Source of the DNA: Lacticaseibacillus parakribbianus
GTDB lineage: Bacteria; Bacillota; Bacilli; Lactobacillales; Lactobacillaceae
Assembly (NCBI RefSeq): GCF_025490915.1
Contig: NZ_JANQBA010000003.1
Location: forward strand, 1 to 64,000
Length of the DNA stretch: 64,000 nt
Direction: 5' to 3'
Part shown: positions 1 to 64,000 of the stretch, one piece after another
Layout: each line of letters opens with the position of its first letter
Numbering within the stretch: position 1 is the first letter of the stretch
The notes under the pieces: model-generated
Databases searched by the model: none
What the model was told of the DNA's origin: nothing
Seen by the model: only the letters and a program-made list of their open reading frames with translations
Position numbers and translations under genes: made by a program

Positions 1-3000
1 GTCGTCGCCGTCCCCTTGCCAGGGGTAGTCGTCGTATCGCCGCCACCTGGGTTCGTGGTATCGCCGCCACCTGGGTTGGTGGTATCGCCACCGCCTGGGT
101 TGGTGGTATCACCACCGCCTGGGTTCGTCGTATCGCCGCCACCTGGGTTGGTGGTGTCGCCGCCACCTGGGTTGGTGGTATCGCCGCCACCTGGGTTGGT
201 GGTATCGCCACCGCCTGGGTTGGTGGTGGCGCCACCACCTGGGTTCGTCGTGTCACCGCCACCTGGGTTCGTCGTGTCGCCACCACCTGGGTTGGTGGTA
301 TCGCCGCCACCTGGGTTGGTGGTATCGCCACCGCCTGGGTTCGTCGTGTCGCCACCGCCTGGGTTCGTCGTATCACCGCCGCCTGGGTTGGTGGTATCAC
401 CGCCGCCCGGGTTCGTCGTGTCACCGCCGCCTGGGTTCGTCGTGTCGCCACCGCCTGGGTTCGTCGTGTCGCCACCGCCTGGGTTGGTGGTATCGCCACC
501 GCCTGGGTTGGTGGTATCACCACCGCCTGGGTTCGTCGTATCGCCACCGCCTGGGTTCGTGTTCGGACGGATTAGGACAATGTCGAAGCGCTGCTCAACC
601 GCGTCGTCGTGATCGAACGTTGCGCCGGCCGCCTCGTTTTTCTGGACCTGGTAGCCACTGGCGATGAACGCCGCAAGTAGCGTCGACCACTCGGCATCCG
701 GAACCGCCGAGTCGGAGGCACCGGTCGCGTTCACGACGGCCAGTGTCACAATGCTTGGCGTGGAGAAAATAATCTGCGCCTTCTGCTGATTGCCGGTGTA
801 GGTCACCGTAACCGCAGTGTCGCTCGGCGTCGCGGTCGGATCCGGAGCCAGCTGGGCCACCGTCGTCTGATCCGGGGTGTAACCCGCAATCGTCGGGCTG
901 GTGACCCCGGCGTAGGCGCCTTGCGCCGTCGCAACGGTTTGACCCGTCACAACGTCGGTGGTGGTCAGCCAGTCAACCGTCTGCGTCAACGGTGCCGGGG
1001 CGGTCGCCGCGCCATTCACCACGTAGGTGATGGTGCGAGTCGTCGTCGCGGTGCCGTGAGTGACCGCGTGGATCAGGTGAATGATCACGTCGCTCATGCC
1101 CGGTTCGAAGGTCACCGTGCCGCTTACGGCTTGACCATCGGCCAAAACGTACCCGGTCGGCACTTCTGCCGTCCAGTCTGCCTTGGTGTCGGTTGCGCCA
1201 CTCAGGGTCTTGGTGTCTCCGACCTGAGCTTCGTCGTTCGCGTCGTCGACGTACTTGACGTTGACCTTCTGGGTATCGGCCTTGTAGGTCACCGTCACTG
1301 CGGTGTCCTTCAAAGCGTCAACCGTGGTCGGCGCCAGCGTGGCGATGTCAACGTTATCCAGATCCGGCGTGTAACCGGCGATGGCCGGCGTCTCAACCGC
1401 CGCGTAGCCACCTTGGGCCGTCGCAACGGTTTGGCCCGTCACGTTGTCGGTCGAGGTGTTCCAGGTTACAACCTGGGCGACTGGCGCCGGCGTCTTGGTC
1501 CCAGCACCGGTGTAGGTGATGGTCCGAGTCGTCGTCGCCGTGCCGTGGGTGACCGCATGGGTCAGGTGGATGATCACGTCGCTCATGCCTGGTTCGAAGG
1601 TCACCGTGCCGCTTACGGCTTGACCATCGGCCAAAACGTACCCGGTCGGCACTTCTGCCGTCCAGTCTGCCTTGGTGTCGGTTGCGCCACTCAGGGTCTT
1701 GGTGTCTCCGACCTGAGCTTCGTCGTTCGCGTCGTCGACGTACTTGACGTTGACCTTCTGGGTATCGGCCTTGTAGGTCACCGTCACTGCGGTGTCCTTC
1801 AGGGCGTCGATGGTCGTCGGGTTCAGAGTTGCCGCGTCGACGCGCTTCACATCTGGTGTGTAACCAGCGATGGTCGGGGTGACAACTGCCGCGTAGCCAT
1901 CCTGGGCCGTCGCAACGGTTTGGCCCGTCACGTTGTCGGTCGAGGTGTTCCAGGTTACAACCTGGGCGACTGGCTTTGGCGTCTTCGTCCCCGCACCCTT
2001 ATAGGTGATGGTCCGAGTCGTCGTCGCCGTTCCATGGGTGATGCCGTGGGTCAGGTGAATAATCACGTCATCAGCGTCTGGTTCGAAGGTTACCGAACCG
2101 CTTGCGGCCTGGCCATCAGCCAGTACGTAGCCTTCCGGAACCGTAGCCGTCCAGTCACCGGTGGTGTCGGTCGCACCGCTCAGCGTTTCGGTGTCCCCAA
2201 CCTGGGCCTCGTTGTTCGCGTCGTCGACGTACTTGACGTTGACCTTCTGGGTATCGGCCTTGTAGGTCACCGTCACTGCGGTGTCCTTCAAAGCGTCAAC
2301 CGTGGTCGGCGCCAGCGTGGCGATGTCAACGTTATCCAGGTCCGGCGTGTAGCCGGCGATGGTCGGCGTCTCAACCGCCGCGTAGCCACCTTGGGCCGTC
2401 GCAACGGTTTGGCCCGTCACGTTGTCGGTCGAGGTGTTCCAGGTCACAACCTGGGCGACTGGCGCTGGCGTCTTCGTCCCAGCACCGGTGTAGGTGATGG
2501 TCCGAGTCGTCGTCGCCGTGCCGTGGGTGACCGCGTGGGTCAGGTGGATAATCACGTCATTGTTTGTTGCCGCGAAGGTTACCGTGCCGCTTGCGGCCTG
2601 GCCGTCAGCCAGTACGTAACCTTCCGGAACCGTAGCCGTCCAGTCACCGGTGGTGTCGGTCGCGCCGCTCAAAGTGCCGGTCTCTCCGACCTGAGCTTCC
2701 TTGTTGGCGTCGTCAACGTACTTCACATTGATTGTTTGGATATCGGCCTTGTAGGTCACCGTCACTGCGGTGTCCTTCAGGGCGTCGATGGTCGTCGGGT
2801 TCAGAGCTGCCGCGTCGACACGCTTCACATCCGGTGTGTAGCCGGCGATGGCCGGGGTGACAACTGTAGCGTAACCATCCTGGGCTGTCGCAACGGTTTG
2901 ACCCGTCACAACATCGGTTGAGGTGTTCCAGGTCACATTTTGAACAACCTGCTTCGGCGTTGCGGTGCCAGCACCCACATAGGTGATGGTTCGCTTGGTC

Positions 3001-6000
3001 GTCGCGGTGCCATGCGTCACCTGGTGAACCAGGTGGATCTGGTAAAGACTGAAATCACTGGCCGGAATCTCGTAGGCAACCGTGTCGCCCTGATTGGCCG
3101 CCAGCAGGTAGCCGGCCGGCACGGTCACGTGGTAGGTACCGGTCGTCGCGGTGGCGCCGCTGCGCTGATCGCGGTTCACAATCACTAGGCGACCGGCCGT
3201 GGTGGCCGAATCGTCGATGTAGAGGAACTGCGCGAACTGCGTGGTGCCGGAGTAGGTCACCGTGGTGGTGACGTCAATTGGCTTGGTCGTGGTGCTGGTC
3301 AGCGCCGTGCCAAAAGCGGTCGCCGCATTCGCGGTGTAGCCGGTGACGCTCGGCGAGGCCACCAAGTCCAGCGCCGTTTTGTCCGGCGTGTAGGTCGTGA
3401 CATGAGTCACATTATCGGTGGTCGCCTGCCAAGCCACGGTCTGCGTCTTCGGGGCGAGGCCGAGGTCCTTGCCGTTGCCGGCTTGGTAAACCACGGTGTA
3501 AGTCGTCGTGACGGCGGCTGGCACCACGGTCTGGGCGTGGGTCAGGTGGATCACGAGCGGCGCGTTACCGGTGGCAGCAAAAGTGTAGTCGCCGCTTGCG
3601 GCCTGGCCTTCCGCCAGCTTGTAACCCAGCATCTGCCAATCCAGCCAGCCCGTGTGAGCCGCGGTCATCGCGGTGCCATCCGCGGTCCAGGCCACCGTCT
3701 CATCAGTGGCACCGCTCAGGGTGGCATCCGTGCCGACCTGCTTGCCGGTGACATCATCGATAAAACGAACCGTGGCCTGTTGTCCATCAGCAGTGTAGGT
3801 CACCGTCACGTCGGTATTCTTCAAAGCGTCAACCGTCGTCGGCGCAAGTGTGGCCGCATCAACGTTGGCTGGGTCCGGTGTGTAGCCGGCGATGGTCGGC
3901 GTCTCAACCGCCGCGTAGCCATCCTGGGCCGTCGCAACGGTTTGGCCCGTCACGTTGTCGGTCGAGGTGTTCCAGGCCACGGTTTGCACAATCGGCTCCG
4001 GCGTCTTGGTGCCAGCACCGGCGTAGGTGATGGTCCGAGTCGTCGTCTTCGTGCCGTGGGTGATGCCATGGGTCAGGTGAATGGTTACGTCGCCGGTACC
4101 CGGCTCGAAGGTCACCGTGCCGCTTGCGGCCTGGCCGTCAGCCAGAACGTAGCCTTCCGGAACCGTAGCCGTCCAGTCGGCCGTGGTGTCGGTGTCGCCG
4201 CTCAGCGTTGTGATTTCGCCGACCTGAGCGCCATTTTTGGCGTCATCGACGTACTTCACGTTGACCGTCTGAGTACCAGCCGAGTAGGTCACCGTCACCA
4301 CCGTGTCCTTCAGCGCGTCAACCGTCGTCGGCGCAAGTGTGGCCGCATCAACGTTGGCGGGGTCCGGTGTGTAGCCGGCGATGGTCGGTGTCTCAACCGC
4401 CGCGTAACCATCCTGGGCCGTCGCAACGGTTTGGCCCGTCACAACATCGGTTGAGGTGTTCCAGGTCACAGTTTGTACAATCGGCTCCGGCGTCTTGGTG
4501 CCAGCACCGGCGTAGGTGATAGTCCGAGTCGTCGTCTTCGTGCCGTGGGTGATGCCATGGGTCAGGTGAATGGTTACGTCGCCGGTACCCGGCTCGAAGG
4601 TTACCGAACCGCTTGCGGCCTGGCCGTCAGCCAGAACGTAGCCTTCCGGAACTGTAGCCGTCCAGTCGGCCGTGGTGTCGGTGTCGCCGCTCAACGTCGT
4701 AACCTCGCCGACCTGAGCGCCATTTTTGGCGTCATCGACGTACTTCACGTTGACCGTCTGAGTACCAGCCGAGTAGGTCACCGTCACCACCGTGTCCTTC
4801 AACGCGTCAATCGTCGTCGGCGCAAGTGTGGCCGAGTCGACGCTAGCCTTGTCGACTGTGTAACCTTCGATGGTCGGCGTCTCAACCGCCGCGTAGCCAT
4901 CCTGGGCCGTCGCAACGGTTTGGCCCGTCACCAAGTCGGTCGAGGTGTTCCAGGTCACAACCTGGGCGACTGGCTCCGGCGTCTTAGTGCCAGCACCGGC
5001 GTAGGTGATGGTCCGAGTCGTCGTCTTCGTGCCGTGGGTGATTTCGTGCTTCAGGTGAAACAACACGACACCAGGGGTTGGTGTCAGCGTCACGTTGTTG
5101 ATGTCGTAAGTACCCGGGGCAAAGTAATAGCCAGGGCGCCATTTTGCCACAACCTGTGTCGTCTCGCCATTGAGGCCACTCACCGTCTCGGTTTCGCCAA
5201 CCTGGGCGCCGTTGTTGTCGTCGTCGACGTACTTGATGAGTACCGTCACGGTGTCGGGCACATAGTTGAACACCGCCGTGGTGTCCTCCGGCTCGGTCGT
5301 CGTCGACTCACCGACCACGCCACCGGTCAGCGTCTTGTCGCCATCAATCTTGTAACCCTTGACTTCCGGCGCGGTGTAAGCCGCGTAAGGTTTATCCAGC
5401 GTGTACGTCGTGACCCCGGTCTGGTTGTCCGTGACCACGTTCCAATTCGCCGTCTGCGTGACCGTTGCCGGCGCGAGCTTCGGGTCGTTCGCGACGGTGA
5501 AGTTGATGGTGCGAACGGTTTCCAGCGTATCAGTCGTGGTGGCGTGAATTAGGTGGATCGTCAGGTTGTCCGATTCATCCGCGGTGAGGGTGTAGGCGAC
5601 CGTGCTGGCCTGATCCTTGGCCAAAACGTAGCCGCTCGGCACAACGGTCGTGTAGGTGCCGGTTTGGCCAACGATGCCGGAGACCGCCTTAGGAAGGGTC
5701 GAGACCGTGTCCCCCGTGGTATCATCCACGTAGCTCACGTCCAAAGAAGCTTCTTGATCCAGCTCGTACTGGGCGAAGTCGCCGTCGAAGTTGTCGACAA
5801 CGGTCTGGCCGAATGCGGCAACGCCGTCGTCCTCACCGTCGACCAGGTGCAGCGAGTTGGCTCGCAGCGTGTAGCCTTCCGGCAAAAGCGCGAGATCGGC
5901 AGCCGACAGCGTGGCGGGGTAGTCGTTTTCCAGCGTGTCAATCTTGTCCTTGAGCGTCTTGTTCAAGTCCGTCAACGCGACGTACTGGTCCTTGCCGGCG

Positions 6001-9000
6001 GCGTCGACGTAATGCGCCCGAGCGTAGATGGTCGACTCGCCGGTGATGGCAAGGCTTGCGGCCTTGTCGTAAACCGAGACCGTGTTGCCGGCCGTGTAAA
6101 GGGCCGTCGAGATGTAGCCGGTGGTGAGTGCCTGATTCTTCATGTCCTCGACCGTGCCGACAATGGCAATGCGGCCGGTGGTCGAGGCCTGTGGCAGGTC
6201 GCCGAGCACGATGATCAGCGAGCGAATCGCAGCCCAGTTGGTGACCCCATCGGCCTCGACGTAACCCGTCAGGTCCGGCGTGGTGCCACTCAGCGTTGAG
6301 CGACTGGTCGAGTACAGCACCTTGGCACCGGTCAGCGGAACGGTAGAACCGTCCTGCAGGGTCAGCGCGTCAGGCAGCTGCACGGAACCGGTGAGCCGGA
6401 ACGTGTAGGTCGAGCCTTGGTCGTCGCCGACCTCGGGCAGGTTGACCGCGACTGCGGCATCCGTGACACCCTGGCCGGCCGTGTTCAACACGGCGGTGTA
6501 GAAGGTCATCGGGTTGGTGCTGTTCTTATCGATGGTCGCGGCGTCGGTCGGCGACAGATCATCCCCCTGCGCGACGCTGGACTCGTAAGTACCTTCGATG
6601 GTTTCAATTTTCCAATCAAGGCCATCTGCGTCAACTTCGATGGCATCCGCGTCACCCAGCGTCTCAGCCAGGTTCGTGACCTTGGTGGTCTGTGAAATCG
6701 GGGTGTTCGGCGTTGTGACGTAAGCCCGCAAATGATAGTCGCCGGCCATTGCATCAGGCGCGTTGTGCATGACAACCTGCAGATTAGATGTGGTAATCGT
6801 GGCCGTGTTGACTGATTCACCGGTCCCGGTGAAGTCAACCTTCACCACCGTGCTGCCGCCCTCAATCTCTGTCGTTGTAATCTTGGCATCCTGTGCGTAG
6901 TTCACTCCGTCAACGACAAAGGCACTCGGCACCACGAAGTAGAAAATCGGTTCGTAAATCAGATCCGTGGTCTGGCCACTGTTGCCGGCCAGGGATACAT
7001 ACATCTTGCTGTCCTGACCCTGTCCCGGCGTGTTCGTCCCGGGATCACTCGGACGTGAATCGTACCCAATCACGTGAATCCAACCGGTTGGCTCAACCAC
7101 CGTTTCGGTAACCTTCCCGGGCTTATTGCTTGCGGCGTCGATGCCAGGCGCATCCAAGGTAATGGTCGCAATCAGTTGAGCGCCAACTTGCACCGCATCG
7201 CCGTTATCATAGGTGGCCGACAGGTGCCCGTAGGCCGTGAAAAAGTCAGTCTGAGCCCCTGGAACCAGGTAGTCGGGGGTCAACACAGCGGTGCGAATTG
7301 TGCCCGTGCTGGTAATCGCCTCACCGGCCGCAACCGTGCCGGTCTCGGTAGTACCGTCGGCCAACGTCAGGACATAACTGTAGCTCTTAGTTCCCGGCAT
7401 GTACCAATGGTAAGTCGCCGTGCCTGCCGGGGTCTGGATCTTGTTGACGTTCATGCCATCCGGAACGGTGATGGTAATGGTGGCGTCTGTCGCCGGTGCC
7501 GCACCGTCATAGGTCGCGGCAAGTCTGAACAAAGAGGCCGGGTCGTTGGTCGGATCGGCGTCCAGAACCAACTTTGCGTCATTGCTGCTGGAGTTACCTT
7601 TGCCGTCGTACTCAGCAACAGCGCCTTGGCTCCCAGCGGCGGTGCCCAGTAGCGTGGCCGTCCAGGTCGCACCCGTGAAGGTCCACTTGGTCCCTGCCGA
7701 ATCAACCTGCTGCACCATGACCACGGGACCGGCCGCCGTCAGGGTCTGATCATCGGTCGTCTGTGTCAAATCAAACTGTCCGGCAATCCGGTAAGGTGCT
7801 TGGCCCTGGAAGTTCTGACCCCCAGCGCCCTTCGGCACCGTAATAATCACATCACTGCCTGCGCCACCGGCCTGGGTAATGGTCGTGCCGTCATCAAAGG
7901 CGTTGACCGCTGCCGTTAATTCGGCGTTCAGAACGAACCCAGCCGGGGTCGGCACGGTGATGACGGTGCCGTGGTTGACCGCGGAGTTGACCCGCTTCGA
8001 ATCCTCCGAGTCATCGAAGACCCCATCGTCTTCGTTAATCGCAAGCTCCCAGACATAGTCCACGTTCGGGAGAATTTTATCGATATTCGTTCCCGGGTGG
8101 ATTCGGGTCGGCGACTTCACATCGGCCGTCGGTGTGGCCGTGGCGGTCCAGCTGGCCTCACCGGTCTGCACCCCGTTAACGTCAACGGTGGCGGTGTACT
8201 GGCGGACGCCAACAAAATCGGCCGGCTTCTCCTGACCGATGTAATTGCTCCGCAGATCGTAATAAATGATCTGCTGGAAGGTCCCCCCTTGCTTAAACGT
8301 CGTGGTAACGGTTCGGCTGCCATCCGCGTTCTTGACCATCTTCGAACTACCGATATCAGGGGACTGGAAGTCTGCGATTCGGTTGTACATGAAGACGCCC
8401 GTGTCGGCCGGCAGCGTGACAGTGACCACATCGCCCTGCTTGACGCTCATATCAATGGTGAATTGGAGTGCAGTCTGCCCGGACTGGTAGCCAACTTCTG
8501 TCGCGGAAGGGGTCAGCGTGGCCGTCGACGCGTTCGACGGCGTAGTTCCGGTCGGTGCGGCCGGCGTCTGAGGCGTTTCAGATGCGACGCTTTGAGCCGA
8601 ACGCTTGGCCGCGGTCGCTTCTTGAGCAGTCTCCTGCTCGGCTGCGGTGGCATCGGCACTGCCGTCGGTCGCATTGGCGGAATCGGCAATGCCAGTCGTT
8701 GCATCCGTGCTGGTCGCACTAGACGCACTCACGCCGCTGGCCGCAGCCGTGGTCGCGGTACCAGCCGCATCAGCTGCATCGGTCGTCTCCGTCTTGTCAC
8801 GCGAATCGACCGGCGCAACGCTTGGCGTCGCCTCGGTTGAACTTGTTGTTTCACTGGTGCCGGCAGTCTTGACCGCGGTCGCGCTTGCGACGGTCGCCCC
8901 TTGGACGGCGGTCGTCACGGTCCGGTCAGCCACGGTCTGTCCGGTAACGGCACCGGCGGCCGCGGCCTTAACGTCGGTTGCCGCGGCCGACTGCGGATCG

Positions 9001-9446
9001 CTCGGCTGCGCCACCGTCAGCGTTCCGGCCTTCACGTCGGTCGCGGTCAGCTTTTGGGCCGGGTTGGCCGCCTGCAACGCGGCCAGGCCCTGGGTACTCA
9101 AAGTGGCGGTGTACTGGCCATCAAGGCCTGCAACCGCAGTGGTCTGGAAATCTTCAGCTGTCCAGTCCGGAGCCACCAAGCCGGCGGCCAGGGCAACGTC
9201 GAAGACGTTGCCGGTCGCGCTGGTGCCTGTCAGATTCTGGATGGTGACCTGGGGCGTCGCCGTCTGAACCGCAGTGGTCTCAGCAGCGTGGACCGGGCTG
9301 GCCGGCCGCACGAAGCTAAGGCTCCCTGCAAAGAACAGAGAGATGCCCATGACTGCCCAGGCCTTACCAGATTTGAACATCTTGTAGTGACGTTTTTCCT
9401 GGTACGTCGCCCGAGCTAATTTAGCACGTTGTTCATTTCGTTGCAT
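1..9446 (-). CDS. Giant mucus-binding-type surface adhesin, 5' part (C-terminus off left edge)
   Basis: The frame stays open from an ATG at 9446 to the left edge, about 3148 residues. The ATG follows a GAGGAGTGGG ribosome site. The N-terminus carries a KxYKxGKxW signal (HYKMFKSGKAW) and a hydrophobic segment, then an Ala/Ser/Thr-rich stretch to about residue 310. Next come about 1000 residues of beta-rich adhesin-like sequence. About ten repeats of some 160 residues follow; each pairs a MucBP_2-like part (YVDDANDEAQVGDT) with a Mub B2-like part (RTITYTGAGTKTPAPVAQVV). A stalk of 22 octapeptides (NPGGGDTT) ends the visible part. KxYKxGKxW proteins are usually exported by the accessory Sec system and anchored by LPXTG, but neither is in view. 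Role in mucus or host adhesion is inferred. Confidence 0.9.
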   Translation of the reverse strand, partial: MQRNEQRAKLARATYQEKRHYKMFKSGKAWAVMGISLFFAGSLSFVRPASPVHAAETTAVQTATPQVTIQNLTGTSATGNVFDVALAAGLVAPDWTAEDFQTTAVAGLDGQYTATLSTQGLAALQAANPAQKLTATDVKAGTLTVAQPSDPQSAAATDVKAAAAGAVTGQTVADRTVTTAVQGATVASATAVKTAGTSETTSSTEATPSVAPVDSRDKTETTDAADAAGTATTAAASGVSASSATSTDATTGIADSANATDGSADATAAEQETAQEATAAKRSAQSVASETPQTPAAPTGTTPSNASTATLTPSATEVGYQSGQTALQFTIDMSVKQGDVVTVTLPADTGVFMYNRIADFQSPDIGSSKMVKNADGSRTVTTTFKQGGTFQQIIYYDLRSNYIGQEKPADFVGVRQYTATVDVNGVQTGEASWTATATPTADVKSPTRIHPGTNIDKILPNVDYVWELAINEDDGVFDDSEDSKRVNSAVNHGTVITVPTPAGFVLNAELTAAVNAFDDGTTITQAGGAGSDVIITVPKGAGGQNFQGQAPYRIAGQFDLTQTTDDQTLTAAGPVVMVQQVDSAGTKWTFTGATWTATLLGTAAGSQGAVAEYDGKGNSSSNDAKLVLDADPTNDPASLFRLAATYDGAAPATDATITITVPDGMNVNKIQTPAGTATYHWYMPGTKSYSYVLTLADGTTETGTVAAGEAITSTGTIRTAVLTPDYLVPGAQTDFFTAYGHLSATYDNGDAVQVGAQLIATITLDAPGIDAASNKPGKVTETVVEPTGWIHVIGYDSRPSDPGTNTPGQGQDSKMYVSLAGNSGQTTDLIYEPIFYFVVPSAFVVDGVNYAQDAKITTTEIEGGSTVVKVDFTGTGESVNTATITTSNLQVVMHNAPDAMAGDYHLRAYVTTPNTPISQTTKVTNLAETLGDADAIEVDADGLDWKIETIEGTYESSVAQGDDLSPTDAATIDKNSTNPMTFYTAVLNTAGQGVTDAAVAVNLPEVGDDQGSTYTFRLTGSVQLPDALTLQDGSTVPLTGAKVLYSTSRSTLSGTTPDLTGYVEADGVTNWAAIRSLIIVLGDLPQASTTGRIAIVGTVEDMKNQALTTGYISTALYTAGNTVSVYDKAASLAITGESTIYARAHYVDAAGKDQYVALTDLNKTLKDKIDTLENDYPATLSAADLALLPEGYTLRANSLHLVDGEDDGVAAFGQTVVDNFDGDFAQYELDQEASLDVSYVDDTTGDTVSTLPKAVSGIVGQTGTYTTVVPSGYVLAKDQASTVAYTLTADESDNLTIHLIHATTTDTLETVRTINFTVANDPKLAPATVTQTANWNVVTDNQTGVTTYTLDKPYAAYTAPEVKGYKIDGDKTLTGGVVGESTTTEPEDTTAVFNYVPDTVTVLIKYVDDDNNGAQVGETETVSGLNGETTQVVAKWRPGYYFAPGTYDINNVTLTPTPGVVLFHLKHEITHGTKTTTRTITYAGAGTKTPEPVAQVVTWNTSTDLVTGQTVATAQDGYAAVETPTIEGYTVDKASVDSATLAPTTIDALKDTVVTVTYSAGTQTVNVKYVDDAKNGAQVGEVTTLSGDTDTTADWTATVPEGYVLADGQAASGSVTFEPGTGDVTIHLTHGITHGTKTTTRTITYAGAGTKTPEPIVQTVTWNTSTDVVTGQTVATAQDGYAAVETPTIAGYTPDPANVDAATLAPTTVDALKDTVVTVTYSAGTQTVNVKYVDDAKNGAQVGEITTLSGDTDTTADWTATVPEGYVLADGQAASGTVTFEPGTGDVTIHLTHGITHGTKTTTRTITYAGAGTKTPEPIVQTVAWNTSTDNVTGQTVATAQDGYAAVETPTIAGYTPDPANVDAATLAPTTVDALKNTDVTVTYTADGQQATVRFIDDVTGKQVGTDATLSGATDETVAWTADGTAMTAAHTGWLDWQMLGYKLAEGQAASGDYTFAATGNAPLVIHLTHAQTVVPAAVTTTYTVVYQAGNGKDLGLAPKTQTVAWQATTDNVTHVTTYTPDKTALDLVASPSVTGYTANAATAFGTALTSTTTKPIDVTTTVTYSGTTQFAQFLYIDDSATTAGRLVIVNRDQRSGATATTGTYHVTVPAGYLLAANQGDTVAYEIPASDFSLYQIHLVHQVTHGTATTKRTITYVGAGTATPKQVVQNVTWNTSTDVVTGQTVATAQDGYATVVTPAIAGYTPDVKRVDAAALNPTTIDALKDTAVTVTYKADIQTINVKYVDDANKEAQVGETGTLSGATDTTGDWTATVPEGYVLADGQAASGTVTFAATNNDVIIHLTHAVTHGTATTTRTITYTGAGTKTPAPVAQVVTWNTSTDNVTGQTVATAQGGYAAVETPTIAGYTPDLDNVDIATLAPTTVDALKDTAVTVTYKADTQKVNVKYVDDANNEAQVGDTETLSGATDTTGDWTATVPEGYVLADGQAASGSVTFEPDADDVIIHLTHGITHGTATTTRTITYKGAGTKTPKPVAQVVTWNTSTDNVTGQTVATAQDGYAAVVTPTIAGYTPDVKRVDAATLNPTTIDALKDTAVTVTYKADTQKVNVKYVDDANDEAQVGDTKTLSGATDTKADWTAEVPTGYVLADGQAVSGTVTFEPGMSDVIIHLTHAVTHGTATTTRTITYTGAGTKTPAPVAQVVTWNTSTDNVTGQTVATAQGGYAAVETPAIAGYTPDLDNVDIATLAPTTVDALKDTAVTVTYKADTQKVNVKYVDDANDEAQVGDTKTLSGATDTKADWTAEVPTGYVLADGQAVSGTVTFEPGMSDVIIHLIHAVTHGTATTTRTITYVVNGAATAPAPLTQTVDWLTTTDVVTGQTVATAQGAYAGVTSPTIAGYTPDQTTVAQLAPDPTATPSDTAVTVTYTGNQQKAQIIFSTPSIVTLAVVNATGASDSAVPDAEWSTLLAAFIASGYQVQKNEAAGATFDHDDAVEQRFDIVLIRPNTNPGGGDTTNPGGGDTTNPGGGDTTNPGGGDTTNPGGGDTTNPGGGDTTNPGGGDTTNPGGGDTTNPGGGDTTNPGGGDTTNPGGGDTTNPGGGDTTNPGGGDTTNPGGGATTNPGGGDTTNPGGGDTTNPGGGDTTNPGGGDTTNPGGGDTTNPGGGDTTNPGGGDTTNPGGGDTTTTPGKGTAT
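40..567 (-). repeat. 24-bp tandem repeat coding for the NPGGGDTT stalk
   Basis: Twenty-two in-frame 24-bp units code for NPGGGDTT on the minus strand. Variation is mostly silent (GTT/GGT and TAT/TGT alternations on the plus strand), so the peptide is conserved while the DNA drifts. One unit changes Asp to Ala. It probably forms a flexible wall-spanning linker before the anchor. Copy number is likely to vary between strains. Confidence 0.95.
900..5560 (-). repeat. Ten MucBP_2/Mub-B2-type protein repeats of about 485 bp
   Basis: The motif that reads RTITY on the minus strand recurs near 1026, 1512, 2002, 2492, 2978, 3490, 4022, 4513, 5002 and 5500. Units within about 1000-2900 and 3850-4950 are nearly identical at DNA level over long runs, which suggests recent expansion or gene conversion. 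Units near 3000-3800 and 5000-5550 are more diverged. Confidence 0.85.
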
Positions 9447-9515
9447 GTGACCCACTCCTCAGATTGGTCACACTCCCGAAAAACTGTTCCCCCAGTTAAT
9501 GAACTTTATACGTCC

Positions 9516-9543
9516 AGTTTAGTTGATTTCGCTCATTTTTCAA
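9516..9543 (-). promoter_or_regulatory. Candidate promoter of the giant adhesin
   Basis: On the minus strand a TTGAAA box (9538-9543) and a TAAACT box (9516-9521) lie 16 bases apart, about 70 bases upstream of the adhesin ATG. The rest of 9447-9812 shows no gene. Confidence 0.4.
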
Positions 9544-9812
9544 GATGATTATTGAAATATAATGCACATATTCTGCTTTGCGGCCGGCACGGGTTGTCCC
9601 ACCGCGGCGGAGGCCGCCGCAATGGCATTAGAATAACACCGCAAGGCACAATTCGGCGACCGTGACCGGAGGCAATCCGTTTTTCGCAACTCAGTCTTTC
9701 AAAAGCCGACCAGGCGTGGTGCCGGCGCCTGATTATGGGAATCATCACCTTGCCGTCGCAACTCGCCAGCCAGACTGGTAAACTGGAACCAAAGTCAAAG
9801 GAGACGCTTTTT

Positions 9813-10781
9813 ATGAAACGATTGGCCAGTTTTTTGTTCCTGCTTGCCGCAGCGGTGCTGCTGTGGCCGGTCGCCACGGCTAAGGCCGCGACCTTCGCGG
9901 TGGCGCCGGTTTTTCCCAGCAACCAGATCGACCGGGCGAGCGGCTACCTCGACCTGCGGGTGACGCCGGGCAGCGAGCAGACGCTGCACATCAAGGTGCA
10001 AAATCAAACCGCGGCGTCGCATCGCTACCAGGTCGCCGTCAACCGCGCCGCCACCAGCGCCACCGGTGTGATCGATTACACCAAGCATGATCTGCCGGCC
10101 GCCAAGTCGCTGGCCGTCAACATCGAGACGCTGCTGCCGGCGGTTCAGACCGTCACCGTCGGCCCACACAAGGTGGCCACCGTGGCGCTGCGGCTGACCG
10201 TCCCGCAGACGTCTTTCGCCGGGATTCTGCTGGGCGGCATCCGCGTCCAGCAGGCCGATGGCGCCGACGCCGGCCAGGTCGCCTACGTGATTGGTCTGCA
10301 GCTGCGGCAGACCAAACCGCTGCCGGCGCCCAAGCTACGGCTGAACCAGGTTGCGGCCACCGCCACCGGCAGCGGTGTGACCGTCGCCGCCAAGCTTGAA
10401 AACACCGCGGCGACCATCGTCAATGACCTGAACGTCAAGGCGGCGATCACCCGGGTCGGCTCGACCAAGGTGGTCCTTCACCGCCAGGTCAGCGGCTTGC
10501 GCATGGCGCCAAACAGCGTCTTCGCCTTTCCGGTAGCGCTGACCCCGACGACACTAGCGGCCGGCCGCTACGAGGCCACCATCACGGCCAAGGCCGGCGC
10601 CAAAACCTGGCACTTCACCCGCCGATTCGCAGTCAAGGCTGCGGTCACCCAGGCCGCGACCAGCAGCACCCAATCCCCGACGCGCCACGGCCTCGCTCTG
10701 GCCCCGTGGCTGGTCGCCGGCCTGATTATCGTGCTGGCGGGACTGGCGCTTGGCGTGTTCTACCTGCTGAGCAACCGGTAG
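9813..10781 (+). CDS. DUF916/DUF3324 WxL-interacting surface protein
   Basis: 322 residues. The ATG at 9813 is chosen because AAAGGAG lies nine bases upstream; an in-frame start at 9735 has no ribosome site. The protein has a signal peptide (MKRLASFLFLLAAAVLLWPV), a DUF916-type domain (peptidoglycan-binding in the WxLIP model) with FAVAPVFP near its start, a second DUF3324-type beta domain from about residue 160, and a C-terminal membrane helix followed by SNR. Such proteins hold WxL proteins at the wall. Unlike the copy at 16622 it stands alone, between the adhesin (divergent) and the large WxL gene (convergent). Confidence 0.85.
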   Translation: MKRLASFLFLLAAAVLLWPVATAKAATFAVAPVFPSNQIDRASGYLDLRVTPGSEQTLHIKVQNQTAASHRYQVAVNRAATSATGVIDYTKHDLPAAKSLAVNIETLLPAVQTVTVGPHKVATVALRLTVPQTSFAGILLGGIRVQQADGADAGQVAYVIGLQLRQTKPLPAPKLRLNQVAATATGSGVTVAAKLENTAATIVNDLNVKAAITRVGSTKVVLHRQVSGLRMAPNSVFAFPVALTPTTLAAGRYEATITAKAGAKTWHFTRRFAVKAAVTQAATSSTQSPTRHGLALAPWLVAGLIIVLAGLALGVFYLLSNR

Positions 10782-10783
10782 TG

Positions 10784-10829
10784 GCCGCTCGCGACTGGCC
10801 GCAGTCTGCGGCCAGTTCCCGCGAGTGGC
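10784..10829 (+). terminator. Long GC hairpin at the DUF916 stop codon
   Basis: CTGGCCGCA and TGCGGCCAG pair around a three-base loop, extended by GCCGCTCGCG with CGCGAGTGGC. The hairpin begins one base after the TAG. There is no U-tract, so it may protect mRNA or be a repeat rather than terminate. The rest of 10830-11070 shows no gene. Confidence 0.5.
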
Positions 10830-11074
10830 AGCAGCCCTGTACGGTGGTTACCTCACCGCCGGGGGCCTCGGCTCACTCAGCCGCTTCCGGGCTGCAGCGT
10901 TGAACTTGCGCGGTTGCTTGCCGCCAGCGCTGACCACCCACCCGATTTTCGGACGGTGGCCAGAGCTACGCGGTCCTTCGCCGCCGGAGCGACTGCCGGG
11001 CTAACGCCGGCGGTTCACAATATGAACGACCTGCGACACAGCCGCTTGGCGAGCGGCCCCCCTTTTCAAGACGC

Positions 11075-11115
11075 AAAAACGGCACCTCTCGATAAACTCG
11101 GGAGGTGCCGTTTTG
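11075..11115 (-). terminator. Bidirectional terminator between convergent WxL and DUF916 genes
   Basis: AAAACGGCACCTC pairs with GAGGTGCCGTTTT across a 13-base loop, giving a U-tract on either strand. It lies nine bases past the stop of the large WxL gene. Confidence 0.85.
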
Positions 11116-11123
11116 ATTGCCAA

Positions 11124-14100
11124 TCACGGTGCGACTTCGACCTGCCAGGTCATGTCGGCCGCGTAGTTGTCACCGTCGCTGGCACCGGCGTTGGCCGGTA
11201 GGTTCAGGAACACGTTCTTGGCGTCCCAGAGCATCCGGTAGGTGCCGGATGCACCCGCGAGGTTCTCCACCAGTGTCTGCTTGGTGCCGTCCAGCGGCAC
11301 CGTCTGGTTGGCGGTGCCGGACAGGCCGGCGACCTTGGCGCCGGCGCTGGTCGCGTCACCCAAGTAGGTCGTCACGGCGCCGAGGCTGATGTCGGCGCCG
11401 GTCAGGTCCCCGCTGGTCGCCTCGGGCTTCATCGTGTTGCCGGTGACGCTCAGGCGCCAGCCGCCGGCGGTCGGCGCCTCGACGGTGGCGGCGAGAACGC
11501 CGCTGCCGCTGGCGGCACTGAGGTCCGTCGGGAGGTTCGTGGCCAGAACGGTCGGCGGCGTGGTCCCATTCCAGCCGGCGAGCTTGGTCGCGCCGGTCTT
11601 CAGGGCCTGGCGCTGCGCGTAAGGCACCATGACGGTCTGTCCGAAGTTCAGGTCCGTCGGGTGCGTGGTCAGGGTCGGCACCGTCTGGAGCTCCTGCTGG
11701 AGGGTGATGGTGGTGGTGGAACTGACGTACATCTGAGAATTATTCGTCACCGATCCGTCCGTATTGCTGTAAGTGAGGAGCACCTGACTACCATCACCCT
11801 GCTCCACCTTGGTTTTACTCGGGTCAAAGCCGCTAGCCATCTGATAGCCGAAAAACTGGTTGTAGTCAAAGTCAATCGGTTCTGCCAGACTGCTGTAACC
11901 AGCAAATGGCGTGGGCTCAGATAGCCGCACGTAAAGTTGCGTGTTAGGAACAATTATTCCCTTACCACCCAGTAATGTGTCCGGATCGGGTAAGACAATT
12001 TCGCCGTTCTCCGTGTCGCTGGCGACGAGGGCCTGACCAATAGCCTTGGTCCGGGCGGCATCCGAGTAGAAGGTCAGCTGGAGCTGGGCTCCGAGCAGGC
12101 CAACAATCTTGTCATCCAACGTATGGCCCTGCACAACAATCGTATCACGCCGCAAGATGACCGCTAATCCTCCTTTAGCAACGCTCACATTGCTTCGATT
12201 GGCCGCATCTAGATAGGTGTGATCATTAATTTTATAGGCATCCGTGTTGGTCTCTGCCATGTAGGTCGAAAAGCCATCATTGCTCCCACCAAACGTAAAC
12301 TTGACGGTACGAGGCAGGGGATTAGTGAAGCCGCTGATGCTTGCCTCTGCGGCGTCGGCCGGGGTTGCGTACTTGGCGTTCGTCGCGTCAAGTGTCACTC
12401 GTACATCATAGGTCGTTCCGGCCGCAATCGTGTTGGCGGTGGTGCCAAACAGGCTGGCAATTTGGGCGTCAGTGACATCGAGAATCCCATCGGCCTGAGC
12501 TGGTACCCTCAGCGTCTTGCCAGTGCTGGTTGCACCCATACCCAAAAGATTAACCGCAACACCGGTCAGGTGTTTGAGACTACCATACGCATAGGTCGGA
12601 ATGCCTGGCAAGTTAGTTACGGAGCTGGTCGGAGCCGTGGGCATTTTGGCAGAAAAATCCGTTTCAATCGTGTAGGTCTTCACCGCCGCCTGCTTGGTGT
12701 TACCAACCACCAGCTGACCGTTGTCGATCGAGACACTGTCGACAGTGGTATCGAAACTGCCGGTCGCCCCAACGGTGTTGACGCCGGTGAAGCCCTTGCC
12801 CAGCTCCCACTTGGCATAGTAAGTCTTGGTTGGCGCGGCCCAACCGCTTGGCGCCGTCGCCTTGAAGGAAACGTACCGCGTCTGGGTTCCGAGCAAGGTG
12901 TTCGGGACGCTCCAGCTGGCCAGACCGGTGCTGGTGGCGGTCGTTTGGTCGCCGCCGGCCACGGCATCGGTCGTGTTGTTCAGCTCTTTGAGCGTAAACT
13001 GCTCGCCGGGCACCACTTCGGTCGGGGTAGCCGTGTTGACCGCCTTAATCTGCATGGTTTTCTGTGCATCGGTCAGGCTGCTCAGCGGCGTCACGTAGAC
13101 ATTCAGGGTCTCAAGGCGTGAATCTGCCTTGGCGGCAACAGTTTTCGTCACACCGGCTGGTGCAGTCGAGGTGATTTTGCCCGTCGTTGAATCCAGGCCG
13201 ATGGTGAACTTGCCGCCTGGTAGGTAGTACTGGTCGCTGTTGGTGAAGCTCAGGCTCGAGAGCGGCTGGTTGCCGTCGCCGGTCCCCACACCCCAGTAAA
13301 AGGCGGAGCCTGTCGTGTAACCCTTGGGCTGGATTTCGGCGTCACCACCAGCGGTCGTCTTGGCCTGCATATCGGCGAACTCAGCGTCGACGTTCGCAAC
13401 CGACGTGTTTTTTACCGAATCAATCACGTTCAGCGACTTCACCTGGTACAACTTGAGGTATAAGGTCTTGCCGACCACCGTGTACTGCTGGAGGCCCTTG
13501 TTGGCCGAGCTCTTCGTGTTATTCCATAGAGGCATCCCTAAGCCATCCAGGCTGATGGTTGGGAGGGTTGGCGTGTTAGGCATATAGTAATTCTTGCTAA
13601 AAAGAGAGGTGTTTAGACGCGCGTAGGAGCCGGTGTTGCCGATGGTCCCACCCACAGGGGTCTTGTAGCTGATCAAAGTTGAACTCTGGAAGGGTATCAT
13701 GCCGGAAAGTGTCGGGACGAGCGTTGGAACCCCAGCGACGTTGGTGTAATAATCAGTGAAGAATCCTGCCGGGACCGCTCCGTTGCCGGCCGTCACGCCG
13801 CCACCGCTGAGTGATCCAAGTCCCATCGCGTACTTCAACAGCGACGTTGAATTACTGGAGGCGTTATCGTACAAGGTCGCATACTGCATTGTCCCGTCGA
13901 GCCATCCCCGCGTATAGTAGAAAAGTGGAAATTCCGACAGCGTGTAAGGAGCCCCATCGACGTCGTTGCCGACCGACCGCGGAATGAACCGATAGCCATC
14001 CGCCGACCGGGTCGGGTTGGCCATGCTGTACGCCTCACTCAAACTCAGTGAACCGGCGGTGACGCCGCCAACTGACGCCGTCAGTGTAGACTTGTTGCTG

Positions 14101-14549
14101 CTGGTGCTCTGGGCAAAATGCCCGGCCGTCGCGCGAATCGCATACGACACGGTACCGCTGGTTTTGTAAGCCACGGTCACCTTACTGCCGGACTGCGTCA
14201 TCGTGAACTTGGCATTGTCCAGCGCTGTCACAGAACTGTCGAAGGCAGTCAGTCCGGCCTTCAAGGTATCGGTCGTCGTCGTTAAGTTAGCTGCACCGAG
14301 ATCATAGGTCACCGTGCGACCGACGCTGGCATCACTGTCAACAACCTTGACATTGACTGTCTGACCCGCCACATAGCTGTTGCTGGTCTTGTCCGTCGTG
14401 TCCATCTTGATACTCCCCGGAATCGCCGCGGCGGTCAGGACAACCGGCACCGCACCGGCCAGGCTGCCTGCGACGGCCATCAAGGTGGCCAGCAGGGTGA
14501 TCAGTCTGAGCCGCAGCGGCTTTTTAGTTTTCGCATGAAGATTGCGCAT
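11124..14549 (-). CDS. Large WxL-domain surface protein
   Basis: 1141 residues. Start is the ATG at 14549, preceded by GGGAGGAATCGCC; an in-frame ATG at 14585 lacks a ribosome site. A basic N-terminus and hydrophobic segment form a signal peptide. About 900 residues of beta-rich, Thr/Ser-rich sequence follow without recognised enzyme motifs. The last 170 residues resemble a WxL wall-binding domain: a WRL motif, then VFLNLPANAG, then TWQVEVAP at the extreme end, where a second WxL-like motif is expected. Members bind peptidoglycan non-covalently together with DUF916 proteins. It is the last gene of the csc-type operon. Ligand unknown. Confidence 0.85.
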   Translation of the reverse strand: MRNLHAKTKKPLRLRLITLLATLMAVAGSLAGAVPVVLTAAAIPGSIKMDTTDKTSNSYVAGQTVNVKVVDSDASVGRTVTYDLGAANLTTTTDTLKAGLTAFDSSVTALDNAKFTMTQSGSKVTVAYKTSGTVSYAIRATAGHFAQSTSSNKSTLTASVGGVTAGSLSLSEAYSMANPTRSADGYRFIPRSVGNDVDGAPYTLSEFPLFYYTRGWLDGTMQYATLYDNASSNSTSLLKYAMGLGSLSGGGVTAGNGAVPAGFFTDYYTNVAGVPTLVPTLSGMIPFQSSTLISYKTPVGGTIGNTGSYARLNTSLFSKNYYMPNTPTLPTISLDGLGMPLWNNTKSSANKGLQQYTVVGKTLYLKLYQVKSLNVIDSVKNTSVANVDAEFADMQAKTTAGGDAEIQPKGYTTGSAFYWGVGTGDGNQPLSSLSFTNSDQYYLPGGKFTIGLDSTTGKITSTAPAGVTKTVAAKADSRLETLNVYVTPLSSLTDAQKTMQIKAVNTATPTEVVPGEQFTLKELNNTTDAVAGGDQTTATSTGLASWSVPNTLLGTQTRYVSFKATAPSGWAAPTKTYYAKWELGKGFTGVNTVGATGSFDTTVDSVSIDNGQLVVGNTKQAAVKTYTIETDFSAKMPTAPTSSVTNLPGIPTYAYGSLKHLTGVAVNLLGMGATSTGKTLRVPAQADGILDVTDAQIASLFGTTANTIAAGTTYDVRVTLDATNAKYATPADAAEASISGFTNPLPRTVKFTFGGSNDGFSTYMAETNTDAYKINDHTYLDAANRSNVSVAKGGLAVILRRDTIVVQGHTLDDKIVGLLGAQLQLTFYSDAARTKAIGQALVASDTENGEIVLPDPDTLLGGKGIIVPNTQLYVRLSEPTPFAGYSSLAEPIDFDYNQFFGYQMASGFDPSKTKVEQGDGSQVLLTYSNTDGSVTNNSQMYVSSTTTITLQQELQTVPTLTTHPTDLNFGQTVMVPYAQRQALKTGATKLAGWNGTTPPTVLATNLPTDLSAASGSGVLAATVEAPTAGGWRLSVTGNTMKPEATSGDLTGADISLGAVTTYLGDATSAGAKVAGLSGTANQTVPLDGTKQTLVENLAGASGTYRMLWDAKNVFLNLPANAGASDGDNYAADMTWQVEVAP

Positions 14550-14591
14550 GGCGATTCCTCCCGTGGGTTTGTATAAGATAATCATAGCGCA

Positions 14592-14848
14592 TCACCGGCG
14601 GCAGTTACCGCCAGCTTTGCTAAAAAGGCTTTGTGCATCCTGTTCATTCGGGTCGTTCATCGGGTGACCGACGCGTTGATCGTGCGTCCCGGCGTGTGTC
14701 GTCGGGCGGTGCCATTGGTCGGGGCAGTTGGCCAGTGTCGGCGGCCAGAGCCGTTGGTCGGGGCAGTCGGTCAGTGTCGGCGGCCAGGACCGTGACGCGG
14801 TGGCCGGGCTCACCCGCTGCGCGGCCCTGACCAATCGGCAACCACCGC
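14592..14848 (-). repeat. GC-rich spacer with two 34-bp direct repeats
   Basis: This spacer lies between sortase and the large WxL gene. Copies at 14715-14748 and 14754-14787 (39-bp period, starting TTGGTCGGGGCAGT) differ at two or three positions. A possible 69-codon ORF would start at an ATG overlapping the sortase stop (ATGATTGA), but it is Arg/Pro-rich with no recognisable fold and is not called. Confidence 0.6.
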
Positions 14849-15610
14849 TCAATCATTTTTCGCAATCGCTTTTTGCAGCGACTGCGGGGCCTTGGCGACC
14901 GTGGTCTCGCCAATCAGCCGGGCCTGGATGACCAGGCGGCCGGTGCCGTCGTCGTCGCAGGTAACCAGCGTCAGTTCCGGCTGCTTGGTCGGATTCAGCA
15001 CCCCGACCTGAGTGGCGCGAATGTAGGTTCTCGCGTAGATCTGGTAGGCGTAAACGCGGGTCATGTCGGTGACGAAGACCTGAGTGCCGACGCGGGTACG
15101 GACCAGCGGCCCGAACAGCAGGGCCTCGTCGGTGTGAACGTGGTGGCCGGCCAGCGCGTAGTTGCTGTGGCCCATCACCTGATTGGCGGTGAGCGTTCCG
15201 GCGGCGAAGGCCAGCACGTTGTCGCCAACGCCCAGGGCAATCGGCAGGTTCATCCCGACATCCGGCACCACCAGCTTGCCGACGGCGGCCACGGCGTGTT
15301 GCGCCAAAGCCGCCTGGCTCAGGCCGGCCAGAGACAGCGGCTTGACGCGGGCAAAATCATAGCTCGGCGTCGTAGTCGTCGCCCGGCGCTTGGCCTGGGT
15401 CACAGTGGCGGTAGTGACCGCCACACGGTTGCGGCGGATCAGCGCCGCGGTCAGCTGGTCCTGAAACACATACGCGGCCAGGGCCAACCCCGCGGTTAGC
15501 AGCAGCACCGAGGCCAGGGCCTGAACCCACCAGCGGCGCCGTGGCCTCCGCGAGCTAGTCGGCGGCAGGGCCGCACGTTCGGGGCCGGATTGGTTGCGCT
15601 TCTTACTCAT
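14849..15610 (-). CDS. srtA: Class A sortase
   Basis: 253 residues: basic N-terminus, one membrane helix (about 28-48), then a sortase domain. The catalytic His is His156 in YALAGHH, Cys218 lies in TLVTC, and Arg225 in GTGRLVIQARL. The TLVTC motif and single N-terminal anchor match class A. It would cleave LPXTG-type signals and join proteins to peptidoglycan, including the LPQTG protein two genes upstream. The start overlaps the upstream gene by eight bases, which points to translational coupling. A sortase inside a csc cluster may be dedicated to its LPXTG member (inference). Confidence 0.92.
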   Translation of the reverse strand: MSKKRNQSGPERAALPPTSSRRPRRRWWVQALASVLLLTAGLALAAYVFQDQLTAALIRRNRVAVTTATVTQAKRRATTTTPSYDFARVKPLSLAGLSQAALAQHAVAAVGKLVVPDVGMNLPIALGVGDNVLAFAAGTLTANQVMGHSNYALAGHHVHTDEALLFGPLVRTRVGTQVFVTDMTRVYAYQIYARTYIRATQVGVLNPTKQPELTLVTCDDDGTGRLVIQARLIGETTVAKAPQSLQKAIAKND

Positions 15611-16160
15611 CGGCCGTCACCGCCTTCAGCTGCCAGGGCCGCAGGATGCGGTCTTGATGGCCGTTGATCATCACGGTCACCGGCAAGTTCAAGCTCTCCA
15701 GCCGATACGCGGCGATGACCTTGACCGCCTCGCCGGCCTTGAGCTTGATGCCGGCATTCTCGGCGTAATTCCGCGCGAGCATGCTGAGCTGACCGGTCGC
15801 CAGCGTCGTGGTCGCCAACACCCCGGTCAGGCCCGTCTGAGTCTGCTGGAGAAAGCTCACGGTGCTGTCCAGCACGTAGGACGGCAGCGCGGCCGCACCG
15901 CCGCGGTTGCGCAGGTGGTAGGACACCACCAGCGCCGGGCGGTTCAGGAAGTCGCGGCCGGTGCGGTAGCGCAGACCGGATAGCGCCAGCTGTGGCTCAC
16001 TGGCCGCGGCCGATTTGGTCGTGGTCCGGCCGACCGCGACGTGCTGCGGCCGAATGGCCCGGGCCGCATAGGCGGTGAAGCCCAGCCGTGCCAAGGCGAC
16101 GACGGCCAGCACCACCACCGCGGCGGCGAGTATCCGATTGATCCAGCGCCAGGCTCGCAT
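15603..16160 (-). CDS. Single-pass membrane protein, possibly DUF5067-like
   Basis: 185 residues with one N-terminal membrane helix (about 8-32) and an outward beta-rich domain including LVVSYHLRNRGG and VKVIAAYRLESL. That pattern recalls DUF5067-type domains of lactobacilli; the match is tentative. The ATG at 16160 follows GGAGGGAGGGG. The gene sits between the LPXTG gene and the sortase, so a role in surface-protein assembly is plausible but unproven. Confidence 0.7.
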   Translation of the reverse strand: MRAWRWINRILAAAVVVLAVVALARLGFTAYAARAIRPQHVAVGRTTTKSAAASEPQLALSGLRYRTGRDFLNRPALVVSYHLRNRGGAAALPSYVLDSTVSFLQQTQTGLTGVLATTTLATGQLSMLARNYAENAGIKLKAGEAVKVIAAYRLESLNLPVTVMINGHQDRILRPWQLKAVTADE

Positions 16161-16230
16161 CTGCGGCCCCTCCCTCCTGTTATGGCCAAAAGAAGCGCCA
16201 AGACCTTGGCAGCCCGGCGCTTCTTCAGTT

Positions 16231-16644
16231 TCATTCAGCTAATGTTGCGTCGCGGCGCAGCGTCCAGCCGGCCAGGCCGAGACCGGACAGCGCCAAGTCA
16301 ATGATTGCCGCGGCCGGTAGCGTCACGCTGCCGGTTTGCGGCAGCCGCGTCTGCGTTGTCGCAGCCGTGGTCTTGGTCGCCGTCTGGGCGGTTTTGACCT
16401 TGGTCTTCTCGGCTTTAGTCGTGACCACCACGGTCGGCTCGGCCTTTTTGCCCGAGTTGCCGCTGGTCGTGCCACCGCCGCCGGTCAGCGGTAGGGTCGG
16501 ATCCCGCGGGTTCAGGGCTTTGCCGGTGAATGTGACCGAGGCCTGACTCGTCTGATTATCATCAGCGGAGACAACGGTCGTCACAACGGAAGCCATCGCG
16601 AATAGCGCTACGAGCAGAATTTTAACTTGCAGGTGTCTCCTCAT
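16231..16644 (-). CDS. Small LPXTG wall-anchored protein (CscD-like)
   Basis: 137 residues: signal peptide, then a short segment ASVTFTGKALNPRDP resembling the N-terminal motif of WxL proteins, a Thr/Lys-rich linker, and a sorting signal made of LPQTG, a hydrophobic stretch and a TLRRDATLAE tail. The start overlaps the upstream DUF916 gene by 23 bases and is supported by AGGAGGACAAGC. Small LPXTG proteins are a standard part of csc clusters. The sortase two genes downstream is the obvious enzyme. Confidence 0.88.
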   Translation of the reverse strand: MRRHLQVKILLVALFAMASVVTTVVSADDNQTSQASVTFTGKALNPRDPTLPLTGGGGTTSGNSGKKAEPTVVVTTKAEKTKVKTAQTATKTTAATTQTRLPQTGSVTLPAAAIIDLALSGLGLAGWTLRRDATLAE

Positions 16645-17677
16645 GCTTGTCCTCCTTCTTTCTCCGTTTTAGGAGCAGGATGATGAGCACGATCAAGAGC
16701 AGAAGAATCAGAAGTAGAATCAGGTAGACCCACCACGGAATGTGCATTTCCGCCAGCGTGTACTGAGCGGCTTGAATCGCCGAGACGTGGAAGTTCTTGG
16801 TGAACGTCCAGGTCCGGGCACTAAAGAACTGCTTGTCCGTGGAACGGTAGGTCAAGTGCAGTGTGTAATCACCGGGGGCGATAGCGCCGGTCCAAGGGAC
16901 TTTGACTGTCCAGTGAGAATTCGGAGCCGCCGAGGCCTTGTTGACCTGAAGCGACTTCAACGTTCGGTTCTGCCCCTGCTTCGTCACATGGGCCTTGATT
17001 GTCCCGTTCAGAAGCAGACTGGCCCGGTAATTCTGCAGAGTGGCATTCACACTGGTCTGCGAATCCGCACGTCCCGCTGAAACACCTTTCAACCGGAGAT
17101 CCGGTTTTTGACTTGTCCCATTGCTCAGCTGAATCGCCATCACGTAGGCGTATTGGTTGCTGATACCCTTCTTGGCACTGGTCGTTGTGACCGGTTGAAC
17201 GTGAAGTCCTCCCAGAATGACACCCTTAAATGCTTTTTTGGGCATTGTCAGCGGCATATGGTACAGCGCCGTGGTGCGAGCAGGAATCGTGAGATTACGA
17301 TAAGCCTTGGGAATCTGAATCAGCGTCGGTAGTGGGTAGGTTAGTGTCGCATCGTAGTCCGTGGACGTCTTCGTGTAGTCGGCCTGCGAGCTACTGTTGG
17401 TGGTGGCCGCCGTTGCGTCCACTCGCACCTTCAGCGGCTTGCTACCAGTATTGGCTAGCTTAACCTGCAGCTCAGTTGACTGTCCCGGCTTCATCTTGAG
17501 GTCGAAGAAGCCGGCGTTGGTGCCAACGGAATACTTGTTGGCGACCGGTATAACTGATAAGGGAACCGACTTAACGCCGCCAGTCCCATCTGCTGCATGT
17601 ACCGCGCTAGTCGTGGTAAGCCCCACGCCTAAGATTGCCGCGAACACAGCAACCTTTCCGCTCCATTTCTTGATCAT
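16622..17677 (-). CDS. DUF916/DUF3324 WxL-interacting protein (CscA-like)
   Basis: 351 residues: signal peptide, first domain (about 35-165, beginning FDLKMKPGQSTEL), second domain to about 300, then a membrane helix rich in Leu/Ile (VYLILLLILLLLIVLIILLL) and a Lys/Glu-rich tail. The family tethers WxL proteins at the envelope. It lies directly downstream of the small WxL gene, the usual pairing. Confidence 0.88.
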   Translation of the reverse strand: MIKKWSGKVAVFAAILGVGLTTTSAVHAADGTGGVKSVPLSVIPVANKYSVGTNAGFFDLKMKPGQSTELQVKLANTGSKPLKVRVDATAATTNSSSQADYTKTSTDYDATLTYPLPTLIQIPKAYRNLTIPARTTALYHMPLTMPKKAFKGVILGGLHVQPVTTTSAKKGISNQYAYVMAIQLSNGTSQKPDLRLKGVSAGRADSQTSVNATLQNYRASLLLNGTIKAHVTKQGQNRTLKSLQVNKASAAPNSHWTVKVPWTGAIAPGDYTLHLTYRSTDKQFFSARTWTFTKNFHVSAIQAAQYTLAEMHIPWWVYLILLLILLLLIVLIILLLKRRKKEDKHEETPAS

Positions 17678-17751
17678 GTCCCCATCCCCGTCGTCGATAA
17701 TTACCTCATTTCAGGCAAATATAGTCTACCATATTAACCGTCTTGATGTGC

Positions 17752-18564
17752 TTAGTTGTTAGCTGTGTGGGTTGGCGTAGCGGTCAGCGTCCAGGTTACC
17801 GTTGCGGTCGAGTTACCGATCGTCTGTGCAGAGGTCGGCACGTTCAGGGTCACATTCTTAGTGTTCCAAACCTGCTGCAAAATCCCGTTTTCGTCACCGC
17901 TGGCGTAGCTCACAGCATCACCGCCGGCGCTCAGCACGATGTTGTCACTCAGTGTTGCGCTCGTTGGCGCAATCCAAGCCGCACCATCGTCGGAAAGCTT
18001 CTGGTTAACCCCAGACTTCATCACGATGCTGGCACCCTTCAGCGACTCAGCGCCGGTGTCAGTCGTGAAACCACTGAGCTGAGCGCTCAAGTTCCAGTTA
18101 ACCGGAGTAGAAGTCTTGGTCCCATCAACCGTCGTCACTTCAGCCGGCAGCAAGTTGGTCACCTGGGTGTAAACCACACGTTCCGTGCCGTCGTTGACAT
18201 CGGTAGTTGCCGGGCCGGCAGGAGAAATCCCACGATCGTTATCAGTGGAAGCCAGCAGGTTGATCACCGTGTTGGTGGCCGAGGCCTCCTGCGTCCCGAA
18301 GTTCAGACTGGTCGGAATCGCATCCAGCGTCAGCGCACCGGTTTCGTTCGTTGGTGTTTCGGTCTCGCCTTCACCAGGCTTGCCCGGGTTCAGCGGGCCG
18401 GTGGTGGAGTTACGGGTGAAGGTCACGTAAGCGTGACCCGTTTCAACGGCCGGCGTTGTTTGTGGATCAACTGTGTCAGCGGAAACGCTGTTGGCCGCCA
18501 TGACACCGGTCAAGGCCAGGGTGGAGAACAGGGCAAGTGCGGTAAGTTTAACGTTCTTCTTCAT
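17752..18564 (-). CDS. WxL-domain surface protein (CscB/CscC-like)
   Basis: 270 residues, first gene of the csc-type operon. A signal peptide ends near SVSADT. The mature N-terminus has VTFTRNSTTGPLNPGKPG, typical of WxL proteins. Both signature motifs are present, WNLSAQL near residue 170 and VTWTLTATP near the C-terminus. The ATG at 18564 follows GGAGGGATTTCCTT. It binds peptidoglycan through the WxL domain and probably partners the DUF916 protein downstream. Confidence 0.93.
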   Translation of the reverse strand: MKKNVKLTALALFSTLALTGVMAANSVSADTVDPQTTPAVETGHAYVTFTRNSTTGPLNPGKPGEGETETPTNETGALTLDAIPTSLNFGTQEASATNTVINLLASTDNDRGISPAGPATTDVNDGTERVVYTQVTNLLPAEVTTVDGTKTSTPVNWNLSAQLSGFTTDTGAESLKGASIVMKSGVNQKLSDDGAAWIAPTSATLSDNIVLSAGGDAVSYASGDENGILQQVWNTKNVTLNVPTSAQTIGNSTATVTWTLTATPTHTANN

Positions 18565-19443
18565 AAGGAAATCCCTCCATGTTTGTGTATGTGAACCGGT
18601 TGGCGGCTCTGCAACATCTTTTCTACACTCTTAATTCTAGCGGCTGAACACCCCCAAAAAAATTCACATTTGAATAATCCGGTTTACGGGATTTGAAATT
18701 TTAAAAATAAATATCTGAATATTAACTATTAGTACTTTCGGCGGTCTCTGCCCATCAGTGATCCGTTGAGACGGAGTTGGCGGTGACCATTTATATAGAA
18801 ATAAACTTGTCACCCCCGCTTCCCATAGTCTGGCGAAAGAAACCGCCTATCACCTGAACTATCGTGGTGGCAGCGGTGGCTCCGCAGCCCGAATCCCGGT
18901 GTGACGCAATCGCGCCGGTTGCCGAAACCCCTTATCACGTCCGAAGCTTTACACCTTTAACTTTCGCCACCGCGAGCTCACGCGCTTTGGGTGAAGGCCG
19001 TGAATCGCTGCCGCTGGCCGAATGCTGGGCAAAGACACGCCGGGCCGATCGCCGCACCGTGGCAATCCCCGGACACCGAATTTGCCGCCGGCCTCTGCCA
19101 TCGACGACCGGTTGAGCTAGCACATTCGGCCCGGTCCGGTCAACGCCGCCGCCTTCGCTCGCCCGAATAATCCTGTTGCTGTTTACGAATAAACGACATT
19201 GTAACAGGTTATTACGTGTTTTTTACACATCACCGCTTTTTGTAGAATACGGTTTCATAATTTTCATTTCAGAGACGAATGCCGAATTGACGGGATTTAT
19301 TCGGCGTTTCTTACCCTCTTTTTTGACATTTTTGCGATTGTTAGGCTGGCATGAGATTTACATAGCTTTTACACAAAAGCCGTTGTCAGCGCAACAGAAT
19401 AAGCGCAAAATGGTACTGTTGAGTCATTTTGGAGAGTGTGAAT
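18565..19443. other. Gene-free divergent intergenic region
   Basis: About 880 bases between the csc-type operon and the transporter. 18650-18730 and 19180-19430 are AT-rich and likely hold the two promoters. The middle is GC-rich, with short ORFs that look random. No repeat or RNA was recognised. Confidence 0.5.
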
Positions 19444-20550
19444 ATGACCGTAATCAGAAACATCGCAAGGGACCGGGTGCTCCAGATCACCGCGGCACTT
19501 GCCGTGATCAGCCTGTTCTTTGCCAAGCCGAAGCTCGCGGACATCAATTTCTCGACGTTATGGTCGATCCTGGCCATGATGACGATTATTCAGATCTTCG
19601 AGCACCTACATATCCTTGACTACTTCGCCTACCGCCTCACCACCAAGGCCGAAAACACACGCCAGCTGACCTGGCTGTTTTTGGGTCTGGCCGTCGTCGC
19701 CGGGATGTTTCTCACCAACGACGTCACGGTGATCACGCTGGTGCCGCTGTACCTGCGCATCGCCAAGAAGTACGAGCTGCCCGAGGTCCTGCCGGTCACG
19801 TTGATCGGCATGGCGGCGAACTTCGGTAGCGCGTTCACGCCGTTCGGGAACACGCACAACATTTTCCTCATGAACCATTATCAAATTAATGGTCTGCGCT
19901 TCTTCAGCTGGTCGATTCCGCTGCTGATTGCCAGCCTGGCCCTGCTGTTCGGCTTCAGCCTGTTCGTCAAAAAGCAGCCGATTCCGGCGGTGCCGTTCCG
20001 CGACATCCGCATCCAGGCCCGGCCGACCGTCGTCACCTGTATCGTCGCCTTGGTGATTTTCGCCGGGGTCTTCCACGTTCTGCCGTCCTGGGTCGGCGCG
20101 ATTGCCGCCATCATCCTGGCCATCGCCTTGGCACCAAAAATCATGTGCGACGTCGATTACGCGATTGTCTTGACCTTCGCCGGCTTCTTCGTCATCGTGT
20201 CGGTGCTGCAGCAGATTCCTTGGGTCGTCAACCTCGTGTCCGGCCTGATGACCTCCGAGCACTCGGTATTCCTGACGTCGATCGTCTCCAGCCAGTTCAT
20301 CAGCAACGTCCCGTCGACCGTCCTGATCGGCAAGTTCACCACCATGTCGGCGGCGCTGTTCCTGGGCTCCAACATCGGCGGCCTCGGCACCGTGATCGGC
20401 TCGATGAACAACCTGCTGGTTTACAAGGAATACACGAACTTCGGCAACCACCAGAATGGCAAGTTCTTCCTCGACTTCTTCGGCCTGAACATCATCGGCC
20501 TGATCGTCTTGACCGGCCTCGGCTGGCTGATTCTTGATTTCGTTTACTAG
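19444..20550 (+). CDS. Ion transporter of the ArsB/SLC13-type superfamily
   Basis: 368 residues with about ten membrane segments. ATG 19444 is chosen over TTG 19429 because GGAGAG sits eight bases upstream. Two similar loops, FLTNDVTVITLVP (about 89-101) and FGNTHNIFLMNHY (about 137), are typical of citrate/arsenite/sodium-symporter-like IT proteins, and QFISNVPSTVLIGKF (about 285) is the matching half-site. The substrate cannot be read from sequence; organic anions are possible. It is monocistronic, with a strong terminator ten bases after the stop. Confidence 0.8.
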   Translation: MTVIRNIARDRVLQITAALAVISLFFAKPKLADINFSTLWSILAMMTIIQIFEHLHILDYFAYRLTTKAENTRQLTWLFLGLAVVAGMFLTNDVTVITLVPLYLRIAKKYELPEVLPVTLIGMAANFGSAFTPFGNTHNIFLMNHYQINGLRFFSWSIPLLIASLALLFGFSLFVKKQPIPAVPFRDIRIQARPTVVTCIVALVIFAGVFHVLPSWVGAIAAIILAIALAPKIMCDVDYAIVLTFAGFFVIVSVLQQIPWVVNLVSGLMTSEHSVFLTSIVSSQFISNVPSTVLIGKFTTMSAALFLGSNIGGLGTVIGSMNNLLVYKEYTNFGNHQNGKFFLDFFGLNIIGLIVLTGLGWLILDFVY

Positions 20551-20560
20551 ACAAAAAAGC

Positions 20561-20598
20561 CACGGCCCCTTGCAGCGCGATTGCTGCAAGGGGCCGTG
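20561..20598 (+). terminator. Terminator after the ion transporter
   Basis: CACGGCCCCTTGCAGC pairs with GCTGCAAGGGGCCGTG around GCGATT. An A-run precedes it, but only a short TTT follows. Confidence 0.8.
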
Positions 20599-20707
20599 TT
20601 TGCGTCTTGGGGCTTCAGCCGCCTGCCCTTCCGCCTGGCTAGCGGCCTACCTTCAGTCTGGACCGGCCGCCTCAGCCTAGACCGGCCTCCGTATCGGAAA
20701 CGGCGGC

Positions 20708-20773
20708 CTTCAGCCTGGCCAGGCCACTCAGTCCGAACAGGCGCCTTCAGTCCGGCCAGGCCACTCAGTCCGA
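20708..20773. repeat. Direct repeat running into the LysR stop codon
   Basis: Two 29-bp copies (20708-20736 and 20745-20773, starting CTTCAG and ending ACTCAGTCCGA) differ at two positions or fewer. The second overlaps the last codons and stop of the LysR gene, so its final residues (ACSD) are encoded by repeat sequence. Confidence 0.65.
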
Positions 20774-21568
20774 GCAAGCGGCCGCCCAGGCGGTGATGGC
20801 CGCGGCCACCGGCGCCACGGCCGAATCGCCGCTGCGGGTCAGCAGGTAGAAGTGCCGAACAAAGTCGGGCCCCAGCGGCGTGGTCGGTAGGCCTGCGGCG
20901 GCGCGGCTGGACAGCAGCGAGCGGCCGAAGCCCTGCTGGAGCAAAGCGACGATGATCGCGTTGGAGGAGACGGTCAGCTGCGGCCCCTGGGCGTTGTGCT
21001 CGGCCAAATACCGCGCGGTGTAGTAGGCGACGCCGGACTCCGGCTCCCGCACCAAAAACGGGTCGCCGGCCCCCGCCAGCACCAGCTGATCGGCCATCAA
21101 GGGGGTGCGGTCGAGGCCCGTCGTCACCAGCGGTTTTTCGATGACGCCCAGGTCGGCGTCGTGCTGCGCCACGGCGGTCTGGACCGCGTAGGAGTTGGCC
21201 ATCGCCACCGAGAACCGCACCGCCGGAAACTGGGTGTAGAGGCCGGGCAAAAGCCGCGGCAAGAGGGCCGTGGCGAAGGTGTGGGAGGCGGCCAGCCGCA
21301 GGTGCCGCACCGCCGGCCCGGCGACCAGCGCCTCATGCACCTGGGCCCAGCTCGCCAGCATGTCGCTGGCCGCCTGGTAGAGCTGGGTGGCCGCCGGTGT
21401 CACGCCGAGCTGGCCGCGGCCGTTGCGGATGAACAGCGGGGTATTGAACTCCGCCTCCAGCTGCTTGATCTGCGCCGACACCGTCGGCTGGGCGATGAAC
21501 AACAGGGCCGCGGCCTTGCTGAAGCTGCGGGTTTCGTACACCGTTTTGAACGTGGTCAGATTTTTCAT
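20765..21568 (-). CDS. LysR-family transcriptional regulator (CysL/YeiE-like)
   Basis: 267 residues. The ATG at 21568 follows AAGGAG. The N-terminal winged HTH (about 1-62) contains FSKAAALLFIAQPTVSAQIKQLE and PLFIRNGRG. The rest is a periplasmic-binding-type effector domain. It is divergent from a YeiH-type exporter with 109 bases between, the usual layout for a LysR regulator and its target. The regulator-exporter pairing is known family context; the effector is unknown. Confidence 0.88.
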   Translation of the reverse strand: MKNLTTFKTVYETRSFSKAAALLFIAQPTVSAQIKQLEAEFNTPLFIRNGRGQLGVTPAATQLYQAASDMLASWAQVHEALVAGPAVRHLRLAASHTFATALLPRLLPGLYTQFPAVRFSVAMANSYAVQTAVAQHDADLGVIEKPLVTTGLDRTPLMADQLVLAGAGDPFLVREPESGVAYYTARYLAEHNAQGPQLTVSSNAIIVALLQQGFGRSLLSSRAAAGLPTTPLGPDFVRHFYLLTRSGDSAVAPVAAAITAWAAACSD

Positions 21569-21599
21569 CCGGGACTCCTTGCTATCCGTTTTTGTGATT

Positions 21600-21648
21600 A
21601 CTGATATTATAACAATGATATCCACTGATATTAAATCCCAGGTATACT
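21600..21648 (+). promoter_or_regulatory. LysR/yeiH divergent operator-promoter
   Basis: ACTGATATTA occurs twice as a direct repeat (21600-21609 and 21624-21633), 24 bases apart. A TATACT box follows at 21643-21648, 30 bases before the exporter ATG. It is a plausible binding site for the LysR protein. Confidence 0.55.
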
Positions 21649-21677
21649 CGGTTCAAAACGCACCCGAAAGGATTCTC

Positions 21678-23012
21678 ATGCCACGTCTCAAACAAGTCCT
21701 GCCTGGCTTCACCCTGTCCTTTGCCGTCGCCCTGGCCGCGACCGGCCTCGCCGTTTGGCTGCCGCAGCTCGGCGGCGCCACGCTCGCAATTCTTCTCGGC
21801 ATCGTCTTGGGCAACACCCTCTGCCGGCACCCGCGGCTCGGTGCCGGCACCAAGCTGGCCGAAAGCCGCCTGCTCGAGTACTCGGTGGTGCTGCTCGGGC
21901 TGACCGTCACCTTCCAGACCATCGCCCACATGGGGTGGCGCGGCCTGGTGTACGTCCTCTTGATGATGACCACCGTGATCTGCGGCGCCTACCTGATCGG
22001 GCGGCGCCTGGGGTTTGGTGAAACCATGAGCCTGATGTTCGCTGGTGGCAACGCCGTGTGTGGCTCCAGCGCGATCGGCGCCATCGCCCCGGCCATCGGT
22101 GCCGACGACCGCGAGAAAGGCGAGACGATCACGCTGGTCAACCTGTTGGGCACGGTGATGATGCTGACGCTGCCGTTTTTGGGCCAGGCCGTTTTCGGTC
22201 GCCACATCCTCGCGACCAGCGCGATGCTCGGCGGCACCCTGCAGTCGGTCGGCCAGGTGGTCGCCGGCGCCAGCCTCCTCAGCCCCCAAGTCGTGTCCTA
22301 CGCAATGCTGTTCAAAATCACCCGCATCATCATGCTGGTCGTGGTGGTGACGCTGTTCACGCAGAAGGTGCGGCGGTCGCAGGCGGCCGCGACGGCAGCG
22401 GCAGTCGGGGCGACACCGGCTGCCACAACGACGGTGGCAACGGCGACGGAGGCGGCCGACGATGGGGCGACCACGGTTGCCGCAACGGCCGAGGCTGCCG
22501 CAGCAATCCAGGCCGCCGCAATGACGGAGACCGCCGTGGTGACACCGGCGACCCCAGTGGCAGACGCCAGTGTCGCGACGGTCGGCGACGGGCCAGTGGC
22601 AGACGCCAGTGTCGCGACGGTCGGCGACGAACCAGTGGCAGCCGCCAGTGTCGCGACGGTCGGCGACGAACCAGCGGCGGCCGGTGCGGCCAACGCTCAC
22701 GTGGCCGGCGCAACTGCCGCCACACGACCGGCGCCAGCCAAGGCCAAGCGCCGGCTGCCGGTCCCGTGGTACGTGCTGGGCTTCTTGATTCTTTGCGTCC
22801 TCAACTCCGCGGTGACGCTGCCGCCGGTTTGGGCCAGCGGGGCGCATTTTGTCTCCACCTGGTTCGAAACCACGGCGCTGGCCGCCATCGGGCTGCGCCT
22901 GAACTTCGGCAACTTCATGCGCCAGGGTCGGCGCTTCCTCGCTTACGGCCTGAGCGTCGGCGCCTTGCAAACCGTCGCGGCCCTGGCGCTGCTCAAGCTA
23001 CTGGCGGTGTAA
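21678..23012 (+). CDS. YeiH-family (UPF0324) putative sulfate exporter with an unusual inserted loop
   Basis: 444 residues. The ATG at 21678 follows AAAGGA. Membrane segments occupy about 1-230 and 355-444. The family motif region GGNAVCGSSAIGAIAPAIGAD is near residue 120. Between them lies a roughly 125-residue Ala/Thr/Val-rich, poorly structured segment that ordinary YeiH proteins of about 330-350 residues lack. It includes three 13-residue repeats (PVADASVATVGDG). The frame is open throughout and the final membrane segments look normal, so this appears to be an in-frame expansion, not decay. Confidence 0.85.
   Translation: MPRLKQVLPGFTLSFAVALAATGLAVWLPQLGGATLAILLGIVLGNTLCRHPRLGAGTKLAESRLLEYSVVLLGLTVTFQTIAHMGWRGLVYVLLMMTTVICGAYLIGRRLGFGETMSLMFAGGNAVCGSSAIGAIAPAIGADDREKGETITLVNLLGTVMMLTLPFLGQAVFGRHILATSAMLGGTLQSVGQVVAGASLLSPQVVSYAMLFKITRIIMLVVVVTLFTQKVRRSQAAATAAAVGATPAATTTVATATEAADDGATTVAATAEAAAAIQAAAMTETAVVTPATPVADASVATVGDGPVADASVATVGDEPVAAASVATVGDEPAAAGAANAHVAGATAATRPAPAKAKRRLPVPWYVLGFLILCVLNSAVTLPPVWASGAHFVSTWFETTALAAIGLRLNFGNFMRQGRRFLAYGLSVGALQTVAALALLKLLAV
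22554..22670 (+). repeat. Three 39-bp in-frame tandem repeats in the YeiH-type gene
   Basis: Units at 22554-22592, 22593-22631 and 22632-22670 code for PVADASVATVGDG/E and differ by one to three bases. A diverged fourth start (PAAAG) follows. Confidence 0.92.
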
Positions 23013-23144
23013 CTGCCGCAGGAACTTCTCGCAACGCTCACAGATTCTTCACACGCGCCGGCTATTCTGGAACCATAGAAATAAGCCTGCCACTTACTTC
23101 TATCCCCAAACCCACTTTCTTCATATTCCAAACTCCTTACTCCT

Positions 23145-23178
23145 GCCCCCGCTGTGCCACCAGCCGGGGCTTTTTTTT
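23145..23178 (+). terminator. Terminator for the YeiH-type gene
   Basis: GCCCCCGCTG pairs with CAGCCGGGGC (one mismatch) around TGCCAC, followed by eight T. Confidence 0.85.
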
Positions 23179-23197
23179 GCGCCTTTCTTGATGACGT

Positions 23198-23590
23198 CAA
23201 AAAGCCGCCGCAACGATTGGGTTGCGGCGGCCGCGCCGAAGCCACCGGACGGTGTGAATCCGGTGGCCTTGGCCTAATTCGATTACGTTGCTGTCCGTTG
23301 CTTACCGTGGTGGTGCCACCACCGCGCTCGTCGGGGCCGCAGCTACCTCGCGTTGCGAGTAGGTCCCAGCTTGGTGCGAGCGGTGGGTTGGTGAAATCCT
23401 TTACCCTGGTATCTCCTCCTAAGTTGAAGGAGTTGCACTAAAACTCTTGAGTTTGAAAGCCGTGTGGCACTACACTGCGGCTTGGCATGGGTGGGGTACT
23501 AGAGGCGCTTGCGCTCCGGATCGTTCCCCTATGCGGCAGAGGTGCCAGCACTGCGGCCGCAGCGCCATCCCCGCACGTGACTGATCATTC
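23198..23590 (-). ncRNA. Unidentified structured RNA candidate, about 390 nt
   Basis: The minus strand has a complete transcription unit without an ORF: an extended promoter upstream, dense hairpins, and a perfect terminator. Stems include CTGCGGCCGCAG, GGAGCGCAAGCGCC, GCCGCAGTG with CACACGGC, AACTCCTT with AGGAGG, CTACTCGC with GCGAGGTAG, GGTGGTGGCACCACCAC and GCCACCGGA with TCCGGTGGC. I found no GAGGAAAGTCC (RNase P), no tmRNA tag or CCA end, no SRP GGAAGG core and no T-box TGGNACCGCG. The identity is therefore open. It lies between convergent neighbours and does not look like a leader. Confidence 0.6.
23199..23231 (-). terminator. Terminator of the RNA candidate
   Basis: GCCGCCGCAAC pairs with GTTGCGGCGGC in a stem of about 11 bp, then five T on the minus strand. 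Confidence 0.85.
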
Positions 23591-23596
23591 GAGTGT

Positions 23597-23625
23597 AGCT
23601 TAACACCGGACCAATTAGCCGTCAA
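23597..23625 (-). promoter_or_regulatory. Promoter of the RNA candidate
   Basis: TTGACG (23620-23625) and TAAGCT (23597-23602) are 17 bases apart, with an extended TG one base before the -10 box. The likely start is near 23590. Confidence 0.65.
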
Positions 23626-23713
23626 GCAATTTGGCTCGCGCTTTGTAGGTGCAAATTCTGCGGTTTTCCACGCCGTTCAAGTCCAATTGTTCACCCTCGT
23701 AACCAACCAGACC

Positions 23714-23754
23714 AAAAAGCACGGCCACCGCATCGCTGCGATGGTCGTGCTTTT
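23714..23754 (-). terminator. Terminator after the cell-envelope protease
   Basis: AAAAGCACG-CCACCGCATCG pairs with CGATGG-CGTGCTTTT. U-runs occur on both strands, 13 bases past the protease stop. Confidence 0.85.
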
Positions 23755-23766
23755 GGTTAGTGGAGC

Positions 23767-26700
23767 TTACTTGGTCAGGTTCTGGAAGGCTGCCTTGACG
23801 GCCTTGGCGAAGGCGGCGAACTTAGCGCCGACCTTGGTCGTAGTGGTCTTGGTGTCGGTCGTTGCGGCCGGAGCCGTAGTGCCGGCCTTGGCTGCTGCGA
23901 TGTCGGCCTTGAAGCCAACCAGTGCGTCGAACTGCGCCAGCTTGTCGGCAAGCGTCGTGGCCTTTTGGCCGGCCGCTTTCGCGTTGTCGAGGTCGCCGTA
24001 GTAGCTGCGGCCCGTCGCGGCATCCGTCGCGTTGCCGATGGCAACCGGCGTCGCCTGCTTGATGGCGGCAGTGAAGGCGTCCAGCGCGTTGTCAACGAAC
24101 CCGCTCAGCTGCTTTTCGGCATCTTCTGGCGTGATCGCGCCGGAAGCGGCCTGAGCCTTCAGGTAGTCAACGTCGCCGTTGAAGGTGCGGCCCGTCGCGG
24201 TGTCCTTGGTGTTGCCCAAGTCGGCCTTGGCGAAGGCTGCCTTGACCGTGGCGATATCGCCTTGGACGTAGGCGGCGCTGATGATCTGGTTCAGCGTAGT
24301 TTCGGCGTCTTCATCGGAGATGGAGCCGGCCTTGACCTGCGCTGCCAAAGCGTCGAGGTCGCCGTAGAACGTGCGGCCCGTCGCCGGGTTCGTGGTTTCG
24401 CCGAGCGTCGCGCCGAGTGCCTTCTTGGCCGCGTCAATCGCGGTCAGGACCGGGCTTGCGGTGTCGGTGGCGCCGGTATCGGAACCAGTGTCGGTATCCG
24501 TGTCGGTGTCAGTATCGGTGTCAGTCGTCGGCGCGGTGATGCCGTTGGCGGCGCGGTAGGCTGCAACCGCCTTGATCAGGTCGGCGAGCTGCGCCTTGGC
24601 CTGGGCCGGGGTCAGCTTGCTGATCTTCAGGTCAGCGGCCAGGGCGTTGAAGTCACCGTTGAAGGTGTTGCCCGTTGCCGGGTTGATGGCCTCGCCGACG
24701 TCGCTTGCGTCCTTCTTGGCCGCCGCGATCGCGTCCAGAACGCTCTGGAGCGTGTCCGTGGTGGTCTCGGAGCCGGTGCCAGTCTCGGAACCCGTGTTGC
24801 CGGTTTCGGTGCCAGTGCCGGTGGTTGCTGGCTTGTCGTAGTAAACCGTGACCGTCTTTTCGACTTGGTTACCCGTGGAATCGGAAACCGTGACCGTGAA
24901 GACATTCTTGCCTTCCTTCAGCTTTTCAACTTCGGAGAACGACTGGCTGGTGCCAGGCGTCTTGGTGTTCCAGTTGGCGCCACCGTACGTCTGAAGTACC
25001 TGGTTGTCGTTGATGTAGACTTCGAGGTAGTCGAAGTTGTCCGTCGCGGTCCCGCTGATGGTGAAGGTGTCCTTGTCGGTGTGAATGTCGGTATCGGTGG
25101 CCTGATCCAGCGTCAGTTCTGGCGCAATGGAATCAAGGACGATGGAGACACGCTCCTGAACGGTTTCGCCGGTCAGGGTGTTGCCAAAGACAACGCTGAA
25201 GTCGTGCTTGCCCAGGGTGCCAACCGGCAGGTCAACGCTGAAGGACAGGTCGGACTTGACGTCGACGTGCTTGCCCGCGATTTCGAGGCTGGTCGTCGGG
25301 TGCTTGACGTGGCCGGTCAGGTGGTAGGTGCCGGTTGCGGCATCGTAGGCCTTGTCAGCGGTGTCCATGTAGTTGGTCCCGAACTTAATCCCGTTGTCGA
25401 AGGTGACCGCGTTGGTCAAAGGCTCTGCATCGTAACTGGAGTTGACCGTGTAATCGAAGGAGTCGGTGTTCCCGTCGGCATCGGTCAGCGTGATGGTAAT
25501 CGCGTTGTCGCCGAAGGTTACCGGCAGATCGGTGTCGATATTGTGGCTGGCGTCGATTGGCAGATCGATGGCGTCTCCACCATTGATCGAAGCCGTGGCG
25601 GAAACCGTGTCTGCAGAAACGGTCCCGGCAGCCTTGACGGTCGCTTCGGAGGTCTGATCCGCCCCACCGTTAACGGTGAAGCTGCCAAGTTCAGGTGTGG
25701 TAAATGCGACGTGAGCGTTGTAGCGGCCGAGCAGCTGCGTGTGAGCGGCGTCAGCGTAGAAGTTGAAGCTCGTGTCGTAATCGGCCAGGGCGGCAATCGG
25801 CATTGCGGCCAGGAAGTCACCACTGTCGCTGTTGACGATCAGGTCTTGGGTGTTGCCATCCTTGTCGGTGTAGGTCCCGTAAACATCGCCGTCGTAAGTC
25901 CCCTGCATGACGTAGTAGACCCCGCCGGAGATGATTTGCAGTGCCTTGTTGGAGATGTTGATGGTCGACGGAATTGGGTTGGTCAAAACAAGACCAGTGC
26001 CAATTGCGCCAGGCTTTTGAACGTTCTCATTGACGTCATCTACGTAGTTCGTGGCGTTATCGGTCACGTACAGCTCAACATTGTTGCGACCGCCGGCCAA
26101 CAGTTTGGCCTGCGCGTCGGTCAGCGGTACCTTAATCTGCGTGTAGCCATCGGCCGTGGTGCCGGTCACTTCGTAGGTGTCGAAGTTGATTTCGCCGTTG
26201 ATGCCGACGCCGGCCTGCTTGCTGATGTCCAAACCGGAGAAGTCATCCTTGACCTCACCCGTTGCGTAGTACTGGGTCTTGCCGTCGACGTTCTCAGAGG
26301 TCAGACCGATGTTGCGCAATTCCGGTGCCACGGAGTCGATCTTGAATGGCAGATCGAGTGTCTGGCGGCTGTCTTCGGAAGCGCCGTCGCCAATCGCGGA
26401 TACCCGGTAGGTGTACTGGCCATCAGGCACCTGAACGGACTTGCCAGTGGCCTGATCGATGACGGTCCCGTCCCACTTCGGCAGGCTGACCGTGAGGTAG
26501 TAACCGCCGTTTTGGTAGTAGTACGACTTGGTTTCGTTGGTCGACTCAGACAGCGTGGTGACCACGTTGCCGTCGGCGTCCAGAATCTGGAACTTCACGT
26601 CGGACGCGTTGCGGAACGTGTAGGCTTCACCCTGGACGGTGGTGTAGTCGGCATCCGGGCTGAGCGAGATTGCGACGGCGTCTTCATCGACGGTGTCGGA

Positions 26701-29310
26701 ATCGCCGGTGGTCCCAAGAATGGCCGTGCCACTGTACAGGAAGGTCGAGGAGCCAAGCCCCAGGGCCTGTGCGGACTGGCCGTTGACCGGATCAAAAATC
26801 GGCTGGGCATCCCAGTTGCCGCGGAAGCCCATGTATGGCAGGTTCAGGGTCGTGCCGTCGGAGCCGGTGAAGCCCATGAAGCCTTCGATGTAGCGGTTTT
26901 GGCTCAGGCCTTCCGGCAGGGTCAGCGTCAGGGTCACGGTCTTGGTGCCGTTGGCCGGCACGACGATGTCGTCATTGGCGCGGATCGTCGCCCCGTAAAC
27001 CTGGGTGTCGTACATCGTGCCGTCGGTCTGATCGATGGCGTCGGTGTAAACGGCGTGGGTGCCGGTGGTCGGATCCAGCGTGTAGGTCAGGTCCTTGGCC
27101 GTGCGGTTGGTGAAGGTGACGTTGAACTGGCGCTTGTTGCCACTGATGCTCTTGAGCTCAACGGCCGGGTAGCCGTTGTCGGACGCAACCGTCGACGGGT
27201 TGGTCTCGAGGCGTTCGATCGCGGCTTCGACGTCGACCATCCCGGCGCCTTGGCGACGTGGGGACTGGATTGCGTTGTCGTAGTTGTCGTCGAGGATCGG
27301 CTTGGCCGTGTTCATCTCGATGGCCTTGAACAGGCCGACCTGTTCGGCGCCGCTCATCGCCTGGTACTGGGCGAAGAATGGGTTGTCGGCGTTGGTGATC
27401 GATTCCTTCAACAGGGCCTGGGTGCCGGCGATGAACGGTGAGGACATCGAGGTCCCGGACATGTTGATGTAGCCGTTGTTGTTTTGGGTCGACCAGATGT
27501 TACCACCAGGGCCCGTGATGTCCGGCTTGAAGGACAGATCGGAGGTCGGGCCGTAAGACGTGAAGTAGGACATCTTGTCGGCGTCGTAGGCCGCGTTGTG
27601 CGACTGACGCAGGCCCAGCGTTACGCTGAGCGTGTCGTCGGTGTGGCCGTCCGTCACGAAGTCGGCCAGCTTGTTGCCCTGGGTCTGGGACAAGGAAATC
27701 GTTGGGATGCTGTCGTCGATGGACATGGAGGTCAACGGCACGTCGCCATCGGTGTTGTTGACGATGATCAAGGCACTGGCACCGGCGGCAAGCGCGTTAG
27801 CCTGCTTTTCGGTGAAGGCCAAGTCGCCACGGGCAACAACTGCCACCTTACCGGCGGCGTCGGCGGTGAACTCGTCAGGCGTCCCGAGGCCAAGCTGGCC
27901 ATCGGCGTCACGCGCGATGAAGAACTTCTTGGCGTCGAAGTCCTTTTGGGTGGCGCTGGTCGACAGCTGGGTCAGCTCAGGCGTCACCACGTCGGTGTCG
28001 CCATCCTTGATGCTGACGGAGTAGCCCACGGCGTCGGTGTTTTCGGCCGCGGCGACGGTCGTCGCGTTGCGGGCAACGCCAGGGCCGCCGACCATTTCGG
28101 TGTCTTCGGTGTCGAAGTAGCCGACGTTGGAGCCGTCGGTGGCAGAGGTGCTGGAGCCGTCGTTACCGGCGGAAATGACGGCGGCGGTGCCGGCATCGAT
28201 CGCGGTTTGAACCGCGGCCTGCTCCGGATCGTCGGCCATCTGGGTCCCAGAGCCGGAACCTAAGGACATGTTCAAGACGTCGGCGCCGATTTTGGCGGAG
28301 TCGTCAATCGCGGCCACAACCGTGTCGGAACCGGTCGTCGCCTCGGCGTCGGAGTTCGAGAACACCTTCATCGCCAAAAGCTGGGCTTCCGGCGCAACGC
28401 CGACAACGGAGGTCGTCGCGTCGCCAGTCGTGCCGTTGGCGCCGATGATGCCGGCGACGTGCATGCCGTGCTGTTCCTCAACGGTATCGTCTGCGATGTA
28501 CTCGTTGGAGTCATCGGCGTAGTTGTACCCGTAAGGCACCTTGTCGGTCAGGAAGCGGCCGTAGCCGACGGAGCTTGCGAACGCGTTGGCGTCATCCTGG
28601 GAAATCTTAGCCTTGGATGGATCGCTCAGGCGCATGTCCTTGTGCGACGCGTCGATCCCGGTGTCGATGACGGAGACCACGGTCCCCTCGCCCTTGTACT
28701 TGTAGTTGTTCCACACGGTCGAAACGTTGGCCATGTCGTTGGACGACGAGGCGGATTCGATGGAGTAAAACTGGCGGTTGACGGTGACGGACTTGACGCC
28801 GGCAATCTTCTGAATTGCGGCGATGTCTTCGACCTTGACCTTGGTGGCAAAACCGTTGACCACGTAGCCGTAGCTCTTGGTGGCGCTTTGGCCGGTCACA
28901 GTCTTAACTGCGGCTTTGACGCCGGCCTGGGCGGCGATGACGGCCTTGGACGCCGCCTGGATTTCGGCGGTGCTGGAGTAGTTGGCGGTAACCGAGCCGT
29001 TCTCGGCGGCCGGCTTAGCGGTCAACTGCACGATCACGTCGACGTAAGCGTTTTGCTGCTGCTTGTTCGTCAGCGTGTTGAAGTTGACACCCTTGGCGGC
29101 AAGCTGATCGATGATTGCCTGGCGAATTGGGGTGGTCCCTTCCGCAACCGTGGCTGCCGTCTTAGCCGTTGTGCCCGACTTGGCGATGGTTTGCAGCTGT
29201 GCGTTGATGTCCGCCTTAACTTGCGTCTCGAGGAATGGTGAGACCGCTAATGCCCCTAAAGCCGCGGTGCTCGCCAGAAAAATCGTTAATTTGCGATTCT
29301 TAAGCTTCAC
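23767..29310 (-). CDS. Lactocepin-type cell-envelope subtilisin (S8)
   Basis: 1847 residues, GTG start after GGAGGGG. A signal peptide ends near VKA and a prodomain runs to about 190. The catalytic triad is Asp216 (VIDTGID), His281 (QHGMHVAG) and Ser621 (SGTSMSSP); Asn383 in SAGNDG is the likely oxyanion residue. A PA-like insert lies before the Ser. Long fibronectin-like and A/B-type domains follow. The C-terminal 380 residues hold four repeats beginning near NPATGxTFxGD, and the protein ends KAAFQNLTK with no LPXTG or SLH motif. The family degrades casein and host proteins for amino-acid supply. It is divergent from its presumed foldase. Confidence 0.93.
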   Translation of the reverse strand: MKLKNRKLTIFLASTAALGALAVSPFLETQVKADINAQLQTIAKSGTTAKTAATVAEGTTPIRQAIIDQLAAKGVNFNTLTNKQQQNAYVDVIVQLTAKPAAENGSVTANYSSTAEIQAASKAVIAAQAGVKAAVKTVTGQSATKSYGYVVNGFATKVKVEDIAAIQKIAGVKSVTVNRQFYSIESASSSNDMANVSTVWNNYKYKGEGTVVSVIDTGIDASHKDMRLSDPSKAKISQDDANAFASSVGYGRFLTDKVPYGYNYADDSNEYIADDTVEEQHGMHVAGIIGANGTTGDATTSVVGVAPEAQLLAMKVFSNSDAEATTGSDTVVAAIDDSAKIGADVLNMSLGSGSGTQMADDPEQAAVQTAIDAGTAAVISAGNDGSSTSATDGSNVGYFDTEDTEMVGGPGVARNATTVAAAENTDAVGYSVSIKDGDTDVVTPELTQLSTSATQKDFDAKKFFIARDADGQLGLGTPDEFTADAAGKVAVVARGDLAFTEKQANALAAGASALIIVNNTDGDVPLTSMSIDDSIPTISLSQTQGNKLADFVTDGHTDDTLSVTLGLRQSHNAAYDADKMSYFTSYGPTSDLSFKPDITGPGGNIWSTQNNNGYINMSGTSMSSPFIAGTQALLKESITNADNPFFAQYQAMSGAEQVGLFKAIEMNTAKPILDDNYDNAIQSPRRQGAGMVDVEAAIERLETNPSTVASDNGYPAVELKSISGNKRQFNVTFTNRTAKDLTYTLDPTTGTHAVYTDAIDQTDGTMYDTQVYGATIRANDDIVVPANGTKTVTLTLTLPEGLSQNRYIEGFMGFTGSDGTTLNLPYMGFRGNWDAQPIFDPVNGQSAQALGLGSSTFLYSGTAILGTTGDSDTVDEDAVAISLSPDADYTTVQGEAYTFRNASDVKFQILDADGNVVTTLSESTNETKSYYYQNGGYYLTVSLPKWDGTVIDQATGKSVQVPDGQYTYRVSAIGDGASEDSRQTLDLPFKIDSVAPELRNIGLTSENVDGKTQYYATGEVKDDFSGLDISKQAGVGINGEINFDTYEVTGTTADGYTQIKVPLTDAQAKLLAGGRNNVELYVTDNATNYVDDVNENVQKPGAIGTGLVLTNPIPSTINISNKALQIISGGVYYVMQGTYDGDVYGTYTDKDGNTQDLIVNSDSGDFLAAMPIAALADYDTSFNFYADAAHTQLLGRYNAHVAFTTPELGSFTVNGGADQTSEATVKAAGTVSADTVSATASINGGDAIDLPIDASHNIDTDLPVTFGDNAITITLTDADGNTDSFDYTVNSSYDAEPLTNAVTFDNGIKFGTNYMDTADKAYDAATGTYHLTGHVKHPTTSLEIAGKHVDVKSDLSFSVDLPVGTLGKHDFSVVFGNTLTGETVQERVSIVLDSIAPELTLDQATDTDIHTDKDTFTISGTATDNFDYLEVYINDNQVLQTYGGANWNTKTPGTSQSFSEVEKLKEGKNVFTVTVSDSTGNQVEKTVTVYYDKPATTGTGTETGNTGSETGTGSETTTDTLQSVLDAIAAAKKDASDVGEAINPATGNTFNGDFNALAADLKISKLTPAQAKAQLADLIKAVAAYRAANGITAPTTDTDTDTDTDTDTGSDTGATDTASPVLTAIDAAKKALGATLGETTNPATGRTFYGDLDALAAQVKAGSISDEDAETTLNQIISAAYVQGDIATVKAAFAKADLGNTKDTATGRTFNGDVDYLKAQAASGAITPEDAEKQLSGFVDNALDAFTAAIKQATPVAIGNATDAATGRSYYGDLDNAKAAGQKATTLADKLAQFDALVGFKADIAAAKAGTTAPAATTDTKTTTTKVGAKFAAFAKAVKAAFQNLTK

Positions 29311-29366
29311 AATGACCCCTCCATGCTTTTCTCAAAATTTGAAATTGCCTTGGTAGCAATATCGCC

Positions 29367-29372
29367 ATTATA
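29367..29372 (-). promoter_or_regulatory. -10 box of the protease gene
   Basis: A perfect TATAAT lies about 57 bases upstream of the GTG on the minus strand. No clear -35 box was found, so activation by a regulator is possible. Confidence 0.5.
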
Positions 29373-29484
29373 ATCATAAACACAGTATTTATCATCAGAT
29401 TTTAACGAAGTATTCATAAAAAGTTCTAGAGGCCCTGATTCCTGGCTATTCTCGCCGCTTACACCGGAAATTTTCAAATTCCGT

Positions 29485-29513
29485 TGAAATATCATTACGA
29501 ATAAATTAGAATT
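29485..29513 (+). promoter_or_regulatory. Promoter of the PrsA gene
   Basis: TTGAAA (29485-29490) and TAGAAT (29508-29513) with a 17-base spacer, 40 bases before the ATG. Confidence 0.7.
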
Positions 29514-29553
29514 GAAGCAGTATTTTCATTCACACGAAAACGGAGGCTTGGAT

Positions 29554-30465
29554 ATGAAGAATGGGATCACCAAAACACTGCTCCTGGCCGGCCTGGTCCT
29601 GGGGCTGACCACGGCCGCGGGGTGCAGCCAGCAAGACAGCAAGGGGCAAGACCCCGTGATTGCGACCTACAAGGGGCACAAGGTGAAGGAATCCGAGTTT
29701 TACGCGGAGCTCAAGACGATGCCCAACACCAAGACGGCGCTGGCCAACCTCCTATTGTACAAGGCGCTTGACCAAAGCTACGGCAAGCAGGTCAAGACGG
29801 CGGCCGTCACCAGCGAGTACAACTCCTACAAGGCGCAGTACGGCTCGCAGTTCGCGTCCTTTTTGAGCCAAAACAACATGACCCCCAAGCTGTTCCGTCG
29901 CACGCTGCGCCTGAACCTGCTCGGTGAGGCGGCGCTGAAGGCCGAACGCCCGATCACCAAGGCCGAGCTGAAGAAGCAATGGGCCAGCTACAAGCCAACC
30001 CTGACCGTGCAGCGCATCCAGACCACCGACAAGGCGACGGCTCAGACCGTGATCGACGCGCTGGCCGCCGGCAAGGACTTCGCCCAGCTGGCCAGCAAGT
30101 ACTCCGTCGACACCGCGACCAAGGACAAGGGCGGCAAGCTGACGGTGACCAGCACCGATAAGACGCTGGATTCGACCTTCAAGGACGCGGCTTACGCGCT
30201 GAAGGTTAACGCCTACACTAAGACACCGGTCAAGACCACGGCCGGCTACGAGGTGATCAAGCTGGTCAAGAACCCGGGCAAGGGGACGCTGGCCGAGCAC
30301 AAGCAGGAGCTTGAGACCACCATCTACAACTCCTGGCTCAAAAACACCACGGTGATGCGCAACGTCTTCTCCAAGGCCTTGAAGAAGGCCAACGTCAAGG
30401 TCACCGACGCGGAGCTGAAGAGTGCCTTGAACCTCTACCTGTCCAGCACCGACGATAACCAGTAA
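29554..30465 (+). CDS. prsA: PrsA-type foldase lipoprotein (PrtM-like)
   Basis: 303 residues. The ATG at 29554 follows GGAGG. The lipobox LTTAAGC places the lipidated Cys at residue 24, so the protein is anchored outside the membrane. A parvulin-like peptidyl-prolyl isomerase domain (about 145-235) contains RIQTTDKATAQTVIDALAAG and FAQLASKYSVD. In lactic acid bacteria PrtM is needed to mature the envelope protease PrtP and is encoded divergently beside it. That layout is seen here, although PrsA can also serve other exported proteins. Confidence 0.93.
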   Translation: MKNGITKTLLLAGLVLGLTTAAGCSQQDSKGQDPVIATYKGHKVKESEFYAELKTMPNTKTALANLLLYKALDQSYGKQVKTAAVTSEYNSYKAQYGSQFASFLSQNNMTPKLFRRTLRLNLLGEAALKAERPITKAELKKQWASYKPTLTVQRIQTTDKATAQTVIDALAAGKDFAQLASKYSVDTATKDKGGKLTVTSTDKTLDSTFKDAAYALKVNAYTKTPVKTTAGYEVIKLVKNPGKGTLAEHKQELETTIYNSWLKNTTVMRNVFSKALKKANVKVTDAELKSALNLYLSSTDDNQ

Positions 30466-30474
30466 GTAAGCTCA

Positions 30475-30512
30475 AACCCCGGCGGCGTTTCGGTTGAAAC
30501 GCCGCCGGGGTT
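30475..30512 (+). terminator. Terminator after prsA
   Basis: AACCCCGGCGGCGTTTC pairs with GAAACGCCGCCGGGGTT, followed by TTTTG. Confidence 0.9.
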
Positions 30513-30552
30513 TTGCTTTCTTCTATTATAATGTCCTTACGCTAACGGTAAG

Positions 30553-30580
30553 AAAAAAGCGGCCGGGTTGCCCCGGCCGC
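30553..30580 (-). terminator. Terminator of the YxeA-like gene
   Basis: On the minus strand GCGGCCGGG pairs with CCCGGCCGC, followed by six T. Confidence 0.85.
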
Positions 30581-30594
30581 GCGTTCACAAGAGG

Positions 30595-30983
30595 TTATCT
30601 GAGTTTGACCCGCACGCTTTTGGGAAGTGCGGGACGTGACACCGAGTGCCAGCCCTGGACGTCTGGCCCTTGGCCTGCACCCGCAGGTAGGTGTGCGACT
30701 GTAGCGGCTGATCCGTCACGGTGATCAAAAGCCGCCGGGGCCGGCCACCGCGGTCGTAGGCGGTCAGCCGATAGTGGTAATCGCGGCCGCCATGGGCGTT
30801 GGCCGTGCGGGTCGGCGCCGCCGCGGTGCTGGCGTAGTACTCCTGGGTGGTAACCAGCGGGTTGATGGCGTCGAGCACCGCCGCCCCGGCCGTGGTCCGG
30901 TCGCGCGTCACCAAGGGCGCCGTGCAGCACAGCGTTCCCAGAATCACCAGCAGCCCAACACTATTGATCACCCACCGTCGCAT
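30595..30983 (-). pseudogene. YxeA-like (DUF1093) small exported protein, frameshifted near 30655
   Basis: From the ATG at 30983 (after GGTGGGGAGAAC) the frame gives a signal segment, INPLVTTQEYYAST and YHYRLTAYDRGGRPRRLLITVTD, as in YxeA proteins. Beyond TYLRVQAKGQ the frame turns to unlikely sequence and stops at 30585. The -1/+2 frame continues as DVQGWHSVSRPALPKSVRVKL and stops at 30595, which matches the usual YxeA ending. A one-base loss near 30655 would explain this. It could be a true mutation or a sequencing error. Function of the family is unknown. Confidence 0.7.
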
Positions 30984-31473
30984 GTTCTCCCCACCTCCAC
31001 GCTCATTAGTGTACCAAGCGCCGGCCCTTGCGGCATGGGCCCAGAGCCCGACTTTGCTTCGGGCTTTGGTGCCGCGCCAACCGAAGCCCGGTGCGGCGCG
31101 AGCCGGCCACCCGGATGCGGTGGCGAACCGGATGCGGCGGCGAACCGGATGCGGTGGCGCGGTGACCGGCGACCCGAAACGCAGCGGCGGTGCGGTGACC
31201 GGCGACCCGCAAACGCGGTAGCACCGCGGCGCGGCGGCGGTCGGAACGCGGTGGCCGGCGACCCGAATGCCGGGCAGCACGAGCTGCCGACCGAAACGCG
31301 GTGGCGGCGCGGTGGCCGGCGACCCGAATGCGACACCGGCCACCGACCACCGCGCTGCCGGGCCATTCCCCCACCGCCTTTTTGCCGCCTTGCGGTTGTG
31401 CGACCCCAGGCCATGCGCTAACATAAGAAAGGCCGCGCCGCAGCTTGGCGCCGACACTCGTGCCACTGGCACC
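30984..31473. repeat. GC-rich gene-free spacer with imperfect short repeats
   Basis: GGATGCGG(T/C)GGCGAACC occurs three times near 31108-31155, and GGT(G/C)ACCGGCGACCCG or GGTGGCCGGCGACCCGAA(T/A)GC recurs about five times in 31155-31335. Open frames here are Arg/Pro-rich artefacts of base composition. The glpK promoter should lie at the right end, but I could not place it. Confidence 0.6.
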
Positions 31474-31487
31474 CAAGGAGTTTGACA

Positions 31488-32993
31488 ATGACTAACCATT
31501 ACATCCTCGCCATCGACGAGGGCACCACCTCCACCCGGGCCCTTCTGATCGACCACGCCGGGCGAATCGTCGCCGACGCGCAGCGCGAGTTCACGCAGTA
31601 CTTCGACCAGCCCGGCTGGGTCGAGCACGACCCCAACGAGATTTGGAACGCCGTCTCGGCCACGATGTCTCAGGCCTTCACCCAAAGCGGCATCCAGCCC
31701 AAGCAGGTCGCCGGCATCGGCATCACCAACCAGCGCGAAACCACGGTGATCTGGGACCGGGCGACCGGGCTGCCGATCCACCGCGCCGTGGTCTGGCAGT
31801 CGCGCCAGACCAACGCGATCGCCCAGGACCTGCGCGACCGCGGCCTGGCCGACCTGATTCACGCCAAAACGGGACTGCTGATCGACGCGTACTTCTCGGC
31901 GACCAAAATCCGCTGGCTGCTGGACGCGGTGCCCGGGGCCCAGGCCCGAGCCGAGGCCGGCGAGCTGCTGTTCGGCACCATCGACACCTGGCTGGCCTGG
32001 AAGCTGTCCGGCGGCGCGATTCACGTCACCGACTACACCAACGCGTCTCGCACGATGCTGTTCAACATCCACACGCTGCAGTGGGACGAAGACATTTTAC
32101 GGCTTTTGAACATCCCCGCCGCCCTGCTGCCGGCGGTTCGCAGCAACGCGACGGTCTACGGCACCACCGCGGCGGCCGCTTTTTACGGCAGCGAGACGCC
32201 GATCGCCGGCATGGCCGGGGACCAACAGGCCGCCTTGTTCGGACAGCTGGCGCTTGAGCCGGGCATGGTCAAAAACACCTACGGCACCGGCTCGTTCATC
32301 GTGATGAACACCGGCCACACCCCGACCGCGTCGGCCAATAACCTGCTGACCACCATCGGCTACGGCCTGAACGGCGACATCACCTACGCCCTGGAAGGCT
32401 CCGTGTTCGTCTCGGGGTCGGCGATGCAGTGGTTGCGCGACGCGATGCAGCTCCTGGTTCACGCCGGTGACTCCGAAGAAATCGCCGCCCGGTCGCAGTC
32501 GCAAGACGAGGTCTACGTGGTGCCGGCCTTCACCGGCCTCGGGGCCCCGTACTGGGCGGCCGATGCCAGAGGCGCGGTGTTCGGTCTGACCCGCGGCACC
32601 ACCCGCGACGACTTCGTCAAGGCGACGCTTCAGGCCTTGGCCTACCAGACCCGCGACGTGGTCGACACCATGATTCAAGACACCGGCATCCAGATTCCGG
32701 CGCTGCGGGTGGATGGCGGCGCCGCCAACAACAACTACCTGATGCAGTTTCAGGCCGACCTGCTGGGGACCCCGATCGAACGGGCCGAGAACCTCGAAAC
32801 CACGGCGATGGGCGCCGCCTTTTTCGCCGGGCTCGCCGTCGGCTTCTGGCCGGACACCCAGGCCCTGCGCCAAATTGCTCGGGTCGGCCGCCGCTTCACG
32901 CCGCAAATGGCGGCCGCGCGGCGCGAGGACCTCTACGCCGGCTGGCAGCAGGCCGTCGCCGCCACGATGGCCTTCAAGCACCGCAGCCGGTGA
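31488..32993 (+). CDS. glpK: Glycerol kinase
   Basis: 501 residues, close to the family length. ATG 31488 is preferred over TTG 31482, which falls inside the AAGGAG spacing. FGGY-kinase signatures are visible: the N-terminal phosphate loop DEGTTSTRA, the glycerol-binding run [25 protein letters not shown], and [19 protein letters not shown]. It phosphorylates glycerol to glycerol-3-phosphate in the cytosol. No glpF or glpO is adjacent in the window, so it is not in the usual operon. Gram-positive GlpK is activated by HPr at a His in the middle of the protein; I did not locate that residue with confidence. Confidence 0.96.
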
Positions 32994-33015
32994 GGTTCCA
33001 CGCAACAGACCGCTT

Positions 33016-33056
33016 AAAAAGGCAGCTGGTGACTTCGACGCCACCGGTTGCCTTTT
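33016..33056 (+). terminator. Terminator after glpK
   Basis: AAAAGGCAGCTGGTG pairs imperfectly with CACCGGTTGCCTTTT. Confidence 0.7.
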
Positions 33057-33093
33057 CTGCATCATTTTGGGTAAAATGACGCCGCAATCAGAT

Positions 33094-33140
33094 AACCGTC
33101 TGGCCTTTTTCTTTCGATGAGAAAAAGGTCAGACGGTTTT
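33094..33140. terminator. Second, bidirectional hairpin between glpK and the small membrane gene
   Basis: AACCGTCTGGCCTTTTTC pairs with GAAAAAGGTCAGACGGTT, followed by TTT. It also serves the convergent gene at 33176. Confidence 0.8.
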
Positions 33141-33175
33141 TGAGATTGCCGACGTTGTGACATTGAGACGCCGAG

Positions 33176-33502
33176 CTAGATCTGATCAATCACGGGCTCC
33201 GCCCAGCTCAGCCCGTACGTGCGAACGTAGTAGGCGCTGACGTAACTGCCATCCGGCTCGTGGGACACCGGATGCGGCTCGACGAAGTAAATCAGCTGAT
33301 TGTCGTGTTCCGTGTAGCTTTCGTGCTTCACCCGCCGCGGCACGACCCGCGCCGCCACAGCCGCTTCAACGTAGCCACGCCGCAGCAGCACCCACCGCAC
33401 CGCGATGCCCGGCGTCAGGTGAACCACCACGAGGCCGACGAAAAAGGCAATCTCAATGTTGCGCAGAATCGTGTTCAGCCTGGAGCCGGACTGCTTGGCC
33501 AT
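33176..33502 (-). CDS. Small membrane protein of unknown function
   Basis: 108 residues. The ATG at 33502 follows GGGAGGTGCCGCC. One hydrophobic segment (about 18-45, FFVGLVVVHLTPGIAVRW) is followed by a basic stretch and a Tyr-rich outer part with YFVEPHPV and YVSAYYVRTYG. I do not recognise the family. Its layout (anchor plus about 60 exposed residues) is like many small cell-envelope proteins of lactobacilli. Confidence 0.65.
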   Translation of the reverse strand: MAKQSGSRLNTILRNIEIAFFVGLVVVHLTPGIAVRWVLLRRGYVEAAVAARVVPRRVKHESYTEHDNQLIYFVEPHPVSHEPDGSYVSAYYVRTYGLSWAEPVIDQI

Positions 33503-33689
33503 GGCGGCACCTCCCGAGTTTGCTACCGCCAGTTTACGAGGCGAAGTGCCAAAAAGCAAGCGCATTCATCGGCGGCGGTTCCGCGGTCGCGGCGTGGCGG
33601 CCAGGCGCCAACCGCCGGTCGCAAGCGGCAAGGCTCGCTGCCGGCGCCGCCCTGGTCGGCCCCACTCACCCCCGTGACCACAGCGTCCA

Positions 33690-33726
33690 AAAAGGCCGCA
33701 CCGACAGCTTGTCGATGCGGTCTTTT
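33690..33726 (-). terminator. Terminator of the PTS/beta-glucosidase operon
   Basis: AAAGACCGCATCGAC pairs with GTCGGTGCGGCCTTTTT on the minus strand, 13 bases past the stop. Confidence 0.85.
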
Positions 33727-33739
33727 GCGTGGTCACAGC

Positions 33740-35560
<1,821 letters not shown>

Positions 35561-35630
35561 GACTTGCTCCGCCCTCTGCCCCCCGACTCGAGCGGAACTG
35601 ATTGGGCCGTCAAGCCCAAAACAAACAAAG

Positions 35631-35654
35631 CCGAGACATCGCTGTCTCGGCTCG
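35631..35654 (-). terminator. Hairpin after the PTS IIA gene
   Basis: AGCCGAGACA pairs with TGTCTCGGCT three bases past the IIA stop. On the minus strand it is followed by TTGTTTGTTTT, so it is likely a terminator or partial attenuator before the glucosidase gene. Confidence 0.75.
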
Positions 35655-35657
35655 TCA

Positions 35658-35981
35658 TTACTTGTTGCCCAGACGCTTGTAAAGGTCAACGATCTCGCCG
35701 GCGAGGTCGCGGAAGGTGATGCTGGTCATCAGGTGGTCTTGCGAGTGAACCATCAGCAGCGTGACCTTCGCGTGGTCGCCGTTGGCCTCGGCCGTCAGCA
35801 TCTTGGTCTGCGCGTTATGCGCCTCAACCAAGAAACCATCCGCTTCCTTCAGCTTGGCGTCGGCCTTGTCGAAGTCGCCTTCCTTGGCGGCGGCAATCGC
35901 CTCGAAAGCGGAGCTCTTGGCGTTACCGCCGTTGATGATGAGCCCCATGATGGTTTCCATGTTCTGTTCTTCTTCAGCCAT
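35658..35981 (-). CDS. PTS lactose/cellobiose-family EIIA
   Basis: 107 residues, full length for the family. It is all-helical in pattern, with the phosphorylated His79 in the conserved run LLMVHSQDHLMTS. The ATG at 35981 follows AAAAGGAGAAACATC. It accepts phosphate from HPr and passes it to the IIB encoded upstream. It acts in the cytosol on beta-glucoside uptake. It shares an operon with IIB (169 bases apart, with a hairpin between). No IIC gene is in the window. Confidence 0.93.
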   Translation of the reverse strand: MAEEEQNMETIMGLIINGGNAKSSAFEAIAAAKEGDFDKADAKLKEADGFLVEAHNAQTKMLTAEANGDHAKVTLLMVHSQDHLMTSITFRDLAGEIVDLYKRLGNK

Positions 35982-36058
35982 GTGATGTTTCTCCTTTTAT
36001 GTTCGCGGCGCCGCGGCGCCTGATTATTCGGTTGGCAGACTGGTTGGCCCAGTCACAA

Positions 36059-36106
36059 CACAAGGCCGTCTCCTGAGTCATCTTCGGCTCAAGGGCCGGC
36101 CTTGCT
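36059..36106 (-). other. Hairpin between PTS IIB and IIA
   Basis: CAAGGCCGGCC...CCTTG-type arms pair (CAAGGCC with GGCCTTG, plus TGAG with CTCA) without a U-tract. A role in mRNA processing or differential expression is possible. Confidence 0.4.
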
Positions 36107-36150
36107 GGGCGTCGTCAAGCGCTTACTTGGCGGCGCTTACTCTTGAATGC

Positions 36151-36471
36151 TTAGTTTGCGGCCTTTTCGATGGAAGAGAGGGCTTCGCGCAGCACTTTTT
36201 CGCCGTTCATCATGCCGTAGTCCTGCATGTTGATGACTTCGACTGGGATGGAAACCTTCTTCTGGAACTGGCCAAGCATGTAACGAACCTGAGGGCCGAG
36301 CATCAGAATGTCCGGGTTCTTCTCGGCGATCTTGTGATCGGCGTCGGAGGCAGCGGTTGCAAAAATGTCGGCTTCAATGCCGTCAGCTGCGGCGGCCTTT
36401 TGCATCTTGGAAACTAACAGGCTCGTGGACATACCAGCGGAGCACACAAGCATAATCGTCTTTTCTGCCAT
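36151..36471 (-). CDS. PTS lactose/cellobiose-family EIIB
   Basis: 106 residues with the phosphocysteine Cys10 in IMLVCSAGMSTSLLV, the typical P-loop-like start of the family. ILMLGPQVRYMLGQF and VEVINMQDYGMMNG are conserved. The first gene of the minus-strand beta-glucoside operon, it is divergent from a GntR regulator 129 bases away. It would pass phosphate from IIA to sugar entering through a IIC that is not encoded here. Confidence 0.93.
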   Translation of the reverse strand: MAEKTIMLVCSAGMSTSLLVSKMQKAAAADGIEADIFATAASDADHKIAEKNPDILMLGPQVRYMLGQFQKKVSIPVEVINMQDYGMMNGEKVLREALSSIEKAAN

Positions 36472-36512
36472 GGTAAATCTCTCCCTTGAGTTAAAAATTT
36501 TGGGCGGTTAGG

Positions 36513-36527
36513 TTTAACCGCTTTCAT
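36513..36527 (-). promoter_or_regulatory. Candidate cre (CcpA) site
   Basis: ATGAAAGCGGTTAAA on the minus strand matches the cre consensus WTGNAANCGNWNNCW at 14 of 15 positions, between the promoter region and the IIB start. Glucose repression of this operon would be expected. Confidence 0.5.
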
Positions 36528-36550
36528 CACAATGCTATAATAATACATGG

Positions 36551-36572
36551 GTACAAATAATACAAGTACTTG
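36551..36572. promoter_or_regulatory. Candidate GntR operator
   Basis: GTACAAATAATACAAGTAC is a partial palindrome and CAAGTACTTG (36563-36572) is a perfect one. Both sit between the divergent regulator and PTS genes, where a HutC-type regulator would bind. Confidence 0.5.
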
Positions 36573-36600
36573 CAACTAAGATTTGTCTGGAGGGCTGCGT

Positions 36601-37308
36601 ATGTATCACGAAATCGCGGAAGAACTGATCAAGGCGATTCAGGCCGGCAAATACACCACCAAGCTGCCAACCGAGCAGGAGCTCATGAGCGACTACCAGG
36701 TCAGTCGTAACACCATCCGGCGAGCGATTGACGTGGTTTACCAGCACGGGCTTTTGCGCCGGGTCCAAGGCAGTGGCTACTATATTAACGAGCTGCAACT
36801 CGAGGGCAAAATGACGGTCAATTTGTCCATCGGCGCCGGCAAGTCGCTCGTCAAGCACGGGCCGCTCACGTCGAAGGTCGTCACCTTCGACAAGGTCAAC
36901 GCCGCCGAGATCCCCTTGGCCAAAAACATGAAGATCTCGGCCGCGGAGGAACTGTGGCGCATCATCCGCCTGCGCTACATGAACGAGAAGCTTTACGCCC
37001 TGGAAGAGGCCTACTACATGCGCGATGTGGTGCCGTTCGTCTCCACCGAGGCGCTTGATTCATCGATTTTCGATTTTCTCAAGGACACCTACGACATCGT
37101 TCCCTACTCAAGCGACGACTTCATGTCCGTCGCGACGCTGGGGCCCGACCGCGCCGACCTGATGGAGATGAAGGTCGGCACCAGCCTGATTTCGCTGGCG
37201 CAGATCAACTACATGCGCAACAACGTGATCTTCAACTTCTCCCGCTCCGTCTACGCCTACCCGGGCATGAACTTCTACTTCCACTCGGCGCATCTGAGCA
37301 GCAACTAG
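36601..37308 (+). CDS. GntR/HutC-family regulator of the beta-glucoside genes
   Basis: 235 residues. The ATG at 36601 follows CTGGAGGG; a TTG at 36583 precedes that ribosome site and is rejected. A winged HTH (about 1-65) contains KLPTEQELMSDYQVSRNTIRRAID and LLRRVQGSGYYI. The C-terminal UTRA-like effector domain has ELWRIIRLRYMNEKLYALEEAYY and ends MNFYFHSAHLSSN. Relatives repress PTS and glucosidase genes until the phosphorylated sugar binds. Its position divergent from IIB and upstream of the second glucosidase supports that role. Confidence 0.92.
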   Translation: MYHEIAEELIKAIQAGKYTTKLPTEQELMSDYQVSRNTIRRAIDVVYQHGLLRRVQGSGYYINELQLEGKMTVNLSIGAGKSLVKHGPLTSKVVTFDKVNAAEIPLAKNMKISAAEELWRIIRLRYMNEKLYALEEAYYMRDVVPFVSTEALDSSIFDFLKDTYDIVPYSSDDFMSVATLGPDRADLMEMKVGTSLISLAQINYMRNNVIFNFSRSVYAYPGMNFYFHSAHLSSN

Positions 37309-37322
37309 AGGGCGGAGCCCGT

Positions 37323-37448
37323 CTGAGAGGGTGGAACGAGGCGGGTTTAGCGGGACGGGTAGCCCAGCTGTGGCACTCGGGACCAAGTTCGGGTCCCGAG
37401 TGCCACAGCGTAGCTAGCCGCTCCCGCGTTGCCGAGCGGAACCCGTTT
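37323..37448. repeat. Hairpin repeat family 1, single copy after the GntR gene
   Basis: Same frame as the 35 kb copies (GAGAGGGTGGAACGAGGCGG ... CGTAGCTAGCCGCTCCCGC ... AACCCGTTT). Here the apical stem is CTGTGGCACTCGGGACC with GGTCCCGAGTGCCACAG. The outer arms (CGAGGC versus GCCGAGC) do not pair, unlike the other copies. Confidence 0.85.
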
Positions 37449-37496
37449 AGAAGGCGGAACCGAGCGCTTAGCCGCGGCGGCGATGCCGCCGGCTCC

Positions 37497-37680
37497 GGGT
37501 CACGGGCGGGTCTGGCTGTGCGGCCGGGCCGAGCCACGGTCTCGGCCCTAGATTTGGAGCCGGAGCCGCAAGCGGCTACCCCGTCTCCAAATCTGCCGGG
37601 ATGAGCAGCGCGAATGCCCCGCACAATTCGCGGGTCATCCGGGCCGCTCATCCTTTCACGGCCCGACCCGCCCGTGACCC
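37497..37680 (+). repeat. Structured repeat family 2, copy A
   Basis: A 16-bp perfect outer stem (GGGTCACGGGCGGGTC with GACCCGCCCGTGACCC) encloses GGCCGAG-CTCGGCC, AGATTTGGAG with CTCCAAATCT, CCGC-AAG-CGG, and GCGAAT with ATTCGC. It shares its core (CTAGATTTGGAGCCGG ... CAAATCTGCCGGGAT) with copy B. Confidence 0.8.
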
Positions 37681-37682
37681 TC

Positions 37683-37952
37683 CGCCTGCTACATGGCGCT
37701 GCTCGGCAACACGAGCTGCATCCCCCACGCAACCGGCGCCTTGCCCCAGCAAATTCCGTGCTTTTCGTGCAATGTGCTGAGGCTTGAACGGGTCAAGCGT
37801 GTAGAATGGAGATAGGCGCGTGACGAGCCCTGGGTTCGGCGCGTCAGCAACACCAAATTGAAAACGGTGCCGAACGGCGGTTCCAACCGGGCAGTCGCGT
37901 TCAAAACGTCGGCCACCCACTGTTTGCGGCTTACCACGCATGCCACTGTGTG
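37683..37952. other. Gene-free segment between the two family-2 copies
   Basis: A minus-strand frame of 85 codons (37689-37946) is open, but it has no ribosome site I trust and no recognisable family. A second overlapping frame is open too. I call no gene here. Confidence 0.4.
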
Positions 37953-38152
37953 GCCGGCGCAGGGCCCCGGGCGGCGGAGGCCGTGAGTGGATTAGAATCC
38001 TGGATGACCGCGTTTTTTGCGGGCATTCACGATTCTAATCCCGGCAGATTTGAAGACGGAACGGCGCAAAGCGGCGCCGGCTCCAAATCTAGGTTGGAGC
38101 CCAACGGGCGGAAACCGGCCGCACAGCCGGAGCCGCCCGGGGCCCGGCGCCT
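37953..38152 (-). repeat. Structured repeat family 2, copy B (inverted)
   Basis: Read on the minus strand it follows copy A: GGCTGTGCGGCCGG, CTAGATTTGGAGCCGGCGCCGC, CCGTCTTCAAATCTGCCGGGAT, then GCCCGC-GCGGTCATCC. The outer stem differs in sequence (GCCGCCCGGGGCCC with GGGCCCCGGGCGGC) but is still paired. Confidence 0.8.
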
Positions 38153-38265
38153 TCAAAACCGGCGACCGCCAGCACCAAACATAGCACCACCGTAATGACC
38201 CCCGAGTAAGACACCGGGTTCGGTGCCATACTTTCATTATTTCAGATTCGAGAGGAGACAGTCAA

Positions 38266-39642
38266 ATGAGTCAGGCTTTACCAAAAGGTTTCTTGTGGGG
38301 TAACTCAACTTCCAGCATGCAGACGGAAGGTGGCTACAACGAAGGTGGCCGCGGTCCGTCCGTCTACGATCCGCGCGAGCAGACCGAGGAACACGGCGAC
38401 TGGAAGGTTGCCATCGACGAGTACCACCGCTACGAAGAAGACTACGACCTCATGCAGCAGATGGGCATGAACTGCTACCGCTTCCAGATCGGCTGGAGCC
38501 GCGTCTGCCCCACCGGCGACGGCGACTTCAACCAGGAAGGCATCGATTTTTACCGCGGCCAGATCAAGGCGCTGATCGCTCGCGGCATCACGCCGATGAT
38601 CTGCTTGTACCACTTCGACATGCCGCTGGCCTTGGCCAAAAAGTACAACGGCTTCTTGAGCCGCCACGTGGTCGACGCCTTCGTGCGGTTCGGCAAGCGC
38701 ATGATCGACGAGTTCGCCGACCTCGTGCCGTACTGGATTGTTTTCAACGAGCAAAACCTTTACACCACGCCTTACGCTCACGTCTACGCCGGCTGCCTTG
38801 AGGGCGGCACGGACGACCAGTCGATTCTGACCATCACCAACCACGTGATGTCGTCTCACGCCCAAATCGCCAACTACCTCCACGAAAAGTCCACCACCGC
38901 GCAGATCGGCGGCATGCTGGCCTACGAGGAGTGCTACGCGGCCACCTCGAACCCACGCGATGCCCAGTTCGCGCGTGAAATCGATGAGTTCTTCAACAAG
39001 AACCTGCTCGACGTCTACACCAAGGGTCACTACTCCAAGCAAGTGTTGACCTTCATCAAGAACCACGACATCGACTGGGACTTCACCGATGAGGACCGCG
39101 CCGCTTTTGCCCAGCTCAAAACCGACTTCATCGCCTTCTCGTACTACCGCTCCGACCTGATCGACTCCAGCAAGGTACCGGTCAACACCAACCCGCTCCA
39201 CTACCTGGACTACGGCATGGTCAAAAACCCATACACCCGCAGCAACGAATGGGGCTGGAACGTCGACCCGCTGGGCTTCCGCGACATTTTGACCAAGGTC
39301 TACAACCAGTACGACCTGCCGATGTTCCCGATTGAAAACGGGATCGGCATCCGCGAAACCTACACGGGCAAGGAGATCCAGGACGACTACCGCATCGACT
39401 ACCACCGCGAGCACATCCAGGCCATGAAGGACGCCATCTACGAAGACGGCGTCGAGGTCCTCGGCTACCTCGGCTGGGGCCTGATCGACATCCCGGCCTC
39501 CAGCGGCAACATGGACAAGCGCTACGGCGCCGTCTACGTCAACCGCACCAACACCGACCTCCGCGACCTCGCCCGGATCCCGAAGAAGTCCTTCGGCTGG
39601 TTCAAGCAGGTCTTCGAAAGCAACGGCGCAAACCTGAGCTAG
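38266..39642 (+). CDS. GH1 beta-glucosidase, probably 6-phospho-type
   Basis: 458 residues. The ATG at 38266 follows AGAGGAGACAGTCAA. GH1 landmarks are LPKGFLWGNSTSSMQTEGG, the acid/base Glu in WIVFNEQNLYT (about 164) and the nucleophile Glu in MFPIENGIGIRE (about 361). It is clearly different from the 33740 enzyme, suggesting another aglycone or linkage. It follows the GntR gene, but 957 bases of repeats intervene, so control by that regulator is uncertain. A hairpin repeat starts inside its stop codon. Confidence 0.9.
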   Translation: MSQALPKGFLWGNSTSSMQTEGGYNEGGRGPSVYDPREQTEEHGDWKVAIDEYHRYEEDYDLMQQMGMNCYRFQIGWSRVCPTGDGDFNQEGIDFYRGQIKALIARGITPMICLYHFDMPLALAKKYNGFLSRHVVDAFVRFGKRMIDEFADLVPYWIVFNEQNLYTTPYAHVYAGCLEGGTDDQSILTITNHVMSSHAQIANYLHEKSTTAQIGGMLAYEECYAATSNPRDAQFAREIDEFFNKNLLDVYTKGHYSKQVLTFIKNHDIDWDFTDEDRAAFAQLKTDFIAFSYYRSDLIDSSKVPVNTNPLHYLDYGMVKNPYTRSNEWGWNVDPLGFRDILTKVYNQYDLPMFPIENGIGIRETYTGKEIQDDYRIDYHREHIQAMKDAIYEDGVEVLGYLGWGLIDIPASSGNMDKRYGAVYVNRTNTDLRDLARIPKKSFGWFKQVFESNGANLS

Positions 39643-39760
39643 AGGGTGGAGCCGAGCGCTTAGCCGGCCGACTAGCGTAGGACTGGCGCTTGAAGCGGTC
39701 CTTGCTTCGAGTGCCAGCCCTAGCTAGACGCGTCGGCGATGCTCGGCGGAACCCGTTTAG
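39641..39760. repeat. Hairpin repeat family 1, copy after the second glucosidase
   Basis: It starts at the stop codon (TAGAGGGTGGA). The outer stem is GCCGAGC with GCTCGGC, the next GCCGAC with GTCGGC, and the apical arms GACTGGC and GCCAGTC-like, again paired although different from the 35 kb copies. It ends AACCCGTTT. Confidence 0.88.
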
Positions 39761-39766
39761 ACAACA

Positions 39767-39810
39767 GAAGAAGCATTAGCGCCTATTAGAAATCGGCTGC
39801 TAATGCTTCT
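39767..39810. terminator. Bidirectional terminator between the glucosidase and the phosphatase operon
   Basis: AGAAGCATTAGC pairs with GCTAATGCTTCT, with A- and T-runs on both sides. Confidence 0.88.
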
Positions 39811-39824
39811 TTTTTGTGCTGCTA

Positions 39825-40328
39825 TCACTTTTGCTCGCTGTCGCCGGGATACAGCGTCTGGAACAGCCCGTGCCACAGGCGATTCGGTACGTAGAACGTG
39901 TAGAAGTTCTCCCGCGTCACCGGCACCAGCCCCTCCTGAATTTTGCGGCCGGACTGCCACCGGCGAACGTGAACGCACGGCAGGCCATATTGGAAAAAGG
40001 CCAGCTCCAGCACGGCGCCGGTGCGAGACTGCCCGGCGTGGCAATGCACCACCAGGTCGTGCCCATCCGCAATCGCCTGCCGGATGAACGCATCGATGTC
40101 TCGCGCCGCGTCGACGGTCAACACGCTCGCCGGTTTGCCCGGCGTCGAGGCGACCACGTCGTCTGCGTTGATTCGCCTCACCCGGGCATATTGGCGATCC
40201 GCCGCGATTTCGGCGCTGTCGGCGACAGCGTCGAAGCTGCCGTGCAGGATCAGCACATCGGTCTGTTGCCGGTGCGGTTGAAACAGCTTGTAAGACGCCA
40301 GGTCGAGGCTGTATACCGTCGTTGTCAT
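39825..40328 (-). CDS. CX5R-type (dual-specificity/tyrosine-like) phosphatase
   Basis: 167 residues, ninth and last gene of the phosphatase operon. The ATG at 40328 is preferred over TTG 40334; GGAGGGATTTGGTT precedes it. The signature HCHAGQSRTG (Cys96, Arg102) is the active-site loop of the cysteine phosphatase superfamily. An upstream Asp (about 80-92 region) could be the general acid. The fold and length suit a small DSP-like enzyme. The substrate may be phosphotyrosine, phosphoinositide or an RNA 5' end; sequence alone does not decide. Confidence 0.8.
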   Translation of the reverse strand: MTTTVYSLDLASYKLFQPHRQQTDVLILHGSFDAVADSAEIAADRQYARVRRINADDVVASTPGKPASVLTVDAARDIDAFIRQAIADGHDLVVHCHAGQSRTGAVLELAFFQYGLPCVHVRRWQSGRKIQEGLVPVTRENFYTFYVPNRLWHGLFQTLYPGDSEQK

Positions 40329-40343
40329 AACCAAATCCCTCCA

Positions 40344-41789
40344 CTACTTGTCCGTGGTACTGCCATCGTTAGTCTGAGCCGATTTGTTTGATTGGATGGC
40401 GACTGACTGTTGAGGTCGCGCGGCCTGCGCAACCCGATGACCGTTCAGACTCACATGCTTTAGCACATCCTGAAATTCTTCGGCACTCAACTCACGGTCA
40501 CTAATTGTCCGAGGCGTGGCCTCCCAGTCGTCAACATGCATGACCATCACGAATGCGCCAGGCACTTCGATTGTCATTCCGAATGCGGCCACACGTTTAT
40601 GCCGTTCTCTTATCGCGTCGGGGACTGGGTCCGGAATGATAAGTAATTGTCCATGTCGGTACCAACGGAACGGCGCCTGCAAATGCCGCATGCCAACGTA
40701 ATAATCGCGATTAACCGTCATATAACTCAGCGTTTCATCGCTCAGTCTCAGAAAAGCCCCGTGGACCTTCTCCGGTAATGAAAAACCTTGCCACCGGTCT
40801 TCAGCACGTGGCACTAGGTAGCGCTGTTGAACGGCGTCAAGAAACGCCCGTTCAGCAGCGTTGTAATTGTCCTCGTACCCAACTATTGAAAAGCGACTCG
40901 GATCACGAACCAGCGCCTGCAGAACGTCCTCGAATGTCGCAACATGATTGGGGTGCGGCTTTGCTCGTACCCCTCCCAAGTAATAATGGTAGGTTAGGCC
41001 CCCATCAATTCGTTCAAGCCCATAGCGTGTTGTCCCCGTCGCAGTGAATCTGAACCAATCCATCGGCTCGCCGTTCCAGTGAACATTATCACGCAGCCAA
41101 GCCACTTCGTCATCCCGCAAATCCGATAGTCGCTTGACCGGCACTTCCCAGTCCTCGCAATGAAGGCACAGAACGAAGTCGCCAAGAATTTTCAACCTCT
41201 GACCCAAAATGGTCAAGTGTTTCCCCCAGCGCCTCCTGCTTGGAAGTGGGTCTGGAATTAGAATGACGTTACCGTGCCGATACCAATGAAACGGCGGCTG
41301 CACGACCCGAAAAAACGGGTTATAATCGCGCGATATTTGGATTCTGCCCATGATTTCTTCAGCGAGGATAATTCCCTGTAGCCGTTCAGGAAGCAAAAAT
41401 CCCTGCCACCGATGCGCATTCGGCGTCACAATGTGTTGTTGTCGAACACGGTCTAACGCCGCCAGCTGTTGCCTACTGTACGAAGCCTCAAACCCTTGAT
41501 AGGAAAAAGTCAGCGGATCACGTGCCGCGTCGGTCACAACCGCTTCAAAAGAATGCCCGTATTCGTGTCTGCGGGTACCGTCAGCCGATTGGATATCATA
41601 CGGGTAGACGAAGCCAATGGCTAACCATTCACTTAGCACCCACTCGAGGGACCCGGACTCAATGCCAACCGATCCTTGAACACCCCAACTCCGCAGTAGC
41701 TTCGAGTAGTGAGGAAATAACTTGCCTCTAAAAACACGACGCTCGTACCATCCGCACAACCTCCAGTACCATTGAGTAAGCTTATTCAT
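40344..41789 (-). CDS. Unrecognised 481-residue protein with an internal duplication
   Basis: ATG after GGAGGGTGTGA. Two similar halves are visible. RWQGFLLPERLQG, ISRDYNPFF, PPFHWYRHGNVILIPDPLP and GDFVLCLHCEDWEVP in the first match RWQGFSLPEKVHG, VNRDYYVGM, APFRWYRHGQLLIIPDPVP and GAFVMVMHVDDWEAT in the second. There is no signal peptide and no membrane segment, so it is probably cytosolic. I do not recognise the family. Conserved HWYRHG/FRWYRHG and PDP motifs could form a binding surface. It sits as eighth gene between a metallophosphoesterase and the CX5R phosphatase. Confidence 0.75.
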   Translation of the reverse strand: MNKLTQWYWRLCGWYERRVFRGKLFPHYSKLLRSWGVQGSVGIESGSLEWVLSEWLAIGFVYPYDIQSADGTRRHEYGHSFEAVVTDAARDPLTFSYQGFEASYSRQQLAALDRVRQQHIVTPNAHRWQGFLLPERLQGIILAEEIMGRIQISRDYNPFFRVVQPPFHWYRHGNVILIPDPLPSRRRWGKHLTILGQRLKILGDFVLCLHCEDWEVPVKRLSDLRDDEVAWLRDNVHWNGEPMDWFRFTATGTTRYGLERIDGGLTYHYYLGGVRAKPHPNHVATFEDVLQALVRDPSRFSIVGYEDNYNAAERAFLDAVQQRYLVPRAEDRWQGFSLPEKVHGAFLRLSDETLSYMTVNRDYYVGMRHLQAPFRWYRHGQLLIIPDPVPDAIRERHKRVAAFGMTIEVPGAFVMVMHVDDWEATPRTISDRELSAEEFQDVLKHVSLNGHRVAQAARPQQSVAIQSNKSAQTNDGSTTDK

Positions 41790-41852
41790 TCACACCCTCC
41801 AACTCGTCGCAGTGCCATCGCAACCGACGGGCAGTCTGAACGATTGCCTCGA

Positions 41853-42686
41853 TTAAGATTGCTGCTCCCACCACCCCGACTGGTCCGGATGCCGCTGACT
41901 GACCCGCCGCTGTGCCTCGCGCAGCTCTGGCGCCGGAATTGCGTCCAAAACCACACTGGCAAGCTGACGCAACCCGTCATCCCGCTTGGCAGCGGCTAGG
42001 CGGCACCCAACGTTTTCCAACAGCTCAGCCGCCAACGCCACGACCACGGCCCGGCAACATGCCTGATTGAGGCTCTCGACTTTCTCCGGACAACTTTGCC
42101 GCGTCATTGGCCTACCGACAAGTGCCTCACTCAAGGCGCCTAACTCGAGAAGCTTGGCTCGCCACTGCGCGGTGATGCGGTCTTCAACCTGCGCAACGCT
42201 GAGCGGTGTGTAGTCAATTTCGCTCGCCCCGACATTCACTGCATTCGGCGTCAACACCCGGCGAAAGTAGGACCTTCGCTCACCGTGGACGTGTCCATAT
42301 AATAGTCGCTGATGATGCCACATCCCCGGATAATCTAAGACCGGGTAGTGACAAAGCTGGTAACGCAAGTGATTTTCCTTGAAGCTGATCAGCTGCGTGA
42401 TTTGCTCGAATTGCTCAGAAGCAACGCCACAATCGGCCAAAAAGCGGTCGTGATTGCCTCGAACCATCACCTTGCGACCAGGCAGCTGCGCGAGAATAGT
42501 CTGTGCGTAGGCTGCATCCTTCAATGTGAAGTCGCCCAGAATGTACACGATGTCAACCGGTCGAACCACCCGCCGCCAATTGGCAATCAGCGCAGCGTCC
42601 ATCGCCTGAACATCTGAAAATGGCCGGCGATCCGCTTCGATGGTCGCCACGTGGCCAAAGTGCAAATCTGCGATAACATACCTCAT
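41853..42686 (-). CDS. Calcineurin-like metallophosphoesterase with extra C-terminal region
   Basis: 277 residues. The ATG at 42686 follows GAGGGG. Motifs in order are ADLHFGH (about 5), GDFTLKD, GNHDRF, CHYPV and YGHVHGE. The pattern differs from the other four in the operon and resembles the YfcE/YmdB-like side of the superfamily. After the catalytic domain (about 1-170) come about 100 helical residues with CCRAVVVALAAELLENVG, which the others lack. Two metal ions and phosphoester hydrolysis are expected; the substrate is unknown. Confidence 0.82.
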   Translation of the reverse strand: MRYVIADLHFGHVATIEADRRPFSDVQAMDAALIANWRRVVRPVDIVYILGDFTLKDAAYAQTILAQLPGRKVMVRGNHDRFLADCGVASEQFEQITQLISFKENHLRYQLCHYPVLDYPGMWHHQRLLYGHVHGERRSYFRRVLTPNAVNVGASEIDYTPLSVAQVEDRITAQWRAKLLELGALSEALVGRPMTRQSCPEKVESLNQACCRAVVVALAAELLENVGCRLAAAKRDDGLRQLASVVLDAIPAPELREAQRRVSQRHPDQSGWWEQQS

Positions 42687-42693
42687 TTTCCCC

Positions 42694-43503
42694 TCAATTC
42701 TCGGCGTCCTCGATTGCCTCAATCAGCTCCCCCGTGTCGGCGTCCAAAACCGCAATGTTCGGCAGGCGACCGGCCGGACCGCCGTGTAACCCACCGTCGA
42801 TAAAGAAGCGGGGATATTCGCCTTCATACTGAACGGTTAGAATGCCATGGGGGCTCGCGACCCGGTTGCGCCGCGTAGCCGGAGCCGCAACGCCGTCATA
42901 CACCCCCGTAATAAGTGAAGTTGGTGTATGCCCTGAGATGACGCTGGCACTCAGGGGATTATGTGCCCAGTTGGGTGCCTTAGGGCCATACCAGTATTCC
43001 TCGCGCAGCCAGTACTGATCCTGTCGTGGGGTCAATGCCACTGGGTCGATCAGCGTCAGGTTGAACCCAGCGTGAACAAAGAGGAGTCGCCCAATGCGCA
43101 AGTGCAGCGGCAGCCCGGCCAGCCACACCAGCAGCCGACCATAGCGCTGCCGAACCCGCGCTAACGCCTCGGCCATGCTTGCCGGTGGTCGGATATCTTC
43201 GGCAACACATTCGAGAATGAGGTCCTCGCCTTCCGCGTCGAGCCAGTAGGTGTTTTGACCCTGCATGCTTTCGACCAGGGCGGCGTCGTGGTTCCCTTGA
43301 AGCGCAAAAATCCGGTCAGGCTCATCACGCTGCATCCGATAAATCGTCTCGGCCACCTTCAAGCCCGTATGGTGGTGATAACTATCTTGGTAGTCGCCAC
43401 CAAAAACGACCGGCGCCGCAGGATACTGGTTTCGCACCTCGGCCAGCAGCGGGAAACTCATCACCTGGCCGTGCAAATCGCTCAGTGCAATGACTGGTCT
43501 CAT
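42694..43503 (-). CDS. Calcineurin-like metallophosphoesterase (ApaH/PrpE-like)
   Basis: 269 residues. ATG after GAGGCGGTTTGAG. Metal motifs: SDLHGQ, GGDYQDSYHHH, GNHDAA, VHAGFN and ISGHTPTS. It is a clear paralogue of the 45772 protein: both share (L/W)LR(G/E)xYWY and end in a NIAVLDADTGELIEAIEDAE-like tail. An insert of about 40 residues follows the GNHD motif. The family removes phosphate from phosphoproteins or cleaves dinucleoside polyphosphates. Confidence 0.85.
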   Translation of the reverse strand: MRPVIALSDLHGQVMSFPLLAEVRNQYPAAPVVFGGDYQDSYHHHTGLKVAETIYRMQRDEPDRIFALQGNHDAALVESMQGQNTYWLDAEGEDLILECVAEDIRPPASMAEALARVRQRYGRLLVWLAGLPLHLRIGRLLFVHAGFNLTLIDPVALTPRQDQYWLREEYWYGPKAPNWAHNPLSASVISGHTPTSLITGVYDGVAAPATRRNRVASPHGILTVQYEGEYPRFFIDGGLHGGPAGRLPNIAVLDADTGELIEAIEDAEN

Positions 43504-43516
43504 CTCAAACCGCCTC

Positions 43517-44977
43517 TCAGAATTGCCCCCGCATCACGACCTCCTGATCGGAGAACCGCTTGCGAATGTGCAGCGCGTAGCCCTTGCCCTCGATTTCCAA
43601 ATACCTAATGGTGGTCGTGTTGGAATCCGCCAGATTAACCGCTGCGACTTCTCTGTCGGCATTACTTAACACCGTGTGATCGAACTGATTGCGATGACCG
43701 TGAATGGACACAGCCCAATCAATCTCCTCGCTTTGAGTCCAGGCCATGTCGATGTCGCGATCGTATGCCGTGGTCCCAGGTGCTTTTGCGCCGTAAACAA
43801 ACACCTCGGTGGGAGCCAGCGCGATGCGCAAGCCGGTCACCGATTTAGCACTCCACTCCGCAACCAGCCCTGGTTCCACTCCGGCATGACTCATAAGCAA
43901 CTTACGCATCCGATACTTCACCGCGTGGTACGTCCCTAGGCCGCCAATGAAAGCCTGGACCTCCTCGGTCGTGATGCCTGCCTCCGCGAACTGCGTCACC
44001 GTCTCCTGCTCAATGCCGCCGGTCATCCCGCGGCCTTCCACCAACGCCTTGCGAAGCGCCAGTTCATGATTCCCGCACAGTAAGCGAAGCCGATTAATCT
44101 GCGACGTCAAAAGCTTAAAAACGGCCACGTTCTGGGGGCCGCGATCAAAATAGTCGCCAAGCAGGGTAATATCCGAGTGTGGATGGGCCGCTAGTATCTC
44201 CGCAAGATCATCCGCATCCCCGTGAACGTCGCCGATAATGAGTAGCGGTTGGTCGTTGGTGCCAAAATCGGAGTCGGTTCTCGCACGTTGGAAGCGCAGC
44301 GGCTCATCTACCTCGGCGAAGAACTGCTCAGGCGTCAGTGCCTCCCATTCCTGATCGGCCCAAGGGGCGTTATCGTAACGATCCAAGGCATCGAGAATGG
44401 CAGTCTCACCGCCGATAACTTTGGAGATGGTTCCTGGAAAACGCTTGTCCAGCCGCCGCTTCAGCAGTTTGATGGCGCCTTGGCTCGCTTGGACGTGGTA
44501 ATCGCTGCCGTTGACCGTCATTCGGTCCTCCAGCCACTCCCGAATTGGCACGCCCTCCTTTTCGGCCTCTTTCATCGCATCACGAAGCGTCTGCCACTCC
44601 AATTGCTCGCGGTTCGCGGCCAGCAGTGGTGCTGCAAAGTCGACCAGGCGAATCTGATAGCCCAGGGCCGGATTGAGTTGCCTCAGCAACTTCAGCCCGT
44701 GCTTGCCAGTCGCACCCAGGACAACGGTCGGATCTCCCGCCTCAAGTCGCAGCATCAACGCTTTTTCGAACATCTCCCGAGCGGACTTGGCCCCGGCCTT
44801 GCTGTAAGCCAGCTTCACCTTACCCTCGCCATCCAACTCAAGCTGTGGCGCCCCGGTCGCCGTCCGAAAAGCCGCCGCACTGACGCAATAATCGGTCAAC
44901 CCGTGGTCGGCCAACGTTTTGCTTACTTCCTGCCCCGGTAAATCCACGATGACATAAAGAACGCGTGTCGTTTCCAT
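43517..44977 (-). CDS. PNKP-like fusion: degenerate kinase-like domain plus metallophosphoesterase
   Basis: 486 residues. The ATG at 44977 follows AAGGAG. Residues 245-470 form a PP2B-type phosphatase: GDVHGD (249-254), GDYFDRG (274-280), GNHELA (302-307), SHAGVEPG and IHGHRNQ. Residues 1-200 follow the plan of polynucleotide-kinase P-loop domains: VLYVIVDLPGQEVSKT, AREMFEKALMLRLEAGDPTVV, GYQIRLVDFAAPLLAANREQ, VPIREWLEDRM. The Walker A loop is altered (PGQEVSKT, not GxxxxGKS/T), so kinase activity is doubtful. Bacterial Pnkp enzymes repair RNA ends with kinase, phosphatase and ligase domains; no ligase is visible here. Confidence 0.8.
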   Translation of the reverse strand: METTRVLYVIVDLPGQEVSKTLADHGLTDYCVSAAAFRTATGAPQLELDGEGKVKLAYSKAGAKSAREMFEKALMLRLEAGDPTVVLGATGKHGLKLLRQLNPALGYQIRLVDFAAPLLAANREQLEWQTLRDAMKEAEKEGVPIREWLEDRMTVNGSDYHVQASQGAIKLLKRRLDKRFPGTISKVIGGETAILDALDRYDNAPWADQEWEALTPEQFFAEVDEPLRFQRARTDSDFGTNDQPLLIIGDVHGDADDLAEILAAHPHSDITLLGDYFDRGPQNVAVFKLLTSQINRLRLLCGNHELALRKALVEGRGMTGGIEQETVTQFAEAGITTEEVQAFIGGLGTYHAVKYRMRKLLMSHAGVEPGLVAEWSAKSVTGLRIALAPTEVFVYGAKAPGTTAYDRDIDMAWTQSEEIDWAVSIHGHRNQFDHTVLSNADREVAAVNLADSNTTTIRYLEIEGKGYALHIRKRFSDQEVVMRGQF

Positions 44978-44988
44978 TTTGTTCTCCT

Positions 44989-45750
44989 TCAGTCCTGTTC
45001 CAGAAGTACCCGCACCCCATCTTCGCACAGTTCTTCGTAGCGCTTGCCCCGAACCCGTAGAACCGGAACAACGTGGCTTCTCAGCGTGGTCCCGTCGATA
45101 TAAAAATGGCTCTTGCCGTCGCAGTAGAGATGCCCCTCAAAGCCACGGTCCCCGGCCACCTCTGCGGCGCTGACGTGACCCGCAATGATGATCTTGGCAA
45201 ATCTGCCTGTTGTCGCCGGATACTTGCCGGTCAGAACCTCATCCGGCGTCCCCATGCGCCACCACGGACCGGCCGCCTCGTCAATTCCGGCGTGAACTAG
45301 GATTTGCGCATCCAATTCCGTGACGAGTGGTCGTGATTGCAACCAGGTCAAAAGCCTTCGGTGATGCGCAAGCAACGCTTGGCGAACCAGCTGACGACTC
45401 TGCTGCACGTTGGCCTGCATCGCTTGCAACAATGCCTGCCACTGGTCCGGTGAAAAGAAGCTCAGCGTCGTCTTGAATTGGACGTCTTGGGTCAGCCAGT
45501 CCAGCGTATCCTCACCAAACAAAAAATCCAGAAACATCGCCTCGTGATTACCCAGCTGAACCGTAACCTGGTTCGACCTCTTGGCGAGCTCAAAGGCGCG
45601 TTGCAGACAGCCGTAGCTGTGCTCACCACAATCAATCAGGTCCCCGAGGATGTAGCACGTGGTCTTCGGGTCAGTGAACAGAATCAGCGCAAGTGCCGCG
45701 TCAAAGGCGGCCAAGTCACCATGAACGTCACTGAGACAATAAAGTGCCAT
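44989..45750 (-). CDS. Calcineurin-like metallophosphoesterase
   Basis: 253 residues. ATG 45750 after GGGAGG; a TTG one codon earlier is less likely. Motifs: SDVHGD (about 7), GDLIDCGEHS, GNHEAMF, VHAGIDE and IAGHVSA. The DCGE variant replaces the usual DRG. An Arg/Gln-rich helical insert (about 110-140) separates GNHE from the later His motifs. The eleven-base gap to the next gene and shared strand put it in the phosphatase operon. Substrate unknown. Confidence 0.85.
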   Translation of the reverse strand: MALYCLSDVHGDLAAFDAALALILFTDPKTTCYILGDLIDCGEHSYGCLQRAFELAKRSNQVTVQLGNHEAMFLDFLFGEDTLDWLTQDVQFKTTLSFFSPDQWQALLQAMQANVQQSRQLVRQALLAHHRRLLTWLQSRPLVTELDAQILVHAGIDEAAGPWWRMGTPDEVLTGKYPATTGRFAKIIIAGHVSAAEVAGDRGFEGHLYCDGKSHFYIDGTTLRSHVVPVLRVRGKRYEELCEDGVRVLLEQD

Positions 45751-45771
45751 CAAAGCCTCCCATCGACTCTG

Positions 45772-46596
45772 TCAATCCTCCACCGCATCCATCAACAGCC
45801 CAGTCTCGCTGTCAAAGACCCCAATGTTGCCGAGCAAACGCGGGTCGCGGCCGCCTGCCCCGCCATCAATCAGGTAACGCGGCGGCTCGCCGGGATACTG
45901 AATGGCGTAGATCGGGTTGCGTGGTGAAGCTAACTTGGCGGCTCTAACGTCGCCGTGGTAACGTCCCGCTATCATCCCCGTGGGGGTGTGACCTGCAACC
46001 ACGGTGCGGCCGAAGCGATTGTGATCGAATACCTGCCAGTTGTTTGGGTCATACCAGTACCCACCGCGCAGCCACAGATAGTCGGCAACGGTGCTGTCCT
46101 CAAAGGGGTGATTGCTGGTCTGATCGAGGCCGGCGTGAACGAACGTCAGCCTGCCAACCGACCAGCTCATCGGCAATGCGGCGGTCCAATCGAGTAGCGT
46201 CGGTTCCCGGGCGAGCAACGCCTGCCTCACTGCCAGCGCCAGTTGCTCACTGGCATACGGCACCTCACGGGTTGGCGATAGCCCCAGCCGCTTCGCCTCA
46301 GCGGCAAGTGTGGCTGCCCCACCGTAGTGCAACCAATCGCGCTTGGCAGGGTCGCTGAAAAACGATACGGCCCCGTATTCGTGGTTGCCCATCAAAGCCT
46401 TGGTGTGAAGCGGGTCGGCCTCCTCAATCGCGCGAATTTCCGCCAGCAGCGCCAACCCGGGATTGTCGTCACCGAAGCAGTCGATGTAGTCCCCGATGAA
46501 CACCGTCGTCGCCTCAGGGTATCGGGCCTGAACCCTGCGCAGGCGCGGCAATACCGCGAGCTGACCGTGCAGATCCCCCAATGCGATAACGATCAT
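45772..46596 (-). CDS. Calcineurin-like metallophosphoesterase (ApaH/PrpE-like)
   Basis: 274 residues. ATG after GAGGGGGTTGCGGG. Motifs: GDLHGQ (7-12), GDYIDCFGD (about 35), GNHEYGA (about 70), VHAGLDQ and VAGHTPTG. It shares YLWLRGGYWY and a closing NIGVFDSETGLLMDAVED-type tail with the 42694 protein, so the two likely arose by duplication. Expected to bind two metals and hydrolyse phosphoesters in the cytosol. Confidence 0.86.
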   Translation of the reverse strand: MIVIALGDLHGQLAVLPRLRRVQARYPEATTVFIGDYIDCFGDDNPGLALLAEIRAIEEADPLHTKALMGNHEYGAVSFFSDPAKRDWLHYGGAATLAAEAKRLGLSPTREVPYASEQLALAVRQALLAREPTLLDWTAALPMSWSVGRLTFVHAGLDQTSNHPFEDSTVADYLWLRGGYWYDPNNWQVFDHNRFGRTVVAGHTPTGMIAGRYHGDVRAAKLASPRNPIYAIQYPGEPPRYLIDGGAGGRDPRLLGNIGVFDSETGLLMDAVED

Positions 46597-46611
46597 CCCG
46601 CAACCCCCTCA

Positions 46612-46914
46612 TCAACTTTCATCCGTCAAACACCGGCCCAGGAGGCTGGCGGGTTCTGCCAAAATGCGCTGGACCGTTCGCTGATGGTGTGGTGGCAGTG
46701 CATCCAGTGGCACATGCAGCGCCGCCAGCTGCCACCAAGCGGTTGTCTCAATTCCACACTGTCCACATGTCCGGGGACTGACAACCCCGAATGTGCCCAG
46801 CCGCGGTGGGTAATCCCAGCCGTCGTCGAAGGCTTCCTCCGGCGTTGCGTAGTGAGCGACTCGGCCACAGTGCTCGCATACATACGCCATTCGTGCTAGT
46901 TCTTCCGCCGTCAA
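46612..46914 (-). CDS. Small protein with two CxxC pairs (zinc-ribbon-like)
   Basis: 100 residues. It probably starts at a TTG (46914) overlapping the upstream stop (TTGA), with GAGGG nearby; ATG 46893 is an alternative. CEHCGR (about 13) and CGQCGIE (about 49) would bind one zinc ion. Between them is a DDGWDYPPRLG segment. Zinc ribbons of this size often bind nucleic acid or act as protein adaptors. I do not recognise the family. It is the second gene of the phosphatase operon. Confidence 0.72.
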   Translation of the reverse strand: MTAEELARMAYVCEHCGRVAHYATPEEAFDDGWDYPPRLGTFGVVSPRTCGQCGIETTAWWQLAALHVPLDALPPHHQRTVQRILAEPASLLGRCLTDES

Positions 46915-47561
46915 TCGTCATCCCTCGTTTCTGTCAGAATGAGCCGCCAATGCGCGACGTCAATGTCATACAGACCATCCTCGGCTACCACTTGCGGGGT
47001 GGGACCCAGGAATAACGGTCCCAGCGGTCGCAACTGAATGCGGTCCTTCAGCGACTCAATCTGATCCAGCAAGTCGTACGAAAGGTACAACCCGCCGCCC
47101 AGCCGAGACACTTCGCCGACGAAAAAGGAACCAATAATTGGTTCCAAAAAAGTCTGGCTTGGGCCGTATATTTTAGCCGGCAGTTCCGAGACCTGCTGGT
47201 AGAGTTGATTAGGTGCGGTGAGCTGCACCGCGGTGACCGCATCGTTGCTCTTGACGTTAGTGCGGTTGCTCGCAATGAAGAGCTGTCCATTATTGATGGG
47301 CACAGCCCCTTGTGGAATGTTAAGGCAAGGTTGAAGCCAATGTTCCGCCGAATTGATCAGGACATCGCGTGGCCACGGACTACGGGTCTGCCCCACAATC
47401 TCAGAATAGTCCAAAAATGCTCGCCGTACGTATAGGTTCCCCCCCGTGCCACCATTGGCGTATAACTGCCATTCCGAACTCGGCGGGGTCTCAAACATCG
47501 TAAACTCAAGCACATTCGTGTCGGGCAGGGTGACAGTGTTGCCATCAACGCTAATTGCCAT
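46911..47561 (-). CDS. Unrecognised 216-residue protein, first gene of the phosphatase operon
   Basis: ATG 47561 is chosen because GGAGG lies nine bases upstream; ATG 47567 would be only three bases from it. The sequence starts MAISVDGNTVTLPDTNVLEF, is beta-rich, and has SEWQLYANGGTGGNLYVRRAFLD and FFVGEVSRLGGGLYLSYDLLD. It has no signal peptide and no membrane segment. No family recognised. Its place behind the strong promoter and its four-base overlap with the CxxC gene make it part of the system. Confidence 0.72.
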   Translation of the reverse strand: MAISVDGNTVTLPDTNVLEFTMFETPPSSEWQLYANGGTGGNLYVRRAFLDYSEIVGQTRSPWPRDVLINSAEHWLQPCLNIPQGAVPINNGQLFIASNRTNVKSNDAVTAVQLTAPNQLYQQVSELPAKIYGPSQTFLEPIIGSFFVGEVSRLGGGLYLSYDLLDQIESLKDRIQLRPLGPLFLGPTPQVVAEDGLYDIDVAHWRLILTETRDDD

Positions 47562-47624
47562 TCGCATAGGCCTCCATGATTGACTGGAACACGGGCTCAT
47601 CGGTCAATGCTGGGGTGGTTCAAC

Positions 47625-47651
47625 GAGGGCGGGAGTGAGGTACCCCGCCCT
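47625..47651 (-). other. Hairpin in the 5' leader of the phosphatase operon
   Basis: AAGGGCGGG pairs with CCCGCCCTC across nine bases, starting about 18 bases into the transcript predicted from the promoter. There is no U-run, so mRNA stability or leader control is more likely than termination. Confidence 0.5.
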
Positions 47652-47675
47652 TGATGAAGCCATCCAGCAAGAGTC

Positions 47676-47703
47676 ATTATACGCGGCTGGATTGTTTTGT
47701 CAA
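47676..47703 (-). promoter_or_regulatory. Strong sigma-A promoter of the phosphatase operon
   Basis: TTGACA (47698-47703) and TATAAT (47676-47681) are both perfect, 16 bases apart, on the minus strand, about 115 bases upstream of the first ATG. Confidence 0.85.
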
Positions 47704-47727
47704 GTTTATGTCCATATATTATGTGTT

Positions 47728-48273
47728 TTAACTTTTTATCGTAAGATTACGCAATTCGATCTTCAACTGCTTCATCAGCATTTCGACGGTCGCTTGCCGG
47801 CCCGGGGCGGTCATGGCCAGAATGGCCTGGGTGTATTGGTCAATCAGCGAATCGAGGGCATGGGCGTCTACCGTCGGCACCACCATTTTTTTCGGCATCA
47901 TCTCGGCATCGAAGTACTTGATATAGGCGGCCTTCAGCAGGTAGCTGATTTGTGTTCCACGTTTGAGAATGTTTGCACCCAGTTCTTGCCGAATCTGGAC
48001 ATTCAGATCATCAAGTTCTTTTTGAATCTGAGTCTCCAACGGAATCTGAATCTTGATAGCCGATGGCTTGAGGTCAAACTGCTTCAGCTCGGGCAGTGCG
48101 TAGTCACGAATGGCTGCCCAGTCGCCAGGCATCACCCAAGACGCGTCCTGATAGGCCGCAGTCAGGGTATCGGCCTTGCTGAAGCTGACACCGCGCTGTT
48201 GCTGATAGTAATCGCTCATAAACGCCAACAAATTGGCAGTTTCCAGACTCACCCGAGCGCTAAAATTTTGCAT
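47728..48273 (-). CDS. Helical 181-residue protein of unknown function
   Basis: ATG after CGGAGGTTCTC. The sequence is mostly helical: LLAFMSDYYQQQRGVSFSKADTL near the start suggests a ribbon-helix-helix-like or adaptor segment, and QIQKELDDLNVQIRQELG is a likely coiled coil. No signal or membrane segment. It lies just upstream of the phosphatase operon promoter on the same strand and could be its regulator, but that is speculation. Confidence 0.7.
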   Translation of the reverse strand: MQNFSARVSLETANLLAFMSDYYQQQRGVSFSKADTLTAAYQDASWVMPGDWAAIRDYALPELKQFDLKPSAIKIQIPLETQIQKELDDLNVQIRQELGANILKRGTQISYLLKAAYIKYFDAEMMPKKMVVPTVDAHALDSLIDQYTQAILAMTAPGRQATVEMLMKQLKIELRNLTIKS

Positions 48274-48290
48274 GAGAACCTCCGAGTATT

Positions 48291-48833
48291 TTTCCCCATT
48301 TTACCACCAGGGGAGTGGCGGCGGCTAGTGACGAAGGAAAGCATGGCGGGGGCCCGCAGAAAAACTAACTAGATTTGAAACCTTGAAAATGGTCAACGGG
48401 GCAAGATGTCTCCTGCTCGATGAAAAATAAACGTTTTGGAGGAACCTAGTATCTTCCATTCGCGAAATATAGACGTCATTTTCATTGGCTCTGCATTGAA
48501 ACCGATTCGGTATTTATCTGATGTCGCTTGGTAATCTCTGATTCCAGTGATACTCAAATATTAATGATTACTAGTTCGAGCTCGAAGCGTTTCAATTTTG
48601 ACAGAGCACAATTTAAGCCTCATCTTATTTTGCTCAACGAACATGCTTAGAAAACATAGCTAAGGTGATTATCTTGCCGAACCCGATAGCAACCACTCAT
48701 TCGTAATGGATAGTCAATATTGGTGTTATGCTAAGCAAGAATACTGTGCCTCATAGTTCGCTTGATTTCGTTTATTTGCTCACATTAAAAATTGAATTTC
48801 TATGATATATACTCATACGTTCAGTAGTACCTG
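48291..48833. other. AT-rich gene-free stretch
   Basis: About 540 bases at the left side of the low-GC island. No ORF of note, and no clear terminator or repeat. Base composition changes sharply near 48360, consistent with a transfer boundary. Confidence 0.5.
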
Positions 48834-49757
48834 CTATTGGAGTAAACTATCAATTACGCTCCGCTTACATTTCCTGTAACGGATAATCAGATCAAGATAT
48901 TCCTGGATGCGGATCTCACCACCGCTTATAATCGGCTTACTCCCGCTTACGACCATATCATTAATAAGATTACGATCATTAATAAGAAACATCTGGTTGC
49001 AGTAATCCTCTAAATTTTCGAACAGATTTAGAAAATTCAATAATTGGATTTCATTACCTCTTCCGTTGGATATAACAAGAAACTCTTTTCTCCCTTTTTC
49101 GGGTACTTCTGAATCGTTTTTAGTGTTATTTTTCCACTCATAGTAATAGCTAAGGATGGATATTAGCGTATCCTGGCGATCAAGTTGCTCTCCACCCATT
49201 CCAATCCCCGACTCAGAGACGCGAACAGATCCTTTCAAGTTATTCATTGAACCAGATCTAGGCATTAGACTCATGTTGATTAACGTATGATTTTGCAAAT
49301 GAAGCGTCATAAGTTGATTTAGCAAGCTATTGGAATCTTTTAGTTTACCAGATTCTGTATATTGGACTAGCTTCTCGTCCTTAAAATTAAAATCCGTATC
49401 ACCAGCCAACTTATCTGTATATTGGACTAGCTTCTCGTCCTTAAAATTAAAATCCGTATCACCAGCCAACTTAAATGAAGGACCAAGTTTAGTTTCGTCT
49501 GACTTGCTTCGGCCACTTTCCGTTATGCCGAGCACAAAAGCCAGCCGCGAATATCCTTTTGAATAAAACCTTTTTGTTTTGTTCAAGTTCAAAGCAAACA
49601 GATCATTGAATTGGTTGCCTACCTTATTCCAATGTGCTGAATAAATCTTTTGAAAATATTTTAACGCCTCCGGCGAAGAATCAGGATCGAATAAATATGT
49701 TTCGTTCTTAAATTCCTGCCACTCTTTAATTGTTTTATCAATATTTCGAGAGATCAA
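48834..49757 (-). CDS. Unrecognised 307-residue protein with an exact internal duplication
   Basis: TTG start at 49757, seven bases after GGAGG. AT-rich compared with neighbours. SLMPRSGSMNNLKGSV and FLINDRNLINDMVVSGSKPIISGG look like conserved blocks of phage- or defence-associated hypothetical proteins (DUF6994-like at best; low confidence). KLAGDTDFNFKDEKLVQYT occurs twice in tandem through an exact 60-bp repeat, which probably adds a recent insertion to the normal fold. It forms a two-gene unit with the upstream gene. Confidence 0.65.
   Translation of the reverse strand: MISRNIDKTIKEWQEFKNETYLFDPDSSPEALKYFQKIYSAHWNKVGNQFNDLFALNLNKTKRFYSKGYSRLAFVLGITESGRSKSDETKLGPSFKLAGDTDFNFKDEKLVQYTDKLAGDTDFNFKDEKLVQYTESGKLKDSNSLLNQLMTLHLQNHTLINMSLMPRSGSMNNLKGSVRVSESGIGMGGEQLDRQDTLISILSYYYEWKNNTKNDSEVPEKGRKEFLVISNGRGNEIQLLNFLNLFENLEDYCNQMFLINDRNLINDMVVSGSKPIISGGEIRIQEYLDLIIRYRKCKRSVIDSLLQ
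49354..49473 (-). repeat. Exact 60-bp tandem duplication inside a gene
   Basis: 49354-49413 and 49414-49473 are identical. The frame is kept (20 residues added). Identity suggests a very recent slippage or recombination event. Confidence 0.97.
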
Positions 49758-49799
49758 TTACGTGCCTCCTAGCCAGAACTCACTTCAACATTTTTACGC

Positions 49800-50690
49800 C
49801 TATAGTTGACGAATCTCTTTATCTCTTTGTTCTATCTGAGAAATCATATTTTCAAGACAGAGCATAAGTTCATCATGAGACTGTGGCAACACTGAAATAC
49901 TTATTGTAGAAAAGTCCCGGTCTGGGGACTCTATCATCTGATCAAACCGTTCAAAATGCATAGGAAAGAGTTCTTTAGGTTTTCCATTTGAATCAATCAT
50001 TGCACTCAGTCGATTCTGAACTACGAAATCTTCCCAACCCTCAAAATGATCTAGCCAAGCAGTAACTGTTCTAAAGCTCATCCCATACATCTGTTGAAGC
50101 ACAATACAATTATATTTGAAGTACTCGTCTATTGCATGAAGAAATAAATCTGCGTAATCTCTAGTTAAATACATGCGTCCAGTATTTATCGAATGCATTC
50201 GATGTCCGTAAGATATATTATGTCTTGACAATCCAAACTCGGGCAGGATATTCCCTATCGTATGATTCACCTCTGCAAAGCTCTCCAATAATTGCCACAC
50301 CTCCGACGGCAGCGGAAACTCGCGAAAATGATCAGTTATACCATCTCCCAAAGTTTTAATGTGAGCTTCACTACAGAACTCCTCAAAGGTTTCTCTGGAT
50401 AGCTCGATAATGAGACTCTGACGGAAAGTGGTCCAAAAAGAATGTAGGATATCACCACGCCACCAATCTCCGCTTGGCTCGATAAGCTGATACTTGGCCG
50501 TGGCACCCGGCTGAAGTGACAACCGTAAAGGGCGAAGAAATAGATAATCCTGTTGGAGAAGCCCCATTACACTTTGACTGACGTCAACATCAAAATCAGT
50601 GAAGTCGGACTTGAACTTGAACGTTAACAATTTTTCAATTGGATCTGGAATACTTTTCAAAAACGTCAATTGATCCTTGAAATCTTCCAT
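49800..50690 (-). CDS. Unrecognised 296-residue protein of the AT-rich island
   Basis: ATG 50690 is chosen because GGAGG lies five bases upstream; ATG 50702 precedes it. Soluble and mainly helical. Segments such as GDWWRGDILHSFWTTFRQ, MHSINTGRMYLTRDYADLFL and a C-terminal helix LENMISQIEQRDKEIRQL are visible. No family recognised. It is 42 bases from the next gene and has the same GGAGGCAC ribosome-site context, so they are co-expressed. The foreign base composition suggests transfer, perhaps an abortive-infection-type pair (speculative). Confidence 0.65.
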   Translation of the reverse strand: MEDFKDQLTFLKSIPDPIEKLLTFKFKSDFTDFDVDVSQSVMGLLQQDYLFLRPLRLSLQPGATAKYQLIEPSGDWWRGDILHSFWTTFRQSLIIELSRETFEEFCSEAHIKTLGDGITDHFREFPLPSEVWQLLESFAEVNHTIGNILPEFGLSRHNISYGHRMHSINTGRMYLTRDYADLFLHAIDEYFKYNCIVLQQMYGMSFRTVTAWLDHFEGWEDFVVQNRLSAMIDSNGKPKELFPMHFERFDQMIESPDRDFSTISISVLPQSHDELMLCLENMISQIEQRDKEIRQL

Positions 50691-50702
50691 ATGTGCCTCC
50701 AT

Positions 50703-51145
50703 GCCGATGTGAGATTTGAATCATTGCACACTTACACGATTAATCTAGCACGCAGACATTCCGATTTCAATCCGCAGTCAATTTTTTTTGGCTATTTTTG
50801 TGTGCCTATAAAATTAAGTCTGAAGATGACGTTGTTCTCATTCTTGTGGCAAATATTGCGACTGCGTCATCGGATTGACGTCGTACCTACTTGTCTTCAG
50901 CTTGGTCTACCACCCAAAAGAGCCTTCTGCATCACCGATAACCTCGACCGCGTCCTGCGTGGCACCTGACGAACTCAAGGTGCCACCCCACTGGCACTAC
51001 GCATTCGCCACTTCGCAGATCACCCTTGGATGTTGGCAACTCACTGAAAGACCCGTCACTGATGTCGCAGCCTACCACAAACCACAGCTGATCGGTTAGT
51101 TCAGACTCCATCACTTTTCCCGCTTCCCGCCTTCGCACCAGCGCA
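50703..51145. other. Gene-free stretch upstream of the AT-rich island
   Basis: It should contain the promoter of the two-gene island near 50740-50830, where the sequence is AT-rich, and then returns to host composition. No gene, RNA or repeat recognised. Confidence 0.4.
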
Positions 51146-51185
51146 AACAACCCGCCTGGTATATCACTACCGCAGGCGGGTTGTT
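51146..51185. terminator. Terminator between the island and the P1B ATPase gene
   Basis: AACAACCCGCCTG pairs with CAGGCGGGTTGTT. It lies about 80 bases past the ATPase stop. Confidence 0.8.
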
Positions 51186-51267
51186 CTCGTGTCAACTGTA
51201 ATTCATCTGTAATCTGCGCGAACGCGGTTCACGTCCGATGTCTATCACCGATTCGCTGCCAATCTAC

Positions 51268-53067
51268 TTACCCCACCACCTCGCTCCGCCGCCCGGTACG
51301 GGCGCGGAGGGCGTAGAGGATGGTGACGGTGTCGACGACTTCTTGGAACATCGCGCCGATGATGGCGGGGATCACGCCGAAGGCTGCGATCAGCATCAGG
51401 CCCGTGCAGATGCCGATGCCGATCCAGACGGCCTCCCGGGCGATGCGCATGGTGTCTTGGCTGATCAAAACGGCGCTTGCGACCTTGGTCAGGTCGTCGC
51501 GCAGGACCACGGCGTCGGCGCTTTCCGATGCCGCGGTGGCGCCGTGGGCCCCCATCGCGATGCCGACGTCGGCGACCGCCAGAGACGGCGCGTCGTTGAC
51601 GCCGTCGCCGACCATGATCACCGGCCGCTCGGTTTTGCCTAGGCCGTCCAGCACGGCGATTTTACCGGCCGGCAGCTGCTCGGCGTGAACCTGGTCGATG
51701 CCGACCTCGGCCGCGACCTCATCGGCCACGGCCTGGCTGTCGCCGGAGATCATCATGGTGTCGGCCACACCCAGGTCGTGCAGCGCCGCGATGGTGCGAC
51801 GCGCCTCGGGCCGGGTGCGGTCGGAGAAGGTGATGACGCCGGCGTATTGGCCGGCGACGCTGACGTAGACCGCGGTGTCGGCGACGGTCTGCGGGGCGTT
51901 GGCGAAGCTGGCCTTGCCCGCCAGGACCTTTTGACCGGCGACGGTGGCGGTGACGCCGGCCGCGGTGGCCTCGGAGACGTCGGTGGCCGGCTGCAGGTTC
52001 TTGGCGCCGACCTTCTCGACCAGAGACCGCGCCAGGATGTGGCCGGACTGTTGCTCGGCCGAGGCCGCGAGGTTCAAGACGGTGTCGGCAGTGAAGCCGG
52101 CGGCCGGCGTCACGTCTGCGACGGCCAAAACGCCTTGGGTGATCGTGCCCGTTTTGTCGAACGCGACGGTCTTGGCCTGGGCCAGCTTTTCAATCGCCGT
52201 GCCGGACTTCACGATGATGCCGGCGCGGCTGGTGCGGCTCATGCCGGACACCAAGGCGACCGGCGCCGCGAGAATCAGGGGGCAAGGCGAGGCGACGACC
52301 AGCACCTCGGCCAGCCGCACGGGGTCACCGGAGAGCGCCCAGGCGACGCCGGCGATGACGTAGGCCAACAGCGTGAACGGCACGGCGTAGCGATCGGCCA
52401 TCCGGACGAAATGGGCCGGCCGCGCCTCGGATTCCTTGACCAGCTTGATGATGCTTTGGTACTGGCTATCCGCGGCGGTGTGGGTGACGCTGACGGTCAG
52501 CGCCCCGTCGCCGTTGACGGTCCCGGACAGCAGCGTGTCGCCCGTGGTTTTGCCCACCGGCTTGGCCTCGCCGGTCAGGCTGGCCTCGGACACCAGGCTG
52601 TCGCCATCCGCCACGATGCCGTCAACCGGCACCAGCTCGCCGGGCCGCACGACGATCACGTCGCCGACCGCCACGACGTCGACGTCGACGTCTTGCAGGT
52701 GGTCGCCGACCTGGCGATGCGCCGTGGTCGGGGTGTTATCCAGCAGGGACTTGAGGTCGGCGTTGGCCTTTTTGGCGGCAAAATCCTCCAGCGCATCCCC
52801 GCCGGTCAGCATCAACAGCACGATCATGGACGCCCAGTACTCGCCGACGGCCAGCGTCGCGACCACCGCGGTGATCGCCAGCAGGTCGACGCCGAACGAC
52901 CCGGAGGCCAGCGTCTTGACCATGTCGATGAACATCAAAAGCGCAATCAGGGAGCCCAGGATTGTGATGATGCCCTGTGCCCACAGCGGCTGGTGCAGCG
53001 CGAACTCGCAGAGCACCGCCACCACACTCACCGCAAGTACTGCCCAAAGCCGTCGATAATTTCTCAT
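51268..53067 (-). CDS. Heavy-metal P1B-type ATPase (P1B-4-like)
   Basis: 599 residues. ATG after GGGAGGCTAATGGG. No N-terminal metal-binding CxxC domain. Landmarks: TGEAKPVGK (actuator), SPCPL in the transport helix (about 260), the phosphorylated Asp in DKTGT (about 302), GDGVNDAPSLAVADVGIAMG, and a last helix with FQEVVD. The SPC motif instead of CPC points to the P1B-4 group, linked to cobalt, iron or zinc export. The ion cannot be fixed from sequence. Confidence 0.92.
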   Translation of the reverse strand: MRNYRRLWAVLAVSVVAVLCEFALHQPLWAQGIITILGSLIALLMFIDMVKTLASGSFGVDLLAITAVVATLAVGEYWASMIVLLMLTGGDALEDFAAKKANADLKSLLDNTPTTAHRQVGDHLQDVDVDVVAVGDVIVVRPGELVPVDGIVADGDSLVSEASLTGEAKPVGKTTGDTLLSGTVNGDGALTVSVTHTAADSQYQSIIKLVKESEARPAHFVRMADRYAVPFTLLAYVIAGVAWALSGDPVRLAEVLVVASPCPLILAAPVALVSGMSRTSRAGIIVKSGTAIEKLAQAKTVAFDKTGTITQGVLAVADVTPAAGFTADTVLNLAASAEQQSGHILARSLVEKVGAKNLQPATDVSEATAAGVTATVAGQKVLAGKASFANAPQTVADTAVYVSVAGQYAGVITFSDRTRPEARRTIAALHDLGVADTMMISGDSQAVADEVAAEVGIDQVHAEQLPAGKIAVLDGLGKTERPVIMVGDGVNDAPSLAVADVGIAMGAHGATAASESADAVVLRDDLTKVASAVLISQDTMRIAREAVWIGIGICTGLMLIAAFGVIPAIIGAMFQEVVDTVTILYALRARTGRRSEVVG

Positions 53068-53099
53068 CCCATTAGCCTCCCACTCATTTCTTTCCCTTA

Positions 53100-53128
53100 A
53101 TTATAATGGTTCTAATCTAGCTTGTCCA
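53100..53128 (-). promoter_or_regulatory. Promoter of the P1B ATPase gene
   Basis: TGGACA (53123-53128) and TATAAT (53100-53105), 17 bases apart. The -35 box lies inside the end of the upstream gene. Confidence 0.7.
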
Positions 53129-54299
53129 GCTCGATTGTCACCGGCCAGGCGACGGTCCCCGCCGCCGCCAGCGTCCGGATGCGGTTGAACAGCAGCAGCA
53201 GCCAGCCGAAGCCGATCGCAAACCCCTGAATCTCAAACGCGGTCAAAGACGGCCAGCGAAAAATGCGAAACCCCAGGTTCAGCGCCATCAGAATCGCCCC
53301 GGCGGCGTAGGAGCCCCACAGGAACTCGCGGGTCACGCCGGGCAACAGCCACCGCAGCCCGACGATCAGAATCGTGATCATCGTCACCAGCATCCCCGCC
53401 ACCTCGTCGTGCAACAGGTGCCAGGCCGCGTCGTTGGGGAACACCCCGACCAGCCCGAGGTCGATGGCAATCAGCGTCAAAATCACGCGCAGCGCCGTCA
53501 GCCGCCAGTTGTGCGGGTACTTCGCATGCAGCAGCACGAACAAGTAGTCGATCAAGGCGATCATGAGCAGCGCCGACATCAGTAGCGTCAGGTTGAACTG
53601 CCAGGCGTTGCTGGCCATGGTCGTGCCCAAAAAGCTCAGGTTGTACTGCCACCACTGGCGCTGCCCGTTGGCCGCCATCGAGATCACGACCCCGGCGATG
53701 ATTACCACGGTCAACAGCATCGTCAGGGCCCGGGCGTCGATGGTCAACGCCGCCCCCACCATGAACGCGTTGGCGATGGTCAAAAACACCATGAACACCA
53801 GGGCCGCGGTGATGCGGTCGAACGACGCGCCGGGGAACATCTGGCCAAACACCCAAAACAGGCCGACCAACGACTCCCCTAAGATCACGACAAAGGCCAA
53901 CAGCACCGCCGGTAGGTTGCGCCAATACAGCCTTGGCGCCAGGCGGTCCGCGCTGTCCTTGCGGTTTTTAATGAAGAAACCGGCGAACAAAAGCGTCCCG
54001 GACACCAGGCCGCAGCCGATCACGAAGCTGGCGATCGAGTAATCGCCGCCGGTCAGCCACAACACCGGGTAGCCCTGGCTGAGCCAGTACAGGTAGACCC
54101 CCAGCGTCACCACCGCCGACACGATCAGCGGCCACACCAGAAACAGGCCGCGGCTGCGCAGCCGCTCGGCCTGTGGTGGGCGAATCACCACCTGGTTGTT
54201 GTCCACCACCAGCTGCATCTCCGTGCCGGCGTCAACGCCCAGCTGCTGACACACCACGGCCGGCAGCCGCACGGTCTGCCGCGTTACTTTATCTTGCAT
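53112..54299 (-). CDS. AbrB-like domain fused to a DUF998-like membrane protein
   Basis: 395 residues. ATG 54299 follows GGAGGAG; the GTG at 54311 precedes it. Residues 1-50 form a SpoVT/AbrB-type swapped-hairpin domain (RQTVRLPAVVCQQLGVDAGTEMQLVVDNNQVVIRP). Eight to ten membrane helices follow, in a pattern like DUF998. The AbrB part normally binds DNA or acts as an antitoxin, so here a DNA-binding-type fold appears tethered to the membrane. Function unknown. Confidence 0.75.
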   Translation of the reverse strand: MQDKVTRQTVRLPAVVCQQLGVDAGTEMQLVVDNNQVVIRPPQAERLRSRGLFLVWPLIVSAVVTLGVYLYWLSQGYPVLWLTGGDYSIASFVIGCGLVSGTLLFAGFFIKNRKDSADRLAPRLYWRNLPAVLLAFVVILGESLVGLFWVFGQMFPGASFDRITAALVFMVFLTIANAFMVGAALTIDARALTMLLTVVIIAGVVISMAANGQRQWWQYNLSFLGTTMASNAWQFNLTLLMSALLMIALIDYLFVLLHAKYPHNWRLTALRVILTLIAIDLGLVGVFPNDAAWHLLHDEVAGMLVTMITILIVGLRWLLPGVTREFLWGSYAAGAILMALNLGFRIFRWPSLTAFEIQGFAIGFGWLLLLFNRIRTLAAAGTVAWPVTIELDKLD

Positions 54300-54583
54300 A
54301 AGCTCCTCCACTCCCGAGGCGAACCCCTCTTGCTCACATTATAACGTATTCGGCCGCACGGTGGCACCGGGGTCAAGACCGTGTCGCGGGGCCGGGCGGC
54401 GGGATTGCGTCGCTGGGGCCGGTGTCGGGTCGCTCGCAATAACGTCAGTCGAATGACACGGCCTGTCACCGAAGACCACCGGCAGCCGAATGCCGGACGG
54501 GGTCGGTCGCCAGCGGCTACGGCCCGGCGAAGGACGGGGCCGAGCTCGCCCCCTCCGGTGAGCGAACCGCACCGACGGCAAAC

Positions 54584-54611
54584 GGCACCCGGGTCGCGTG
54601 ACCCGGGTGCC
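54584..54611. terminator. GC hairpin downstream of pyrD
   Basis: GGCACCCGGGTC pairs with GACCCGGGTGCC. The U-tract is weak on both strands. The remaining gene-free GC-rich spacer 54312-54694 shows no gene. Confidence 0.6.
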
Positions 54612-54694
54612 GCTTGTGTGTGGCGCCGACCGGCTTGGCCGCTCACCCCAAGTCGCGGTTCTGGCAGGCCGGAACGCGGCTTGGCAGCGTCGCC

Positions 54695-55636
54695 CTAGTC
54701 CAGCGTCTTGAGCTTGCCGCGGAAGTCGGCAATCGTGTTGTAGCCCTTCAGCGCCATGATGGAATCGAGCTCTTGGGCGATGCGCTTGAACACCGCCGTG
54801 CCCTCGTAGCCGAACTGGGTGCCGATCTGAAGCATCGAGGCGCCGCACAAAATGTGCTCGAAGGCGTCGCGCCCGTTCAGGATGCCGCCGACGCCGACCA
54901 CCGCGATTTCGGGTTTCAGGCGCTGCGACAGGGCCCGGACGTTGGCCAAGGCGGTTGGCTTGACGCTGGCGCCACCGATGCCGCCGAACCCGCCCTTGGG
55001 CCGAATCGCGACGGTTTCGGTCTCCGCGTTGACCACTAGGCCGTTGCCGACGCTGTTGATGGTGGTGACGAAGGTCAGCGGGTACTGGTTCAGCACCGCG
55101 GCGATCGCGTCAAAATGGGCCAGGTCGAAGTACGGCGGCAGCTTGACGCCCAGCGGTTTGTCGTAAAACGCGAACACCGCGTCCAGCGTTTTGGCCGTCT
55201 GCTCGAAGTCGTAGCCGGTTTGCGGATGCCCCGGGACGTTGGGACAAGAGAGGTTCAGCTCGACGAAGCCGCGGTACTCGGAGGCCTGAATCTCGTGTAG
55301 CATCGCCAGGTTGTCTTCCAGGCTGGTGCCGGCGATCGACAGGAACTGCGTGGCGGTCGGCCGCTTGATCTGATCGGCCAGCACGTAATCCAGGTAGTAG
55401 GCCAGGCCGTTGTTCGGCAGCCCCATCGAGTTGAAGCTGCCGTGCGGCAAGGTGGTCATGCGCGGCTCAGGATTGCCCGGCCGCTTGTTCGGCGTTGCAC
55501 TTTTGGTCACGTAGGTGCCGGCGGCGGAGGCCACCAGCGCGTCGAGGTCACGCGCAGACTGGCAGCGGATCCCCGCGGCGTTCATCAGGCAGGTGCTGAA
55601 GCGGCGGCCGGCGATGGTCGTAGCAAGTGTAGACAT
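54695..55636 (-). CDS. pyrD: Dihydroorotate dehydrogenase, class 1A type
   Basis: 313 residues. ATG 55636 follows AAGGAGATCGATGAA. FMN-enzyme motifs: MNAAGI, the substrate loop HGSFNSMGLPNNG, the catalytic Cys in ELNLSCPNVPG (about 130), GVKLPPYFD, INSVGNG, GGFGGIGG and VGVGGI. The size and catalytic Cys fit class 1A enzymes, which are cytosolic and use fumarate. It makes orotate in pyrimidine synthesis. It stands apart from other pyr genes, as class 1A genes often do in lactic acid bacteria. Confidence 0.94.
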   Translation of the reverse strand: MSTLATTIAGRRFSTCLMNAAGIRCQSARDLDALVASAAGTYVTKSATPNKRPGNPEPRMTTLPHGSFNSMGLPNNGLAYYLDYVLADQIKRPTATQFLSIAGTSLEDNLAMLHEIQASEYRGFVELNLSCPNVPGHPQTGYDFEQTAKTLDAVFAFYDKPLGVKLPPYFDLAHFDAIAAVLNQYPLTFVTTINSVGNGLVVNAETETVAIRPKGGFGGIGGASVKPTALANVRALSQRLKPEIAVVGVGGILNGRDAFEHILCGASMLQIGTQFGYEGTAVFKRIAQELDSIMALKGYNTIADFRGKLKTLD

Positions 55637-55742
55637 TTCATCGATCTCCTTTTGGCTGACTGACTTATCCTGCCTATCGTACACGTTCTGGCGCCGACTT
55701 GCACCCGCTTTCGCCGGAAAATCGCAAAAAATGCGAACAAAA

Positions 55743-55772
55743 AAAGGCCGAGCCCGATTTGGGTTCGGCCTT
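55743..55772. terminator. Terminator downstream of the Hsp20 pair
   Basis: AAGGCCGAGCCC pairs with GGGTTCGGCCTT, flanked by long A- and T-runs, so it works on either strand. Confidence 0.82.
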
Positions 55773-55805
55773 TCCACAGCGGCAGCTGAGAAGACAATTA
55801 TTGGA

Positions 55806-56030
55806 GTGAGCGGCGGAGGAGCCGCCGGGAGTCCGTTCGGGCTCCGCGGTGCAACGCCAGCGCTAGGCTAGCCGACTCGCTAAATTCGCGCCGCGCCACC
55901 CTCTCTAACGCGTTCCACCGAGCAACGCGGGTGCGGCTGGCTACGCACCGCCACTCGGGACGAAGACCACGTCCCAAGCGTCGGCGCTAGGCTAGCCGAC
56001 CCGCTAAAGGCGCTCGGCTCCACGCTCTAA
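55806..56030 (-). repeat. Hairpin repeat family 1, one full and one partial inverted copy
   Basis: Read on the minus strand, the full copy (56030-55909) opens at the Hsp20 stop with GAGCGTGGAGCCGAGCGCC and closes GCTCGGTGGAAC. Its outer stem CCGAGC/GCTCGG matches the 39.6 kb copy. The partial copy (55908-55806) starts AGAGAGGGTGG, carries GGCTAGCCTAGCGCTGGCG and then diverges. Confidence 0.82.
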
Positions 56031-56458
56031 TTAATCTCAATCGTGTGCGGGTTCTTTGGGGTTTCCGTCAGCTTTGGCAGGGTGATGGTCAGGACGCCAT
56101 CCGCGTACTTGGCCGCGATGTTGGCCTCGTCGACGTTCGGCAGGCGGTAGCTGCGGCTCATCGCGCCGTAGCTGCGCTCGCTCATCAAGACGTTGCCCTG
56201 CTTGTCTTCGTGGTCGTTGAAGTCATCCTTTTTCACGCTGATCGACAAGATGTTGTCTTGGTAGTTCAGCTTGATGTCGTTCTTCTCGATGCCCGGCACG
56301 TCGACCTTGGCCACGTATGACTTGTCGTTCTCCTTGATGTCGGTCTTGAGCACCTTGCTAGTTTCGGTCGGCACGAAGTTATCAAAGAAGCGCCGCCCCA
56401 TGTCAAAGAATGGATCCGTCATCCAGTCATTGCGATTCATCAAATCATTAGCCATCAT
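56027..56458 (-). CDS. Small heat-shock protein (Hsp20)
   Basis: 143 residues. ATGATG start after GGAAGGA. An N-terminal region MANDLMNRNDWMTDPFFDMG precedes the alpha-crystallin domain (about 40-130) with VDVPGIEKNDIKLNYQDNILSIS and the closing GVLTITLPK signature, then the C-terminal IxI-like IEIN. An ATP-independent holdase in the cytosol. It is the second of two tandem paralogues. A palindrome lies in the 195-base gap upstream. Confidence 0.95.
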   Translation of the reverse strand: MMANDLMNRNDWMTDPFFDMGRRFFDNFVPTETSKVLKTDIKENDKSYVAKVDVPGIEKNDIKLNYQDNILSISVKKDDFNDHEDKQGNVLMSERSYGAMSRSYRLPNVDEANIAAKYADGVLTITLPKLTETPKNPHTIEIN

Positions 56459-56608
56459 GAATTCCTTCCTTTCCAAACCGGCGGGACGTCTATCGCCCCA
56501 CCCAAATCTTTTTCCGACAAAACAGCTTGGCCTTATCGCCAAATTCATGCTAACAACACGGCCGCGGCCGTCGCAACTTTGCGGCTTGCGGAATTGGCAG
56601 CAGCGCCT

Positions 56609-56630
56609 GGCCTGCAACTGTCTGCAGGCC
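56609..56630. other. Hairpin between the two hsp20 genes
   Basis: GGCCTGCA pairs with TGCAGGCC around six bases, without a U-run. It may reduce read-through from the CIRCE promoter into the second gene. Confidence 0.45.
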
Positions 56631-56653
56631 GCGCCGGCTTTCCGCGCCTTCTG

Positions 56654-57073
56654 TTACTGAATGTCGATGTGGTGGTCGCCGGTCGAACTGCCCGTGAGCT
56701 TCGGCAGCGTCACGGTCAAAACGCCCAGGGCCAGCGTCGCGGTGATGTCTTGGGCCGCGACGTTCGGGATACGGAAGCCGCGGCTGACGCGGTCCGTTTT
56801 GCGTTCGCGCAGCACCGCGCCTGCCGCGTCGTCCTCAGTCGCCTTGGCGCCGACGGTCAACACGTTGTCCTGGTAGTTCAGCCAGATGTCTTGCTTGTCG
56901 CGGCCCGGCACGTTGATCTTGAGCACGTAGGCGTCGGCCGACTCGGTGATGTCCGTCGGCAGCCCGGCGTCACCGGTCGATGGCAGGACCCCGCCGAAAA
57001 AGCGCCGGCCCAACGCGTCGAAGAACGGATCCGCCAGCCAATCATTAGTCATCAATACGTCATTTGCCATCAT
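56654..57073 (-). CDS. Small heat-shock protein (Hsp20), CIRCE-controlled
   Basis: 139 residues. ATGATG start after AAGGGAGAATTC. It shares the MANDxxMxNDW-DPFFD N-terminus with its downstream paralogue. The alpha-crystallin domain has INVPGRDKQDIWLNYQDNVLTVG and GVLTVTLPK, and the protein ends HHIDIQ. Ala-rich and less acidic than the other copy. Directly downstream of a promoter overlapping a perfect CIRCE, so HrcA repression with heat induction is expected. Confidence 0.95.
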   Translation of the reverse strand: MMANDVLMTNDWLADPFFDALGRRFFGGVLPSTGDAGLPTDITESADAYVLKINVPGRDKQDIWLNYQDNVLTVGAKATEDDAAGAVLRERKTDRVSRGFRIPNVAAQDITATLALGVLTVTLPKLTGSSTGDHHIDIQ

Positions 57074-57134
57074 GAATTCTCCCTTTCATTCCGTGCGGCG
57101 CCTCTCAACGCCCCACCTCTTGTTTACATAACCC

Positions 57135-57163
57135 ATGTTAGTGCGATTTAGCACTCGTGTCAA
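57135..57163 (-). promoter_or_regulatory. hsp20 promoter
   Basis: TTGACA (57158-57163) and TAACAT (57135-57140) lie 17 bases apart. The -35 box falls within the CIRCE spacer. Confidence 0.75.
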
Positions 57164-57174
57164 TCGAGTGCTAA
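57148..57174. promoter_or_regulatory. CIRCE operator (HrcA site)
   Basis: TTAGCACTC, nine bases, GAGTGCTAA: a perfect match to the consensus. Confidence 0.97.
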
Positions 57175-57201
57175 CGAAAAATTGCACCTCTCTACCACCG
57201 G

Positions 57202-58476
57202 CTAGTAGAACTCAAGTACAGGCTGGTCTGACGGCGTTTTGAGAGGCTTACGTGGCTTAGACGGCTGGGGAGCGGTTTCAGCTGACCGTCCTTCTGACTT
57301 CCCAGCAGGTGTTTTCGGCTCATCGCCTTTCATGTACTTAGCAAAGGCATCCGCGGCCTCTGTCTTTACATCTTTACTGATATGCGCGTAGACCCTCAGT
57401 GTAATCTCAGGGGACTCATGGCCTACCAGATGCTGTACGGTGCTTACACTCGCGCCAGAGATAAGCATGTTACTGATATAGCTGTGTCGGAACTTGTGGA
57501 TTGAGATAGCAGGCTTTAGATTGTTGTCATCAATAATCTTCTTGAGGCGGTACGGGATGGTGGCCTTAGCAATGTGCTTGTTTTGTCGCCCATTAAAGAC
57601 ATACTGCTTAGTGCCTTCATTTTTCCAGCCCTTGATGATGAGCTCTTTTGCCTGTAGCTCTTTCCAGTCCTTCAGTACCTTTACAGTCTCCCCATCTAAT
57701 GGGACCACCCGGTTACCAGCTGGGGTCTTAGGTGGTTCAATCTTGCCACCCTTTACCTCTCTACTGTTAGACAGGGTTTTGGTCACCTTGATAGCACAAG
57801 CTACCAAGTCCACATCACCCCACTGCAAGGCAATTAGCTCACCATGCCGTAACCCCGTGTATGCCAAGGTGCGGAAAATCGCGTAGTCCTTTAAGTTAGT
57901 ATCACGGTCAATGCAACTGAAGAACTTATCCATCTGGTCCTTGTCCCAGAAAAGGTCTTCATCCTGTCCCTTGCGATGAGGGATTGGTGCAGACAGCCCT
58001 TTGGTGGGGTCTACCTTAGCCAGCTGTGATGCAATCGCAAACTTGAACACGGCCCGGGTGAAGCCCAGTGCGTCGTTCGCTAGGTACTCAGAACGCTTTT
58101 TCCAGCCGGTTATGGCTTTTACAATGTCTTCCCGCCGGATGTAGCCAATGCGCATCTGACCAATAGATGGGTACACATATTGTTCGATTGCCAGCCTTCT
58201 ATCAATCTTAGTAGACTCACGCATGTTTAGCTTGCGCTCTTCCCAATACTTTTCTGCCACATACTTAAATGTCAGCTTAGAGGGCTCGCGCACGTTCTTG
58301 TGTTCGTCAATGTCAGACTGCATCTTAGTAGCCGCCATGCGTGCGGCCTTTTCAGTGCTGAATCCCCGGCGGGTGGTTGTTTCCTTCTTGCCTGTTGCAG
58401 GGTTCACCCCTTTGTAAATCTTAAAGTAGTACTGAGTGCTCCCGTCTTTCGTTGTGTATGCTTTAATAGTTGCCAT
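57202..58476 (-). CDS. int: Prophage tyrosine-recombinase integrase
   Basis: 424 residues. An N-terminal AP2-like arm-binding domain (YYFKIYKGVNPATGKKETTTRRGFST), a core SAM-like domain (about 60-165), then the catalytic domain with Arg in AYTGLRHGEL, HKFRHSY, LVGHESPE and the Tyr in RVYAHISK. About 40 extra Pro/Lys-rich residues follow the Tyr. It catalyses phage integration. The gene end points at the host hsp20 side, where the left attachment site should lie (about 57175-57201). Confidence 0.95.
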   Translation of the reverse strand: MATIKAYTTKDGSTQYYFKIYKGVNPATGKKETTTRRGFSTEKAARMAATKMQSDIDEHKNVREPSKLTFKYVAEKYWEERKLNMRESTKIDRRLAIEQYVYPSIGQMRIGYIRREDIVKAITGWKKRSEYLANDALGFTRAVFKFAIASQLAKVDPTKGLSAPIPHRKGQDEDLFWDKDQMDKFFSCIDRDTNLKDYAIFRTLAYTGLRHGELIALQWGDVDLVACAIKVTKTLSNSREVKGGKIEPPKTPAGNRVVPLDGETVKVLKDWKELQAKELIIKGWKNEGTKQYVFNGRQNKHIAKATIPYRLKKIIDDNNLKPAISIHKFRHSYISNMLISGASVSTVQHLVGHESPEITLRVYAHISKDVKTEAADAFAKYMKGDEPKTPAGKSEGRSAETAPQPSKPRKPLKTPSDQPVLEFY

Positions 58477-58495
58477 TTTATTTTCTCCCTTGTCT

Positions 58496-58513
58496 ACGCT
58501 GGCAGGCAGTGAC
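58496..58513. repeat. 18-bp direct repeat, copy 1
   Basis: ACGCTGGCAGGCAGTGAC, identical to 59340-59357, just upstream of int. Confidence 0.95.
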
Positions 58514-58530
58514 TTGGGTAAATCTAATGG

Positions 58531-58905
58531 CTAGTTCTCTTCTGGTTCTACCATCGACTTAACAACGGTGCGCATTGTGCTTATCTGTTGGCTAGTCAGA
58601 GCTTTTCTTTTCCAACTGTAAGCAACATCATCTGTTGCGAGGTCTACACTCTTCACCTTTTTTGGCTTATCCGCGGATGCTTCCTTGAGCATTTTTTCAG
58701 AGTTCACTCGTTTTGCAACCTTGGTCTCTGGATACTGATTAAGCGCCCACATGATTGCATCCATTGACTGGCGCTTAGGTTCTCGCGTGCCATTTTCATA
58801 TGACTGAATAGAGGATAGGGACAACCCCGCCGCCTCTGCTAGGTCTTTCTGAGTCAGTCTTCTACTTGCTCGCATTGACTTAATCAATTCACCGGATTCA
58901 CTCAC
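58531..58905 (-). CDS. Phage XRE-family repressor (CI-like, short)
   Basis: 124 residues, GTG start after GGGAGGTGCAGAA. An N-terminal HTH (about 5-60) contains RLTQKDLAEAAGLSLSSIQSYENGTREP. The remainder is Lys-rich, with no peptidase catalytic Ser/Lys pair, so it is not a self-cleaving CI. Divergent from the excisionase-like gene across 146 bases. It probably represses the rightward early promoter. Confidence 0.85.
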   Translation of the reverse strand: MSESGELIKSMRASRRLTQKDLAEAAGLSLSSIQSYENGTREPKRQSMDAIMWALNQYPETKVAKRVNSEKMLKEASADKPKKVKSVDLATDDVAYSWKRKALTSQQISTMRTVVKSMVEPEEN

Positions 58906-58961
58906 TTCTGCACCTCCCTGAAATTTGTGTGTAAAACGTGCTACTTTGTGTTCTTTTAGTG

Positions 58962-58990
58962 TTGACCCACCAAAAACATCGTGTTACTCT
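58962..58990 (+). promoter_or_regulatory. Rightward early phage promoter
   Basis: TTGACC (58962-58967) and TACTCT (58985-58990), 17 bases apart. TTGTACAA motifs downstream (about 59017 and 59041) are possible operator half-sites. Confidence 0.6.
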
Positions 58991-59051
58991 GTACCTGTAA
59001 GAAAATAGTAGCACAAACTTGTACAAATAGGAAGGGAGAGGTTGTACAAAA

Positions 59052-59333
59052 ATGACACAAAACACATTGAGCTCGCTGTTGTCTGAAGAGTACCAGCAAC
59101 AGTTGGTGGATAACCTGACTGAGCTGATGCAGGAAGCGGTGAAACACATGGGCGATGCTCCCAAGCAATATCCAGAATGGATGGATGGGAAGCTGGCGGC
59201 AGAGTACGTTGGTGTCAGCCGTACCACGCTGTCCAACTGGATTAAGCTGGGTCTTGCGTATAGCAAGGTGAACACCCAAGCGCGGTTCCGTAAATCAGAC
59301 TTAGATGGGTTCTTGATGCAACACAGTTACTAA
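59052..59333 (+). CDS. Excisionase-like HTH protein
   Basis: 93 residues. GAGAGGTTGTACAAAA precedes the ATG. An N-terminal helix is followed by a winged-helix segment WMDGKLAAEYVGVSRTTLSNWIKLGLAYSKV, then ARFRKSDLDGFL, the MerR/excisionase pattern. First rightward gene opposite the repressor, so it may act as excisionase or Cro-like switch. Confidence 0.8.
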   Translation: MTQNTLSSLLSEEYQQQLVDNLTELMQEAVKHMGDAPKQYPEWMDGKLAAEYVGVSRTTLSNWIKLGLAYSKVNTQARFRKSDLDGFLMQHSY

Positions 59334-59339
59334 AATCAC

Positions 59340-59357
59340 ACGCTGGCAGGCAGTGAC
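59340..59357. repeat. 18-bp direct repeat, copy 2
   Basis: ACGCTGGCAGGCAGTGAC, same orientation as the copy at 58496, six bases after the stop of the HTH gene. Confidence 0.95.
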
Positions 59358-59428
59358 CGTACCACTACCCTAAATGCTTCTGCATAAATGCACCACAACC
59401 TGCCTCACCCCACAGAAAGGACAACCAC

Positions 59429-59722
59429 ATGATTAATGACACCGCAGTAGCCGACTACATCACCGGATTGGCCATCCTCGCTCACAGCTTGCCTGCTGGC
59501 TTGAGAGACGCCAATGGTGACAACCTACAGGCCGACATGGTCCAGAGCCTGAGAGACCTAGCCGCAGAGCTGGGCGTGAGCGCAGAGGTTCGCTGGGACG
59601 TGCAGGGCGAGCCCGATGACGTGGCAGTAGTTGACCGCTCGCTACTCCAACATCTCAAGCAGGCTGGCGACACGCTAACCATGCTGCTCGAATCCACCCC
59701 AGGAGGCCCAGCTGATGATTGA
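59429..59722 (+). CDS. Small phage protein of unknown function
   Basis: 97 residues. ATG after AGAAAGGACAACCAC. Acidic and mostly helical (ITGLAILAHSLPAGLRD, SLRDLAAELGVSAEV, LLQHLKQAGDTLTML). No recognised family. The stop overlaps the start of a 27-codon frame (59714-59797, MIDAIFATLVTRC...), which has AGGAGG upstream but ends inside a palindrome and may not be real. Confidence 0.6.
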   Translation: MINDTAVADYITGLAILAHSLPAGLRDANGDNLQADMVQSLRDLAAELGVSAEVRWDVQGEPDDVAVVDRSLLQHLKQAGDTLTMLLESTPGGPADD

Positions 59723-59759
59723 CGCCATCTTCGCCACCCTAGTTACCCGCTGTTCGCCT

Positions 59760-59804
59760 CACGTTTCAAACATCATTAGTGGACAATACAGTGTTTGAAA
59801 CGTG
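59760..59804. repeat. Perfect 12-bp inverted repeat in the prophage
   Basis: CACGTTTCAAAC and GTTTGAAACGTG are separated by 21 bases. It could be an operator, a recombination or replication site, or a processing stem at the start of the RNA region. Confidence 0.85.
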
Positions 59805-59829
59805 AATCCCAGTAGCAGAGGAGCACCTC

Positions 59830-59871
59830 ATGCAAGACACAGAAAAAGCCGCCAAGCGCGCCAACGCTTAA
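59830..59871 (+). CDS. Possible 13-codon peptide, or stub of a lost gene
   Basis: MQDTEKAAKRANA, with AGAGGAGCACCTC before the ATG. The good ribosome site on a tiny frame suggests a truncated early gene or a leader peptide. Low confidence. Confidence 0.3.
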   Translation: MQDTEKAAKRANA

Positions 59872-59879
59872 CGGCCCAA

Positions 59880-60450
59880 CTAACTGAATAGTTGAAGCTC
59901 ACAACCTACGCCAATAGGTTAGAACCTGTGTATCTGATAGGATACGGGTCCATTGTACCACGTGAGCTCTGTTGATGCTCATGCCCTGCGCATCGTCGAA
60001 TCAAAGTCAGGTGGTCAGCTAGAGCCGATGCAATAAGTCCAGCCGGTGTGAGGGAGCAGTCACCTCTCATATCGTCATATACGGGCGTCTACGGCCCGCC
60101 GGACTCAAAATGGTAAACGGTAGGGTGTGGACGTTCTGCGTGCAGAGATGCACGGGGGTTCATCCAGCCAATCAACCTAATCGCGGTGTCTACACGAGTC
60201 AGACCGCACGTCGTAAAGACAGATAAACCTCAGACTCGGGTTGATGGTGTCCTGGGCAGAACTGGGGCTGAGAATGGATGTCTGTTGGATTCGACGTGAT
60301 AATCACGCGATGATAGCGGGGCTGTGTATGGAATCGGGGCTTGGCCCCACACAGTCGGCCTTCTGGTCGAGGGGGTAGCTATCAGGAATTCCACAGCCCC
60401 CGGAATTGGCACACATAAGCACTTGAGGATGCACTAGCCTAGATACAACA
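59880..60450 (+). ncRNA. Candidate large structured phage RNA (GOLLD/ROOL-like class), about 570 nt
   Basis: No credible ORF but many nested stems. AGCTCAC/GTGAGCT encloses AACCTA/TAGGTT and GTATC/GATAC, a three-way junction. AGTCC/GGACT encloses GGGC-GCCC-type stems. CGTGCA-GAGA-TGCACG is capped by a GNRA loop. ATCAACC/GGTTGAT encloses GAGTC/GACTC. CTGTGT/ACACAG encloses GGGGCTTGGCCCC. The GNRA loop and a U-G pair fit the plus strand. Large ornate RNAs (GOLLD, ROOL) are known in Lactobacillales prophages near lysis genes; membership here is inference. Confidence 0.55.
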
Positions 60451-60451
60451 A

Positions 60452-60480
60452 AAGCCCCGGCCATTTAGGTCGAGGCTATT
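60452..60480. terminator. Terminator between the RNA candidate and the lysin gene
   Basis: GCCCCGGCC pairs with GGTCGAGGC (one mismatch, one wobble). On the minus strand it is followed by TTTTGTTG, on the plus strand by TATTTGTTT. Confidence 0.7.
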
Positions 60481-60483
60481 TGT

Positions 60484-61404
60484 TTAGAACGGACGTTTGC
60501 CCGCGTTAAGCTGTTGCTGTATGTAGATGACCAGTCGGCTGTTCGGCGAGATAACCCCGTCCACTGGTGTCCCAGCCGCGCGCTGCATTGCTTTGATAGT
60601 AGCTGGTCCGAGCAGGCCATCTGCCTTGAGTCCCAGAGACCGCTGAATCGCCGCAATGACTTGAGAGCCAGCGGGGTTCGTCGTGTCATACTGGAATCCT
60701 GTGACCGCACCCTTGTAGTTCTTCCATGGGTACTGGCCAGAGATGACACCATCTACAGGCGTCTTGTAGACCTGCTGTAACCGTTTGGTAGTCGAAGCTC
60801 CCCAATCACCATCCACAGCCAGCTTTCCGGCAGAAGCGCTTGTAGCCCTCGCCTTGGCCACTGTAGACGATGCTGAGCCGGTCCCCGTCGCATGCCCTGC
60901 CTTCAGGTCCTTGGCGAGTTGTGCCTTCGTGATGCCAATGGATGCCAGATACCCATAGGGGTCCGAGTGGTCCGAGCCGCCATAAGTCCGTGAGCACCAA
61001 TTATGTGTCTTGATGCCATAGGTCCGATTGTTGTCATCCAGAGTCAGAGGCACGCCGTACTGCTTGGCCATCGTGACAGCCAACTCGACCCACAACTTAT
61101 ACGCCTTGAGTGCCTTAGTCTTGTTGCTGAACTCACACAGCTCAATCTGCACTGGGGCGTAGCTGTTCACATTCCCAGCCCCCCATGCTCGATACCCGGG
61201 TGTCCCAATCTGATAGGCGACCTTGTCGTCAACCGCAAAGTGTACGAAGGTCTCGGCACTGCGCCACGTCCGGTGCTCGAAGTTCGCGACGTTGTAGGCT
61301 GGTGCATTGGGTGTTGCTGTGCTGTGAAGGACTAGGATGTGCCCATGAGTCCGTGAGGTCTGAATACCAATCGCCAAGCTCTTGTTAATAGCCGGTAGTG
61401 TCAT
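60484..61404 (-). CDS. Phage endolysin: N-acetylmuramoyl-L-alanine amidase
   Basis: 306 residues. ATG 61404 is placed after GGGAGAG; ATGs at 61410 and 61422 overlap or precede that site. The amidase_2-type domain (about 1-150) has zinc ligands in ILVLHSTA and the later KTHNWCSRTYG region. The C-terminal 110 residues carry two similar segments (TPVDGVISGQYPW and TPVDGVISPNSRLV) around a peptidoglycan-binding repeat LGLKADGLLGPATIKAMQ. It lyses the host wall after holin action. Overlaps the holin stop. Confidence 0.9.
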   Translation of the reverse strand: MTLPAINKSLAIGIQTSRTHGHILVLHSTATPNAPAYNVANFEHRTWRSAETFVHFAVDDKVAYQIGTPGYRAWGAGNVNSYAPVQIELCEFSNKTKALKAYKLWVELAVTMAKQYGVPLTLDDNNRTYGIKTHNWCSRTYGGSDHSDPYGYLASIGITKAQLAKDLKAGHATGTGSASSTVAKARATSASAGKLAVDGDWGASTTKRLQQVYKTPVDGVISGQYPWKNYKGAVTGFQYDTTNPAGSQVIAAIQRSLGLKADGLLGPATIKAMQRAAGTPVDGVISPNSRLVIYIQQQLNAGKRPF

Positions 61405-61738
61405 GCTCATCTCTCCCTTCATGCAGTTGAGCCTTGAGGTCTAGGAACGCCTTCTCGACAGCCGCGCTCACCATCGCCTTATCAGCCTTAGTGAATCCCA
61501 TCTGAGCCAGCGACTTTGACACCCCTTGGACAGCCACAGACTTCTTGGCCGCGCCGGTCAGTTGCTCCGTGACGCCCAATTGTTCTGCCGCAGTGACAGC
61601 CGCCTTGGCCAGTGGCTCAATCGTCTGAATCAAGGCCACTGCCTGTTTTGATGCAGTCAATTTACGGCCAAAAAAGGCTGCGATAATTGGAATCACAGCC
61701 ACAACAACACTGACAACCAAGTCAGTCACATTATTCAT
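61385..61738 (-). CDS. Phage holin, LLH family
   Basis: 117 residues: one N-terminal membrane helix (VVSVVVAVIPIIAAFFG), then a long soluble helical region with EPLAKAAVTAAEQL and SLAQMGFTKADKAMVSAAVEKAFL, typical of LLH holins of lactobacillus phages. Overlaps both neighbours by a few bases, giving a compact lysis cassette. Confidence 0.85.
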   Translation of the reverse strand: MNNVTDLVVSVVVAVIPIIAAFFGRKLTASKQAVALIQTIEPLAKAAVTAAEQLGVTEQLTGAAKKSVAVQGVSKSLAQMGFTKADKAMVSAAVEKAFLDLKAQLHEGRDEHDTTGY

Positions 61739-62006
61739 TTGTCTCCCTCATCTCTATGCCAAGCGCCCTCACGCTCTTGCTCAACGCCTCAATCTGCTTC
61801 GTCTGTTCATCTACCTTGGCCTGCAACTCAATCACCTGAGCCTTGAGGTCATCGCGCTCCTGGGTGATTTTGTCCAGCCGCTCGAATAGCTCATTGGTGT
61901 GGTCAGCGTAGACGCCCTCGTGGTCATCGTGCTTCATCTTCTCGACAATCACAGTGCCTGCAACACCTATAGCGGCACTAATCGCCGCAATCCATTCCAC
62001 CGCCAT
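61731..62006 (-). CDS. Small phage membrane protein with coiled coil
   Basis: 91 residues: an N-terminal membrane helix (WIAAISAAIGVAGTVIV), then a coiled coil (LDKITQERDDLKAQVIELQAKVDEQTKQIEALSK). Often found just before the holin in lactobacillus phages; may be a holin-like or spanin-like partner. Overlaps its neighbours (ATGA upstream). Confidence 0.75.
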   Translation of the reverse strand: MAVEWIAAISAAIGVAGTVIVEKMKHDDHEGVYADHTNELFERLDKITQERDDLKAQVIELQAKVDEQTKQIEALSKSVRALGIEMRETNE

Positions 62007-62158
62007 CAGTCACCAGCTCCCTCGACTGCTGAGCCATCCTTGTTCACTTCAACCCAGTAACGAGTGTCGCCCAGAGCTGGGTCTTGGTCGTTGCCGTCAT
62101 ACACCGCCCCCACGATGCCGAGGACCACCAACCACTCGGTCCAACTGAGGCCTAACAT
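62006..62158 (-). CDS. 50-residue phage membrane peptide
   Basis: Starts MLGLSWTEWLVVLGIVGAVY, a short hydrophobic N-terminus, then an acidic tail ending VEGAGD. The stop TGA overlaps the next start (ATGA). The ribosome site is weak. Position suggests a lysis-module accessory protein. Confidence 0.6.
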   Translation of the reverse strand: MLGLSWTEWLVVLGIVGAVYDGNDQDPALGDTRYWVEVNKDGSAVEGAGD

Positions 62159-62171
62159 TCCATGTACCAAT

Positions 62172-62291
62172 TCACTTCACTTCGCTTCCTGTGATTTTCT
62201 TGTATTCCTCCGCGGTTATCATCAGCCCCACATATGGCGCAATGTCGATGCCCCATGCGTAAAACTGTTCACACTGCTCAAAGTCTGTCAT
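62172..62291 (-). CDS. XkdX-family phage protein
   Basis: 39 residues with WGIDIAPYVG and a C-terminal EEYKKITGSEV, the small XkdX pattern (Trp-Gly-Ile ... Tyr-Lys-x-Ile-Thr-Gly). The start overlaps the upstream stop (TGATGA) and is preceded by GGAGGCAGGCTG. XkdX proteins are regularly found between tail and lysis genes. Confidence 0.8.
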   Translation of the reverse strand: MTDFEQCEQFYAWGIDIAPYVGLMITAEEYKKITGSEVK

Positions 62292-62599
62292 CAGCCTGCC
62301 TCCAATTTTGCCAATTTCAAGGCCAGCGCCGCCAGCATCTGCTGCTCAGGCGTTGGCTGCGGAACTGGATTTTCTAGTTCTTCCCGCTTGGCCTCGTCAG
62401 TCACCAGTTGGCCGTCAGTGTATCGTGTAGCGCCAATGATGATGTTATCAAGCGCAGCTGGCGTCACCTCAACCGCGTTCGTAGTATCAAATGGCGTTTG
62501 CCATGCTTTACCGTCGTAGAACTCTTGTTGCCATCCGACGATATAGCCGTCTGTATCAGTGTCGAACAGGACATGTATCTTATCTTTAGATTCTACCAT
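62291..62599 (-). CDS. Small phage tail-region protein
   Basis: 102 residues: IHVLFDTDTDGYIVGWQQEFYDG at the start, then a Pro/Glu linker and a helical end LENPVPQPTPEQQMLAALALKLAKLEAG. The plan is usual for small proteins between receptor-binding genes and XkdX (DUF2977-like, tentative). Overlaps the tail gene by seven bases. Confidence 0.7.
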   Translation of the reverse strand: MVESKDKIHVLFDTDTDGYIVGWQQEFYDGKAWQTPFDTTNAVEVTPAALDNIIIGATRYTDGQLVTDEAKREELENPVPQPTPEQQMLAALALKLAKLEAG

Positions 62600-64000
62600 T
62601 CGCGTACCTCCCGCATTACGAAGTCTGCCGACTCACCGGTTATCATGTTAGTGTCCTTCCCTTTTAGCGTCGTTTTGGATACATATAAGTACTTTTGCGT
62701 CTTATGTCCACCCGAAGCAGTATGCAAAGGAAAACCAACACCTGCGCCATTGTGGTCCGTAGCTGCTGATTTAGGGATGTATTGGTACTGCCAGTCTGAG
62801 TTACTCCCCGCGTTGGTACTCCCATAAGACCAGACAATCATCCAACCATTGAGACAGTCTGTTATGGCTTTCGACGGTGTACAAGTTGTTGAACCCGCCA
62901 TACCCCAAGCACCGCTCCACAGTAGCTTGCCAACGTTGTTAAGCTGTATGATTTGGTCAGGCGTCAACGTGGCACTGCCGCCGACGCCGGATAGTGTGAG
63001 CGCGGTAGCCTCGAGACCACCGCCAAAGCTGCCACCGCCTTCGATGTGTAAGCTCCCCGCATCGTAGATGTCACCCAACACGTCCAGAGTTCCGTTCTCA
63101 GCCACCTTACCGATACCAACTTGGGTCTTGCCCCAGGACATCAGGACATGGGCCACATCGAGCCCAATCATGACCGTGGTGGACATACCAGCCGCATCAG
63201 TGGCAACCAACTTGATTGTGTAGTCCTTGGTGCCATCGTAGCCATCACCTAACACAGCCGTGCCTTCACCCTTAACGTCTGGGACCAAGATGGTCCGAAC
63301 CTGAGTGAAGCTGGTGGCCCCTGCTTCTTGTCGGCTGAAGTTGAGAGTCAGCGTGTTCTTGCCATTGATTAGTGGCAGGTCCGAGCTGGCGACTGAGTAC
63401 ACCACAGAGCAGTATTGGCCGTCTGTGACGAACCCGCCACTTGAGTTGGACCGTGTCGCAATCGCTGTGATGACCTGAGGCGGTTGGTAGGCCGTGACAA
63501 GCACCGTGATTGACTTAGAGGCCGACTGACCACGCGAGTCCGTGACAGTTGCCGTGACCTTGAGGTTGCCACTCCCAGAGATGACGTCTGATGTGGAACC
63601 ACTCGAATAGGTCTTCCCCTCGAAGCTGATTGTCGTGGACTTGATAGTCGCACCATGAGTAGCCGATGAACCGCTGACGCTCAGGCGAAGCTGAGAGACA
63701 TTCTGCACATAACTACCAGCCGTGAAGCGTGAAGTCGCCTCAGAATTCGCCTCTGAGACACTGATTGTGCCGACTGTCGGGGCTAACTCACTAGATGGGA
63801 GCGACACCGTGCTTTTGGCGGTTGCCATGGACCCAATCTGAGTTGTGCCCGAGTGAGTAGACATGACCCAATCAATCTGCACAGATGTGACCGTGCCCAT
63901 CTTCGCCGTGATTGCCGAGGTGGCAGATGAGTTGAACGTGAGCGACTGCTTGCCCGCTTTCAAATCCTTCCATGTCTGAATGATGGTTGAGCCGAAGCGC
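62593..64000 (-). CDS. Phage minor structural/tail-fibre protein (DUF859-like), N-terminus off right edge
   Basis: The frame is open to the right edge (about 468 residues visible, first RFGSTIIQTWKDLKAGKQ), so the gene begins outside the window. Ser/Thr-rich Ig-like repeats (SLPSSELAPTVGTISVSEA, TVTDSRGQSASKSITVLV) are followed by a collar-like segment GKTQVGIGKVAENGTLDVLGDIYD, typical of DUF859 minor structural proteins. The C-terminal 130 residues are probably the receptor-binding or attachment domain. Confidence 0.85.
   Translation of the reverse strand, partial: RFGSTIIQTWKDLKAGKQSLTFNSSATSAITAKMGTVTSVQIDWVMSTHSGTTQIGSMATAKSTVSLPSSELAPTVGTISVSEANSEATSRFTAGSYVQNVSQLRLSVSGSSATHGATIKSTTISFEGKTYSSGSTSDVISGSGNLKVTATVTDSRGQSASKSITVLVTAYQPPQVITAIATRSNSSGGFVTDGQYCSVVYSVASSDLPLINGKNTLTLNFSRQEAGATSFTQVRTILVPDVKGEGTAVLGDGYDGTKDYTIKLVATDAAGMSTTVMIGLDVAHVLMSWGKTQVGIGKVAENGTLDVLGDIYDAGSLHIEGGGSFGGGLEATALTLSGVGGSATLTPDQIIQLNNVGKLLWSGAWGMAGSTTCTPSKAITDCLNGWMIVWSYGSTNAGSNSDWQYQYIPKSAATDHNGAGVGFPLHTASGGHKTQKYLYVSKTTLKGKDTNMITGESADFVMREVREW

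Follow-up and report, generated by a model that had tools for sequence, protein, structure and literature searches.

The stretch of DNA analyzed here, a 64,000-nucleotide window from Lacticaseibacillus parakribbianus, contains nine open reading frames (p1–p9), all on the minus strand and in the order reported by an earlier first-pass annotation (Table 1). That annotation proposed a single operon with a perfect promoter and a terminator, and both elements withstood scrutiny: the promoter agrees with the sigma-70 consensus at 12/12 positions, the other five of the six promoter-like sites found scoring 9/12 each (3.8 sites are expected by chance), and the 72-nt terminator region has a folding energy of −31.9 kcal/mol (200 shuffles, z −7.0), its long loop being the reason that it is missing from the motif scanner's output. 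The 110-nt leader has a folding energy of −43.8 kcal/mol (z −2.95), and the imperfect dyad around the −10 box is a candidate operator. From p1 to p9 the genes show a 4-nt overlap and then gaps of 15, 18, 11, 13, 7, 63, and 9 nt, figures that rest on preferred starts, including a p7 start shifted by inspection to the ATG at 42686; the claim that the genes mostly overlap or lie 7–21 bases apart holds for most gaps but not for the 63 nt between p7 and p8.

Table 1 Features of the phosphatase operon and its surroundings, in window positions.
Feature	Position	Strand	Details
Bidirectional intrinsic terminator	about 39768..39811	both	13-bp + 3-bp stem, T-rich on either side
p9, 169 aa, CX5R (DSP/PTP-like) protein	39825..40334	−	HCHAGQSR loop
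Variable block	40329..51265		absent in relative G006, which has 168 bp instead
p8, 481 aa, two-domain A-B unit present twice in tandem	40344..41789	−	domains without known family
p7, 277 aa (289 from TTG at 42722), phage-type phosphoesterase	41853..42686	−	phrog_547 2.8e-39
p6, 269 aa, calcineurin-like phosphatase	42694..43503	−	40% identical to p3
p5, 486 aa, degenerate polynucleotide-kinase domain and Pnkp-type phosphatase domain, no ligase domain	43517..44977	−	
p4, 254 aa, calcineurin-like phosphatase	44989..45753	−	Metallophos 5.8e-9; phrog_246 6.9e-19
p3, 274 aa, calcineurin-like phosphatase	45772..46596	−	Metallophos 4.2e-10
p2, 100 aa, two CxxC pairs, zinc-ribbon-like	46612..46914	−	homologue in L203, 53% identical
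p1, 218 aa, orphan	46911..47567	−	ATG preceded by GGAGG
Leader hairpin, 26-nt arms, 77% complementary	47608..47669	−	begins at expected transcription start
Imperfect dyad, two 19-nt arms, 79% complementary	47650..47704	−	around the −10 box
Sigma-70 promoter TTGACA-16-TATAAT	47676..47703	−	12/12 consensus match
p0, 181 aa, recurrent neighbor	47728..48273	−	no convincing Pfam match
307-aa ORF, distantly related to the "SLMP" protein from related islands	48834..49757	−	
300-aa ORF, orphan, AT-rich	49800..50702	−	

Phosphatases dominate the operon. The five products first described as calcineurin-like (p3–p7) all match Pfam Metallophos above the curated cut-off (5/5) and contain the expected motif blocks. 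By union bound, five such phosphatases would fall in a nine-gene run with a probability of 7e-8 to 1.5e-5, assuming 10–25 of them placed at random among 2700 genes, numbers that were assumed and not counted. By profile, p3, p4, p5, and p6 match the NinI-like phage phosphatases of phrog_246 (2.3e-13 to 6.9e-19; p3 4e-15, p6 2.3e-13), with p6 and p4 just 23–33% identical to the phage proteins listed, a comparison from which p3 was left out. PPP-type phosphatases are recognized by the signature GDxxDRG; p3, p4, and p6 have GDYIDCF, GDLIDCG, and GDYQDSY in its place and thus differ from the NinI-like enzymes in lacking the DRG arginine, and the island differs further in holding a set of paralogues in a single operon. 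The phage phosphoesterase family matched by p7 has relatives in 1381 of 50,697 phage records, from which p7 departs by a C-terminal extension common to the copy in genome G016. Phage relatives exist for p4, p5, p6, and p7. The reported CX5R product is p9, which falls under the Pfam curated cut-off for DSPc (1.8e-5; 25 bits against 33.5) and is also under cut-off for Tc-R-P (25.6 against 27) and PTP-SAK (19.1 against 27).

The most informative gene is p5. Its two domains correspond, in order and by sequence homology, to the first two of Pnkp, the kinase-phosphatase-ligase RNA repair enzyme of bacteria and Herelleviridae phages, and the folds also match. The N-terminal P-loop kinase fold is present and the phosphatase domain retains every motif, with all metal motifs intact. 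Unlike Pnkp, however, p5 lies among other phosphatases and lacks the P-loop GxxxxGK[ST], the invariant Asp that is catalytic in the Pnkp kinase, and the ligase domain. The two kinase elements are absent from 4/4 island copies, whereas the P-loop is kept in 21/21 phage, plasmid, or full-length relatives read; the ligase domain is likewise missing from all four island copies found, the window's p5 stopping after the phosphatase domain. Among the viral loci, 15 of 80 were read (L205–L218 and L225, some near-identical and L215 truncated by a contig edge), and a KxNG-like ligase motif lies downstream in 13/15, L225 having none by the pattern used. No RNA ligase (PF09414, PF01139, PF09511) was recognizable in 10 island-bearing or near genomes, the window's own included. 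Matches to p5 occur in 21 genomes, most by a short phosphatase stretch, with full-length matches only in G119 and the window's genome; the p5 profile was built from rows of G000 and G119, such that G254 and G370 are independent recoveries. Kinase-dead p5 was seen solely in islands (4/4 copies).

On these grounds p5 descends from, or has common descent with, the RNA-end enzyme Pnkp. The first-pass suggestion of a system acting on nucleic-acid ends thereby gains a concrete link, in both sequence and fold, because of this relationship to Pnkp. Its suggestion of repair is left unsupported, because p5 has lost its kinase residues and carries no ligase domain, and no RNA ligase turned up in the genome.

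One may postulate, as a somewhat unlikely alternative, that the operon quenches signals, with its enzymes removing phosphates from signaling nucleotides (ApaH-like) or phosphoproteins (NinI-like) to oppose phage or host kinase signals, and with p5 minor or repurposed. The phrog_246 matches and the CX5R loop of p9 are consistent with this, as are ApaH models that match p4 and p5 below cut-off and solved-structure matches that include PP2A, PP1, and ApaH, the last of which ties with Pnkp for the phosphatase fold of p5. The missing GDxxDRG signature in p3, p4, and p6 nevertheless argues against it, neither a kinase nor a nucleotide synthase was recognized within the block, and the dead RNA-kinase fold kept in 4/4 p5 copies would be left unexplained.

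The surroundings of the operon indicate that it is accessory, in line with the first-pass annotation, which had placed it among accessory genes. A 10.9-kb block comprising p1–p8, p0, and the two AT-rich ORFs is missing at the matching site of the close relative G006, and it is on this empty site that we base its designation as a putative mobile island, whether gained here or lost from G006. Because p9 is present at the empty site without p1–p8, p0, or the AT-rich ORFs, it is resident at the site, next to the island, and not an original member. At its other end the feature delimited at 39825..47703 extends past 47703, to about 51265. An integrase lies 6 kb from the island. Two products had been called unrecognized, and p1 and p8 indeed gave no match in family searches; no known family was matched by p8 domains A and B, p1, or the 300-aa ORF, and p1 was found in only 1/150 genomes, its own. 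The product with two CxxC pairs is p2. By eye, p0 appears to consist of two ribbon-helix-helix units and is a candidate regulator. Against an SLMP profile built without it, the 307-aa ORF has a whole-sequence E of 4.8e-5, its best single stretch reaching just 0.018.

Parts of the island recur, reshuffled, in at least 10 other Lactobacillaceae loci, and searches started from other island parts mostly led to the same kind of loci, with exceptions. The first-pass annotation had named co-occurrence and conserved order in lactobacilli as a check, and the outcome is mixed: parts do co-occur, and the p6 clade and kinase-dead p5 were seen only in islands, but the genes keep no fixed order, and those of the p3 type commonly stand alone (10/11 fetched loci, chosen from 25 places). 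All members of the p6 clade (7/7; bootstrap 100; tree without L038, L039, and L182) are in islands and were seen nowhere else; the p4 clade (5/5; bootstrap 100) was also seen only in islands, although this count is biased because all five members came from islands located by other queries. A p3/p6 profile recovered relatives from the species-genome collection, where a single-protein p5 scan had returned 136 pattern-matching stretches and 0 relatives. A profile search will find again the genomes from which its rows were taken. For profile A10 (rows from G000, G043, G119, G254, and two named loci), only G281, G194, and G372 of the seven matches are therefore independent, with a phosphatase gene nearby in 2/3; the B-domain profile (A9) returned just its own suppliers, G000 and G012, and the METRN profile (A15), with G012 as a supplier, has G016 and G017 as independent matches. 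The whole operon gave 0 megablast matches against 72,556 plasmids, searches of plasmids for p8, p1, METRN, and SLMP returned none, and METRN in viral contigs gave 30 pattern matches and 0 relatives. Related islands encode EEP-fold proteins, and a METRN-EEP fusion was observed.

These patterns bear on two further alternatives. The first, that the locus is a collection of phage-like cargo gathered at recombination hotspots and kept by chance or for one member, with no common function, we consider quite improbable. Unconserved order, orphan AT-rich ORFs, the nearby integrase, the phage relatives of p4–p7, and the repeated use by such loci of a site beside lepA would all accord with it; against it stand the single promoter and tight spacing, the joint recurrence of the same families at different sites and across several genera, the METRN-EEP fusion, and the island-only p6 and p4 clades (the latter sample biased). 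The second, which we regard as improbable, is that the enzymes help RNA decay by cleaning 3'-phosphates so that 3' exonucleases clear toxin-cut RNA, a protective stress function and not defense. The phosphatase type of p5, the failure to find an RNA ligase, and the EEP-fold proteins of related islands point this way, yet five enzymes would go unexplained and the patchy distribution fits conflict better than housekeeping.

Our tentative preference, held at somewhat less than even confidence, is for a recombining, phosphatase-only conflict island that we infer to target RNA ends (through p5) and other phosphorylated molecules, possibly against phage RNA repair. As p5 has kept its phosphatase and lost kinase and ligase, the island is suggested to process broken RNA ends or phosphate signals, not to repair RNA; the presence of a phosphatase-only p5 alongside four more metallophosphatases in a variable island suggests a use for hydrolysis of such ends or signals without repair. 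Such an island would be assembled from reshuffled parts, namely calcineurin-like phosphatases, a crippled Pnkp, the small partner domains A and B, and p0 as a likely DNA-binding regulator. The dead kinase domain of p5 may still recognize broken RNA ends, from which p5 would strip 2',3'-cyclic or 3'-phosphates while never supplying a 5'-phosphate and never sealing; the remaining phosphatases, guided by A/B partners, may act on phosphates of further ends, nucleotides, or proteins. Broken RNA would then be committed to decay, or the ends needed by a phage's own repair enzyme spoiled, with a benefit in conflicts (with phage or RNA-cleaving toxins) and not in metabolism. The central prediction, that p5 strips ends and has no kinase activity, concerns a compact operon in lactobacilli.

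In the textbook account, phages counter host anticodon nucleases by repairing tRNA with polynucleotide kinase-phosphatase and RNA ligase. A more specific form of the conflict reading, which we consider unlikely, is that a captured phage RNA-repair enzyme, its kinase disabled and its ligase discarded, would provide the end-stripping phosphatase of a combinatorial multi-phosphatase island that blocks phage repair of host-cut RNA. If true, this would be an anti-repair defense strategy of which the titles and abstract openings searched gave no description; nor did they describe such an island. Phage defense, raised in the first-pass annotation, is no more than a possible role: 10 window proteins (the 307- and 300-aa ORFs left out) gave no convincing match in PADLOC-DB 2.0.0, with three weak ones at E 0.012, 0.03, and 0.041. 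Nothing in Pfam, NCBIfam, or PADLOC pointed to a known metabolic or defense operon, in keeping with the initial impression that no housekeeping operon of this kind is known. RNA ends and nucleotide signals are the proposed targets of phosphoesterases of several folds in jumbo phages (PMC7824862), and the island likewise has phosphoesterases of several folds. The jumbo-phage sets, however, reside in phages and generally accompany RNA ligases, whereas the island lies on a 233-kb bacterial contig and contains phosphatases only.

The nine-gene minus-strand operon proposed in the first-pass annotation was borne out with minor corrections. All five products that had been called calcineurin-like phosphoesterases (p3 to p7) score above the Pfam cut-off, with p3 and p6 sharing 40% identity and p4 lying further away in the protein comparison; the reported two CxxC pairs were found in p2, and p1 and p8, left unrecognised at first, indeed match no known family. 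For p9, also put forward as a phosphatase, the CX5R loop is present, but the score falls under the Pfam cut-off. The promoter matches the consensus at 12/12 positions. The RNA predicted from the expected start site opens with a long hairpin, and the -10 box is flanked by an imperfect dyad that, at a guess, may serve as operator.

Scanning 84,980 species genomes with a p3/p6 profile returned 106 relatives, the best 80 of which represent 79 distinct loci. Among the 79 loci from these best 80 of 106 relatives, 12 are in lactobacilli (E < 1e-26) and five of those 12 are multi-gene islands, four of them adjoined by lepA; at a sixth, in Companilactobacillus nodensis, a p3-type gene adjoins a gene of the METRN part family. 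With the islands reached by other searches, there are eleven loci altogether, window included and C. nodensis excluded. Their parts come from the families p0, p2, p3, p4, p5, p6, p7, A, B, SLMP, METRN and EEP-fold proteins, and gene order varies from genus to genus.

Phosphatase islands and features of the window and of related loci
Feature	Genome or locus	Position	Source or remark
Island	Levilactobacillus hammesii		p3/p6 profile scan
Island	L. enshiensis		p3/p6 profile scan
Island	L. fuyuanensis		p3/p6 profile scan; contig edge
Island	uncultured Lactobacillus		p3/p6 profile scan
Island	Lactiplantibacillus pingfangensis		p3/p6 profile scan
Island	G012		other searches
Island	G281		other searches; beside lepA
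Island	G016		other searches
Island	G017		other searches
Island	G372		other searches
Leader hairpin	window	47669-47608	
Variable block	window	40329-51265	
Tandem duplication	window	49354-49473	
Intergenic repeats	window	35200-35560, 37311-37470, 39641-39760, 55846-56029	
399-aa protein	window	53112-54311	
Integrase and HTH regulator	window	57202-58905	
ORF pair	L028	4071-6125	
ORF pair	L202	6516-8607	
METRN-EEP gene	L203 (G017)	7941-9383	
METRN-like protein	L177	9763-11118	
A-domain, p7-like and integrase genes	L198 (G372)	1202-3367	
Pnkp-RNA ligase	L144 (G370)	5684-7879	

Counting only genomes that contributed no row to the query, a single-protein p8 search matched two other genomes of 100, both islands, and the single full-length match to p5 among 150 genomes was an island as well. 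The p5 profile reached one island (G254) and one full-length Pnkp outside any island (G370); the A domain had a phosphatase gene nearby in G281 and G372 and none in G194, and METRN stood beside other island parts in both G016 and G017. Over all genomes, matches were found in 7/301 for A, 2/301 for B and 3/110 for METRN. Against a reading of island recurrence, however, count the frequent solitary genes of the p3/p6 family, which has at least one member in 21/301 genomes and is represented by a lone phosphatase gene at 10 of the 11 additional loci retrieved. The tree, built from 31 proteins, has two clades made up of island genes alone, p6 (7 members) and p4 (5 members; a biased sample), each with bootstrap 100; solitary genes occur together with island genes in the p3 clade. 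Beside each of two islands lies a pair of ORFs, the larger of 425 or 447 aa and the smaller of 258 or 201 aa; the larger members are related at 3.2e-199.

The p8 protein has the architecture A-B-A-B. A and B are interpreted as partners of the phosphatases because their genes pair with phosphatase genes: a B gene and a p4 gene overlap by 4 bp in G012, and further islands have small A genes next to p6, p3, p4 or p5 and a B gene next to p3. One gene of G017 joins METRN repeats to an EEP domain (0.00013, under the Pfam cut-off); it adjoins a p2 homologue (53%) and a weak B-domain match (8.6e-4), with no calcineurin-like gene within the 16 kb read. A METRN-like protein of 451 aa elsewhere has no Pfam match. 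In G372, A-domain, p7-like phosphoesterase and tyrosine integrase genes follow one another on one strand, possibly as a mobile unit.

In p5, related to the RNA-repair enzyme Pnkp, the kinase residues are lost and the phosphatase motifs intact. RNA ligases were sought in ten genomes, namely eight with islands (including three of the four bearing p5), G006 and G004. PF09414 was found in 0/10 (6/14 control genomes were positive) and RtcB in 0/10 (9/14 controls); PF09511, the phage ligase family, was detected in 1/12 genomes, G370, its sole positive control, being silent in all 14 control genomes. From this outcome, the p5 phosphatase feeds no known sealing step in these cells. The full-length Pnkp-RNA ligase of G370 (731 aa, P-loop intact) is on a bacterial contig. 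Pnkp-type repair combines 5'-phosphorylation, 3'-dephosphorylation and sealing (PMC4411300), and jumbo phages have phosphoesterases that are proposed to act on RNA ends and on nucleotide signals (PMC7824862). The dead kinase domain of p5 would bind RNA ends, whose terminal phosphates would be stripped, with A/B domains steering the phosphatases and the island perhaps functioning in conflict. An island that only dephosphorylates fits end-spoiling best, in our order of preference, then signal quenching, then decay. Every island enzyme belongs to a known superfamily. PADLOC recognised no convincing defence system, and literature searches did not find such an island described; as far as these searches reach, both a kinase-dead, ligase-less Pnkp and a recombining phosphatase-only island with A/B partners are undescribed.

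G006, of the same genus, shares the near flanks with the window at 85-91% DNA identity and lacks the operon: its P-type ATPase gene lies ~170 bp from p9, against 10.9 kb in the window, where the variable block holds p8 to p1, the candidate regulator p0 and ORFs of 307 and 300 aa. Since G006 has p9 (89% identical) and no operon, p9 is a resident gene that stands behind the operon. Relatives of p9 occur in 4/150 genomes, its own included; in G004 a p9-like piece adjoins a p3-like gene (55%) at a different site, so this neighbourhood is not unique to the window. The stretch of the 307-aa and 300-aa ORFs has 37-43% G+C, compared with 53-61% in the operon (1-kb windows). Within the 307-aa ORF lies an exact 60-bp tandem duplication (unit KLAGDTDFNFKDEKLVQYT, present twice). 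Imperfect, G+C-rich intergenic repeats of ~120-180 bp have multiple matches within the corresponding G006 region. An integrase (tyrosine type) and an HTH regulator ~6 kb past the variable block are possibly a second mobile element. The N-terminus of the 399-aa protein is MazE-like (5.8e-5, slightly below cut-off); the protein also has a DUF998 domain and is conserved in G006.
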